Shown here in pieces: positions 1 through 64,000 of a stretch of DNA of 64,000 nucleotides. The translations under genes and the position numbers were made by a program. The notes beneath the pieces are model-generated. The model searched no databases. It worked only from the letters and a program-made list of their open reading frames with translations, and had not been told where the DNA came from. This DNA is from Amphiura filiformis. Its lineage: Eukaryota; Echinodermata; Ophiuroidea; Amphilepidida; Amphiuridae. Position 1 is the first letter of the stretch. The number at the start of each line of letters is the position of its first letter. The DNA lies in the NCBI RefSeq assembly GCF_039555335.1, contig NC_092642.1, forward strand, positions 19,021,151 through 19,085,150. The letters run 5' to 3'.

Positions 1-117
1 AGGGCCAGTGTTTTTTGTTATTAAAAACTTTTTTCCCATTTTTTCAAAATTTGAGTCGGTCGATTGAGTCCTAATGCTGACCCATTTTTAATATTTGACA
101 CATATTCTTATTCGTAG

Positions 118-314
118 ATTGGGGATTTTGGCTTGGCATTAGATATATCGTCTATCTCTAGCAGCGACAACAAAGATACTTCAGGAACATGTACGCACAT
201 ACCTCCAGAATTATGGTCTGGGACGATATTAAAACCTACAATGAAAATGGATATCTACGGGTAAGAATATTATGATTATTATTAATATTATTAATGTTAT
301 TATTATTATTATTA

Positions 315-355
<41 letters not shown>

Positions 356-382
356 GTTACTATTATTTTTATTATTATTATT

Positions 383-448
<66 letters not shown>

Positions 449-1311
449 GACCTACCTTGACCTACCTTGACCTAAGCCGTCCACACCATTTTGGGAATGT
501 GTGATGGCTTCTGTTTCAGGATGGCTTGCCAGATCCTCCGATCACGTGATAGACTGGTAGCTTCAGCCAGGGAGCTCAGGTTTCTAGTAGCACAGTCTGC
601 CTTTACACAATCTGTCCATTTCTTGGCTGGTCTTCCACGTGGTCTTTCACCATGGATATTGGAGGTCAGGAGAATGTTTGGGTATCTTGATGGTTGCATC
701 CGATTGACATGGCCAAAGTATTTCAGTCGTTTTGTGGTCACTCTGTCAATTATCGTCTCCTTCAGACCTAGGCTTTCTCTGATGACGGTGTTCCTGATTT
801 TGTCTAGTCTGGTGACACCCATGATTTTCCTGAGGCAGATCATCTCAAAAGTCAGCAGCCTATTTTCGTCTATCTTTTCAGTGTCCATGTTTCTGAGCCA
901 TACATAAGGATGGACAGGACAAGTACTTTGTAGAGTTCGATTTTTGTTGAGCAAGTGATGTCTTTAGCATGCCAGATTTTGTTGAGACTTTGAATCGCCC
1001 CAAGGGCCTTTCCAATTCTGTGTCTGATATCTTCTGAGCATGTTCCCCTCTGAGTAATGGCACCTCCAAGGTATATGAACTTGTATACCTGAAGAAGTTT
1101 CACCCCATTGATGTTGATGTTTAGCTCCTGTGGTTGCTTGCTGATAACTTGTACCTCTGTCTTGGCGATGTTAATCTTCAAGCCGAAATTTGAGCTGTTT
1201 AGGTTCACTTTGTTGGTCAGTGTTTGCAGATCTCTTTCATTTTCGGCTATCAGCACAATATCATCTGCAAAGCGAAGATTATTTATCAGGTGACCTTGTA
1301 TGTTGACGCCA

Positions 1312-1347
<36 letters not shown>

Positions 1348-3575
1348 AGTGTTATTATTATTATTATTGTTATTATTATTATATAGTTTCTCCATTACGA
1401 TGTTCGAGTTCGTCAGTGGAAAAGTTCCATGGCCACATATATCATGTACGTATAAATTTCCATCTGTCTTTGAAAATAGTTGGTTACACTTCGTCTTTTG
1501 TCATAGGTCGTCTGACTCTGTCTTTCTGCAAGTTTGTTTGCGTAATTAGTGTGGCATAAACCTCACTCCATTTTATTTGACTTGGACCCCAGGTCACTTA
1601 AATGCAGTGGATTGGCTGCGGAAGCATTACAAAAATGGGGGAGGGCGACCATATTTTGTGCCTATTTCAGATGGGCACATTTCAATTTCAGACTATTTTA
1701 GCCCAAAAGGAAGGCGCATTTTGGTCGGTAATGGAAAAGTGCGCGCGAAGCGTGAAAATGTTTAAAATTTTATCCTATTCTTGCCCCAAGACGCTGTTTT
1801 TCGGGCAAAAAAGGAAAATGTGCACATTGTTTTGTTTTTGTGGCTTCTATTAGGATTTTAGGGGGCCACCCCTGTAGAAATATATCTCATCCTTGGCAGA
1901 TGTTTTACTTGTTAAAATTGCCAATATATTATGGGCTAAACAATAAGATATGCAATTTGCGAAATCATGCACTGTCGTCGCTAAATATAATTATATCTAC
2001 CCAAATAAGTATGTTAATTATTTATTTTTATTTATTATTTTATCAATTATTACTATCATCATTTTTTTCATCAGGGGCCTTAGCGCATCTCGTCAGCCAA
2101 TGGGTTGTACAGGGCAAACGTCCAGAACTGAAAGAATTACCACCGGAAACACCAGACATTATTATTACTCTGATGGAGATGTGTTGGGCACAAAATCCTG
2201 ACGAGAGGCCGACATTTCAAGGTATTATAATTTGCCCATCAATGTAATTAGTCACTTTCAAAAAATGTCGGGGTTTGAAAATAAAATATAGACGCAGTAA
2301 TGAATTATGTTAGCTAAATCCAAGTACAATTTACTCACAATTTTAAGCTTTCGCCATCTTGTCTGATGGCTTTATCACAGATGGTACGGACCACTGCTTA
2401 TCCGTCGAAACTTGACAGCTGAGGTATCCTTATTTCCCGAAGTGATGCTAGCAGTGCAGGCAGTGGGTCATACACGTGATCCAGTTTACCCATGAAGAGG
2501 AAACAGACAGCAAAATTCCATTCCTGGATACGCTGATCATAAACGTAAACAAAGCGGATCAATAAAGAGCTACAAAGCTCCTGGTGTATAGGAAGAAAAC
2601 TGAAACTGATTGGTATTTGAACTTCAATTCCCAGCATCCCCTGTATCAGAAATTCAGCACAGTAAGAACATTAATGGACAGGAAGGATTGCATAGTTACT
2701 GAGGAAGAGGATAAACAGGTAGAGGATCAGCGAATCAGAAATTCTCAATTTCTGAGCCTCACAAGTCGTCAATAACAGACCACATTGCACGATGAATGTA
2801 TTTACTTTCTAGGTGACGGTATGACCCAATGCACTGCTATCATCAATTCTGGGAAATAAGGATACTTCAACTGTCAAGTTTCGCGGGATAAGCAGTGGGC
2901 CGTTCCATCTGTGATCAAGCCATCAGACAAGATGGCGAAAGCTAAAAATGTGAGTACATTTATATTTGATTTAGCTATAAACATAATTCATTACTGCATC
3001 AATTTATCAATCCCACAAATGCATATCGTCGGCAACACATTGTAAGAGATATTGTGGTCAATCTTTTTTACCAATCTATCTTAATTGAATATGTCAAATT
3101 CAATATAACCAGTGGCGTAGGGGTTGTGGCGCCCAGGGCTAAAGAAACATAATGGTGCCCCTCTACCAATTCATGAAACAATTGCGCGGAGCGTGCGAAA
3201 ATTTGCACAAAAAGGGCAATTTTGGTTACAACGAAGTCGATCTTCAATTGATCTTTCAAATGATTTTGTGCTAATATGCGAGCGTAGGGGGCGAACATTT
3301 TGACTTTCATCGCTTGGAGGGGCGCAGAATTGATGCTGAATTACATAATTAGGCGCCCCTAAGGGTGGCGCCCAGGACACGTGCCCCCTTGCCCCCACCC
3401 CACCCAGTCGCTATGCCACTGAGTATAACGTAAGTGTATTAATATCATTCTTCCTTTTCTATGCATTTCTTTAGAAATTCAAGAACTTCTGACTGCTTTG
3501 TATGAGAGCGATTACAGAAAGGAGATACGCAAGGCGGATATCGTAATTAATCGCAATATGATCGAAGCTGGAAAA
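118..3575 (+). CDS. Kinase C-lobe exons (TKL/RIPK-like)
   Basis: Four exons (118-260, 1387-1445, 2075-2221, 3475-3575). Exon 1 has IGDFG (Mg-binding DFG) and, after an activation loop rich in Ser, the P+1 element HIPPELW in place of APE, then MDIYG. Exon 2 supplies FEFVSGKVPWPH (subdomain IX-X). Exon 3 has GKRPELKELP and the subdomain XI signature CWAQNPDERPTF. Exon 4 finishes the last helix. Phases match at each junction (2, 1, 1, 0). The pattern fits tyrosine-kinase-like kinases such as RIPK. The catalytic HRD loop, the Lys and the Gly loop lie upstream of the window, so activity cannot be judged; the DFG Asp is intact. Confidence 0.85.
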
Positions 3576-6500
3576 GTAAGAATTGTTATTTAATAGGAAG
3601 AGCTGCTTTTGTAGAATTTTCTTTTTATCTAATACCGGATTTAATACTTGCATTATCTGTGAATTTCTCAATAATTGCAGGGAATACAATCGGTGGTCGA
3701 CATTATATATAGATCGAAATGAGCTTACCAAATATTGCCCTTTTCAGCTATTTTCCCCACGCAGAACATGCAGAAGGATCTCTTTAAAACACTTATAAAA
3801 GGGCTCAAAGTATTTGTCACCAACATTTGATGCAAGGTGGGGTGGTTCCAGGTTAGCAGCTACGTATAGCATATGCTTGGAAAGAATAAGAGAATCTCAA
3901 ATATCTTGATTTGCCTTGCTTCCTCTCACTTGGAGGAGAGAAAAGTGTGACTTTCTATATTTCTTAGGTGGAAAAGGGGCCGAATGCCGGGGCAAAATGA
4001 TCTTATCTTCACATCAGTTTATACAGTAGATTTTAACAGTCTTTCACTTATTATTATTAATTTGCTTATGGCTGAGTTGGATTTAAAATAATATAAATAA
4101 ATAAATTATTGCATTATATGCATCTTCAGTATTTTAACTCCAGTGTCTTTGTTTTTTGCAACACTCTATCTGTTTCCTGTACTGTTTAATATTAATCATC
4201 CATAATTCCAGAATGACTCACAGGATGGATTCAGCAGTGAAGAGAGTGGCCTCGGAACTTCCACCAGCATCAAAGTAGGTACTTCGCAATCATCAGACTG
4301 GTCATCCATGTCATCAGGCTCAAGTGCTGGAGCTGCGAAATCCACGGTATGTTCTTTCTTGCAAGAGCCATAATATAGTCCGACGCAAAACACATGCAAA
4401 GCGTCGTATTGTTAAAAAGGTATAGTCGCATTAATCCCGAGTAAAATAAGATCCCATTTGAGTTCTAGCCACATTCGACCAGGAATATAAATGTGAAATT
4501 TGACCCGAATAGTGTCAAATTGAATTGAGTCAAATTTATGATTTCTGGTCAAATTTGACCAGAAATCTGATGATATTTTACTAGTTAAATTTGACAAGAT
4601 CTTTTAAAGCGTATTCCCTTCATGTTTTTCTTCTGTCACAAGTCAAACATGTGACGACAGAACTCCAATTTACACATGTAGCGGGTGATTTTGTTTTTGT
4701 TGGACGGGCTTTAGGGAAGGGGTATGAACGTTTGGACAGTATTTATTGTGGGACATTAGAGCACATCAAACATATCGAATTGCATTCTGAATGCGAAGAA
4801 TGTCATTCTGATATCAAATAATTTTGATTTTTTAAATTCGCAATGTAATACACATTTTATGGCAAATCATTAAAAATTGATATTTTTGATATTAAACAGT
4901 ACTCGAAGTAAACTTTAAGTAAACTTTATAAATCTGATGATTTATACTTCACGTGTATGTAGTTGGGGTGAAAAGCCGATCAATCGAAAATTTTGACCTT
5001 TCGTATTGAAGATATGGATTTTTTTTCCCAAAACACCAAAAAAAAATAGGTCTTTTTGGAAAAAAATCCATATCTTCAATATGAAAGGTCAACATTTTCA
5101 ATTGATCGTCGGCTTTTCCTCCCAGCTACATACACTTTAAGAATATATCATTAGATTTATACAATTTACTTCGAGGACTGTTATATCAAACATTTGAAAA
5201 ATATCAAATTTTTATAATTTGTCATAAAATTTGTATTATATCGTGATTTTCAAAAATGAAAATTATTTGATATCAGAAAGACATGCTTCGTATTCAAAAT
5301 GCAATTCGATACGTCTGAGGTGCTCTCATGTTCCATAAAAAATACTGTCGAAACGCTCAAAACGCTCATTCCAGATCCCTTAAACAATTTTAGGTCAGTA
5401 TGAGAGCAATACACAAAATAAATCCAAACAGAAAGAGAGTGTAAAAGGCATGTCTGGCGAAACAACGTGGCTACATATTGACTACGGGTTTCTTTCTTTT
5501 TCTAGTTATTTGGACGAGATATAAAAATAACATATTATTATGATGTGTCAAATATTGAAAAGTTAATTGAATGAACAATAATATACTAAAGGTTTTGAAT
5601 TGAATAGAACGGAAGGTCAATTATCTACCTAATGTTACATTCATTTCATTTTTACATCAGCTTAGCAGCTCTGGAAGCAATACAAAATCTGCCTCGTCTG
5701 AAGTTCATCAACATGAAAAGTTGTCATCCAAATACGACTCACGGGTATGAAATCGTCGTTTACTTCATTACGTTAGCCTCGGAGAATGCCGCTTTAATTG
5801 ATTAAAATCGGAGAATATCCCTTTAAAAAAGTTGGAGAATGCCTTTTAATTAAAACAACCGAGAATACCTCTTTAATAAATATAATCGGAGAATGCCCTT
5901 TTAAATAATCAGAGAAGGCCAAACATTAATCAGTGCGGTTGACATGTTTTTTCCCAGGAAAATGTATGAAGCTAATTTTAATAAGTTACTGACGCTTGGT
6001 TTTAATTGTTATGCAGGTTACAGGCCAAATAGTGTCTAACTACAGGACAAGGGACACCAGAAGTGAGTACAAACAACTCTTCAACTTAGTTTAAGCTAAA
6101 GTTTATATCATTAAGGGCTGGGGTATGAACGTTTAGACAGTATTTTTTGAGGGACATGAAAGCACATCAGACATATCGAATTGCATTCTGAATACGAAGA
6201 AAGTCCTTCCGATATCAAATAATCTTGATTTTTTGAAATTCACGATATAATACACATTTTATGGCAAATGATTAAAAATTGATATTTTTGATATTTTTAA
6301 AACAGTCCTCGATGTAAACTTTATAAATCTAATGATATGCACTTAAAGTATATGTTGCTGTGATGAAAAGCCGACGATCAATTGAAAATTTTGACCTTTT
6401 GTATTGAAGATTATGAATTTTTTCCCCAAAACACCAAAATAATTTAGGTCTTTTTGGGAAATACGAAAGGTCCAAATTTTTCAATTGATCGTCGGCTTTT

Positions 6501-9500
6501 CACGGCCCAGTTACATACGCATTAAGTACACATATCATAAGATTTATAAAGTTTACTTCGAGGACTGTTAAATATCAAACATTTTAAAAAATATCAAATT
6601 TTAATAATTTATCACAAAAATTTATCAAATTTCGCGAATTTCCAAAAAAATCTAAATTATTTGATATCAGAAGGACATTCCTCGTATTTAGAATGCAATT
6701 CGATAAGTCTGGTGTACACTCAGGCCCCACAAAAATACGTGGCAACGTCTCTAAACGTTAATATCAGATCCCTTAATTTACACATTTTTTTTTTCATCCG
6801 GGACGAAAAGAGATTTGAAGGGTAAAAATGCATGTAAAATGCAAATAAAAACTATTAACAAATTCTGCTAATTTTAGATGATCATATGCTAAATCTTTCG
6901 TTTTTCTTTATGTATTTTGCACAGATAGTTTAAAGAAGCACGTAATGATCTCGTACCAATGGGATGCCCAAGAACGAATGCTAAAGTTACGCGATGCATT
7001 ACTCAGTGCTGGGTTTGATGTTTGGATGGACGTCGACAGGATGGGTGTGTATAAATAGGCTAACATCAACACACGCCCTCTATACATACAGCAGAACACG
7101 GACGAACGGACACCAATATCGACACTCACGTACCCCCCCAACTTACTACCATCACAGTATTACGACCCCTGACATGGTAGAAATATCCGAGAGAAATATA
7201 ATACTGTGCACAAAAGACATGCGTACACTTAAAACAAAAGCCATTTCTTAAAGACACTGAAACAAAATAAGAAAATAAGGTGGTCAATAAATAGAGAATT
7301 TTGGTCTGTGTATTTTGATACCTTATTTCTCATAGCAATTTGAATAAAAAAAGAAGCATGCATAATTGCATATATGTGACCATCCACCACAAACCGGCGG
7401 TAAAGTCGGCAAATTGTATTATGAGTTAAAGTGTAAAATGTGCATAAAGGTTCTATTCATAGGTACCTCAAGTTGATACTACATGTATCTCATTTTGCTA
7501 GTGGCAGTGAAGCACCTTTTACACCAATCATTAATCCTATTGTTGAAGATAAGGTTCTACCTATGTATAGACTTCTTAAATAGCTCTAGTCTTTGTTTGC
7601 ATTGGCTAAATCTTCAAGTGATGGGATACAAAGCATTGTATTTTGTTTAGGTATGTATTAACAATGAGAGGACATTCCTCCCATCTATTTGACCCAACAA
7701 GAAAACCTCATTTGAACCCATCTCGCTCAGTCAGTGTTGCCGATACCTTACATGCAGTGAAAGAAGCACAAAGGCGTGGCGAATCAACAATTGACCTCCC
7801 AGTCCGAGCCAAATGTCCTACGTCAGCTAAGTTTAGCCAACGGAGACACTTCATTGATAACCCATCCAATATTTATTGATGTATGTTGCTCTAACAACTC
7901 GTAAAGAAAATATACTTTTAAACTATATCCAAAACCTGGATGAGGTATCAAAGTACGCAGAACTAAATTCTCCATCTGTCGTCCACTTTGTTTTGTAATT
8001 TAGTTTATAAATTGATTTTGTTTAAGTGTACGGATAATTTTTGTGCGCAGTATACATAGTATACCCTGGTGGGGCACAGCGTTGTAAACATGGTAAATGT
8101 TGAGATATCATGATAATTATGCAAACCCCTCCCCACACATTTATTATAACACATAATAATTGCAAACTACAACTTTGTAACGAAAAACTGACTAATTTTC
8201 ATTTCTGAACCTGAAATAAATAATATATTTCTCATAATTTTTTGCCAGAGGGAAACATGAATGAAAGGATGGCAGAAGCGGTGGAAGGTGCAGCAGCAAT
8301 TCTTGTCTGCTTTTCAAAGAAGTACCAGGAGAGTAGAAACGCAATGAAAGGTATTTTGGATCAAAAAAGTTCGTTAATTATTGAAACGGTTGGTTCGTGC
8401 AGAGACACTTGGTTCTGTTGGCGTATGCAGACTCATGCAATAATGTTCAAGCCCGGTTAAATGCTTGTAAGGTTGCTGGAGAGAAAGAAAGAAACAAGAT
8501 TGAGGGTCAAGAACAATAAAAATGAACGCCATAATCCAAACTGCCGTAGTTTTTAAATTGCTTCTGGAAAAATAATTAAAATTAAGTTTTTGGTCGTACA
8601 TAACTCTTACAGAACTCGGGTATGCTAACCATCGAGGAATAAAACTAATTCCTCTGCGGTACGAGGACTACAACCCTTCAGGGTCTCTTGGTTTCATCAT
8701 CAACACGCTCCTGTACTATGACATAAAGACAGACGAGGATATGATGAAAAATATGCCGAATATCATAAAGGTACTGAGGAAGTGTGTTGATCCCAGACAT
8801 AGTGCTTCTCAAGGTGGGTACGGTAAGCAAAAGGTTGTGGTGATCCGGAAATAAACAAAGAATGCATTCAATTGAATAAAGTTTATTTTCAAATTTTTTT
8901 GTCTTCATTTTTACTTACTTATTTGGGCTCAAAATAGAAAAGGAACATATTGTAATAGTGTAACCACATGATTTTGTGACATTTATTTTGTGATCATCCT
9001 GTTTATTTCAGGGAAAGATCCAATACCAACTCCCCAGCACAGAAGTGAGAGGACAACAGCTGTTCAAGATGATGAGGTATTATTATACACACCGTCGTTT
9101 TATCTTTTCAGTTTCTGTTTCCGTATCCGTATCCGTTTTCGTAAGTCATTGTTATTCTGAAGTGGTAGCCTCCCAGGTGTGACCAATCTTTTATTCTAGC
9201 CTGTTGTTAGTTACTAATAATTTGAAGCACGTGAATTTTAGTTTTCGTTTTGGTAAGTTATGTTAACTTTTGACATAAAACCTTGAGATGAGAGGTTAGG
9301 TGCTAATCTGATATTGGTCACCAGTTTAGATCATTAGTCAACTCGACTGCTGATGTAGATGAACTTTCTGAAGCTTATGAAAAGACTGTCATTGATGTTT
9401 TAGACCAGCATGCTCCATTGGTTACGAGAACCCGGAATGCACGCATCAGGCAGCCTTGGTACAACTCCGGGGGGGGGGCACTTCAATTTGAAATGGATAT

Positions 9501-12500
9501 AGGTGTAGGGGTCATTGGGTGAGAGCATGATTTTTGGCATTTGGTGAAAGCAAAATGTAAAAAATATGGGGTCATTGGGTGAGAACATGACCTTTTTTTT
9601 AAATGGAATCTTTGGGTAAGACCAAAACAGCGCCACAAAAACCTCGAAAATCGAATTTCTAGTTCTAAATGGCTTCAAATTTCTTTATTTTTTCAAAATA
9701 AGTAACAAAATCAGTGATAAATGAAAGTTGCTGTTCAAATTGAACTTATAAGGGTCTTTGGGTGACAGATCAAATGGAAAAATAGGGGGTCTTCGGGTGA
9801 CAGAGCGCGGAGCGAGCATGAGTTCGTAAAAAAATATGGGGTCTTTGGGTGACAGCGATGCTGAAAAAGGGGGTCTTAACAGCCCTACATACGCGTCACC
9901 TCCAAAGTTGGAGTGCCCCCCCCGGGGTACAACTCAGAAATACATCATGCTCGTAGACTCCGCAGAAAGCATGAGAAGAAGTGGAGACAAACAAGACTTG
10001 AAGTCCATCACCAACTTTACATTGAACATAACAAAACTGTTAACAGCCTAATTGAAAAGGCTAAACAAAGTCATTATGCTATGAAGTTTCAGGGTGCTAA
10101 TGACACAAAGACCATGTATAAGATCGTAAATAGTTTGTTAAATAGTAAATGTAAGATATTACCTGTATATGAGTCAGCTGAGGATATGAGTAATGAGTTC
10201 GCTACATATTTCCAAAACAAAGTAGCTAAAATATATGAAGATCTTGAACAAGAAGTATCTTGCACTGGTACAGTAAGGGTGAACACTGACATGTATGACC
10301 ATGATGTTTCTAATATAATGTGAACTCTCTTTTTATGATCATGTTACAGAAGATGATGTTAGAGATCTTGTACAAGGTAGTGCAACAAAAAGTTGCTTGT
10401 TAGATCCTATTCCTACCTGGTTACTGAAAGAAAACATGTCTGTGTTTTTGCCTGTAATAACTTGCATCATAAATACATCCATTTCCTCAGGTGTATTTCC
10501 CAGCTCACTGAAACATGCCGTCATAAACCCCCTTATCAAAAAGCAGTCTTTGAACCAGAGTGAACTGAAAAGCTACCGACCGGTTGCAAACATACCTTTC
10601 CTCTCAAAGTTGATAGAGAAACATGTTGTCAACAACATCAACAACCACATGTTGAAACATCATCTTGGTGAAGAACTGCAATCTGCCTATATGCGTGGCC
10701 ATAGCACCGAAACGGCACTGTTGAAAGTGAAGGATGAGATTATGGGACATGTGTACAACCAGAAAGGAAATTTCCTTGTCTTACTCGATCTCAGTGCGGC
10801 TTTCGATACGGTGAACCACAACCTTCTGCTGAGTAGAATGTCGCATGAGATCGGGGTGACTGGGATTGCTCTTGACTGGTTGAGGTCCTATTTTACTGGT
10901 AGAACAACAACTGTTGTGATTGATGGTGTCTACTCAATGGCAAAGACCATGGACTATGGACTACCTCAGGGCTCAATTTTGGGCCCCGAGGTTTCACAGT
11001 GTATACAATTCCAATAGGCAGGATCATCAAAAACCACTCGCTTTCATACCACATGTACGCGGACGATATACAGATTTTCTGTAGTTTTGAGCCATCTAAC
11101 CCATCATCAATTGAAACCGCTTTGTCATCAATAACATCTTGTATCAAAGAAATCGACAAGCTTTCGACAAGAGTTTTTCTCTCACCGCACCTGCACTCTG
11201 GAACTCACTTCCATCTGAACTCCGTACTGCTGCTTCTCTGCCAAGTTTCAAGAAAGGCCTCAAAACCTTCCCGTTCCCACAATAATCTGGTGGCTTTGTT
11301 TCAGTTTTGCTGTTTTATTTTGCCTTTCAAATATTTTGTGTTCCATCTTGGCGCCGTGGTCTTTATGAAATGGCGCCCTATAAATGCTTTGTATGTAATG
11401 TAATGTAATGTAGACAAAAGAAGAGTGTAAATTTTACGGTTCTAAATTCGCGCAAAATTGCAATTGTGTTTGGTGTATATGCACTTACGCCTAGGCGTGA
11501 GTGGCTCGTAAAAATAGTCTTGTATTGAAATATATACTAACCATGTTGCCAAGTTATAAGCAAAAGTCTTTCATATTGGCGATGAAACGAGTGTCTGAAA
11601 TAGCCCAATATCTCCCAATGAGGCGCGTACAAGTGGCGATTTGGTAATCATGTTTTATATTGAAATGCAATACAAAAGAATTGCGTTGGAGCAAAGATAA
11701 TTTATTCTATTCATTCGTAACAATGGCAAGCTAATCTGATAATTGGTTGGGCCTATATGCAAGACTCGGGTTTATTTTAAATGTTTATTTTTGCAGAGCT
11801 TATTTTCAGTCATGAATCATACTGATAAATTTCGCAAGGGAGGTGGAAGGAGGGAGGGAAGGGATACTTTATACTGAACAAGTGAGAGTGGGAGGAGGTG
11901 AGGAAGAAAGAGAGGAGAGGGAGAGACGGACATACTAGAAAGAGAAGAACTCGAGAGGAGAGAGAAGGGACCGGAGAGAGAGCGGGGAGATTGATCATTC
12001 GGAGGGCTAGGGGAGGAGGAAGCAAAATAGAGAGACAGACATTGATACGAGGGAAGGGCGACACTGCGGCCCTGCACAGGTGCATTGGGGTGCGACAGGC
12101 TCATAAGCGGACCTTTTGTGATTTAAGGGCTTATTTTCAACGTTTTTACATTTTTCATTCGGATTGGCATTTTGTCATAATAATGTGAATCAATTTGACA
12201 GTGTCAAAGACAAGAGGGCGTTAGACCATTAAAAACACCGGTGTTCCATAATCTTGTCTCTCCAGCCTTTATTGACACAGGCATTCACCAGTGTTGAAAT
12301 AAGCTGAGTGGTACTTCAAAGTTAACAATGAAGTCAGATTACAGTAAACTTACTTAATCCCTTGCGTTTTCGTATCTGAACAATAGACTTACGGAAACTG
12401 AAAAGATAAAACGACCCTGTGAATGTCGTACAAATTTGCTTAATGGTGCATGCTTGTTAATGTTAGTGACTTTCTTAGAAATTACGCAGCGCCCTCCCCG

Positions 12501-15500
12501 TAAAGCCCTATAGTTCAATCAAGGATCGTATAGTTAAAATGTGAAATATTCAAAATGCGAAACATTCAAAATGCGAAACATTCAAAATGCGAAACATTCA
12601 AAATGCGAAACATTCAAAATGTGAAACATTCAAAATGTGAAACATTCAAAATGTGAAACATTGATATTCATGATAAAGCAGTAATCATTCGCCTAATGCA
12701 CTCTCAGAACATTGGATAAAAACGCCCAGCAATGGTTAAGATTCTTGAAGTTGGGCAAAATACAGTTAAATACATGGATGGTCAAACCTATCAATATGGT
12801 ATTTACACGGATTGGGTCAATTTACCAAAATTACCAATGTTGGTTAAAAGTTCATGGTCACATAGTGTTCCTTTGCGAACTGTGATTGGTAATTTGTGTT
12901 GGGCAGAAAAATATGCAAATGCATTGCAGACAACAAGATGGCCGATGAGTGCATGGGTTGCTGCAAAGCTTGTGGATTGGGGTCTTCAAGATCTATTCGA
13001 GACCTTTGAAAGTAGGAAATTATATTATAAAGTATATCATTTTATCGGGTATAACACGTAATTTAAGTGTATGCGAATTGAACAATAGCTGAATCATTAC
13101 GTAACAACTTGGCTGACAAATTGTTCCAATTGTTGCAATTGCAAATTACTTCTCTATGTTTCTTGTAACCGTTGTGGTCTGATCCCCTTGTAGGCTTTTT
13201 ATTTAGTGTCGAAATATTAACAATGTGTACAGTGGATTCCGTTACTATTTTGCATGTCTATCTGAAACCTTTAAAAATACAAAACAAACAAACAAAAAAC
13301 AACAATAACAAAATATATCCAACCAAAATATTAAGTTCACAATATAAATTTCAAAAAAAGGGAACAAAAACATTTCATAGCAAGCTTTTATTAACGCTTC
13401 TTCACATAAGTTCAACGCCCTGCCGACTGAGCTAATGGGTCAGATAGAAAAAAACGATACCGATTACCAGTGTGGTTCGACTACATTTATAAATACGTTT
13501 TTACAAAATAATACGCACGTGACCCATCGGCACCAAGACCAGCAAGCGTGACCATATACTCATGCATTGACCACTATACAGAAACGGATTGGAACTCTGT
13601 AGATAAATATCATCAAGTTTGAGTATTAATTGAATAGCAAAATTATTACACATGGGGGTTCCGAATTTGTAATATGTTATCAAAAACAACATTTTGAAAG
13701 TATCTGACGACGGAAACAAAAAAATTCAACGACGGAAACGTTTACAATATAACAACAAAGTTAAACAAAACAGACAATTTTGCTGCACCGTAGTCTCATG
13801 TTGTTCCGTCTTTGCATTCAAATGTATAGGAAGACCACCCGCTATGTAGATGGTCACTTCGAGACTTATTGTCTACAAGCTGTTATGGCAGCGCGGAGGT
13901 GGTCACGTGCGTATTTATAAACACGTATTTATAAATATAGTCGGAGCATACTGATTACTTTGGCATGTTTGAGAGCAGGCTGACTCCTAATTACCTCCAG
14001 GATAACAAGATAACCTACTGTATATACGTGTTAGAAGATACTGAATTTTCACTCTATGGGCACACTTATGGGTGAAAAATGTCTCATACGCATTTGTGAT
14101 TTGATCACTGAGACTGCATTTTTACTTGGGAGGGCATGACAGGTCTGGAAATGAAATAATAAGAGCGCCATTTTCATCTCCATCACCTTTCCCAGAAAAA
14201 TCACAGGTTTGATTTAATTTGATTTAATTATTATTATATCTTTATTTCGCAGAAAGTCGACTCAAATGTCATAAGCAGAAGGAATAAGTCTGAACAGAGT
14301 CTGTATCAGAATGGTAAGTCTGTTGATCCGCTTAAGTTCACGATGTTATATATTAATTTAAGGGGGTACAACACCCCTGGCCAATTTTGAGCTTATTTTT
14401 GTATTTTTCGCAAAAATTAAAATATGTATATTAAAGGGGCAAGGACTACAACTACAGTACTGAAAATTAAGCAACTCAAAGCAAGTAGTTATTGATTTAT
14501 TGATCAAATATTGGTTTCCCTCATTTTTGACTGTAACTCCACAACTGTTGTCTGTGCTGAAATAAAATTTCCAGTGCAGTAGTTGTAGTCCTTGCCCTAT
14601 AATACACATATCTTACTTGTCCCCAATGCGCTATAATTTTTGAGAAAAATGCAAATATGGGCACAAATTGTGCAGGGGTGTAGTACCCCTTTAACACATT
14701 AAAATGACAAAGTGCAATTGACAAATGACGATATCATTAGCGCCACGTATGTAATCTATCCGACGTCATAATGCATAGCCTTTGTGGTGTTTTAAAAAGG
14801 TTAGAGAGGTAACACAAACAACCATGTTTAAATGTTGGGTTATATAAAGGGTAAAAACGTTTTAATAATATTTATAATTTGCTGCAAAACATTACAATAT
14901 TATAATGTATATTTAAAGTGGAACCAACACATCCAGTAGTATAACATTTATCCAGGGACATTAGGACAAATTATTGGCATTCACTAGATAGACAGGGATT
15001 TTATTGCACCATATCCCACAATCATGACAAGTGCAGGTGGTGTTTATATTATGCAGAACAAGTGAAAACTTATCACCTTGTAAAACGTACATAACTCATT
15101 AACAACAATAAATCAAGCAAGTGTTCAAATTATCAACAATGAAAATGAAAAATGTCATGTTTAAACATGTGATAAATAATTATTAAATACACAGTGGAGA
15201 TCGGGAAACCTCGACCAGAACGTAGCACCCGTTCACGCCCTCCAGCGCCACCACCAGAACCAGTGAGGTTACCTCCAGTCCCACCGCCCAAGCAAAAATC
15301 AGCGCAAAGTGAAGAATTATATGAGAACTTAGGTGAAACAGAAGGCACTAGAGTCCCTCCAGAGCCATTGACAAGGTCTCCGCAATCTATGCCAAACCCT
15401 CAACAACAACCGAATAACCAACCTGGGGTCTTTCATGGTGGCGCTCGACCAAGACAACTAATTTCGCCAATTTCGCCAGGTACCATGTTTGTTTATTATC

Positions 15501-18500
15501 ATATGAAAATGAAGAGTTCAGATGATGAAAGCGATATACGCCATCGCTGACACGTGTTCTTCATAATTGTTATTATATTATTGTACAGACTTGACATTTA
15601 GTATGAAATATTTTTCGCAAAATTCAACGACTGGTCTTGATGGAGCCTGCATAAACCGCACGGACTAAATATTAATTGCGGTGTGTCGGGAGATGGTGTA
15701 AAATAATTGTTTGATAGAAAATGTGCTTTTCATGAGTTTACATTAATGGTGCTCATAATGTAGTAAAATTAACTAAAGTGACGGATTTAGGGAGGCTGAA
15801 TTTGATCTTTTTGGGGGACACAATTTCGGACTTTATGCAACATTGTCTGGTTATTATCAAATTTATTTGGGTTTGAGGTGATATTTCGTAAACTTCGTCA
15901 GCAATTGGCATGGGTCAAAGCTGAAATATACTTTCAATATACCAATTTTTAGAAAATGGGAGGAGCTTAAAATATGGCTCTTAAACGTGATACCTACTCA
16001 GAAAGTTTGAAGCCCCCTGGGGTCAAATGTTATAAACTTATGGTTGCGCGGATTCCTGGTTGTCAAATGAACTCACGCTGTTTCTTTGTGTACAGTAAGT
16101 TTATAACATTTGGCCCCAGGGGGTCATTCAAACTTTCTGAGTGCGTACCACATTTATAAGACATATTTTTAAAGATCCTCCCGCTTTCAAAACTGGTAGA
16201 TTACAAGTGCATTTCAGTTCTGACGAAAACTTATTGGTATTAAGATTCAGTAAATATCACCTCAAACCTCAATACATTTGTTAATATCACAATAATCTTG
16301 CTAAAATTCGGAAATTTTACTCCCACAAAACTCAAATTCAGTCTCCTTAAATCCGCCATTTTAAGATAATTAACTACATTATCAGCGACATAATGTAAAC
16401 TCATGGAAAGCACATTTTCTATCGAACAATTATTTTAAACCATCTCCCGACACACTCCAATTAATATTTAGCCCGTCCGGTTTATGCAGACCCCTTCCAG
16501 ACCAGTCTTGGAATGTTGCGAAAAAATATTCCATACTAAATGTCAAGTCTGTAATTAATTATTGATAATTTAATACTCTGACGAATATCATAAGAAACGA
16601 TTTCTCAAATAATAAATGAATAGCTCAGCATTCATTAAAATCGAAAAAGAATTGACCTTTTCGGTAAATCCCATAACCCTTTGCGAGTACACCTGAGAAC
16701 TCGTCATTTTACGTCACGCCGACTTGCAATGCGCAGTAACGATGTTCGATAAACGATGTGCGCATCGGCGCAGAACGGCGTGACGCAAAATGACGAGTTC
16801 TTAGGTGTACTCGCAAAGGGTTGCGGGATTTACCGAAAAGGTCAATCAAGTATACAAAATAATTATGTAGACATAAGTTACGGATTTACAACTTGGCATA
16901 CACTAATACAGGAATGGTGAATAAATAATATCTGACAAATGACATTGTCTTGTTGTTCCATCGCAAAATGCAGTTCATTTTCTACATGTGACCTTTGTTT
17001 GGGACACCCTTTATGTATACCTTTTATTTGAACCCCTTCTTTGTATCATTTATCTAAGGGCAACGGTGTTTTTCTTCTTTCCCCAGGTTACACTTACACT
17101 CCACAACAAGTACCACAGCCCAAGCCAGGAGCAATTGATCAGCTGCGAGGTATTCAGTCTGGAGGTGTGGAAAATATGCTGCGGAGAGATTTGCAAAACT
17201 TTCTGTCACCTGGATCACAGACAGTCCATCATACAGCACCGACGATTCCTCAAGATACCATGGATACTGGGTTCCAACCACAAGCCGCTACTGTGTTTCC
17301 AGTAACTCCAGGTATTGATATAAATTCAGTATGTGCTCCAAAATCAATTAAAAGGAAATTAAAAGGAAAAGAATAATTGAGTCGACCCTGATAACCAACT
17401 GAGGTGCAAATGAAGGCGTATATCTATAAATTCTGATGTACCATATCCCTTTTCATGGTTAAATCGTGAATGGGAAGTACATGTAATTATTTTGTATAAT
17501 GTGCATTCATTGTTTTATTTATTCTTTTCTTGCCGCAGGTCAAGGTTATATCCCGCCAGCCACAGTAACGTGTACATCAACTTCAGGTATTGATATAAAT
17601 ACACTCTGATAGACTTCTACATTTAGAAAAAAATGAAAAGAACACAAAGAAACCATTTTTTGAATCTGATACTTCCATCGTTAGAATGAGATGCAAGAAA
17701 ACAGGCCATTATGATACTTTAGAATATCTTACTCTCCTTTTGTATTTTTGCAGTCCCGCAGATGGTTCTTCAGAAAGAGATTCAACTTCAACACAATATC
17801 AAAGCCGTGCATTGTTTCAGTAGGTTTATTGCTATTTGCACCGAAAACTACGTCGCTGTCTATGACATGGAAAGAATCGGAGTTACCCAGCCAGAATACA
17901 CTTTGGCGTCACCTGATTGGAATAGCTTTCCTGGAGACGTCACCGCGACCGATGTGAGCATCTTAGCTGTAGTCTTCGGTGATCCCAATATATATGTATT
18001 TGATAAGATGCACAGCAGTCGCGAGAAAACAAAGGTCAAGATATCCAAGCAGGCTGACCCGCGTGCCATACAGGCTGGTCACGGGAAAGTCATTGTTGTC
18101 ACAAATGGCTTGAAACTCCGAATCTTCTTGCTGCCCGATTTCAAGCTAAAGAGTATGTATTCAATTAGTAGCCCCCCTTCCACCATTCACTTAAACCAAT
18201 GCTCGTTACTGGTTGCTACTACCAATATCATCCTGAGGTATCCCATTGATAACATGGGAAAGAAGATCACTATCTATACGAGCGACCTAGGGCTAGGCAA
18301 TTGTAAAGGAGCCATGCTTCGTATTCAAAGTCATGACCCTAAAATTTTGGATCCCTTTTATGTTCTTTCTGAGGCTCAGTTCCGTGGTACCATACATTGT
18401 TTTGCATGGAATCGGAAAAAGAAACAGTTCGTCAATGCCGGTTGCATTGCAAAAAACATCCCCGCTATGATTTGGAAAGGCATGCATATTTCAGAAACTG

Positions 18501-18580
18501 GGCAGGTAGTAGTAGCATGTGAGCCTAACAGGCTGCAGATTTACAGGCCCTACCAGTATCTTCTGCAAGTAAGTGCTTAG
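118..18580 (+). CDS. Kinase-TIR-proline-rich-propeller protein, 5' partial
   Basis: Sixteen exons join in one frame with GT-AG borders: 118-260, 1387-1445, 2075-2221, 3475-3575, 4212-4346, 5661-5744, 6017-6062, 6925-7044, 8249-8350, 8613-8813, 9012-9076, 14253-14313, 15195-15479, 17087-17311, 17539-17586 and 17754-18580, about 882 residues to the stop at 18578. Domains in order: kinase C-lobe (DFG to subdomain XI), Ser-rich linker, TIR, Pro-rich linker, propeller-like C-terminus. The kinase N-lobe must lie left of the window. The TKL kinase and TIR calls rest on clear motifs; the propeller is a fold guess. From the families, the protein should act in cytosolic innate or cell-death signalling, with TIR as NADase or scaffold; its role is inferred. 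No frameshift was seen, although many transposons sit in its introns. An unrecognised exon or alternative splicing could change details. I know no standard gene name for this architecture. Confidence 0.85.
262..449. repeat. (ATT)n microsatellite
   Basis: Nearly pure TTA/ATT trinucleotide tract in the kinase intron, followed at 450-475 by two or more GACCTACCTT units. It abuts the 3' end of the minus-strand retroelement and may be its simple-repeat tail. Confidence 0.95.
460..1312 (-). mobile_element. 5'-truncated RTE-like non-LTR retrotransposon
   Basis: The minus strand encodes the end of a reverse transcriptase: FADDIVLIAENERDLQ (FADD active site near 1256-1285), YKFIYLGGAITQRG, MYGSETWTLKR, LRKIMGVTRLDKIRN, KRLKYFGHVNRM and GERPRGRPAKKWTDCVK, the usual tail of RTE-type ORFs. 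The frame shifts near 870-950. It is bounded on both sides by (ATT)n. Confidence 0.85.
1313..1382. repeat. (ATT)n microsatellite
   Basis: Second ATT tract at the truncated 5' end of the retroelement, ending four bases before the acceptor of kinase exon 1387-1445. Confidence 0.9.
2341..2949 (+). mobile_element. Penelope-like RT fragment between inverted repeats
   Basis: Plus-strand reading gives FTHEEETDSKIPFLDTLI, a stop, then LLVYRKKTETDWYLNFNSQH, TVRTLMDRKD and VTEEEDKQ, the YRKxTxTDxYLxF-HP block typical of Penelope-like RTs. About 100-bp inverted repeats flank it (2341-2440 and 2851-2949, sharing GATGGCGAAAG and AAACTTGACAG), like Penelope pseudo-LTRs. It lies in the kinase intron 2222-3474. 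Confidence 0.75.
3110..3421. mobile_element. hAT-like MITE
   Basis: Terminal inverted repeats CAGTGGCGTAG / CTATGCCACTG with flanking 8-base near duplication AATATAAC (3102-3109) and AGTATAAC (3422-3429). The 8-bp target duplication and CAGTGGCG ends are hAT signatures. No transposase. Confidence 0.8.
4212..6062 (+). CDS. Ser-rich linker exons between kinase and TIR
   Basis: Exons 4212-4346, 5661-5744 and 6017-6062 give about 88 residues with many Ser, Gly and Thr (for example SSDWSSMSSGSSAG). There is no fold signature. In RIPK proteins such Ser-rich intermediate segments link the kinase to interaction domains and are often phosphorylated; that role is inferred here. All junctions keep frame. 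The introns on each side hold two large foldback elements of one family. Confidence 0.7.
4541..4566. repeat. Perfect 26-bp palindrome
   Basis: ATTTCTGGTCAAA and its exact reverse complement meet without spacer. Further GTCAAATTTGAC-like motifs lie within 4497-4600. Intronic; function unknown. Confidence 0.9.
4714..5379. mobile_element. TTAA foldback MITE, copy A
   Basis: Long hairpin of about 666 bp with arms meeting near 5040 (AAAACACCAAAA / TTTTTGG). Outer ends GGGAAGGGG..CCAGATCCC. Right flank TTAA at 5380; left flank TTTA. Same family as 6115-6772 and 54647-55305. Confidence 0.85.
5765..5925. repeat. Imperfect GAGAATGCC tandem repeat
   Basis: Five degenerate units of about 30 bp with core TCGGAGAATGCC followed by a TTTAAT stretch, just after exon 5661-5744. 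Confidence 0.7.
6115..6772. mobile_element. TTAA foldback MITE, copy B
   Basis: Same family as 4714-5379, with intact TTAA on both flanks (6111-6114 and 6773-6776) and ends GGGCTGGGG / CAGATCCC. A TTAA target suggests piggyBac-type mobilisation. Non-coding. Confidence 0.85.
6925..8813 (+). CDS. TIR domain exons
   Basis: Exons 6925-7044, 8249-8350 and 8613-8813 encode a full TIR domain of about 135 residues. Box 1 is KKHVMISYQWDAQE; the BB-loop region is FDVWMDVDRM followed by NMNERMAEAVEGA; the strand C/helix C part is ILVCFSKKYQES then NAMKELGYA; strand D is IKLIPLRYEDY; the end is GFIINTLLYYDI. This is the subtype with MISYQWD start common in invertebrate multidomain TIR proteins, not the Toll-receptor subtype. 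The Glu of MKEL, about residue 313 of the visible protein, aligns with the catalytic Glu of NADase TIRs (SARM1 and plant TIRs). Its codon is split between 8350 and 8613. Confidence 0.9.
7380..7660. repeat. Dispersed repeat, shared with 35700-36235
   Basis: Shares long blocks such as CTCATTTTGCTAGTGGCAGT and AATAGCTCTAGTCTTTGTTT with 35700-35960. The edge GACCATCCACCACAAACC matches, inverted, the edge at about 36195-36232. Confidence 0.75.
7643..7879 (+). CDS. Unrecognised 78-codon ORF in TIR intron
   Basis: Open frame with natural composition (SVSVADTLHAVKEAQRRGES, ending FIDNPSNIY). Its first codons overlap the dispersed repeat ending near 7660. I do not recognise a family. It could be a captured gene fragment, an alternative exon, or chance. 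Flanking exons splice past it in frame. Confidence 0.2.
   Translation: MFRYVLTMRGHSSHLFDPTRKPHLNPSRSVSVADTLHAVKEAQRRGESTIDLPVRAKCPTSAKFSQRRHFIDNPSNIY
9012..17586 (+). CDS. Proline-rich adaptor-like linker exons
   Basis: Exons 9012-9076, 14253-14313, 15195-15479, 17087-17311 and 17539-17586 give about 228 residues without a globular domain. Exon 15195-15479 is dense in PxxP motifs (PPAPPPEP, LPPVPPPKQ), typical SH3 or WW ligands, and carries ELYENL, a YxxL-type site that could bind an SH2 domain once phosphorylated. Exon 17087-17311 is Gln/Pro rich. The intron 9077-14252 is about 5.2 kb and holds a LINE with a nested element. Adaptor binding is inferred from motifs only. Confidence 0.7.
9325..11413 (+). 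mobile_element. CR1/L2-like LINE, degraded
   Basis: Plus-strand fragments of a Jockey-group ORF2: DVLDQHAPLVTRTRNARIRQ, RRLRRKHEKKWRQTRL, LDPIPTWLLKE, SYRPVANIPFLSKLIEK, LDLSAAFDTVNH, GLPQGSILGP, YADDIQ, then after an internal deletion APALWNSLPSELRTAASLPS. The 3' end is ATAAATGCTTTG plus (TGTAA)3. Frameshifts at about 10322 and 11000. It sits in intron 9077-14252. Confidence 0.9.
9468..9925. mobile_element. 458-bp insertion inside the LINE
   Basis: Element with inverted G/C-run ends (CGGGGGGGGGGCACTTCAA / TTGGAGTGCCCCCCCCGGGG), flanked by direct copies of GGTACAACTC at 9458-9467 and 9926-9935. Inside are repeats of GGGGTCATTGGGTGA/GGGTCTTTGGGTGA. The host LINE frame (PWYN|SEIHHARR) is continuous across the insert. 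Confidence 0.85.
11414..12534. other. Intronic, no gene; polypurine tract inside
   Basis: Within intron 9077-14252. A purine-rich GGGAGG/GAGAGA tract spans about 11835-12060 and accounts for open frames on both strands. No exon or RNA gene seen. Confidence 0.6.
12535..12662. repeat. 16-bp tandem repeat, 8 copies
   Basis: Unit CAAAATGCGAAACATT with a C/T variant (GCGAAA early, GTGAAA late); exact 16-bp register from 12551 to 12662, the first unit degenerate. Confidence 0.95.
12732..13061 (+). CDS. Unrecognised 109-codon ORF in intron
   Basis: ATG-started open frame right after the 16-bp repeats. The stretch WVAAKLVDWGLQDLFETFES loosely resembles a SAM-domain helix pair (V..L...GL..Y...F), but the rest has no match I know. 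No splice link to the host gene is needed. Could be a retrocopy, transposon remnant or chance. Confidence 0.25.
   Translation: MVKILEVGQNTVKYMDGQTYQYGIYTDWVNLPKLPMLVKSSWSHSVPLRTVIGNLCWAEKYANALQTTRWPMSAWVAAKLVDWGLQDLFETFESRKLYYKVYHFIGYNT
13062..13477. other. Intronic, nothing recognised
   Basis: AT-rich intron sequence between the 109-codon ORF and the next MITE. No exon, RNA gene or repeat structure seen. Confidence 0.5.
13478..13943. mobile_element. Foldback MITE
   Basis: Imperfect inverted ends of about 45 bp: CGACTACATTTATAAATACG..CGCACGTGACC at the left and its reverse complement at the right. No coding potential. Confidence 0.7.
14362..14690. mobile_element. TTAA MITE with AGGGGTACTACACCCCTG-type ends
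   Basis: Flanked by TTAA at 14358-14361 and 14691-14694. Ends GGGGGTACAACACCCCTG and CAGGGGTGTAGTACCCCT are inverted; an inner pair AAGGACTACAACTAC / GTTGTAGTCCTTGCCC also folds. Begins 45 bases after exon 14253-14313. Confidence 0.85.
15584..16553. mobile_element. 970-bp foldback element
   Basis: Arms of about 450 bp: TACAGACTTGACATTTAGTA at the left is answered by TACTAAATGTCAAGTCTGTA at the right. The centre lies near 16045-16095 between CCCCCTGGGGTCAAATGTTA and its complement. Ends 530 bases before exon 17087. A related fragment is at 21018-21090. Confidence 0.85.
16651..16846. mobile_element. Short foldback MITE
   Basis: Inverted arms of about 72 bp: ATTGACCTTTTCGGTAAATC .. AACTCGTCATTTTACGTCACG, mirrored at 16776-16846, with a 54-bp loop. 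Target bases not resolved. Confidence 0.85.
17754..18580 (+). CDS. Propeller-like C-terminal exon
   Basis: One long exon of 275 residues ends at TAG 18578-18580. The sequence alternates short hydrophobic strands with turns (FIAICTENYVAVYD, LAVVFGDPNIYVFD, VIVVTNGLKLRIFLL, LLVATTNIILRY, VVVACEPNRLQIYRPY), a repeat of about 40-50 residues that fits five or six blades of a WD40/NHL-type beta-propeller. WD dipeptides are absent, so no Pfam family is assigned. A strong donor CAA|GTAAGT begins at 18569, three codons before the stop, so a longer C-terminus by splicing is possible; no downstream exon was recognised. Confidence 0.65.
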
Positions 18581-19156
18581 TAGTACAAAAGTCCCAAAGT
18601 GGGCCCCAACAGAGTCGAGAAACAATCGGACTTGAATAGAGTTTTGATATCTTTTGCACAATCTATGAAGTTATCAGTGAATCCGTGGATAGTTTACATT
18701 CTACAAACTGAACATGTGTCACCTTTATCTAGTTATATCATAAAGTACAAACAATCTCTGGCTGACATATTTTGACGTCATACTGATGGGGTTGTCCCAT
18801 TCTCCTGCTAGTATTACCAGAGATTAATAATTTATGCATAGTATTTGACAAAAAAAAAGTATACTAGCTAGAAGTATCCATGTCTTCCCACCATACCAGC
18901 TGACATTGACATCGAATGTGGCATAAGTATAAACTTTCTTTAATTAATAATTGACAGCAGTCATACAGTTAGGGTTGTAACACAGTGCATGAATATTTCA
19001 AATTTGGGAAGTACTCTTTTGCCGATCCGGGTCGACAGGCAAGTTTTCCATTATACACTTCCATGTTCTCGCTGCCTTGTTGTTTGTATAAGCGACTACT
19101 TAGTCATATTTACCCTGACCAATCGACAGCAGCTCTTAAGCAGCGCGGTGATATTT
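18581..19156. other. Downstream of gene 1, nothing recognised
   Basis: AT-rich sequence after the TAG stop. Expected to hold the 3' UTR or a further exon if donor 18569 is used; neither could be identified. Confidence 0.4.
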
Positions 19157-19290
19157 AGTAGATGTGGCATTTAAGACAGAAACATCACCATATGCAAATT
19201 AGGGTTAGGTGTTAAAGGTTAGGGTCTGGGTAAAGATTAGGTTCAGGGGTTATGTTTTGGGGTATTTTGTCTTAAATGCCACATTTACCT
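19157..19290. mobile_element. Small MITE
   Basis: ATGTGGCATTTAAGACA at the left and TGTCTTAAATGCCACAT at the right are perfect inverted ends around a GGTTAGGG-like low-complexity core. Confidence 0.75.
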
Positions 19291-19750
19291 AATATTTTAA
19301 GGATATTTGTCTAACATGGAGCTATTTGTAAACTACACGCGCCAAGTGGAAGTGCGCTTTATGCTATCATGTCATAAGTCAACTAACATAAATTGGAAAC
19401 ATTTGGAGGGACATTCCTTTCAAAATCAATAAAACGAGTAGCGGTGTTTGACTATCAGTATCATCGAAAAAAAAAAGGAAAAAGTGGTTTTAGCACAGAA
19501 TATTTAGAAGCCAATTTTGGAGGAAACTGAGCCGGAAGGGAGGAGGACGTGACAGGACTGTTAACTTTTCGGAATTGCTTGGAGTTAAATATTGTCAAAC
19601 AAGGGCATATCGGGATGGATATGTTTGGCAACTAAAATAATATTGGTCACCACGACTTTTTTTTTTCTAGGGCGCTCTAGAATCTAAAAGATGGGTTTGG
19701 TCGAATACCTTATAGTCTGGTGAATTCAGAAGACTTTGAATAGTAAACCA

Positions 19751-19842
19751 GCCAAAGTTTGTCATCTAAGCCAAAGCTTGTCATCTAAGCCAAAGTTTGT
19801 CATCTAAGCCAAAGCTTGTCATCTAAGCCAAAGCTTGTCATC
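19751..19842. repeat. 19-bp tandem repeat, about 5 copies
   Basis: Unit GCCAAAGCTTGTCATCTAA with a TTTG/CTTG variant. Confidence 0.95.
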
Positions 19843-20167
19843 CAAATTGTATCAGACAATGTCAGACATTCACTAGACTTATACTAAAAGTCAAGTTTTG
19901 ATGGGATACCACTATACCACTATTTTGAAATGTGAAGTCAAATGATACACAAATAACCCATTTTCATTATGAAAATGGGAAAAACAGGAGGTCGAATGAG
20001 GCCAAACAACTCTTCTTTGGCCTTACCCAGAGACGATACTGTGAGACTATACAATTCTTGGTGTATTGGCAAACTAGTATATCCTTTGCAATACTCAGGT
20101 ATAAATGGTTAACTTTTTATAATGTAATTATCAAACTATCTTTATTCGAGTGAAACACTTAAGTACA

Positions 20168-20391
20168 AGCTGTATCAAAATCATTGGTATCCATCCATTT
20201 TTATTGAAAATGGAGGAGTCTGACTTTAAATATCAAAATTCAACATAAGGTGTGTAGATTAATTGTATAACAACAAGTCATAAACATAACATTCCGGACA
20301 TTTTACGAGTATCCAATGTTGCAGTTTGCAAGAGGTAGGCTTTTTAATAAACATCCAAATTGATGGGTACCAATCATTTTGATACAGCCTG
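20168..20391. mobile_element. Foldback MITE
   Basis: GCTGTATCAAAATCATTGGT at the left is mirrored by ACCAATCATTTTGATACAGC at the right. Confidence 0.75.
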
Positions 20392-21959
20392 TATCTTTCA
20401 GATGTCGTATGGAATAGATGTTGTACTTAGATTTTTCGAAATCACATGAAAAGAGAGTGTTTTTTCTCATTTTGGTGTCTTTTTCAAATGATCTTGTTTG
20501 CAAACTGAAAGAGATACAACCATAAAACTTTCACATAATGGACAAGACATTATTCTATCATTTGAATCATGTGAATGTGAAGTTATAGGCCAATCAAACT
20601 AAGGTATCACCCACCACTAATTGCAACCGAAACCATTTAATCACCATTCATTTCAGAAAAGTAGCCTACATTTTAAGCAGTAGAGGTGTACATGTAAAAT
20701 GTAAAATATCACTGTCAGATTATATTAATTGTGATCTGAATAAATGAGGTAAAACAAAGATGAGTATTTGATTATTTTATGATACGATTTATTGTAATTG
20801 TCAAAAATGTCACTATGTATAAGAAATATAAATATAAGAAATCTACAAAACTTGGGTTCTGTCAAATACTGTTTAAATTGTTTTGGGATGAATTCTGAGG
20901 TCATTGGGCTCTTCCAGTTGGCCCTACCGCTACAGAGACAATTGTGACAGCTCGAGTCGAAAATCATAAAACAAATGGAAATAAGAAAGAAAAAAAAAGA
21001 ACAAAAAAGTGCAGACACCATGCAGACCAGTCTTGGAATTTTGCGAAAAATATTCCATACTTATGTCAATCTGTAAATGTCGGGCAATGTCCCTTTAAAC
21101 ACATTTATCTCGGTACAAACAACAACGGAAGTAGTGGAAATTGTGGGGCCAAATTTCAAAGCAACTATAATGTGACGGCTCATATATCCCCGTTGCCTTA
21201 TAGAACATATGATCCAAACTAAATCATATCTAAATATAACAAAACTGTGTTTACATTTCTGTCACATCTTTGTCTATTTAGCTCTCACAAAAGTACTCCG
21301 CATGTTTGGGGAATCTTTAGCATTACAGTTTATAACCGAATATTAGTATAATCTCCATTTGTGTTCTAAAAATTGTCAATTATTATGTTGGGTATTCTGG
21401 GGTTTCGCCACAAAGAAGAGAGAGCTAGGGAAGGGTAGTAACATTAAGTTTCCTTAGGAAATAATAATGACAGCACAAAGTATTCTAAAGTCTCTGAATA
21501 TCATATACTGTTGTTAACATCCCAGATCTGCATTAATAGTGATCATCTATATCCTAATAACATTGAGCAATGTTACCATACAAAAAGCTGCTCTGTGCAA
21601 TATTCCTATACAGTTTCGCAAGACCTGAGTGAAATAGAATAGTCAAGCTGGCAACAGTAAAACGATTTCTTGTTTCACATGTATTTATTATCGTTATCGT
21701 TTTTGGCACACACACATTCGAACTTTTTCATTTTATAGCGCTTACGTTCCTGAACAATGTAATGCAATCCTGGACCTCAACAACAATAAGCATGGTAATT
21801 CCACGGACAATTCCCGATTGAGGCATGACCCGCGTTGACTGGTACGATCACAATATTTACACGTACACGCTTGTAGGGTTAGATAAAGGTGATCACAGTA
21901 ATTTGCCTTGCGCCGCGTGCATGGCAACTTTACTCGCGCCATTTGGTGATTACAAGATC
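20392..21959. other. Upstream of discoidin gene, no gene seen
   Basis: Contains a fragment (about 21018-21090) related to the 15584-16553 foldback element. Possible promoter of gene 2 lies here, but no core element could be assigned. Confidence 0.4.
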
Positions 21960-24900
21960 ATGAAGATGGAATTACTTTCTAAAATCAGATGTCAAATCTT
22001 TATTGTGCGAATCCTAACATTTTTCACCGTGATGAATGTATTTCATTTACATCATGTGCAATGTGTGGTATCAGGTAGGTTGATATTTATATAATTATGT
22101 AAAGATAATTTCGTTATAGACAGACGTAGACTGGTTTAGTTTAGAAATTATATGCTTCTGGAAGTTTACGGCTGACAGCCGACTTATATATATATTTGGA
22201 TTGATTCGGGTATGCTGAATTCAAATCTGTTGCATTAAGCTTTATAAATGTCAAACCAATGGCCCTCACATATGACCCTGAAAATGCCCCAAATGGATCG
22301 TACCTGTAGAGGTAAACACACCCTCCAAATTTGTTATTCACTCACATATCAAAATTAATTATTCGTTTGGTCCTATCGCAAACATATTAAATAAATATAA
22401 CAGTCGTGAACATACGAAGTTATGGCCTTTTTTTTGAACACAGCCTGACATAGCGTGACGATTTTCGCGAACACTGCGCGATGCGTACACCACCATTTAC
22501 ATGATGGGTGCGTGTGCGACTGTGCGTGCTAACGCGAATGTGAATCTATTCTAACTTGTGATTGGTTAGTATTTTAATAATTGCATCCAACGTCGTGCGT
22601 TCGCGTTGTAGTTTGAAATACGCGATTTACGATCGCAGTTAGATCGCATACAGCTGTTAAAAGCTATGTTCATTCAATTCAAATTTCTAGTATAGTCGCC
22701 AACTAGCCTTTTCTAGACCTTATACACCAAGTACTAAAAGAGACTTCTAGAAAATAAAGCCCCTACAGTTTTTAGGGTACAAAATGTCGGTGTTTGTTTT
22801 GGTGTTTTTGTCACTGTCTGCATACGGATCCTATAACGTGTTCGAAATTTCTACCATTTCTAAATCACTCCATATATTCACTGTACAATGACACTGTTAC
22901 AAAATTGAAAACGTCTAGATCTAACACTAGGATCCACAACATGCCCATCTATCAGGGCACAGTTGTTTAAGCCCAATACATTTGCACATTCATTAAATGA
23001 CCTTTGACAGTTTAGGTACAAAAACTCAAACTCTACAATTTGAGGTCAAATTTGGTACTATGATTGCTTAATTGAGGTTATTGAACTACACCATTGGGAT
23101 GAGGCCATTGTGGTCCAGTGCAATAGACTGTTTAATGAACGTCAGAATATCTACACAGATCATTGGATCGTTATGGGGAAATATATATTAACATAATGGC
23201 AACCTTTGTGCTGATATTTTACTGTATACAATTCACATAAATCATTCAAAAAATAGATATGCCTTCTGTGGTTTATGGGCCCTATCTATTAAATTTTCTG
23301 TAGAACTCTAGTGTCATTTTAAGTGTGAGTTAATCTGTGGTGCATGATGTTATTTCACCATGCAAGATTTGTACTTGGACATTTAAAAAAGATGTGGTTA
23401 AAAAATATCATTTTCTGATAATTGAGGTAAAGGTAACATTTTAGCAACTTGAGTGTATACATGTTGAGGGGCCAAGTGGACTTACGGTCTTCTTACGCTC
23501 AGGTCTTCAAGTTAGGAGTAGCCCTACTAGTAATCATAGTAATAGGGGCACCAGTGGAACAAATTCTATAATGGCATGTGTATACGCGCAGCCCGCGAAA
23601 AGTTTGTTATCTCTAATACTAGTAAAACAAAAGTGCCTTAAGCCGTCGTTCCAAAGAAAAATGCGATCTCATTAATTTCTCAAAAATAAAATAGCAGTTT
23701 AACAAATAACGGTTAAAATGAAAGCCACCATTACGGGCATAATTATCGTATCATTATAAAAGGCCTGACACCAATGTAAATATTTGTTTCAGTAACCCAA
23801 GTTCATAGTCATTTACGCTCACGCTCTTTATTACAGATCGTCTGGAATTGCATATTTAGGTTTCAGCGATTGTCCGAAAAAAAAAGGTGGTATTTTCTTG
23901 AAAATACTTGGAATGTAGATACTTATTGTTGATATTAGTGTTCGCGATTTTAATTTATGCACTATTTAGCCGACAATTTCAATGCATTTTACAATTAAAA
24001 ATGTCGCTTGCGTAAATACCGGTATTTCTAACAGTATCTGTTTTTTATTATCGAAAAACTATCCACATTAGTTCACTAGACTTTGTTGAAACCATAGATA
24101 CCGTATCAGACCGCAGGTGATGAACAGATTTAAAACTAGAATTAAAAGAACCAGCGTAAGTCTTCTCAATAATGCAGTTTTGTTATATATCGCAAAATGT
24201 AATTTTGGACATGTTTTTCATTGTTTTTTATAACAAGGAATGCTTTACTTACCCCAAACTTCCTGTACGTAGTTTTGACTCAATGCTCGTAGATGTGTGG
24301 TAGTTTGTGATGATGAATTCACGATTTTTTCTACTAGCAATTCAAACCTGCGACAAATTTGGTGGTTTGTGATAGGCGATACCATTTTCAACCCTGATAT
24401 GGCACTTACGTCAGTACAGTGCGCATATCATTGGGCGCAACCTCAAATCACTAACGTTTGGTGAAAGCGCTGGTATACACACGCACGCGCTTAAAGACGC
24501 CGCATAGATGCGCTGTAATTTCGCTGCCACTGGTGAATCAACAGAATCAGATCTAATCAACTAGGTCTGTTGCAGCCGAACACGGCGCACACCTATCCGC
24601 TGTTAGATTGTAACATATTGTCTCAGCAGTTCCCCAAATTCCATTGGGTAAAGGAAGTTTTAGACAACTTATCGCCGATTTTGAAAGCAGGGGGAAATAG
24701 GAGGTCCCCAATTTATATGATACAATTTTACAAATTTAACCAAATAATACAATTGCATAAGTACAGCATGATAAAAGCAAGCACATCAACATGGTAAAAT
24801 GTGACCAAACTAACCGGCACACACGCGTAATAACCATGAGAGGAGAGAATTACCAGCCCTTGCACTAAGCAAGATAAAGCGTATACCACAGGATTGATGG

Positions 24901-27900
24901 AAATTTGAGCGCTATGAGTTAGGAAGTGCCGCCTCCATGAAATCTGCTATGGTAGCAGCTTTGACGACAATATCTAAAGCAACACCTGTGTGATTCAATC
25001 CTAGGCCTCTCTTTTATCTATTGATCTCAAAAAAGGATTCAAACCATTATAATAGCGTCCCTGACCTAATGCTGACACATATTTAATGAGACGCAAAGGA
25101 ACTGGTCTACTGATTATGCTTGAGCGAACTCCATACGATCAATACTCTGTCATATGCCTTATTGTGATGAGGCGGGAGTTTTAAAAACACGGTCCCTGAA
25201 CGCAACAAATTAATTCCGGACAAGGAACAATAGCCACAATACAGACAAACTGCCTGGCAATGACGTCACATTAGTCTATAGTATGATCAGAACATAAAAG
25301 TCTGGTGATCGTCTACAGTATGATCAGTACTAAAAGTCCAGAGCGATTTTTATTTCTTGTCTTGTCCAATTTTGATTACATTAACCATGTATCGCAAGCT
25401 GCTAATGTCATACCAGCATTGTTTTCACTATCACTGCTGTAAAAAAAGCTTGCGTGTATGTTTAGCTACATATCATCTGTTCTGTAACACAGCAATGCTT
25501 GCCAAGGATGTAGAGGAAATATTACCAGGATAGAATGATAAACCAAACGTCCTGGGATCATATCCTGTATTGTCAGTGATATTCCCTATGCCTTTAAGGG
25601 TAGACGAGGTATTGTTGGTCCGAAACAACCTAAATCGATTTTTATTATTTAGATCAATATATTATTGAAAATTAACACCTTGATGTTTTGCAAAAGTTCA
25701 TTCTACAAATCGTATACTTTGCAAACTTGCTTAATTTATTATTGTTAATGAGTTATGTACGTTTTACAAAGTGTTGTTGTTTCAGCCCTCTTTACAACAT
25801 AACTCAAGAACCGCAGCACTTATAGAAGTATATCTGTGATATTTTAATTCTTCTACACGCTGGCTATGAATTAAGCAATGCAGTTTTTTCCAAATCTCAA
25901 TACCATTCGTAAGATGCTGTGAACTACCAAATCACAACAGTTTAAAATAATTAATAACCTTAAGGGAGTGAATATGCAGCACGTAGCAAGAACTTCTGGG
26001 GCCCATGGACAGGGAGCAGTTTGGGGGCCCTTTTAATATCTCCAGCTGGTAATATTACCAGCCCTATCCCTAACACACTTAATTTTCGCTTTTACTCGGG
26101 GCCCATGAATCCTCGGGGCCCATCGTCCACCCTGTCTCCCCACGCTTGCTACGCCCTGGACATGAGAGAGTATTTTGACAGTGTTTGACAGTAATAGAGA
26201 CAGTATTTATTTTGTGGAACCAAGGAGCACATCAGGCACACCAAACTACATTTTGAATACGAGGAATAATCATTATGATTTTAAGAAATTCACAATATAG
26301 GCCTAATACAAATTGTATGGCAAATTATTAAAAATTTAAATTGTTGTCATTTAACAGTCCTGGAAGTAAACTTTACAAATCTAATGATATGTATATTAAA
26401 GTGTATGCAGCTTGCAGCTGGGCAGAAAAGCCTACCATCATTTGAAAGTTTTGATCTTTCGTATTGAAGATATACATTGTCCCCCAAAGACCTATATTTT
26501 AACACGTTGTTGATCGATATTATATATATTGCAGGGGAAGAATGTTCGTTAGCAAGGCCTCTCGGCATGGAAGATGGGATAATACGAGATGAACAAATAA
26601 CGGCGTCTGATTATGACGGTGATAACGCTCCAGAAGAAGGGGAGACTGAACAATCCAGATAAATATTGGGCTACAGGCACAGAAAGATCCAACTAATCCA
26701 TGGATTCAAGTTGATTTGCCAGAAAATGCCATTGTAACCGGTATACAAACACAGGGTAGTTCACTCAGCATTTGGGACGACTGGGTAAAACGGCTGCAGA
26801 TAAAAGCGGGGATTCAGAAGAGTCGCTGTCGTTCATTGTAGATATGAATGGACCTGTGGTAAGAGTGCATCATTGTACCCTTAGTAATAGCATGCAGGGT
26901 ATATTGTTATATTATAGTTTCTTATCTCTTTTTTACTTCTCCCATCAAACACTACACATTGCCTAGGATAGCTCAAATCAGGGCCCATATTGGCACATGT
27001 CGTATCTCACAAGTTTGACCTTTTCGAGATATTATACTAGCATATGATATAGTTATGTACTAAATTATACCAAATTTCAAAACTAAATATGGTCTAATAT
27101 TTATAGTGAGATATTAATTAGGGTAAAATCTTCCGAGCGGTTCCGTTCAATTGGAGTTTCTATTGTGGAAAGCAGTTCAACCATGCTAACCACGCCGTCA
27201 CGTAGGCATTTTTACTTATGCTTACTTACATTGGCGGCAGAGCCGGGAGGGGGCAGGGGCCAGTGGCCCCATCTTTTCGACCGGGGACCCTGCTCCCCCC
27301 CCCACTTTAATTAAACCCATGTGCTGTGTGTCACATGTCTGGATGAACATAAATAATTTTTTCTATTCCAGAAGAATAAAGAATTCCTAAAAGAAAGTGT
27401 AAAAGTTATACACCAAAATGGCATTTTGTTTAATTTTTCATGCCCTGTGTATGAATAAACAAATCCCCCTTTTGCTTCTACTTTGGTAATAGCGAACATT
27501 TATCCACGAATGGCTTCAATTTTGGCCTTCATTTGAATTGAACTAAAATTGTATACAATAATAGTGCCAAAATGGTCCATGGCTTCAATTGGGCCTTCAG
27601 TTTGCAAAAGGTTTCTCACTTCTCACATCTCCCCTCAAACACCCCCTACGTATGCATGAACAAGTCAAGCTCTTTTCGTTTCTGCTTTGGACAACCGACA
27701 CTTAATGTGTCAAATTAATGTAAAAGCCACCTTTTCGCGAAGGTTTCTGGGGCTTAAGAGTATTTACAAAAAATGTTCATCGAAAGTCCGGGTCGAAAGT
27801 GTAACTCCAGGAAGCGGCAAAATCCAAAATGGCTACCGGGGCCATATTGGAATTGAATATATCAACCTAGAGTCATTGGCCAAGGGTCATTTCATACTAA

Positions 27901-28903
27901 TGTTATAAACAGGAATCTATTCCAAGGGTTACATTTCATTTTAGGGTCATCTTCAGCATGAAATCCAATATGGCCGCCAACAACATTATCGAATACTCAT
28001 ATTTTGTACGTTTGACCTACTTACTTAGAAATACAATTGAAGTGTTGTTTTCAATTATTCCTATGGCTGTGAAATTATGGCGGCCATATTGGAAAATTGG
28101 AAATTAAGTTCAAACATCCCTAGAATGACGACATAATCGACAACAATCATGGCAGTTGATTTCAGGCAGATATCATAGAATATACTAAATGTTTGCAGTA
28201 TTTATTACTTGAAATGATAGGAAATCATTATTATAAGATGATATAAAAAATCATAAATAATTATAACAAAATGTACAAAATGCCTCAACAACCCCTCCCC
28301 CTGAAAGTTGGACGGCTTACCCTAGCGCCCCGGCCTACCCCGAGTAAGGTGGTTGGGTTTCAAAATCGCTAGCACAAAGAATAAAATTCGGACAATTACA
28401 TAAGCCGTTTGGCAGGTTTGTTTGAGCGTTTTACGGCGACAGAGGAAAAATCCGGAAGGATTTGGCATTTACCCGACCCCTTTGTTCGGTTTTAAAGCCC
28501 TGATGACCTTTTAAGGCTTAAAGTTGGTAAAGTAAAAGGTGCCCCCCCTTTGTTAGACTACGGTTTTAAAGCCCTGCTGACCTTTTGAGGCTTAAAGTTG
28601 GTAAAGTAAAAGCTGCCCCCTCCTTTGCTAGACTACGGCGGTTTTAAAGCCCTGCTGATATTTTAGGCTTAAAGTTGGTAAAGTAAAAGCGATATATTGT
28701 TGATGTGCAAGGATATGTGCGTATGTGATTGACTTAATATGACGATATACATTCATTCCAGACATTTCAAGCCAACACCGATCGAGATTCTGTTGTTAAT
28801 ATTACGTTTCCTGAGTCAATAAATGCAAAGTTCTTGCGTATCATACCAACAGAATGGGAAAACTGGATATCACTACGCTTTGAAGTTATTGGTTGTCGTA
28901 CTG
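21960..28903 (+). CDS. Secreted discoidin (F5/8C) domain protein, frame-damaged
   Basis: Exon 21960-22074 encodes a signal-peptide-like N-terminus (MKMELLSK, then a hydrophobic IFIVRILTFFTVMNVF core, then a Cys) ending in phase 1 before GTAGGT. Exon 26535-26858 has the F5/8C start CSLARPLGMEDGII, then RLNNPDKYWATG, PWIQVDLPENAIVTGIQTQG and DWVKRLQIK, but these lie in three successive frames plus a fourth for DSEESLSFIVDMN. Exon 28762-28903 completes the domain in frame (FQANTDRDSVVNITFPES to FEVIGCRTG) with donor GTAAG. F5/8C domains bind glycans or lipids outside the cell. Breaks near 26637-26642, 26682-26686 and 26790-26796 are mostly in G or A runs: either consensus errors or a recent pseudogene. 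The 3' end is lost toward the N gap. Confidence 0.7.
22075..26189. other. Intron 1 of discoidin gene
   Basis: 4.46-kb intron between signal-peptide exon and discoidin exon (with 26190-26534). No coding exon recognised. A possible MITE with ends CAGCACGTAGCAAG / CTTGCTACGCCCTG spans about 25977-26158. Confidence 0.5.
26190..26510. mobile_element. Half copy of TTAA foldback MITE
   Basis: Matches one arm of the 6115-6772 family (GACAGTATTTATTTTGTGGA, then the CTTTCGTATTGAAGATAT block). Ends just before the acceptor of exon 26535. Confidence 0.75.
26859..28487. other. Intron 2 of discoidin gene, no exon seen
   Basis: Between exons 26535-26858 and 28762-28903 (with the 28488-28691 repeat). Low-copy-looking sequence with a C-run at about 27293-27302. 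Confidence 0.5.
28488..28691. repeat. About 75-bp tandem repeat, 3 copies
   Basis: Unit begins GGTTTTAAAGCCCTG and contains CTTAAAGTTGGTAAAGTAAA; copies start near 28488, 28562 and 28638. Confidence 0.9.
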
Positions 28904-29031
28904 GTAAGACTCACGTTTTAAAAATTAAGGGCGTCGCTGTGAAGCAAATCACATTATGTCTTTAAGTGAATTAAAAATTACAGATTTTAAGGTCGTGCGA
29001 AGGAAAAACAAATGGCATCACGAGTCGTGCG

Positions 29032-29231
29032 NNNNNNNNNNNNNNNNNNNNNNNNNNNNNNNNNNNNNNNNNNNNNNNNNNNNNNNNNNNNNNNNNNNNN
29101 NNNNNNNNNNNNNNNNNNNNNNNNNNNNNNNNNNNNNNNNNNNNNNNNNNNNNNNNNNNNNNNNNNNNNNNNNNNNNNNNNNNNNNNNNNNNNNNNNNNN
29201 NNNNNNNNNNNNNNNNNNNNNNNNNNNNNNN
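29032..29231. other. Assembly gap, 200 N
   Basis: Exactly 200 N, probably a fixed-size scaffold gap of unknown true length. It falls between the convergent 3' ends of the discoidin gene and the MS4A-like gene. Confidence 0.99.
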
Positions 29232-29802
29232 AAGGCCTATGGGATTGATATCAACATTTCAATTGAATCACATGATTTATGTTCATGGATTCTACGTTAT
29301 ACCCATGTTTACGGAAATGTCTCTGATAAGTGAGTGAAATGTGTGTTTTCACTTCTGAAAGTTGTCGACGTCAGGCCAATCGCTGTGATGGATCATATGC
29401 TTCGATGTAAGTCATTATCATAAATTTAGAATGTGTTCTTAGAAAGTCCCCGGAGGAGTACCGGTAAGTCATATTCATATAGAAAACACCCGAGAAAACA
29501 TTGATTAAAAACTGAGTGGGCTCCCACAAACCCTATTATAGGTATAATACAAAAAAAATTGAACTTTTTTGATTCTCATCAAAGTAATCTCAGATTAAAG
29601 AGCTAAATGAAAGAAAACTGATGTGGTTGCGGAGATATGCTAATTTGAATGGCTCAATTTTTCAGCCAATTTCCTGTACAAACTTTTTGTGCATGCACAT
29701 ATTAAAATGCTTTAAGAGATCATAATATCAATTTATATGAGCACGTTTTTGCTTATTTAGACTTAAAGTCTTCATAGTTGCAGTGTATATATTATGTACG
29801 TT

Positions 29803-29960
29803 TAGGGCTCGGATAGCGCCGTTTTCACGTATTTTTTGTGGAAGCTGAGAACACATCAGACATATCGAATTGCATTTTAAGACGAAGAATGTCCTTCTAT
29901 ATAATATCAAATAATTTTAATATTTTGACATTTGCGATATAATACACACTTTATGGCAAA
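29803..29960. mobile_element. Fragment of TTAA foldback MITE
   Basis: Begins TTTAGGGCTCGG and carries the CACATCAGACATATCGAATT block of the family; truncated before the second arm. Confidence 0.75.
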
Positions 29961-30091
29961 TGATTAAAAATAGAATTCAGGCTTTTATATACACACATGT
30001 TACATTCGTGTTTTTGATCTTCAAATATTCACAAATGTAAAGCAAGCTTCGATATCGTTTTGTTATATTTTACTTGTCACCAATTACTCAC

Positions 30092-33000
30092 CCTGTCATC
30101 ATCATTTCCCTTCTTGAAATCAGCTGCTAAAGCTTCCCATACAGCCTGACCGACGGCACAGTTGGCTGCCACGATGGACATCACCAAATATGGAACAATC
30201 TAAGGCAAATATAGAAATGAGAGGAATGAGCATTCAACAATGAAATGATAGGGAAGAACCTAAATTTTTTATTTCAAACATGTGGGGATCTCTTGTGCAA
30301 ACTTTACAATATTGTTTTGACAGAAACTCACCAAATACGTGTTTTCGTTGGCGGCTCCTAAACTACCTGATATGATATAAAGCTGGAGAAAAGGTAAATA
30401 AGATAGATAATAAGTAAGATTGTTAAAATCGTGAGGATGTTTTAAATGTAAAAAGTTTGGAAAGGTTTTTCAAGCATCTGTATCTCCAATTATTTGTGAC
30501 ATTCATATCGTGTTGTAAATCAATGGCTAACTACAATACTCCCTTTACAATGTCACCTCATTTGAAACAATAACATTTTTCACGGCTGAGTACACTCCTT
30601 GTGAATGTAGTGGGGTCTAAAACAGAATTTGCCACATTTTACCATTATTCTGTGCTCAAACAACGCTAGCCACTAACCTCAATAGCGGGTGGAAAACCAC
30701 AGGCAGCCACAATAGTGAGGCACCTTCTCCTCATGCTGCTCACCGACCTGGTTATACGTTCTTCAACCAGGATTCGTCGCAGGTCATTCAATGTGGTTGC
30801 ATATGGGCTTCTCTGGCACGCACAGCACGATCAAGCTGGTCCCACAAGTGTTCAATCGGATTGATCAATCGGTCTGGCCTGATGGCAGGCCATTTTGTCT
30901 CTACTCCCATATTCTGTAGGTAGTCTTGACTACCGTGGCTATGTGGGGCGAGCGGTGTCATCTTGGAGGATTGCATTAGGTCCCAGATTCAGAAGATATG
31001 GGATTGCAGCTTGCTGCACAGAATAATGGTCAATTTGTCAAATTCTTTTTGAGACCCCACTACATTCACAAGGCGTGTACTCAGCCGTGAAAAATGTTAT
31101 TGTTTCAAATGGGGTGTCATTGTAAAGGGGGGGCATTGTAGCTATCCAGTGATATGCAACACGATATGAATATGCTACAAATAATTGGAGATACAGATGC
31201 TTGAAAAAACTTTCCAAACTTTTGTTGAGGAATTTAGTATCAATTCGATCATTTTACTTTTATGCTACAGTCTACACAGCCGTTTTCGTCAAACGTTTTT
31301 CAAACATGTTTGTTAACGCCCGTAAACGTTTAATTGCAAACGTTTGTAATCGCTAAATGTTTATCAACCGTTTGGAGAAAGCGGCTATGTCTAGGCCGAA
31401 TAGCATAATGTTTTTACTTTAAGCGTACCCCATCTGCTCAAAGAAAGAATGAAAGAAAGAAAGAAAATGGAAATTATTATTTTAGCAAATATACTGGGAC
31501 AACTGCCCTCCTCCTGGTAGGGGTACAGAAGAGCTCAGCGGGTCAAATTATTAAAATGATCCAATAGTGGCGAGACGCATGCATGTTACATTATACTTCT
31601 GTACAAGGAATAATAGATATATAGTTTGAAATATATTTTATGCTTGGTTAAGCCAAACACCTAGAAAATCTACAGTTGTGAAGAAGACAATCAGCCAGTC
31701 ACTACTGCGTGAGGATGGTAACAGATCGTTACCGGATATATTTGCAAGTTTACTGTTTAAAAAAAACCTTTTTTTATAATACAGGTTGCAACAATATAAA
31801 AAATAGTATTAGGCAAACATGTCACTTATTGATTGTATTGAATTGTACTTGGTCGTAAGCTACTACATAAGTTTTGTTTCAATAAAAATCGGTGGTCTAC
31901 AAGCAAAGATATGGCCAATTGTATAAAGTAGACCTAAAACAGCTTGGGCCACTTTCGTGTCTTTGTGTAACAAAAGTGACTGAACTGAGTTGAATCATTA
32001 ACCATCTGGTCGGCGGTCTTCAGATGGGTAATTTTAAACAATGGGGGGCATTTGCATGAAGCGGTATTTTAATTTATGATTTTAAAATAAATATCATATT
32101 ATTTATTTACTAATGTCAATTAAGTGAAAGAAAAACATGAAAGACTTTTGCTTTTGTTTTGAGATCTTTGACGATAAGCATGAGAGTTTATTTTACGCGG
32201 TACAAACTTGATGAGCGAAATTTGCAAAACGTGGCCGAACTCGTTCAAGCGATTAAGTAAAATCGGGCATAGGATTTAAGCTTGAACTTGGAAAAGACAC
32301 CATGTAAAGTTTTTCTGTTAGCCATGATATTACTGATCCTACTGTATATCACATTTACGCCACGACACCTTTTTTTAAAAAAAAAAAAAAATGCAATTGC
32401 TGAACATGAAAGTCGATTTTAGGCAATGCAAGCTAGATATGCGTGAAAATGTCAAAAGTGGCCTGATTCGTTTTCTGTACGATTTAATTAATTCACAGGT
32501 GTTGGCCCTGATCATTTATTCGTATATCCGCCATTTTGATTTTTGCCATTTTGTGCATTTTGAAACCAAAGACCAATTTTATCTTCATTTTTTAAAGTCC
32601 CCAATTAATCTGTATGCAATTACCTATCATGTGAGACATGTTAATGGCTTGGCTTCGATTTAGTTTTCTTCTTCTGACAATTTTCACTTTACGGCCGCCA
32701 TCTTGGATTTTGAACTGAATTTTCATAAATTTTCAAGTTTTACCGGATTTTTAAGCCGAAGGCGATTTTTTTTCTTCAAATTTTGAAGTCGCCAAGTACT
32801 CCTTGTACAATTATCGTTCATATAGTACATGCAAATTCGAGCGGTCTAAGTACATCAACCCCTGTGAATTAAGCATAGCATTTAAGCCCAATACTAGTAA
32901 CGAAACTGTTAGCCAAGATAATACTCATTCTACTGCATATAACATTGTTGCCATAATCGCTTTTATTGCGAAATTGCAATTGTAATTTTTTTTATTGTTA

Positions 33001-33310
33001 CAGTCTGTACAAAGAAAATCGTAGTAAAAAGTAAAAAGTAGCAATTTGTTTATAAAGACACAACAAAAAGAAAACTTACAGCTCCTCCCCAGATAGGCCA
33101 ACTGATAATTCCCGATGGAATTCCTATGTTTGCAACTTCAAAACTGTCTATTATCGGAGGTGCTGTTGTTGAAAGAACGGTTATGCTTATCCCAATAAAC
33201 ATTGAAATCGCTCCACATGCAACTTGAATCCAACCTGATATTCTGCGACGCCTTTCATGCTTTTTGATCTTTGATGCTTTACCCGACTGCGGTGGTCCTT
33301 CTAGCTCCTC
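30092..33310 (-). CDS. MS4A-like four-TM module, copy 2
   Basis: Exons on the minus strand: 33310-33080 (77 codons; basic KIKKHERRRR then GWIQVACGAISMFIGISI as TM1, ending SWPIWGGA), 30382-30332 (17 codons; LYIISGSLGAANENTYL) and 30199-30092 (36 codons; IVPYLVMSIVAANCAVGQAV as TM3, then WEALAADFKKGNDDD). All are phase 0 with good splice sites and no frame damage. The TM4 exon expected below 30092 was not found and may lie in or beside the N gap at 29032-29231. The first exon begins at an acceptor without ATG and is phase-compatible with the last exon of copy 1, so both modules may form one transcript. A Tc1-like element sits in the 30383-33079 intron. Confidence 0.75.
30451..31223 (-). mobile_element. 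Tc1/mariner-like element, decayed
   Basis: Inverted ends of about 170 bp (AAAAGTTTGGAAAGGTTTTT.., mirrored to 31223). The minus strand holds a transposase tail KWPAIRPDRLINPIEHLWDQ, the NPIEHLW block with the third DDE/D acid. It lies in the intron between MS4A-like exons 33080 and 30382. Confidence 0.85.
31224..33079. other. Intron of MS4A-like gene, no exon seen
   Basis: Contains a stretch of AAACGTTT-type motifs at about 31290-31380 and a short GAAA run at 31444-31465. No coding exon recognised on either strand. Confidence 0.5.
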
Positions 33311-33682
33311 CTACATAGTATTTTAAAAAGCAAATATTGCGTGACGTCAAATGAGAGCACATAGACTTCGTCCATCCTGTCCACCCGCTTGCTACGACCC
33401 TGACCGAATAGTGAGCACATCTCGAGCATTAGGGTCGCCGAGACCTGATCCGACCCGGTAGATGAATAGTGAATAGTTTAAAAGAAACAAGGTTTCGACC
33501 ATTGTCCTACAAAGACGCAAAATGGGCTCACTTTTGGCCTTTGTGTCTGTCTCTCGGCAAGGGTTGGCCCCATCTCTCCGTCACATCCCCAGTCACCCGT
33601 CCCTCCCAATGTTGGCGGTGCAATCCATTGTTAAGAATGTTCTAAATTTACAAAAAATTGTTACGAAATATGTATGACTTAC

Positions 33683-36574
33683 GATCGAATAACGAGGTAC
33701 ATGACATGCGCACTCCGCTCCTAGACAGCAACACAGTGCACCTATTACGGCCACACAAACTTCAATTACAGCGATGAAAGATGTTAAGGTATGTAACCCT
33801 TTGTCTGATTTAGCCTGTGTATGATATAAACATGGTGCATTATGGGAAGGAATGTGTATGTAGTCTAGACAATATACGGCGACATATTGTTGGAGGGTGA
33901 GAGTTCACAGGACAATGTTCAAAGGTTAGGTCACCAGGCACTTCCTATTGATAATTGTATTCTATGCAGCACCCACTTATACACAATACCAGTGCACAAC
34001 ATAATGTGAAGTATAAGTTTACTGCATGCGAGGAGACTGTCCAAGCCACCAATTTGTAGTTCGTCAAGGCAAGTCTTGTGAAGAGGCGATAGATTTGTCT
34101 ACTTTACAAAAACAATTACTCATCAGACCCCAAACTTAAATTAAGAAATTAACAGATTAGATTACCATAAAATCGAAATCAGTAATTTTAGTTGGAATGT
34201 TGGAAATATGTGACCTTTTATACCAGATCATAATAACTGTGGCGCGATTGGGCATCACGAATCATATTATGATATGCAGTTAATATTCATATAATTATTC
34301 CTTTATATTATAAGTACTATACTTGAATCCTGTTTATCAGGGACAGTCAGTGTAAGTCAGTGATGAGACCGCTCGCCCTCGCATGGAAGACATCTGGTGT
34401 TTAAGTCCCCACACAGGCAGGTATGTCCGCATTTTTATCTAGTTCATCTGCATATGCATGTTAACGGCACATGGTAAAAGACTGCTCTTACTTGATCTGT
34501 GTCGCAATCGAATTTAGCGTCTAATTTGGCACAACTATCATCGGTGGCTGCGAGACCTTCCCATACAGCTTGTCCCATAGCAGTGACCGCAGACAGGATT
34601 GACATCACCAAGTAGGGAACAACCTGAAAAATAGAGTAGACATAGACATTTGGTCATTTGCCATAGCTTGGTCCCAAGATTTTCAAATACGGTTAAATGT
34701 TTTCTGAAGCGAGACTACGGGGACATGTCTGCTCTGACTATTTTTTTAAAGGTATATTTAAGCTAACATAGCAATGTTGTTGTTTAAATTACGAAATTTT
34801 GCCACCCTCCCAGTTCAAATTCAGCCCCTTTAAAATCGCGAATTTCAATCAGAAGGACATTCCTCGTATTCAGAATGCAATTCGATATGTCTGGTTTACT
34901 CCTAACTCTCACAAACAATACTGTGCAAACGTTAATATCCGATTCCTTAATGTCAGGTCTGTACTTACCAGGCTCACTGTAGACCTTCTCCATTCATTGG
35001 ATGCCCTTGACGCTACGCCTAAACTTCCCGATGTAAAGTAAAGCTTATCGATTGAAAAACAAAAATAAAACCATGAGTATAAAAGTCGCAGAATTACAGA
35101 TTCATATGTAGTGGTAAACGAAATGAAAATGTAAAATGAAATGGGTTGATCGCAAAGTCATTTCCAAGAAACCATCAGAGCTAACAACACGTTCCTCGAA
35201 AGAGGTTCTGGTAAGTAGTGTAGAAGTGGTGTAGAAGTTTATAAAATGTAAGTTTAAGGGACCCTTGGACTATGTTTGCTTGCCAAGAGTTAGAAGGTTG
35301 GATTTGAGGTGCATGTGTTGGGTTCATAATGGTATTTAGAATATCAAATGAAAGTGCATACTATAGCACCTATGCATCTGCAGCAGTGTAGCGATGTTAA
35401 CCTTTCATGCATGCTTCACACCTAACTCGTTTATTTAAACACTCCACGGAAGAAGCATTTTGAAAGGCTAGCATCGGGCGACGGCGGTAGATGCCGGTAG
35501 ATGCAAGTATGAATACAACATCATTTAAGTGTATTATCCCTATAATCTTTAGGTCGGAGAAGTTTGAAAGTTTGTGAATGATGTTCTTTACATCATTGGA
35601 GAATTACGGTATATGTATCCGCAGTAGGCATATTATGATACAAATGGTTGGGTAAACATTCTCTAAACACTAGATAAAAAGACAGATTTGCACTGCAGAC
35701 CTTTGGTTCAGGCCACGCACACAAAACAGTGCAAAATGTGCATAAAGGTTATATTCAAGTGTACTTCAAATTGCTGCTACATGTTTCTCATTTTGCTAGT
35801 GGCAGTCAAACACCTTGTAAACCAATTACTAATCCTATTGTTGAAGAGGATAATAATTCTAGGTATAGAATTCGTAAATAGCTCTAGTCTTTGTTTGCTT
35901 TGGCTAAATCCTGTTCAAGTGGTGAGTTAAGTAACAATTAACAATGAAATGACATTCCTGAACCTCGTTCACTTGGGGATGATTTGAAGTAACCGCCAGT
36001 TACGACCGTTTGATATTAAGCAATTTGAAAAAAGACGACATTATTCAGCCCCAAAATAAGGTACTCATTTGCTGAAAGAGCAAGTACAACAAACCATAAC
36101 ACCGGTTCTGAATATCATTTGAAGTAAAATGGTATATAATTTTAAAGCTTATGGTATATTTTCTAAACACGAAATAAAACAAAATTGACCGAGGGCCGAC
36201 TTTACGGGCGTTTCGTGGTGGACGGTCACAAATATATATTAGACATATCTGGTTTAAACTCTTGAATGTTTATTTCATAACAATTCTCTACTTACAGTTC
36301 CACCCCAAATTGGGTAGCTCAAGAAGCCAAATACGTAAGTTTTGACGGTTTACGGTAATCGTTCGCAATAATATGTACCACAGTAGCGATGCCTATGCTG
36401 ACTGAAACGAAGCCACAAATAATTTGAAGCCAGCCAGTGATAAAGCGACCTTTGACCTGGACCTTTCCTCTAGATGAAACAGAAGTGCCTGGGGATGGAT
36501 CGGACTGATCGGGCAACGTATCCACTTCTATATAAGGTGTATTGATTGCCGCTGCGGCTGTGCCATTGCGGTAT
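33683..36574 (-). CDS. MS4A-like four-TM module, copy 1
   Basis: Four exons on the minus strand: 36574-36296, 35043-34969, 34623-34492, 33814-33683. TM1 is in ITGWLQIICGFVSVSIGIA; TM2 begins YPIWGGT and continues LYFTSGSLGVAS; TM3 is VVPYLVMSILSAVTAMGQAV; TM4 is FIAVIEVCVAVIGALCCCLG. The WPIWGG-LYxxSGSLG signature is that of the MS4A/CD20-like tetraspan family. Exons 2-4 are in phase 0. Exon 1 needs a one-base frame change near 36339-36344 (AAAA run) to reach YPIWGGT. No start codon was fixed: exon 1 opens with an acceptor, so at least one exon lies upstream. The last exon ends with a donor GTAAGT and no stop. Function in the family: membrane signalling or ion-flux modulation; here unknown. 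Confidence 0.75.
34832..34950. mobile_element. Fragment of TTAA foldback MITE
   Basis: Right end of the family (AATGCAATTCGATATGTCTG to CCTTAA), 19 bases from the end of MS4A-like exon 35043-34969, inside its donor-side intron. Confidence 0.75.
35700..36235. repeat. Dispersed repeat, related to 7380-7660
   Basis: Shares CTCATTTTGCTAGTGGCAGT and neighbouring blocks with 7380-7660; right edge GTGGTGGACGGTCACAAATA. It fills the intron between MS4A-like exons 36296 and 35043. Confidence 0.75.
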
Positions 36575-36734
36575 CTGTAAATTCATTGGAATAGTTTGTA
36601 TTATAAGTTCAATTATTAACGAACGAATGAATGAAGCCATTTTTCAACTTTCAACAATCTGTAATCAGTTTTACCTCATTGCTCCAATCAATATGCATGC
36701 AAGTTGAAATTTTCATTGGTTGAGGAATGTCATA

Positions 36735-37385
36735 AAATAAACATCATTATGTTTGGGTTGGTAATAGGAAAACGGTAAATCGTTTGACCTCTCAAGAATA
36801 TGTACTCTATGATTAAACGATGAGCCTTCCTCATTGTACCACACAGTGTCATCGCCCCGATATCTTCATGGCAAAAATCGCCATGGTAGGGTGAATCCAC
36901 AGCCACGCATGGCCATTTTGTTCCAACCTGTTTAATATTTTTGAGACGCATAACGGGCCGAGGGACATCCGACTAAGACTATTGACAATAGCCTGGTCAC
37001 TGACTTCTGTAGATGTTAGTGAGCATGGTATACGCCATGAGGTCAACTGCTTTTAGATTGCCTCCACCTGTGTGGCCTATGCTGTGCTATAGTTCGGCGC
37101 ATATAAAATCAGAATTTTTGTCAGTTTTTGAGCTCAATACGCACGGTTCTTTCTCAATACGCAAGCTAACGACTATCATATCCTTTCAACACATATATTC
37201 AAGTGCAAGCATCAAAATATGGATCATTTTCTACCCCAGTATCCAAAGATTTATCGTCTGAATATCAAATCGTGCATAGCACATTCACGTGTATCGATCC
37301 CGGGTGTTGATTTTAGTGTATCTGCTGTACAACATAATTATTAACCAGGCGATGTCGGTGTGACCCATTCCTTCCCAGTACCCAA
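36735..37385 (-). repeat. Dispersed repeat, inverted copy of 58120-58720
   Basis: Shares, in opposite orientation, blocks such as CACAGTGTCATCGCCCCGAT, CCGAGGGACATCCGACTAAG and GTATCGATCCCGGGT. No coding signal. Confidence 0.8.
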
Positions 37386-37822
37386 CGAACGTGATCAACG
37401 GATCACCAATTTTCAACAATAAAAATTAGTAACTTATTTTCAGGTAATTTTTCAGTGTAGACTATCCGTGGAGACCCTGCAGATGGAAAGCGGACATTAC
37501 CAACACTTTTGCCAGTGCTGTTAATTGAAGAGTTTACATGTTTGTGTTTGTGTTGTCACTACGTTCGTTGCGTTGTTTAAAGTGATTTTATATGATTGGG
37601 TTCACCATACGATCTGATTTGTACAATTATTTGCAAGAAACTAACGTTTTCAGAAACTGTTAGTGTAATACGTACTATATATATAAAAAAAAACCTTATT
37701 TGTGCCAGCAAATAGCAGCAAATGCTGTGAATAGAATTTGAAAATCTCTTCACAATATAATGTCCTTAAAAAGGAGGGCTATTTCACTGATTGCTACTGT
37801 AAACAACTATGTTGAATAAGTC

Positions 37823-38511
37823 CCCAGCAAACACAAAAACGTTTTAAAAACATTTTAAATAAGTTATATTTTGGCTTTTGGTTTAGGTAAAAACGTTTTA
37901 ATAACATTAAAATGTCGGGTTATATAAAGGTCATGATAACGTTTTAAAACGTTTTGTATGAAGACACATTACAACAATATTCTTAAATGTTTTCAAAAAA
38001 TGTTATTGTAAACTATTTTTGCAAACATTTTTGCCAAATATTGTGTCAATACTTAAATAACATTATGTTAAAATATTTGAACCCAGCAAACACAGAAATG
38101 TTCTTAATTTTTTTTCAAAACCTTTTAATAACATTTAAATGTCGGTTTATATAAAGGTCATGAAAACGTTTTTAAAACGTTATTGAAAATATTTTGGGCA
38201 AACATTTTTCGCAAAATATTTTTTCAACCCCAAAATAACATTCTGTTTAGAATGTTTTGTATCAAGTTTTCAAGAATGTTTTTGGAATGTTATTAAAACG
38301 TTTTTATACCCTTTATATAACCCGACATTTAAACGTTTTCTGTAAAATATTTTTGTTTGCTGAGCAGTAGATTATCAAAAAATGTTTTTAAGGTTATAAA
38401 AACATTTTATACTCTTAATATACCCTTTATATAACCCGACATTTAAACGTTTTCTGACAACCTTTTATAACTTTTTGCGAATTATGTCGAAAACGTTTTG
38501 TGTTTGCTGGG
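37823..38511. mobile_element. AACGTTTT foldback element, copy 1
   Basis: Ends CCCAGCAAACACAAAAACGT and its complement ending TGTTTGCTGGG. Internal blocks ATGTCGGGTTATATAAAGG recur in both orientations, with inner CCCAGCAAACAC at 38089, so it is a multi-unit palindrome. Confidence 0.85.
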
Positions 38512-39188
38512 TCGGATAAATTAAGTCACTCCTGTCCATAACTTTGACAGCATACCTTACCACGCACGGGTTTTTCTAAAAATTTCTTTGTTTAAAGAAT
38601 CTTTTGGCCAACGAGTAAGCTATTAAAAACCTTTACTACCGATAACTAGTTCAGAGCAAATTCACATAAAGGACAACTACATATTGGGTGGTAACCCCTT
38701 AATCACCACGGCTAGATACTGCATATGCATGGTCATTGGGAAGTGGTATCCTACGTGACCATGGAGACTCAAAAGGCACCTTGAACAAACATTAACAAAG
38801 ATTGAAAATACACCCTAAAACAAGTATAACAAGAGTAATTCCTACCCAAAACCAATGTTGGCATTTTAAAATTTTGCCATTCACTGTGTGCGATTCGGAC
38901 ATTGGACGACCACAAATACGGACCTTTGTTTTAAAGATACATTTTCCAGTATTCTGTGTTTTTGACGTGTCCTGATACGTACGTACAGTGCATGATTATG
39001 AAAAGAGCATTTTACATGATACTCCCTGGTCAGTGACTAGTGACCAGTGACCCTTGTATAACAGAACAAAACTCAGGTTTTTAATTGAAGGAAGTGATGT
39101 AAAAATAATAATTTAATAACGTATACTAACTAACAAGGCATAGAGTACACAGATATCATTATAAACAATAACTACAATTATATTATTA
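38512..39188. other. Intergenic, nothing recognised
   Basis: No coding exon, RNA gene or clear repeat seen. Confidence 0.5.
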
Positions 39189-39854
39189 GTAAACTACCCT
39201 TACGAAAATGCAAGCAATGAAAAATGTGTGCGGAAGCATGCAGCACGCGTGCGGCAGTGTGCAGCACACATGCAGATGTGTGCAGCATGCAAGCAAGGCC
39301 TGCTGGTAGCGTGTTCATGTGTGCGAACCAGCTGAGTGCATGCAGGCACCGCACACAAATATCCACCGCGCACACAATTTGCTTGCAGAACCTGCGTGCA
39401 GACTACCAATCTGTACGCAAATTACGTGCAGACTACACTTGTGTGCGGACTGTAGGACTGCATGCAAATTGCACGCATCTTGCATGCAGCACGCATATTG
39501 CTGCATGCATGCAGGATTTCCAGATCACAAAGTTAGAATGCTGCACGCAGACAGGGTTTCCAGAAGCAGTAAGGTAAAATGCTGCATGCATGCAGGATTT
39601 TCAATGACTAATTCACCTTTACACAACTGACATCAAGTCACAATTTGGCAATGATCTAGAAGTGAAAATATTTAAATGTTTACAATGAATAAATAAGTTA
39701 GCCTTCGGACCAAAATTTTCTAAGTATTTAACCTTCAGACCAAGATTTTTTGGCAGACCAAGAGGGGAGGGGGGGGGGCAAGCAATTTTTGGCGGGCTAA
39801 AAGGGGGGGGGGTAAGCATTTTGGTTATGTTTTGTGGGGGGCAAGCAAATTCTT

Positions 39855-40225
39855 GTTTCGATAGTTGGCATTTCAACTTTGGGCCAATGTTGGAATGCCA
39901 TTCCTGTTTTGATAGTTGGCATTGAAACACTAGCTGGCCCAATGTTGGAATGCCATTCCTGTTTCGATAGTTGGCATTGCAACATTAGGCCGATGTTGGA
40001 ATGTCATTCCTGTTTCGAAAGTCAATAGTAGGCATTGCATCATTGGCCCAATGTTGGAATGCCATTCCTGTTTCGATAGTTGGCATTGCAACATTAGGCC
40101 GATGTTGGAATGTCATTCCTGTTTCGAAAGTCAATAGTAGGCATTGCATCATTGGCCCAATGTTGGAATGCCATTTCTTTTCGATAGTTGGCATTGCAAC
40201 ATTGGTCCGATGTTGGTATGCCATT
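39855..40225. repeat. Tandem repeat with 109-bp higher-order period
   Basis: Seven units of 50-57 bp (TTGGAATGCCATTCCTGTTT + CGATAGTTGGCATTGCAACA). Alternating unit types give a dimer with exact offset 109 (TTGGCATTGC at 39971 and 40080). Confidence 0.9.
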
Positions 40226-40407
40226 CATGAATCAACAGTTAATTGGCACTGCAAAAAATCAAAACAAAATTCAACATTTTTATAGTGAATGTTATCAATA
40301 TATATTCACAGTAAATTTGATCAATATTCATAAAATGATGCACTTTGGCCGGTTTAGTCATCAAAATATTGCTTATATTAACTTAAAACACTTAATCAAA
40401 TGTGTAT

Positions 40408-40475
40408 ACCCCAATAGCTCAAATGGTAAAGCATCAGACTCCCATGCAGAAGGTCCCAGGTTCAAAATCAGGTAG
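40408..40475 (+). ncRNA. tRNA-derived SINE-like sequence
   Basis: TAGCTCAAATGGTAAAGCA resembles an A box/D arm and GGTTCAAAATC a B box. The anticodon region TCAGACTCCCATGCAGA pairs poorly, so this is a degenerate tRNA-derived sequence, not a tRNA gene. Confidence 0.45.
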
Positions 40476-40880
40476 GTCAAGTTAGATAAGTGACTTGTAT
40501 AAAATTAAGCTAGGCAATTTTGGTTCATTGTGAAATGGATAGCCAGGTTATGTAAGACTAATTGTAAGGACAGGATACACTGTTAACCATTATTTTTGAT
40601 TTTTTTTTTCATGATTTTGTCTCACATATATATGGCCAGTACGTGCTGCACGCATGCAGTGCACGCTAATGGATTTGCATGCTGCATGCAAACTGCACAC
40701 GCTCATGACCTGCACGCATGCAGCAAGCATCTGCACGCTTTCCTGCATGCGTGCCTCGTTCCAAATATACGCATCCGCACGCTACCAACTGCACGCGTGC
40801 TGCATGCGGTGCGGCACGCGTGCTGCTTGCATGCTGCATGCGTTCAAAAACTGCGTGCCATTTTCGTAAGGGTACTTTAC

Positions 40881-41391
40881 CTTTATTTAGGGTACACGAT
40901 TTGTTAAGATTTGGGAAAATATTAACTGGGAAAGTATTAAGATTAAAAACGAATATGTTGAAGGAAACAAATAGTATAATTCTCACCTGTAAGCTGCTGT
41001 ATACGCAGAGTGTTTTGTTATAATGAAGAGGCCTTTACATAATATGGACAAGTTGAAGGTCAATGGGGAAGTGTAGCTTTCAAAAGCTCTATGGTTCAAC
41101 GCATCACAATTCGACCTTGATAAAGAATATAAAAATATTATCAATGGTGTAATCTATGGTGGTTGCAATTCAATAGGACGGAATATGTATGGTTTGGATT
41201 TTTTTTTGTTGGGGGTGCGTGTGTGTCAATATCGCGTATATCTATTGAACTAAACAAGACTTCGTCAAAACTTACTATACATTATATTGTCAACTACCGG
41301 GACTTTTCGGTTAATTCCGTCCTTATGCTATAGTGTTTTCATGTTTAATACTAATTATTGTATCAACACAAATTTATTTCCACCACATGGT
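40881..41391. other. Intergenic, nothing recognised
   Basis: AT-rich sequence, no supported feature. Confidence 0.5.
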
Positions 41392-41601
41392 TCACCATAC
41401 ATGTTCCCTTTCTTTAGAACATGATACCGCTCTGTAGCATTTCGGAGCTACGTTCATTCTGCAATTAACGCTGTGATCCCTCAACACCAAGAACAAACAA
41501 AGAGATACACAAATAAACACAACTGCTAAGAAGGAAATACTATATCCCGGTATCGAATCAATATAGTCATATTCAATATCCCCAAATACCAAAATTGACA
41601 A
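41392..41601 (-). CDS. Small ORF with one TM segment, unrecognised
   Basis: Minus-strand frame of 69 codons with an acidic start (FGDIEYDYIDSIPGY), one strong membrane span (ISFLAVVFICVSLCLFLVL), then a Cys/basic tail. It lies on the same strand and 4.8 kb upstream of the first MS4A-like exon, so it could be an upstream exon or separate small gene. Splicing was not resolved. Confidence 0.25.
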   Translation of the reverse strand: MSILVFGDIEYDYIDSIPGYSISFLAVVFICVSLCLFLVLRDHSVNCRMNVAPKCYRAVSCSKEREHVW

Positions 41602-43155
41602 CTTACTTTTACATGCTGTTTACAAAAAACGACAGCCACAAGAGCAAAATAATCAGGTTTTGTTACAGGTCACGTGACTTCCTGTTTAGCGGACCGGGAA
41701 GACCGCGAGTAACCTTAAGTATAAAATAAATTTTCGCATCAGCAGATATGGGCAAACTTCTTGTTAATGAATTGATTTGATAGTATAGTAAACACAAAGT
41801 AAATTTATTTATTAGTTCGGGTTGTACTTTTGTTAACACTCATTGGTGTGAATGGATTGGACTTAAATTTTGATTGGACAATAAATCATTTTCTTGTTTC
41901 TAGGATATTTATCAAATGAAAAGGACGAAGAATTATGACTCGGGGATCGGAGATGAAGTAAAACCTGCAAGTGGAGACATAATACTGACTACAGACCAAT
42001 GTAATAGCGCCATCAGGAGATCTTATGCCATCTATGCAACTCATGTATTCACACCTATTATTTGCAGTAGTTGACCATCATATGCGACAATTAAGATAAC
42101 AAAATACCTATTATTTCAATAAATCATAATTCTATAATAATAATAGTTTAATGGATTTGAGATTTTCATAATAGCTGTTGCTAGGAAACGCTTGCATTAA
42201 CAATACATACTTTCCCATTTTTCTTATCCTTCGTGTTCTAAAACATAACAATACATACTTTCCCATTTTTCTTATCCTTCGTGTTCTAAAACCAAAATAG
42301 AACTAAACAGAACTAGGCTAAATTGGTAAAAAATAATTGGATTTCTATAAAATGTAGAGCACAACCTTTTCATCGGCGATTACTGCGATGGTTTCTTATT
42401 GTACGTGAAAATCAATACATTTTTCATCTCACCTCATGCAATTCCGAAACTTGATTGGCACTGGTCCATTCAATTCTTCTCAAACAATTTGTTTCTTTAC
42501 AAGATTGCTGATAATGAAAATATTTTGTGGGAATTATGTAAGTGATTTTGCTGTTGATGGTGTTATTTAAGTGAATAAAAGTAATGCAGTACTCTTTATG
42601 TAACTAAGCAATGTGTCCAAGGGAGTACAAACGTAAATAGTGGCCGAGGCGCAGCTGAAACCATTATGCTACGCCCTTTATTTCTATTCCATTACCACAA
42701 AATAGTGCAATTTAACCCTAGAACTACGATGTAGTGTACCTACCCCCTACGACCTTTTATCTGTCCTAAAAAGCGCGTGTGTTTACGCCCAAACGACCTA
42801 AGCTAATCGTAGAGCCACCTTTTGCGCTCATTTTATTGATCGAATTTTTACCCAAGCACCTTACCCCGGGGTATGACCGGCCATCATAAATGGCCATTGA
42901 GAAGGAGGGGAGGGGGGTGGTGAGGCCCAATGATTTTCATTTCGCTGTAGTGACGTATCACAAAATGGCCATTTGGAGATGATCGCATTTAAAGTTTTTG
43001 CAACTGTTTGTCATACATTGCCTCGATTAAAATGTCCTCTTTTCTTGAATGGATATGAAACATTACATATAAAGTTACATTTGAAGTATAAAATACATTG
43101 CTGTTATTCACCAATTAATTTTAATTAGTCATTAAACTTATACGTCAATATGTCA
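41602..43155. other. Intergenic; one short duplication
   Basis: A 48-bp exact direct duplication (CAATACATACTTTCCCATTT.. at 42201 and 42249) is present. At 41918-42073 a 51-codon plus-strand ORF (MKRTKNYDSGIGDE..) follows a TTTCTAG acceptor-like site; it is unsupported otherwise. A CACGTG and an ACTTCCTG motif at 41672-41688 could be promoter sites, unproven. Confidence 0.4.
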
Positions 43156-43785
43156 ATAAGTTATATTTTGGGTTTTGTTTGGGTAAAAACGTTTTAATAA
43201 CATTAAAATGTCGGGTTATATAAAGGTCATGAAATCGTTTTAAAACGGTTTGTATGAAAACACACTACAACAATATTTTTAAAATGTTTTCGAAATGTCA
43301 TTTTAAACTATTTTTGCAAACATTTTTGGCCAAATATTTTGTCAACATCATGTTAAAATATTTGCACCCAGCAAACACAGAAATGTTCTTAAAATGTTTT
43401 TTACAAAACGTTTAAATAACATTTAAATGTCGGGTTATATAAAGGTCCTGAAAACGTTATTGTAAATATTTTGGGTAAACATTTTTTGCAAAATATTTTT
43501 TCAACCCCGAAATAACATTCTGTTTAGAATGATTTGTACCAAGTTTTCAAAAATGTTTTTGGAATGTTATTGAAACGTTTTTATACCCTTTATATAACCC
43601 GACATTGAAATGTTTTCTGTAAAACATTTGTGTTTGCTGTGCATATGCAGTAAATTACCAACAAATGTTATTTAATGTTATGAAAACGTTTTATACCATT
43701 AATGCACCCTTTATATAACCCGACATTTAAACGTTTTCTGACAACCTTTTGCGAATGATGTCGAAAACGTTTTGTGTTTGCTGGG
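43156..43785. mobile_element. AACGTTTT foldback element, copy 2
   Basis: Closely matches 37859-38511 and ends with the same GTGTTTGCTGGG. The left end is truncated. Confidence 0.85.
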
Positions 43786-44084
43786 ATGTCATTGATACGC
43801 CGCTATGTCGTGCAAAACATGACGAATCTTGCACACCCCCATTGAGTGAGATGTGACAAACCTGATTAGTGATAATACCTAATTAATTAATGACAGGCTT
43901 GACTTGAAAATTTGTCAAAATGTAGAGCCGACGACATAGATTATGAAACTTAACTTGTCCCATTTTTGTCAAAAAATAGCTGATACGCCGGTATGTCATC
44001 CGAGTGATGTTCTGTACATAGCCACAATTTTCCAAATTTGCATGGGCGCCCTCACATTATAGCGACAATATATGGGGAATGTTC

Positions 44085-44600
44085 AATTCAATTCAATTCA
44101 AATTTTATTTATACACGGAAAGGCCCAGATCAGCCCTTGAGCTGGTCTTCCCTGGGGCCGTGTTTTACAACAAATATAAACAACGATATAATATCAAAAA
44201 ATAAGAATATATACAATGTGAAATTAAAAAACATATACATAAGCAGTAGGAAAAATAAATAATGCAAAGTAACTAGGTAAAATTTAAATCATAATCACTG
44301 AATAACAGTCTTTTGAAGGAAGCAAGACTTACAGAGGACTGTGCTGAAGATGACAAATTATTCCACATAGTAGCACCTCTGTAAGAAAGACTACGCTTCT
44401 TATAGTTATTTGAAGGAAAAGGAATATTAACATTTCTTGGATTGCGCCTGAGGTCGTATTTATATTCCTTTTCCGTAAATAACTTACATATATTTTCAGG
44501 AAGTATATTGTTTGTCACTTTATACATAAATTCAGCAAGATGGATATTTCTAATCTTATCAAGAGATAACCATTTATACTTATTTTGGTATTACTGGATA
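44085..44600 (-). mobile_element. 3' end of an L2/CR1-like LINE
   Basis: The minus strand encodes MYKVTNNILPENICKLF, LRRNPRNVNIPFPS and SYRGATMWNNLSSSAQSS, the C-terminal block of CR1/L2/Rex-type ORF2. The tail is (TTGAA)n at 44088-44102. Confidence 0.8.
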
Positions 44601-46303
44601 GAGGAGACCCATAGCTATACATTGGTACCACAATGTAAATGGATAATTAGTTTTTTGGGGTTTTTTTTGTTTGTTTTGTTTTGGTGGGGTTTTTTTTTTG
44701 TCTGTTTGGTTTTGTTTGTCTGCTCAGTGATTTTCATCACTTCCAGTGTACTTTCGTACTGTTTTCTTGACACTTCTGTGGGCTTTGGAATTGGCAATTT
44801 TCAGAATTTTGCCTACATTGGTGTATCGTGTCTATATATTTATGTGCACAGTGATTTTCTTCACTTGTTCTAGTGTACTTTTGTATTCCCATTGATCCTT
44901 GTTGGGTTTTTACCTTAGCCACATAGCGTTTGGCTAAGGTCTTTTTCTGTCAGATTATTTCTTCTATCAATCGTATAATGAGCCATCGTAACCATATGCC
45001 TTTGTCAATCTTGACCAAATTTGGTTACTATGAGTATGACCATTGGGGGTGCCACAAATGTCACGTGAAAATGGCTGGCGCAAAGGTCATGTCAAGGTCA
45101 TTATGGCCAAAAACATGTTTTTCACTAAAAATGTTTCTCCTTCCTCATATTAGATAGCAGTTTGACCTCACTTGCACACATGCATCGTCTAAAAGTTGTA
45201 CACAGAATTGGGGGCAAAGGTTATTTAGGTGTCATTTCTGGTATGTAACCAAATACCTTAAATCGGCAATCGTAGCCATATGCTTTCTGCCGTGTTGGTT
45301 ATAGTTGGCCACTAGGATCATTGGGTGGTGCCACAAATGTCACATGATCATTTCCGGTCAAAGGTCATCCACTTCCGGTCAATGGTCGAAAACATAATTT
45401 TCACTAAAATTGACTATGACGGATTTTGAAAAAGTGGACTTTTTTTTCCAAAATTTGGATCTTTTTTTTTTACCAAAAAAGCATAAAAGAACCCCTATTT
45501 GTTCGCTCGCTACACTTACAAATGGAACTGAGTCAAAAAAGGGGGACTTTTGGGCATTTGGGGATTGAGGGAGCGGCAGCCCCAGCACCCCCCCTCGTTA
45601 CAGGCCTGGCTATCGAACTTTACCTACTTCTATAATGCCTACATTTGCTGTTTTGTCCACACTCTGTGTACATGTACTGTCTAGTCTGTATTTTACTTGT
45701 ATCCCCACGTCAAGTTGTTGTACCTTGCTCTTTAGTTACTGTATATACCAAAGTAGCTATAGACGAAGCATCTGAGAAGAAGACAATTGATTAATTTGTT
45801 GCAGCAACTTGTCTGCTTTGGCGGGGTCAGCTTATAGACAAAAAGGCACTCAAAAAGTTTGAATCCATGATAGATCGGGACACATAACATGGCGACATAC
45901 GGAGCCTTATTTTGGTTTTAAGCACCGTACGAAAAAGGTGTGCATACACTTTCATATACATCTTCACGGGTACACAGATGTACCTGCTTGACATTATGCT
46001 AAAAGCTTTTATCAACTTGAAGCCGGAATGAGGGTATAGTTAATCACAGTCGAATTATTGTATTTATAGCTTTACTTTTAAAATTATAAGCAAGCCAGAC
46101 ATTTTGATATTAAGAAAGTCAGTCGTAAAAACTTACCACTAGCCATGTTAACCGGCGTTTTATTGCTTAAATTCCATTCAAACTATTAATGAACACATAA
46201 AAAATAACATAATGTTTCATTATAATGATGCACTCATTCAGCTGCGACTCCGAGCATTATTGAGCAAAACTGTGGTTGCTGCCCGTTCTTGCGTTTAGCC
46301 ACA
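44601..46303. other. Repeat-derived intergenic sequence
   Basis: No gene. T/G-rich runs at 44650-44720 and repeated phrases GGTGCCACAAATGTCAC (45048 and 45333) and AAGGTCAT. Open frames here are low complexity. Confidence 0.5.
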
Positions 46304-46404
46304 AATCGGTCGTTATACCCAGATTTCGCCAGCCCATTCTTGGGTTTTGCTCCCCAAACTAAGGAATAGCTCAGCCAAACTTAATCGGAGGTTATTCCAT
46401 GGTA

Positions 46405-48198
46405 TAGAGGCCGTCAGCCTTTCGCCATCTTGTGGGTACAAATGATACGCGTGTTCATGCGTCGGACACAGGACGCAGCTTGCCACGCAGCTGTTATCAC
46501 GCATCGACACGGTGATTTTGCTGTTCAGGGGGCGCAACACTAAATAAGCGTCCCATAGGATAACGTGTGATTTTGGCCTACTTCGAGCGCCATTCCTGGC
46601 GTCCCTGCAATACTTGGCAAAATAAAGTTGGTGTCAAATTAAAGCTCTGTTTCTTTAGATTCCAAAACTTTTGTCAACATATATCGATGACCGTTGACTT
46701 TTTTCGCTATTTCGCGGTGCAAAAAATATGGCCTAAAAATATACTAAATTCACCACTCACATTTTAAAATAGGAAGTTGTCTTCATCCGCCACAGAGAAT
46801 TGCTTTTGAGATAAAATGTCCGGTTTTTTCTGCATGTTATCATTGAAGACACTTGTCGAATTCATATGAGCTGATATTAAGTGATTTAAAGTGAACATGT
46901 CGGAAGATATGGTTGCTACAATCTCATACTAACTATGGACTATATTAGAAGAATTTCGTTCTTACATAAAATGCGTAGTGATTTAGTGTTGCGCCCACTT
47001 ATAAGGATTTAAAAGTTTTCAAAATCCACATTTGTCACTTATTAATTAAATTAGAGAAAATTTGTAGCTCAACACCGAAAATTTCATGTCTCTGCGACAT
47101 TTCGTTCAAGAGAAATGTTGTTTTAAAGATCAGTGCCGAAACGCGGAAAATCGAATATTTCGACTTTTCCTCCAATATGCGAGAGTTTGCACAAAACTCA
47201 CTAAAACTAGTGAAAGACAACAATTTAAGCACGTCTTTGAACCAAGTTTAATTTCTTTTCTAGATTATCTGTCTTGCCATTTTGTTTTGGAAAGCACTTG
47301 TTAATGAGTGTGAAGTACAAACACCCCCCCGTTTCAGAAGTAACAATAATGATCTTTTTGCATAGGCCTACTGAATATGCAGCAAAACGGCTTCATGCAG
47401 ATTAACAATGCCTATTAACTTTAAAACCCATTTTTTTTTTTTTTTTAAGATTTTTGGATACAATTTCTAGACTTTGCAGGCGCCTGCTCGGCCAATAAAG
47501 CATTTTTCCCAATAATAATTCATCAGGGTGACTTTTCGTAATTCTTGTTTATCATCATGATTGAAATAGAACACATTTCATGACGCGCATTTCTTATTTT
47601 AAGCGAAGAATGTAAAAAGAACGCGTTCATAATGACGGCCGTTACAAAAGGGGGCGCAACACTAAATAAGCGTCCCATAGGATAACGTGTGCTTTTGGCC
47701 TACTTCGAGCGCCATTCCTGGCGTCCCTGCAATACTTGGCAAAATAAAGTTGGTATCAAATTAAAGCTCTGTTTCTGTAGATTCCAAAACTTTTGTCGGC
47801 ATATATCGATGACCGTTGACTTTTTTCGCTATTTCGCGGTGCAAAAAATATGGCCTAAAAATATACTAAATTCACCACTCACATTTTAAAATAGGAAGTT
47901 GTCTTCATCCGCCACAGAGAATTGCTTTTGAGATAAAATGTCCGGTTTTTTCTGCATGTTATCATTGAAGACACTTGTCGAATTCATATGAGCTGATATT
48001 AAGTGATTTAAAGTGAACATGTCGGAAGATATGGTCGCTACAATCTCATACTAACTATGGACTATATTAGCCGAATTTCGTTCTTACATAAAATGCGTAG
48101 TGATTTAGTGTTGCGCCCCCTTCACGCATGGAGATCGAACGAACATCGCAGCGTGTACCCACAAGATGGCGGCATATGACGTCACGCTGACGGCCTCT
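46405..48198. mobile_element. Inner foldback element split by composite
   Basis: AGAGGCCGTCAGC.. CGCCATCTTGTGGGTAC (46405-46439) is mirrored at 48155-48198. The composite 46528-48120 is inserted in its loop. Confidence 0.75.
46528..48120. mobile_element. Composite element with two long direct repeats
   Basis: Two near-identical direct repeats, 46528-46996 and 47650-48120 (about 470 bp), flank a unique 653-bp core. Each repeat begins GGGGGCGCAACACTAAAT and ends ATTTAGTGTTGCGCCC, so each has its own inverted ends. TTCA at 46524-46527 and 48121-48124 is a 4-bp target duplication of the whole. LTR-like in layout, but without TG..CA ends. No protein found in the core. Confidence 0.85.
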
Positions 48199-48205
48199 AT
48201 TGCTA

Positions 48206-48500
48206 GCTATTCCTAGGAATGGGACTCAAAACTCTAAAATTGCTCCCCGATCTGAGTTTCGCCGTGCTAAACCTAAGATTCCGGGGTACCCTGGTTTTGC
48301 GGGCTATTTCTAGGAATGTGCATCAAAACTCTAGAATTTGTCCCCAATTTGAGTTTACCGGGCTAAACCTAAGTTTCTGAGGTTACAACTTGGTTTGCGG
48401 GCTATTTCTAGGAATGGACTTCAAAACCTTAGAATAGCTCCCCAGATTTGAGTTTCGCCTGGTTAAACCTAAGATTCAAAGGCAATACCATGGTATTGCT
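48206..48500. repeat. 97-bp tandem repeat, 3 copies
   Basis: Units start GCTATTTCTAGGAATG at 48206, 48303 and 48401 and contain a CTAAACCTAAG block. Confidence 0.9.
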
Positions 48501-48510
48501 GCCCATTCTT

Positions 48511-49742
48511 ACACTCTTATTTCGCCAATTAAAAAAGTCTTAAACAATCTTAATCAATCTTAAACTCGTGTTAGTTACGTGGTCCTCTCGTCGAAATATT
48601 GGTTAAGGGCCCTTAATGTTCTTGTTGTTTAAGGCTCAAATCAATAGTTGGTTAAAACTTTTAACCAATAAATGCATATAGCACTTTAACCAGCTTCAAG
48701 TTTAAGTGCTTAACCAACTAGGTTGTTTAAGGTCTTTTAATCAATATTTGCTTAATAACTCTAAACAGATAATGATTTACATGTTCTATTTTATCTAAGG
48801 ATTGTTTAAGAAATACAACTGCTTAATCAATGGTTGTATTGGATTTAATTATGATTGGGACTTTCTTTTTTTTTTTTTAATTTTATACTGAAACATAATT
48901 CATGATAGATTTGAAGTTATCAGATCTTGGTCAACTGTGAGATTCGTTCAAAAATACAATTTCATGCATAAAGTATTTTGGGTTTTTTATCAGTTCAACC
49001 CGCTATGTATCCGGGCAATGTATCCGAGTAAAAATTAAAATCTAGTAAGCCTTTCTCTCTCGCATGCATTACGATACAATGCTAAAATACAATACATCAA
49101 CGCTAATAAATTCACACACTCGATACGGTATCCAGCATACCGATACTTCAATGCATCTCGTCTACATTGTAAGCTATTGTGCGTATGCCCAAAACTGAAC
49201 ATCGCGGTACACACATTGGTGATATACATGTACCGTGCACGTAGAACAGTACAGTACAGTATCGCTAGAATGTCAATCCCAATGACGTTGTTAAATCTAG
49301 CAAATGAACGCATCAATATCCATCCTTTATGTCTCAACGATGTCTATGCATAACTTATCAAACGAATCTCGAGTTTGGTGCAACCTGATTGACTCAAACC
49401 TACCTATTTGAACGAAGTTTCAAGAGACCATAAGCAGCACGACCAGCATTCACTCGTGGCCGCCATTTGCTTTTGTTATTTTAAACAATAATTGGTTAAA
49501 ATTCCGTGGCGCGAGATGTATCGTTAAACAGGTAAAGTACAATTCCACTAAACATTACACAGTTTAACGCCTTTTAACGTAACAAAAAATAACCACCTTT
49601 ATACGCTCGAGTTTAACAGTCTTTTAACATACGTTAAACTTTGCCGATTAAGCGCAAAATCACGCCTTTGAACATTAATTGTTTAAAAATCTTAAACTTT
49701 TCTTCTTATACTTGGCGACTGTTAACTGCCGGAACAAGAGTG
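48511..49742. mobile_element. Foldback element rich in TTTAA motifs
   Basis: ACACTCTTATTTCGCCA at the left and TGGCGACTGTTAACTGCCGG..AAGAGTGT at the right are imperfect inverted ends. Both flanks are dense in TTAACCA/CTTAAAC words. The core is non-coding. Confidence 0.6.
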
Positions 49743-49873
49743 TAGGAATGAACTGCAAAAACGTAAAATCGCTACCCGATTTAGGTAAACCCGAGTTTCG
49801 CAGAGCTATTACTTAAAGTTTGGGGAGTAAAACCCAAGAATAGCATGGCGAAACCCGGGTATAATGACCGATT

Positions 49874-51783
49874 CTTGGGTTTTTTCTCAAAATGATACAC
49901 TTATGCTTCCATACACGTTGGTCTAAATGCATACTTCTCCCTACGTCATCCACTTCCACCTTGCACGGAAAACTTAATCTCTATTATGATGGTCGCATGC
50001 GATTATCTTGACTAATAAATCTAGTGATTGTCTCAAGCATAAATGAGGGCGGTATGAGGCCCATAGACCGTTTGCTACATGTAGTACATGATGCAGTCAT
50101 GTCTACAGTAGAATTCACCACGACCTTTGCAGGACTTAAACCCCTATTAAACCAAGATAACACTAATTGAAAACAGCTCAACTGATTAAATCAGATCTTC
50201 TCTGGTTAAATCCACACTACACATGTTTCTGTTTTACCTGTGCAATGAGCAATGAGCTGGAATTATAAAGCAAACGCAAGGTAACAATACTGTGTGATCT
50301 TTTTCTATTATTTTCTAGAATTTCAGAGAGTAGGCTACTTTAAATATTTGCCGGTTATTTTTCACACAGTGACGTTAACTAGGCAATGTCCTATTACCTA
50401 TAGCATACACTAAAACACCAAAGTGCGAATATTTCCAAACACCTAAATTAGCTAAGTGACACAGTGACGTTAACTAGGTAATTGCCTATACTTCTAATAT
50501 AGACTATTTGTAGAGGTCACGCGTCAATGGTAAGAGCACTGTGTATTGTGTATAGGAAAACGGACAGTAACTGCAGTATGACTACATGTATTAGTAAATA
50601 TATTTTTTCTATGTCGGCGATGTGCATCAGCATTCTCACGTGATTAAAATATAGAAACGCTTTTTACTGACAGGAATCTTGCTGTGTACAAACAAACAAT
50701 ATCCCTATGTTTGAGCAGAGGTTTGAGTGACGCATTGGCTCTATTTCGTCATAAGTATTCAAATTCAACGCTGAGGTTGACGACGTGCCTGAAATCCGTC
50801 TTCGCTTATTGAATTGGTTAAGGTACGTTTTGTGTCTTTCCCTCTGTATGTCTGCTTTGTTTTACCCATTATGGTTTTTCTCAGTACTATATACAATATA
50901 TTTATGCAATATTCTTCTTGGCCGCTTGACACCAACTTGCTTGTAATGCTCTATAATATTATCTTAATCATAGAGGATAGATGAATAACGTGATGAAAAA
51001 GTAAACACATCCAAAAACGATAGCCCCATAACTTTAACTTAAAATTTGAACTTAAGGGCTCTGCTAACAGTATTTTTTGCGGGACATGAGAGCACATCAG
51101 ACATATCGAATTGTATTCTGGAACCAAGTACTCACCAAAATGTCTAAGACAGCCGGTCAGTGACTGGGACTCTACCTGCTTTTTTGACTAGACTAGACTG
51201 CAACAAAAAATATACAAATGCAATTTTGTATTTCAGAAAAAAAATATATAAAAGGGGTCGTGGCATGTGGAATCAGAAATATCTTGGCTAATAGAAAATC
51301 ATTACCGGTACTTGGTTCCTTTATTCGTTTTATGCTCAAACTCTATGCCCAATTAACTAAATCGTCCAGAAACCTAGTTGGGACACTTTTGACATGTTCG
51401 GGCTTATCAAGCTTAATTTGACTTTCAAGTTTTTGTTTTAATTCAAAAAATAAAATAAAATAATTTAAAAAATAAAGGTCGTGGCGTTAATATTATATAC
51501 AGCGAAATTAGTAATATCTTGTCAAACAAAAAACCATTACTATGTTTCTTCCTAGTTAAGGTTCAAACGCTATGTCAGATTGACGTAATTGCCCGAGTTG
51601 GGGGCACTTTTTGACATGCTCGCACATTTCAAGTTCTTGAATTATCATATCGTCAGAGATCTCAAAACAAAAGCCAAGGTTTTCTTTCTTTCACATGTTC
51701 AACATTAGTAATTAATAATGTGATAGGCCTATTTCTTACCACTTCAAATGGGCCATTGTTTAAAATTACCCATCCCGACTGTG
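49874..51783. other. Intergenic, minor repeats only
   Basis: CACAGTGACGTTAACTAGG occurs at about 50366 and 50460. A TTAA-MITE fragment lies at 51049-51120. No gene seen. Confidence 0.5.
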
Positions 51784-53081
51784 GGGTCAAAACCGATAAA
51801 TCGGTAGCACTTGGAATTGAAAAATCGGCAAAAATAAAGTATCTCGAAACTACTCCTTTTTATTCATAAATCAAAGGCAGTCCTTCTAAGTTTCATTCTG
51901 GAAAGTATGACGATCAAATCTTGTGAACTTTTATTTTTACAACAATTTCAATAATGCCCGTGTGTTTTCTATGGGAAACTTACGTTACTAAGGGAAACGT
52001 ATGTTACCATTAGATTGAATGGAGTACTGCAAGCTCTTTTGTTGACAATACAAAAACTAATTGTTTTGGCATAAAACAATGCAATGTCGCCTTTTAGTTC
52101 AAAAAGAAATTTTTGTTAAAGGGAATTGATTGCCTCAAAAGAGAGTTGAAAAAGAATTGAAAATTTAGATGAAACTTACAATTAAGATACTTTTCATTGA
52201 GCCTATTTTCTGTAATTTTCTTTCCTAAGTACTTATAATGCATGGTAGCGTTATAAGAAAACAATACACGGGTAATTGGGCGCGGTTTTAGTACATTTTA
52301 ATTGGGTTTTAAAATTAATGGTAACGTATGTTTCTGTCACGTAGGTTACATTTTAACTTCAAAATGCCCGCCAAGTATGTTGGAAATGCGTGAATGAAAT
52401 AATGTTAATAAAGTTTATCAAGTGCACCTGCGGCTAAAATTTGCTCAACAGTTTAAAGTCACTTTTTTGTTTTAATCCTGCATTTTTTGGTAACGTATGT
52501 TTCATTTCTTAAAAATAGGGCCTACGGTCTGAATTTTCGAATTTCTTAGGAGTTCTTTCTCAAATACATAAATCATGTGGACCTGAAAACATTACTATCA
52601 CATAGCTTGCATGATAAACAGTATTAAGGACACTTTGGTTCAATTTCAGTGTTTGCAACGACTAAGGTACGTGTTAACATATCGGGGTAACGTAGGTTTC
52701 ATGAAACCTTGCGACATATTTCGATGGTATTTTCAAAAACTCAAAGTATGCCATGGTATTTATATCAGTATAGACTGTCACTTCAAATATGAGCCATGTT
52801 CCAACTAAATGCACGTCTGGTTAAGAATGAGCGACATTAAATATCAAAAATATTTCACCTGCGACACAGTGTTTTGACCATAAATCCCACAAACAACCTG
52901 CCGTGTTTTATAAAAGGAATTAATGCGAGATTAAAAAACATTACCATTTTTCTGAGAGTAGTCTGGTTGTTTGATTATACAAAAGAAATTAACAATGGAA
53001 GTTAAAGCATTCGTGAAAATTATAATTCAATGTGTGCGACACGATTTTTTCCAAGTACTGCCGATTTATCGGTTTTGACCC
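51784..53081. mobile_element. 1.3-kb element with GGTCAAAACCGATAAATCGG ends
   Basis: About 33-bp inverted ends (GGGTCAAAACCGATAAATCG..ACTTGGAA). Inside, GGTAACGTATGTTTC or close variants occur at 52320, 52489 and 52686, with inverted versions at 51975 and 51994. Non-coding. Confidence 0.8.
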
Positions 53082-53591
53082 TGAACATGGCATATCGTCT
53101 TGATGAATTGGAAATGTTTTACTTTATATTGCGGGAACGTCTTTTAGAGAGTTCAAATATGATGAGTTGTCATGTTCGGATCAGCATACGCACGACACAG
53201 TGAAAATAACAATGCCTACATGTAGCATTGTTCATCCTCTTCTCTTTTAAAGGAGTGTTTATTTATTCTTTGAATGAATACATTTTTTAATTTAACAGCA
53301 AGACAGCGTCTTCCAATTACGTTATCTTTCACACGCTTTCGCACTGACACAAAACAATTTAATCATCACAGCAACGATAACCTGATAACAAAGGCAGGTG
53401 TAGTAGCTATCATACATATCTAGAAAAAATCGTTTCTATTATATAATTCCCAGTGAAGTTCAAGACAATAAAAAAAAAATTATAAATTATATCTTAGAAT
53501 AATTTAGCACGGGGGAAGGACTTTGTATAGTTGGATATCAAGCGCAAATGTGTGATTTCACAAAATGCACCATAAACAAGTATTTTGCTTT

Positions 53592-54068
53592 AATTAAACA
53601 TTTCTTCTATGCAAGTCCAATTGAAACACTTACTGTATGGGAAGTTTCAAGAGCTCTGCTTTATTCATCAGCCAGATGATGCACTGATCTGCTTGAGTTG
53701 TTGCTAGTTGACACTAACTTACTGTTGGTGATTGAAGTAATACTCTCATCACTAGAGATCAATACATCTTACAAGTGAAAATGACAACTATACAAGATGG
53801 GTCAAGGAATCCATCTGGATCCGGAGGCGCGGCACCCAATCTATGAACAGAGTTTATGGCATTCAAAAAAAGCCATCTTTATGATGTATTGATTCCCAGT
53901 GATGATAGTGTTACTTCAATCACTACCAACAGGAAATTAGTATCAACTAGCAACAACTCAAGCAGATCAGTGCATTATCTAGCTGATGTAAAGAGCATAC
54001 CTTAGCTCTTGAAACGTCCCATACAGTAAGTGTTTCAAGTGGACTTGCATAGAAGAAATGTTTAATTA
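53592..54068. mobile_element. Foldback MITE
   Basis: Arms of about 185 bp begin AATTAAACATTTCTTCTATG and end with its complement; the loop lies near 53775-53880. Confidence 0.85.
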
Positions 54069-54646
54069 ATGGAATACTACAGTCCTAATGAACTTAATCA
54101 AGGAAGTATTTGTCTGGTTTTCCTGCTCTAAGAAAGTAAATTATTGTGATCTGAACTTGTTTAATACAAACATATGCTTGTCAAATAATAGTAACAGTTT
54201 CTGTAACATTTTATTTTAATTTTCTTTTGTGATTACTAAGATTAATAAAAGTAGACGTTTCCCACCCCGCACACAAAGAGAATAACCAATTTTAAATAGC
54301 AATAAAAGAAAATTAATAAATCGATGCTATTTTTGTTTTCAAAATTGCGGGTAGAATCCATGACTGCGGATTTCAATCGTGAATATCAATACTAACTGAA
54401 CACGCAAGATAAAGCATATTATTATATTATCATTATGAAGAAAAGCGTATGGAAAATAGGGCTTTATAATCAAATATAATAGTTATTGTATTTTCTTATT
54501 TTCTTAAATAAGCAGTGTGCTGGCAGAATAGAATAGTTTTGCAAATCAAAAAATTAATTCAAGGCCATTTTCGGCAAATAGTGGCACTTTCAAGTTGAGA
54601 CGATATATAACATCTCTGTATAGCTTATAAAATAAAATTTTATTAA

Positions 54647-55305
54647 GGAATCTGGAATGAGCGTTTTGGGCGTTTCGACAGTATTTTTGTGGGACATGAG
54701 AGCACATCAGACATATCGAATTGCATTCTGAATACGAAGAATGTCTTTCTGATATCAAATAATTTTCATTTTTGAAATTCACGATATAATACAAATTTTA
54801 TGACAAATTCTTAAAATTTTATATTTTTCATATTTTTGATATATAACAGTCCTCGAAATAAATTTTATAAATCTAATGACATATTCTGAAAGTGTATGTA
54901 GCTGGGATGAAAAGCCGACGACGATCAATTACAATTTTGACCTTTCATATTGAACATATGGTTTTTTTCCGAAAAAGACCTATTTTTTTTCGTGTTTTGG
55001 GAAAAAAATCCATATCTTCAATACGATAGGTCACAATTTTCAATTGATCGTCGGCTTTTCATCGCACCTACATGCACTTTAAGTATAAATCATCAGATTT
55101 ATAAAGTTTACTTCGAGTACTGTTAAATATCAAAAATATCAATTTTAATCATTTGCCTTAAAATGTGTATTACATTGCGAATGTCAAAAAATCAAAATTA
55201 TTTGATATCAGAAGGACATTCTTCGTATTCAGAATGCAATTCGATATGGCTGATGTGCTCTAATGTTCCACAATAAATACTGTCCAAACGTTCATACCAC
55301 ATCCC
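54647..55305. mobile_element. TTAA foldback MITE, copy C
   Basis: Third full copy of the 6115-6772 family. TTAA at 54643-54646; the right target is mutated (TCCA). Confidence 0.85.
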
Positions 55306-55324
55306 TCCAATCGGAGCTCAATAC

Positions 55325-55465
55325 ACCGTGAGAGATAGAGATAGAGGGAAGAGAGAGAGAGAGAGAGAGAGAAAGAGGAGAGAGCGGGAGGGGTTGAGGT
55401 GGGAGAGAGAGGAGGGAGGAGAGAGAGGGAGGGACGGAGAGGGGGTAGAGAGAGAGTTACTCTTA
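55325..55465. repeat. GA-rich microsatellite
   Basis: GAGAGA/GGGAGG polypurine tract next to the TTAA element; explains the minus-strand Ser/Leu/Pro frame. Confidence 0.9.
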
Positions 55466-56246
55466 TTTTCGCATGCTTTCCATGATCATCACTAGGGTGT
55501 ACAAATAAGAAGAAATGGTGAAATAGGGTCAACATTACGTAATGTTTTCACTTGAAGTTTTTACTTTTAAAATCTACTTTTTGCTCAAAAATTGTGCGTG
55601 AATAGGTTGTTTTCAACAGATTTGCCACATTCGCCTTGCTATAAACATTGAATTGTGTCATCTGTTGACGTAATGAAAAAAGTGTTTTTAGCGGGAAGTG
55701 TTAGCTTTCGTTCAATATAAAAAATTCTGATTGTACAAAAACCAATCACAGATGCCTATTTTCCACTAGTCACCAGCTAGAAGATCACACAGCTCTTATG
55801 ATGCTATGCACTCAACCGTGTAGAATAAATACAGACTGTGTTCTCTACAAGCTACTGCTGCTTTGACGAAATTGTGTGCTCGGGTGTATCGAAGTGGAAG
55901 CTGTGCATAAGATACGTTTATAAGAGAATCGTTTTGTAGCCAAACCTTTCCATATGTCACTAATGAACACGACTCAAGACTCTAGGACATGTACTTCCAT
56001 GATTAGACCAGACGATGGTGGACTACATTATTCACTGTGGCAACAGCCAATATCGTAAACAAAACAGACAATATGACGGCAACACTGCCTGGACATTGGA
56101 CGCCCCGTGCTGAGTTGTGTTTTTAGCTCTATTGGCCCCGTTACAGAAAAAAATGCACAAAATATATTTCTCAGTGAATGTATAAATTTTCACATAAAAA
56201 TAAATATTTTTGGATTCAAAATAAATGTGAAGAAAAAAAAATTATA
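55466..56246. other. Upstream of gene 5, nothing certain
   Basis: Probable promoter or 5' UTR region of the SRCR gene. An acceptor-like CAG at 56621-56623 suggests an upstream non-coding exon in this stretch, not identified. Confidence 0.4.
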
Positions 56247-56325
56247 GCCGGGAGTGAGCGGGACTCGATCTCGGACCCTATGCACCGCAGGCGAGACCCG
56301 TTACCATTAGACTAAGCGAACCGTG
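56247..56325 (-). tRNA. tRNA-like sequence, probable pseudogene
   Basis: On the minus strand CTTAGTCTAATGGTAACGGG looks like a D arm/A box, CTCGCCTGCGG an anticodon arm as in tRNA-Gly(GCC), and GATCGAGTCCC a B box. Acceptor and T stems pair badly, so it is degenerate or a SINE head. Confidence 0.35.
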
Positions 56326-56639
56326 ATACACAATGAGGGAAATTTTAGGTATATATCATAAACATACCGTGCGTTATTCATACAAAACATTCAAAAAACA
56401 GTACTTACAATGAGGTTCACTGGCGAACCTCAACGGATTTAGACTGATAAAATAGTGCTTAATAACATACGTACAGTTTTGGAATAATTTGAGACATTTT
56501 TGTGTTTACGTGTAAAACCAATGACAACGTCAAAATTCAGCCAATCTTGGCCGGCCCCCCCTGGATTAGACAAGCAATTCGTAAAACAATATTATTGCAA
56601 ACAATCTTAATTCTTATTTTCAGGTTGTGTGTTGCAGCA

Positions 56640-59600
56640 ATGGAATTCTCAAACGCATATCTACGATCTATTTTTCATCATTTAATCATCTTCTTTATGT
56701 TCATGGAATCTAGTCAAGGTAATTATTATTTCAACTTTTCAACTTGTTCCTTTAAAAATTAAAACCTATTCTGACTCACCTTGTGCCACACCTGCCATGC
56801 ATATAATACTGCTTTGATATTCACGAGGAAAGTGAGTGGCAACATTTTGTTTATTGCGTTGTCGGCATACAGCTGCGTTGTAGCCTACATTCAACGCTTA
56901 CGCCAAACTTGTGTAAAAGCATTCATTTGCTGTCTACGACGATTTACCTACAAAATTTCTTGTACTTAGCAGTTACCTACTTTTTTTTTTTATTATATAA
57001 AGGGTATAAAATGATGAAATGTTTCCAAAGAATATTTGACATTTTTTAAAAGTTATGGTAGTGGTTTTTTTTTATATATATATAAAAGGTTTTAAAACGT
57101 TTTCATGAACTGATATTTAAAGTTATTAAAACATTTTAAATGAAACCAAATCGTGTATATAACACGTGTATAACTTTTAAGCACATTGTTGTGCTTGTTG
57201 TAACGCATCGGTCGCTGGTAATATACGATGTAGACGTACGTCTTTTTCAACTAAGCATGATAAGATGTTCGTCGCCCGGCTCGTCGTAGGTAAAGTTACC
57301 ATCGATAGCAATAGTTAAATAATTATTTTTAAATAAATATTTTAAAAAAATATTAAATTGTATGCTAATTGTAAACATAGTGAATACTAATTGTTGTATT
57401 CATTAACAGGCCATGCCCCAATTCTACGGACATGTAGTGAGTTAAAAGCACTTGGCTTCACAGACAGCGGCGTGTACAAGATTGACCCAGATGGACCACG
57501 GATAGGAGTGGAGCCATTTCCTGTGTTCTGTGATCAACTGACTCACTATGGTAAGCACAAACAGTGAAATCATAGTCAAGGCGCGCAATATGTACACGTG
57601 TGTCTTCAAAAATTGTCTGGCAAAAAACGCTAATTCCTACCTCTCGATGCGCCATTATATTTCCCTCATTAGTGCACATTCACGCTGACACTTTTTGGAA
57701 ACGTCTCTTCTTGTTTAAAACAAAATATCAAGGGTTTCAGAACCAGAAAGCCATAACTCACTATGACCAGCTCTTACAAAATGAGCACAAAGTTGGCTCC
57801 TTTCTTTGGTTTTCAAAAATCAATATTTCCTCCACAATGTCTTTTCTTTTCTATTGAATTTAGCGATGATTAATGGACTGTGTCTTTTATAGTGCCCTGT
57901 CGACTTTATGCTCATTTTGTGGGAGCAGGTGATTATGAGTTTGGCTCTCAACCCTCGATATATTGCTACGAATTTGGAAAATTATTGGCTTCGCTTATAA
58001 CGTAGCGGGTCACAGCCATGAATCGGTAACAATCAGCTGCACACACATCGTCATTGCAAACAGAAAACTGTTAGTTTTTGAAACATCTGTAAAGACTGTA
58101 AGTAAGCAGTCAAAACTATAGTCAACTGATGCACACCGACATCGCCCGGTTAATAATTACATTATACAGCAGAGACATTGAAATGAATACCTGGGATCGA
58201 TACACGTGAATGTGCTATGCACGATTTGATATTCAGACGATAAATTTGGATACCGGGGTAGAAAATGATGCACTTGAATATATGTGTTGAACGGATATGA
58301 TAGTCGTTAGCTTGCGTCTTGGGAGAGAAGCTTGCGTCTTGAACTCAAAAACTTACAAAAATTCTGATTTTATATGCGTAGGCTAGCTCCACTCACTCGT
58401 AGAGGCAATCTAAAAGCAGATGACCATTGACCTCATCATGGCGTATACATACTCACACACACAGAGAGGTCGATTACCAGGTCATTGTCAGTAGCCTTAG
58501 TCGGATGTCCCTCGGCTCATTATGCGTCTCAAAGGTCGGAACAAAATGGCATGCGTGTGGATTCAACCTACCATGGCGATTTCTGCCATGCAAATATCGG
58601 GGCGATGACACTGTGCGATGGCTATTGTTGTACAAGGCTCCCTCAGTCATTTAATGAGGCAATACAAACGATCGAATTTGGTGCTGAGATGAGCACAATT
58701 TTGAGTTACGCCTTTTCAATGTAAAATAAATTTTCTCTGCCAAATGAAAAGTATAATTTTATTTTTTCAGTAAATGTCAGGAAAAAACTATAATGCTTGA
58801 TACTGAATATTTTTTTCAAATCTTAGTGTTAAACTTAGGCATGAAATTCAGTCATTTAGTGAACTATATTAGTTTGAAACGCTAAAAAATGAATTCCGAA
58901 AAAGCTTACACTAAATTTCATGCCTGATTTTAACACCAGGATTTGTTGTTTTAAATGTATATCCAAGGACTATGTTTTTAACTGACATTACTGAAGAAAA
59001 AAATATTGCTATATATATTTGACCGAGATAATTAATTTCATAACAAAAAGGTGTACCTCTTAATTGTGCTGATTTTAACATTTATCGATCGACTTTTAGC
59101 GCGACTATGCATAATAATAGAAGCTGTTGACTGGAGTTCTGAATGTAAGTGGAATTTTATGAACTATAAAACAGAAGAAGATATATTGTTGTGATGCAAA
59201 TGAGAATGTTTATTATGAAATGTCAACACCATCACTAATAATTTTGACAACACCACCAAATCTGATGATTTTTCGCCGTTTACAGGAACTACTATTGTAT
59301 TACACGACCAATTTCTTCGAACCAAAGTACCAGAGGGTTTCGAAAATTATGGTTCCTACGTGGTACCAATTGTCTACGAAGGTGCTTCAATAAACCAGTT
59401 AACGGTACTAGCCGACATGTCAATTACGTGTTCACAATATATTGGTATAGAGTGTAAAGGAGTCTCCATGTGGTCTAAATCACGTGTACGTGTTTTAATA
59501 AGTATAAACCTGTCTATCTCTTCGGAGTACTAAAACTCGTGAACGTCTTTGCGTTCTATAACTGCAACTGCAATTGCGTTATCAGATAAGAGTAATTGAG

Positions 59601-62600
59601 AACCGATTCGGGCTAGTGTGGAGGATAAAGACCTAACATAGACACACATATGACTGCGAAAAGGGAATTTTGATTTCCAAATAATTTTTTACTGTTTTCA
59701 TTTTATGTCTATTGTCTATAGGTCGGATCTTTAATACAGTGGTGGGTCTCGCGTAATGGGACGATTATGCCAAACTGGGGAAGTCCAACAGGAACACGCG
59801 GTTGCAGATGTGGTGTCAATAACAGTAAGAACATTAGACTTTTAAAATTTGGTTGAAAACATTTGAGTGGCCTATAATTGATGCTTGATAAGTAAGGAAT
59901 TTCAGATCAACCGTTAATTGCACACTTCAAATCGTAGCCAGAATAAAGAAAAGCTATTACAGCGATACCTTTAGTCAGACTTCTCATGATGTTATTAGAT
60001 ACTGTGCATTTATAAGCTACTTCAGGATGGATTTGTTTTCAGATTGTGTGTCAAAATTGCGTATCCCTCTTGACCTCTAAATTATCTCTGGTCACTTCTT
60101 ATTAGGTAGTTTTGAAATTATAGGTATGCGATTGCAGTGAGATAATAACAATTGAAAAATTTGACAATTTTCTGAATATTTGTCAGACGAAAAGCATGGG
60201 AATGAAAATATTCCTGTTGGTTAGTGAAAGAAAAACTATTCGGTACCATAGAAGCTTAAATTGCTCCAGTATTACAAACAGTGACTTAGATCAATGTTAT
60301 TTTGAAGGTTGTGACAATGGTTCTCCAAAATGTAATTGTGATAACAACGACGCTGTGTGGCGTCACGACGACGGATATCTTACTGATAAGTCTCTTCTAC
60401 CAGTCACTGTGATGCAGTTTGGAGACAATGGTTTACCTGACGAACAATCATATTATAAGTTAGGACCTCTTGAGTGCTATGGAATGGGTAAGAGTCTTAC
60501 TTACTCGATTTAGCCTGGATTTATCGTAGTTAAATGAGGATGGTCCGATTTCATCACATGATATTTCCAACTTGGTTGAATGACCTTGAACCCGCTTTCC
60601 ACGTTTCATGCCGGTATTACAATCCATTGATTGCATATAAACACAGCCAAAATAAAAAGTCTCCACTAGTTACATCCCCATTTAATTAGGGCCTGATGAG
60701 TTTATGGCAAAATAATTCATATGATAATTTTCTATACACTTTCCTTCGAAGGTTGATACCAAATTTGATATCAAAAGTTTAATCATCGTGAGCATAGGAA
60801 CCGTTGTATGGAAATTCATGCAATTTTAAAAATGACATAGGGAATTGTATCACGTAGCGGAGCTAGCGTGAGTGCCAAGAATTACGTCGCCTGAATAGGC
60901 CGGCAGGTTAGAGGTTTACCCATGCATGTCAAAATGCAAATCAAATACCCCGCTCTTTTAATTGTGCGCAGGCAAGTGTACAATGATTCCTGTACGGGTT
61001 ACTTCAGGCCACATAATAAACTGATACCATGCATTGACTTTTGCGTGGTCAATTCGTAATTTGTCATTTTTAAAATTGCACGAATTTTCAAACAACGGCT
61101 CCTATGCTCACGATGATTAAACTTTTGATATCAAATTTGGTATCAACCTTCGAAGGAAAGTGTATAGAAAATTATTATATAAATTATTTTACCATAAACT
61201 CATCAGACTCTGATTAAATGGGGATGGAAACTAGTGGATACTTTTTAATTTGGCTGTGTTTAGTTCCATATTATACTATGTGTGTAACACATGAGTTAAC
61301 CCACTTTAAACATGGTGTGGCTTTATAGAACATTTTTTAGCCTTATACTTATTTTATTTTTTCAATTGCGCTATAACAGTAACCACTCAGATTCAAAGAT
61401 AACTAACCATATATGGTACCACATTCCACAGAAATAGAAACATGTAACACCAACATCTTGGACAGCTCTTTTCATGATGCTGAAATAAGAGTGCCCCTTT
61501 GTCAATTATGGAGTAAGTATTGTTTTTTAAGGATTTGAACAAATTCATCAGGATCGGTAGAGTAAGCTCAGTAAACAAAGTTCCTTGTATCTGATCCACT
61601 TACTTGTGTACGTTTCAGCAACCACTGTTGCCTTTGTGAACACTTGATGAGGAGTGACTGCATCTACTGCAACAGGGATCAAGAAAATCCCCAGAAGGAA
61701 AACCAATTGGCAACCCACAAAATCACGCTGGAAATCCCTCTCTAGCGTCGGTTGTCAGTAGATGCAGTCACTCAAGTGTTGACAAAGGCAAAAGTGGTTG
61801 ATGAAACGTACATAAGTAAGTGCATTATATGGATCAGATACAAGGAATTTTGTTTTCTTCCTTATTCAGCAATGTTGCAAAACTTATGTCTAGTGTGTTT
61901 GGATAAATTTCAATACAAATGTACGACTTTCTGTCAAAGGTCAATGACATTAGTTTATGTAAAATGCCTTTCCAACTTGACATGACAGTAATTATCAGAA
62001 AGGGGTGCATGATCAAATTGTAATTATGTTTCTCTTCTTTTCTCACACAAGTCCGACATTCCAAGATGGGTATTGAAGTCCTCAGAAATGACACATGGAA
62101 TCCTCTTTGTTCAAGCAAATGGACTACTGCAGGAGCAAATATCGTGTGTACGGAATTAGGTCATCCTGATGCAACAGCTGCACCTGTGTTCATTGAAGAC
62201 GATGATGATGATGTTGTTTGTATTGATGATATTCACTGCGACGGAGATGAAGCATATTTAGGCGCATGTGATTTCATTGAATCTGTTGCTCCATCTGTGC
62301 GTCCAGTTGGTGCGACATGTGGCAACAAAGGTAGGAAGCGGGAAGGGTAGTCATGTTGCTTTAGTTAATGTATTGTTAAGAATTGACTACTCCAAAAGGT
62401 GACTAGATTTCAACCCGAACATGGCTGTTACACTACATTAAAACGCTCCAAATTTGAGCTCGCTTGTAGATCTACCTTTCTCTGTAAAGGTGATCTTGAA
62501 TATCTGACCGGAAACTTCTTTAGCAAAATAAGTTGTCATTTTTATAATCAATTAAAAACAATGACATGATATAGTAAAAGAGAAAGGGTTCAATATTATT

Positions 62601-64000
62601 TTCTTAATATGTTCAACTAAAATTTTATTTCCTATACTTTGTAATTTTCATTTTAAGTTCGTCTTCTACGCGGTGATGGTGCAGAAAACGAAGGAAGAGT
62701 CGAGGTGTTTCTAGATTTTTCTTGGAAACCAGTCTGTGTGTCAACTTGGAATTTACAAAACGCTGACGCCATATGCAAATCATTCCATTATGAATATGCA
62801 ATTGCAGCAAAGTGGCAGAATGTTCCAATGGGTTTCTATGAATCTAAATATTATGTCGAGTTGAACTGTCCTGCTGGCAACGGGTCTTTGATATCAGACT
62901 GTGACTATGAGAAGATATATTTTTCAGTCTGTGATGCGTCTGAACGCGGCGCTGCTGCAGTTATCTGTAATGACAGTAAGACATATGAACACATTTCCAA
63001 CCCTTTTCAAAACGAGCTTAAAAGTTCTTTTAGTCTGCACGAGTTATTCACCTAAATACGGTTTTTTAGGTTTACTACCGGTTAACTTGTTTTTGGACTG
63101 TTTTGTTTCTTCATATCTAAACCACTGTGCATCTAAATATTGAGTTTTAGCTAAGGTATACTCAGACTACACATGTATGACAGTACGTAACCATTGATTC
63201 GAGTTGACGAAATTAAGTAAATTTCCCCAATGTTGAGGAAATTTTAGCATGTTTTTCTCAGTTACCGCTTCGGTGTTTTTATCTTCCTCTTTTCCTAAGT
63301 TTTATCGTATTTATTTTCCCTGGTTGGGCACAACACTGCATCTACACATATACATGTTTTTTGTTCAATTTCAATTCCTATAAGGCAAATTTATTCAGCA
63401 CTTAGAATACATTGGAATATGACATTGGAATACCATAAATCCTCGTCTACAATCATGTATAGTGTTTTCTATGAAAGCTAAATTAATTCGAACTAAGCGT
63501 AAATACGCCAATACAATAGCTTGATCTTAGAATAATACTTGTTGTATGTGCTTGGATCCGTAATGGCGCCTGGATTAATGTAGCTTTTATCAGAAGCACT
63601 CTATATGCTTATAGACGAGGCTTTACGGTGCATTATATAACGATGCACTATTTGGGTCCCCAACGTGCCAATCAGATATGGCGAATATGCCACTGAGTAC
63701 GGGAGCTTTGAGTACGGGAGCGATTCTGAGTTCGCGACTCTAAAGTTTAAGTCTAATCTCTTTGTTTGTTTTTTTGTTTTTTGTGTAGGAGAAAAGGTTT
63801 ACGTCACATCTACTGAGAACGATTCATTCATAGACGTCAACACAACATCAGTTATTCTTCTTTCTTGGCTATCGGAAGCATCAACTGCTATAGATAACAT
63901 TTGGTTGGTTCGCAGTCCACAAGCTCATATCATTAAATTTGTGATGTGGGCATATTTTCTAGCCACAAATACTCTTACATTTGAAGAAAGTGCGTCAAAT
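56640..64000 (+). CDS. Caspr-like fibrinogen module + SRCR x2 + CUB-like protein, 3' partial
   Basis: Exons: 56640-56718, 57410-57550, 59286-59485, 59722-59824, 60282-60487, 61432-61512, 62052-62330, 62658-62975, 63789-64000+. ATG 56640 (context GCAGCAATGG) starts a signal peptide (LIIFFMFMESSQG). Then CSELKALGFTDSGVYKIDPDG, a fibrinogen-like start, and a long module resembling the fibrinogen-like region of contactin-associated proteins (Caspr). Two SRCR domains and a CUB-like region follow. Nearly all introns are phase 1, typical of shuffled extracellular modules. The join 59824/60282 is one base out of phase unless a base is missing near the donor AACAGTAAG. Likely a secreted or membrane recognition receptor; the ligand is unknown. 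Confidence 0.8.
57410..60487 (+). CDS. Fibrinogen-like/Caspr-type module exons
   Basis: Exon 57410-57550 has CSELKALGFTDSGVY and PFPVFCD. Exon 59286-59485 has TIVLHDQFLRTKVPEGFENY, GSYVVPIVYEGASINQL and CSQYIGIECKGVSMW. Exon 59722-59824 has QWWVSRNGTIMPNWGSPTG and CRCGVNN. Exon 60282-60487 has KCNCDNNDAVWRHDDGYLTD, LLPVTVMQFGD and LGPLECYG. This order (Cys-rich start, QL and CxQxIxxEC, WWxSRNG, CNCD..W..D.GxLTDK..LPV, LGPLxC) matches the fibrinogen-related stretch of Caspr/neurexin-IV-like proteins. No laminin-G repeat was seen, unlike true Caspr. Confidence 0.7.
58120..58720 (+). repeat. Dispersed repeat, copy of 36735-37385
   Basis: Within the intron 57551-59285 of gene 5. Matches 36735-37385 in inverse orientation. 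Confidence 0.8.
60641..61260. mobile_element. Foldback MITE in SRCR gene intron
   Basis: ACACAGCCAAAATAAAAAGT at the left and its variant complement at the right; inner arms share CCTTCGAAGGTTGATACC. Lies in intron 60488-61431. Confidence 0.85.
61572..61856. mobile_element. Foldback MITE in SRCR gene intron
   Basis: AAACAAAGTTCCTTGTATCTGATCC.. and GTGACTGCATCTACTG are mirrored at 61730-61856. Lies in intron 61513-62051. Confidence 0.8.
62052..62330 (+). CDS. SRCR domain 1 exon
   Basis: A single phase 1-1 exon encodes one scavenger receptor cysteine-rich domain: GIEVLRNDTWNPLCSSKW, ANIVCTELGH, IHCDGDEAYLGACDF and a final Cys near ATCGNKG, six Cys in all. An acidic run (EDDDDD) occupies the mid-loop where GSGPIWLD usually stands, which is unusual for the family. 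Confidence 0.85.
62658..62975 (+). CDS. SRCR domain 2 exon
   Basis: A single phase 1-1 exon encodes a second, divergent SRCR domain: GRVEVFLDFSWKPVC, ADAICKSFHYEYAIAAKW, LNCPAGNGSLISDCDYE and AAAVICND, with six Cys. It is followed by donor GTAAG and about 810 bases of intron. The low identity to SRCR 1 argues against a recent duplication. Confidence 0.8.
62976..63788. other. Intron of SRCR gene, nothing recognised
   Basis: About 813-bp intron before the CUB-like exon. No repeat or exon identified. Confidence 0.6.
63789..64000 (+). CDS. CUB-like region, cut by window end
   Basis: After acceptor TGTGTAG the phase-1 exon stays open to the last base (about 70 residues): KVYVTSTENDSFIDVNTTSV, LLSWLSEASTAIDNIWLVRS, then HIIKFVMWAYFLATNTLTFE. 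The W-L pattern and the hydrophobic strand order resemble a CUB domain start (tendency to form SW.I....I.L.F). Without the second half the call is tentative. Confidence 0.4.

Follow-up and report, generated by a model that had tools for sequence, protein, structure and literature searches.

Here we show that 16 exons on the forward strand of the window (the whole stretch of DNA analysed, 64,000 nucleotides) join into a single open frame of 2649 nt, encoding 882 residues followed by one terminal stop, in which both a kinase C-lobe and a TIR domain are recognised by profile. Reading from the DFG motif, the chain would consist of a RIPK-like TKL kinase, a Ser-rich linker, a TIR_2 domain of SARM1/bacterial type, a long Pro/Gln-rich linker carrying YxN motifs, and a propeller-like end, with the TIR acting mainly as a self-assembly switch; we judge the chances for and against this combined reading to be about balanced. 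The original prediction of a single kinase-TIR-propeller gene holds to different degrees along its length: that kinase and TIR belong to one gene, as predicted, has good support from the unbroken frame, the phases, the ranking of splice sites, and the domains matched; the TIR is likely joined to the C-terminus, although the intron to be crossed is 5.2 kb long and its donor is weak, and the whole model likely represents one transcript; and a beta-propeller at the C-terminus is plausible, the profile matches that suggest it lying below cut-off.

Once exon borders are placed to the nucleotide, each of the 15 introns has GT-AG ends and no internal stop interrupts the 882 codons, which bears out the earlier claim of 16 exons in one open frame; the previously proposed borders 3575/4212, 6062/6925, and 17586/17754 are unchanged, and the CW..NP..RPTF kinase motif, the TIR_2 domain, and the strand-rich C-terminal exon are all present. 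The left edge of the window cuts the gene, and the start codon, kinase N-lobe, HRD motif, and any N-terminal domains therefore lie outside. The first exon in the window begins 117 bases inside that edge, and the stop codon ends at 18580. No second copy of the gene was detected in the window by tblastn (E 1, low complexity masked), all 15 rows falling at exons of the model; some rows extend partly into introns, and exon 5, under the same masking, gave none. The long introns of the model, together with LINE remnants and SRCR domains in the window (Pfam on eight chosen ORFs outside the model), suggest that the gene most likely comes from an animal.

The kinase part is encoded by exon 1 (118..260; DFG motif, activation segment, and PPE, with the Pfam kinase match running from residue 1), exon 2 (1387..1445; C-lobe), exon 3 (2075..2221; C-lobe with CWAQNPDERPTF), and exon 4 (3475..3575; end of the kinase domain and the residues after it). 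In the joined protein the C-lobe matches PF07714 (E 1.1e-15), and its closest solved kinase domains are those of RIPK1 (E 4.4e-15) and RIPK2 (E 1.8e-13), both over the C-lobe only. The best 28 of 789 solved matches belong to RIPK1 (13), RIPK2 (12), and RIPK3 (3), followed by RIPK4 and later TAK1; nearness to RIPKs is here a comparison of the C-lobe with solved structures, taken from the best 60 of 789 matches and not from a tree. Since the N-lobe and HRD motif are outside the window, the kinase could be inactive. RIPKs carry death, CARD, or ankyrin domains C-terminal to the kinase, whereas the present protein has a TIR in that position, and a Pfam scan of the 882 residues (DFG motif onward) returned no death, CARD, or ankyrin domain. 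LRRK/Roco proteins offer a second comparison, as LRRK combines a TKL kinase with a C-terminal propeller and the present chain has a TKL kinase with a propeller-like C-terminus. However, LRRK is absent among the best 60 of 789 kinase matches, the present protein has a TIR between kinase and C-terminal domain, and Roc-COR is not visible in the 882 residues.

Kinase and TIR are separated by a linker encoded by exons 5 (4212..4346; 135 nt), 6 (5661..5744; 84 nt), and 7 (6017..6062; immediately ahead of the TIR), of which the first two are Ser-rich and in phase 0-0. The linker holds 28 serines, and all six serine codons are used, making it unlike a simple DNA repeat. Beyond the TIR lies a 227-residue linker with exon 11 (9012..9076), exon 12 (14253..14313), exon 13 (15195..15479; proline-rich, with PxxP motifs), exon 14 (17087..17311; Pro/Gln-rich), and exon 15 (17539..17586), the last two in phase 1-1. 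This linker bears two YxN[VILM] motifs, LYQNV in exon 12 and LYENL in exon 13, which we take to be candidate Grb2-type SH2 sites; two such motifs were reached in 1 of 5000 shuffles, the motif having been picked after inspection of the sequence. PxxP enrichment was rejected as evidence, being equalled by shuffles in 577 and 578 of 5000 cases, and the Pro-rich linker gave no Pfam match.

Exon 16 (17754..18580) encodes the strand-rich C-terminus of 274 residues and the stop codon. Its resemblance to a propeller is weak: the best Pfam match, Mcl1_mid, reaches E 7e-4 and scores 19.5 bits where the cut-off is 31.5, and two further propeller families (E 0.15 and 0.23) are also under cut-off. Three of its four loose Pfam matches are nevertheless to propeller families, and ten control sequences yielded no propeller match. 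An internal repeat was not significant (score 46 against 34 +/- 7 for shuffles, reached in 4 of 60), and the two matches to solved structures were at chance level (E 1.4 and 1.6). The propeller that had been proposed keeps its strand-rich exon and the bias of its loose matches, set against profile scores that all fall short and a repeat test that was not significant.

Splice sites were scored with weight matrices not fitted to this organism. In the gap between kinase and TIR (3576-6924), exons 7, 6, and 5 rank 1, 3, and 4 among 30 forward-strand candidates (scores 16.3, 13.3, and 13.1), while the reverse-strand control gave 13 candidates with a top score of 13.8, so that two of the three linker exons fall slightly under the best control. 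In region 14314-17753, exons 14 and 15 come second and third among 53 candidates, behind a shorter version of exon 14; exon 13 was below threshold there, and the reverse-strand control gave 28 candidates with a top score of 15.6. Weak sites are the exon 2 acceptor (1.8), exon 3 donor (2.9), exon 11 donor (2.7), and exon 13 acceptor (0.0). Intron 11 contains unused exon candidates scoring up to 17.0; an orphan 113-residue ORF within it (12720-13058) might have been an exon overlooked by the model, but it has no Pfam or PDB match and was left out. The model could instead conflate two or three adjoining genes, the first ending either near 3600 (a kinase, with a TIR gene of its own behind it) or near 9100 (kinase plus TIR, with the propeller in a further gene), which we consider unlikely. 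Past the exon 4 donor the frame does close 5 codons on, and there is an AATAAA at 4096, yet stops follow all 15 donors upon read-through, and the one at exon 4 consequently discriminates nothing. A TIR protein could begin at residue 183, the one in-frame Met of exon 5, but the translations of exons 6 and 7 contain no in-frame Met, and the linker exons keep the frame near the top of the ranking. A break after the TIR would agree with the weak exon 11 donor and exon 13 acceptor and with the 5.2 kb intron, holding a LINE remnant, that divides exons 11 and 12, whereas both sites of exon 12 are strong (9.3 and 9.7). Decay, chimerism, or misassembly is very improbable: mobile-element remnants and a run of N near 29 kb in the window would suit a pseudogene or an assembly fault, but the frame is uninterrupted, its GT-AG borders are intact, and the domain matches are strong.

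The function of the TIR is the second point on which readings diverge. The domain is divided among exons 8 (6925..7044; 120 nt, N-terminal part), 9 (8249..8350; 102 nt, centre), and 10 (8613..8813; 201 nt, C-terminal part), each in phase 1-1, with exon 11 likewise starting in phase 1, and these borders mean that exon shuffling could have inserted it. NADase activity is the main alternative to a self-assembly switch: the TIR of the same single gene would hydrolyse or cyclise NAD+ in the manner of SARM1 or bacterial TIRs once the kinase or propeller activates it, and the protein would be a self-contained cell-death or small-signal generator, a joint reading that we regard as possible though rather doubtful. 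In its favour, the domain fits TIR_2 (E 4e-20 by Pfam on the joined protein; 4.7e-21 in a separate Pfam search) and not the classical TIR family (E 0.05, under cut-off). Ten of the 11 solved sequences listed for a trimmed TIR query are TIR proteins (seven SARM1, one ADP-ribosyl cyclase/cyclic ADP-ribose hydrolase deposit, a TIR_SAVED fusion, and plant RPP1), and TLR, IL-1R, and MyD88 are absent from these 11; however, all the solved-structure matches are weak (E 0.18-1.3), and with a longer query five plectin sequences outscored SARM1. Defence profiles also match (NCBIfam Thoeris ThcB4, E 1.7e-7; PADLOC bSEFIR, 7.3e-7; ThsB, 1.2e-6), but the ThcB4 match has 30.4 bits, far under its cut-off of 220. 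SARM1, the nearest solved TIR though weakly so with the trimmed query, is built ARM-SAM-TIR with the TIR last, whereas the present protein has no ARM or SAM by Pfam in the 882 residues, carries a kinase, and continues for ~500 residues after its TIR. Ser301, Tyr304, and Glu313 (882-residue numbering; the Glu313 codon is split across the exon 9/10 border) have the same ungapped spacing as S63, Y/F66, and E75 of a TIR survey (PMC7075850), the glutamate being a further likeness to SARM1. In that survey, E75 is called critical for NADase activity in a TIR subclass, yet it is conserved in >70% of all TIRs and NAD degradation is described as a less common TIR function (PMC7075850); a glutamate at this spacing is thus not sufficient for a NADase assignment, and the 'possible NADase' of the original prediction retains its residue and stays at possible. 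Searches for relatives covered bacteria, archaea, viruses, and plasmids: for the TIR, 80 genome-contig and 12 viral-contig stretches matched the pattern with none confirmed and plasmids gave no tblastn match at E 0.1, and for the C-terminus, 23 genome-contig stretches matched with none confirmed. As these collections are described as containing no animal genomes, such absences say little.

The earlier statement that the protein could not be matched to a described family was too strong, as kinase-TIR fusions have been published in choanoflagellates (PMC6040629), sea anemones (PMC5094078), and lancelets (PMC11747288). The choanoflagellate 'Kinase TIRs' and 'Kinase TLRs' join the two domains, the former being defined by Pkinase and TIR, kinase listed first, and no transmembrane segment; such fusions are proposed to bypass, perhaps, the need for recruited kinases, and no group other than choanoflagellates was reported to have them (Richter et al. 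2018, PMC6040629). The spliced model likewise has Pkinase and TIR on one chain in that order and differs in its putative C-terminal propeller, which the relevant passages of that paper do not mention (PMC6040629); a membrane span or LRRs could lie in the N-terminal part of the present protein, which falls beyond the window. Sea-anemone Novel Gene 3 (NG3), found in three species, is an animal protein in which Pkinase/Pkinase_Tyr occurs with TIR or TIR_2 (van der Burg et al. 2016, PMC5094078). Beyond these, NG3 contains Death, Roc/COR, and SH3 domains, and the passages describing it report no propeller (PMC5094078), whereas Pfam found no Death, Roc/COR, or SH3 in the present 882 residues, which begin after an N-terminus outside the window. 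Lancelet RIPK2 homologues are described as LRR-TIR-Kinase proteins (PMC11747288), again an invertebrate fusion of a RIPK-like kinase with a TIR; by the order of that name, the TIR precedes the kinase and LRRs are present, whereas here the TIR follows. The order kinase-TIR-propeller with a YxN-bearing proline-rich linker was not found in the open-access literature searched.

In the mechanism that we infer for the self-assembly switch, the N-terminus (outside the window) or the propeller would perceive a stimulus and thereby gather the TIRs, the tethered kinases would phosphorylate one another and the linkers, and phosphorylated YxN sites would recruit SH2 adaptors; the TIR itself may have entered a kinase-propeller gene by exon shuffling. 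Kinases and TIR domains normally meet via separate adaptors such as MyD88, and a switch of this kind would let one chain carry out the task for which MyD88-IRAK or RIPK complexes need them. A bolder reading, improbable in our estimate, is an undescribed animal class that unites, free of adaptors, a RIPK-like kinase, a sensing beta-propeller, and an active NAD+-consuming TIR acquired as an exon module of phase 1-1; detection, kinase signalling, and NAD+ signalling would then be combined in one protein. If the gene is from an animal and its N-terminus is without a membrane span, it would qualify the claim that choanoflagellates alone possess Pkinase-TIR proteins (PMC6040629). The present gene would be another variant besides the few fusions known from choanoflagellates, sea anemones, and lancelets. 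Kinase-TIR fusions mark where evolution dropped the adaptor, and, with the kinase in cis, they offer a test of whether the TIR serves as assembly platform or as NAD+ enzyme.

Translation of candidate exons, with their borders set exactly, yielded a 16-exon gene on the forward strand (118-18580) with GT-AG at every intron and one frame of 882 codons ending in a terminal stop, confirming the original prediction of 16 exons in a single open frame. Exon 1 starts at the kinase DFG motif, 117 bases inside the window edge; given that the gene start lies outside the window, the part seen is the C-terminal portion of a larger protein (residues are numbered from exon 1). Against Pfam, the joined protein matches PF07714 at residues 1-122 (E 1.1e-15) and PF00069 (E 5.8e-10). 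Among the best 60 of 789 distinct sequences matched in solved structures, RIPK1 is closest to the kinase piece (E 4.4e-15), followed by RIPK2, RIPK3, RIPK4, and TAK1, with ROS and Src lower.

The TIR domain was matched by TIR_2 (PF13676) at residues 245-353 (E 4e-20), while the classical TIR profile scores poorly (E 0.05), and there is a weak resemblance to bacterial defence TIRs. Neither of two queries gave a strong solved-structure match: a 135-residue query placed five sequences of plectin (E 0.13-0.22) ahead of six of SARM1 (E 0.39-0.5) among the 11 listed, and with an 86-residue query SARM1 accounts for 7 of 11 listed sequences (E 0.18-0.73), the other four being three TIR proteins (7xoz, 7qqk, 5teb) and one unrelated entry. 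We read this TIR as SARM1/bacterial-type rather than TLR/MyD88-type, for which profile evidence is good and pairwise evidence weak.

Exon 16 encodes 274 residues that show repeated strand-like segments in a simple propensity profile. At a loose limit, Pfam matches were Mcl1_mid (E 7e-4), DUF6476 (E 0.033), and the second propellers of WDR35 (0.15) and IFT140 (0.23), all below cut-off; ten controls (one reversed, nine shuffled) gave no propeller match, and two of them gave one other match each (E ~0.09). Self-comparison detected no significant internal repeats. A propeller, as originally proposed, is our best guess rather than a result.

In the linkers, residues 131-240, between kinase and TIR, are 25.5% serine, encoded by six different codons, and residues 386-612, following the TIR, are 16.7% proline. 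The latter contain LYQNV (Tyr419) and LYENL (Tyr464); at least two YxN[VILM] motifs were reached in 1 of 5000 shuffles of this segment, for a motif picked after inspection. PxxP-type motifs were not enriched, the observed counts being reached by 577 and 578 of 5000 shuffles. The Grb2 SH2 domain prefers pYxN.

Whether these domains belong to one gene was assessed from candidate exons, with the reverse strand as control. In the kinase-TIR gap, taking exons of 30-320 nt with at least one open frame and scores of 3 or more for the acceptor and 2 or more for the donor, 30 forward candidates compare with 13 reverse; the model's three linker exons rank 1, 3, and 4 (scores 16.3, 13.3, and 13.1), the latter two just under the best reverse candidate (13.8). 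Within 14314-17753, exons 14 and 15 come second and third among 53 candidates (19.6 and 18.4, against 15.6 for the top reverse candidate), behind a shortened version of exon 14; exon 13 falls below threshold owing to an acceptor score of 0.0. Exons 2 and 3 also have weak sites (acceptor 1.8 and donor 2.9, respectively). Intron 11 holds 108 forward candidates outside the model versus 47 reverse and follows a weak donor (exon 11, 2.7); exon 12 has strong splice sites (9.3 and 9.7) and outscores the intron's best candidates on both strands (17.0 and 15.2). Read-through of a donor runs into a stop, but as this holds for all 15 donors it is no argument for separate genes. We judge the kinase-TIR join very probable, and the TIR-C-terminus join probable, if somewhat less secure.

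A 22-base stretch shared by the exon 14 and 15 donor regions (17304-17325 and 17579-17600, 95% identity) may reflect an exon duplication. Two ~670 bp copies of a MITE-like element (4710-5383 and 6111-6776), with inverted arms 83-89% complementary within each copy, lie in the introns that separate the kinase from the TIR. Intron 11 contains a forward-strand LINE-type reverse transcriptase remnant (10319-11014, wider 9307-11400; RVT_1 E 1.1e-15) surrounded by more ORFs, a tandem array (12536-12662; 16-base unit, 7.9 copies), and a forward-strand orphan ORF of 113 residues (12720-13058) that matched nothing in Pfam (E 0.1) or the PDB (E 1). A second LINE-like remnant was recognised by eye in translation in intron 1 (~450-1330, reverse strand). 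Elsewhere in the window are a downstream forward-strand gene with two SRCR domains (62024-63055; E 4.9e-13 and 2.2e-13), an ORF with a Fibrinogen_C match below cut-off (57391-57564; E 0.0072), and tandem arrays at 19750-19842 (19-base unit, 4.9 copies) and 39849-40226 (51/109-base unit). The length of the introns, the LINE remnant of intron 11, and the SRCR domains suggest that the source is an invertebrate animal.

The architecture had been considered unmatched by any described family, a view too strong given published work in which animal kinase-TIR fusion has precedent: NG3 (Novel Gene 3), described from three sea anemones (van der Burg et al. 2016, PMC5094078), combines kinase, Death, TIR, Roc/COR, and SH3 domains, and a discussion mentions lancelet RIPK2 homologues with LRR-TIR-Kinase (PMC11747288). 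Kinase TLRs and Kinase TIRs are described as unique to choanoflagellates (Richter et al. 2018, PMC6040629), and an amphioxus paper reports 20 of 28 TIR combinations as amphioxus-specific and mentions TIR with NB-ARC and WD40 (PMC2575513). The kinase-TIR order with a C-terminal propeller-like domain was not found in the portions of open-access literature searched.

Functionally, we favour a reading in which TIR-driven assembly would bring kinases together, phosphorylated linker sites would offer docking points, and the propeller could act as sensor or target platform; we give this statement as a whole an even chance, the anatomy being its stronger part. Its main rival, in which the TIR acts as an NADase, appears less likely. 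In a TIR survey (PMC7075850), Ser/Thr 63, aromatic 66, and Glu 75 are conserved, Glu 75 being critical to NADase activity in a TIR subclass and kept in >70% of all TIRs; Ser301, Tyr304, and Glu313 reproduce this spacing ungapped. The glutamate is present, but its presence alone is no basis for inferring the NADase activity that the original reading called possible.

Apart from function, the gene structure bears on how the TIR was acquired. Its coding exons 8, 9, and 10 (120, 102, and 201 nt) and exon 11 all start in phase 1. Because phase-1 introns flank the module, the frame survives its insertion or skipping, which would make exon shuffling a natural explanation of how it arose and predicts an isoform lacking the TIR.
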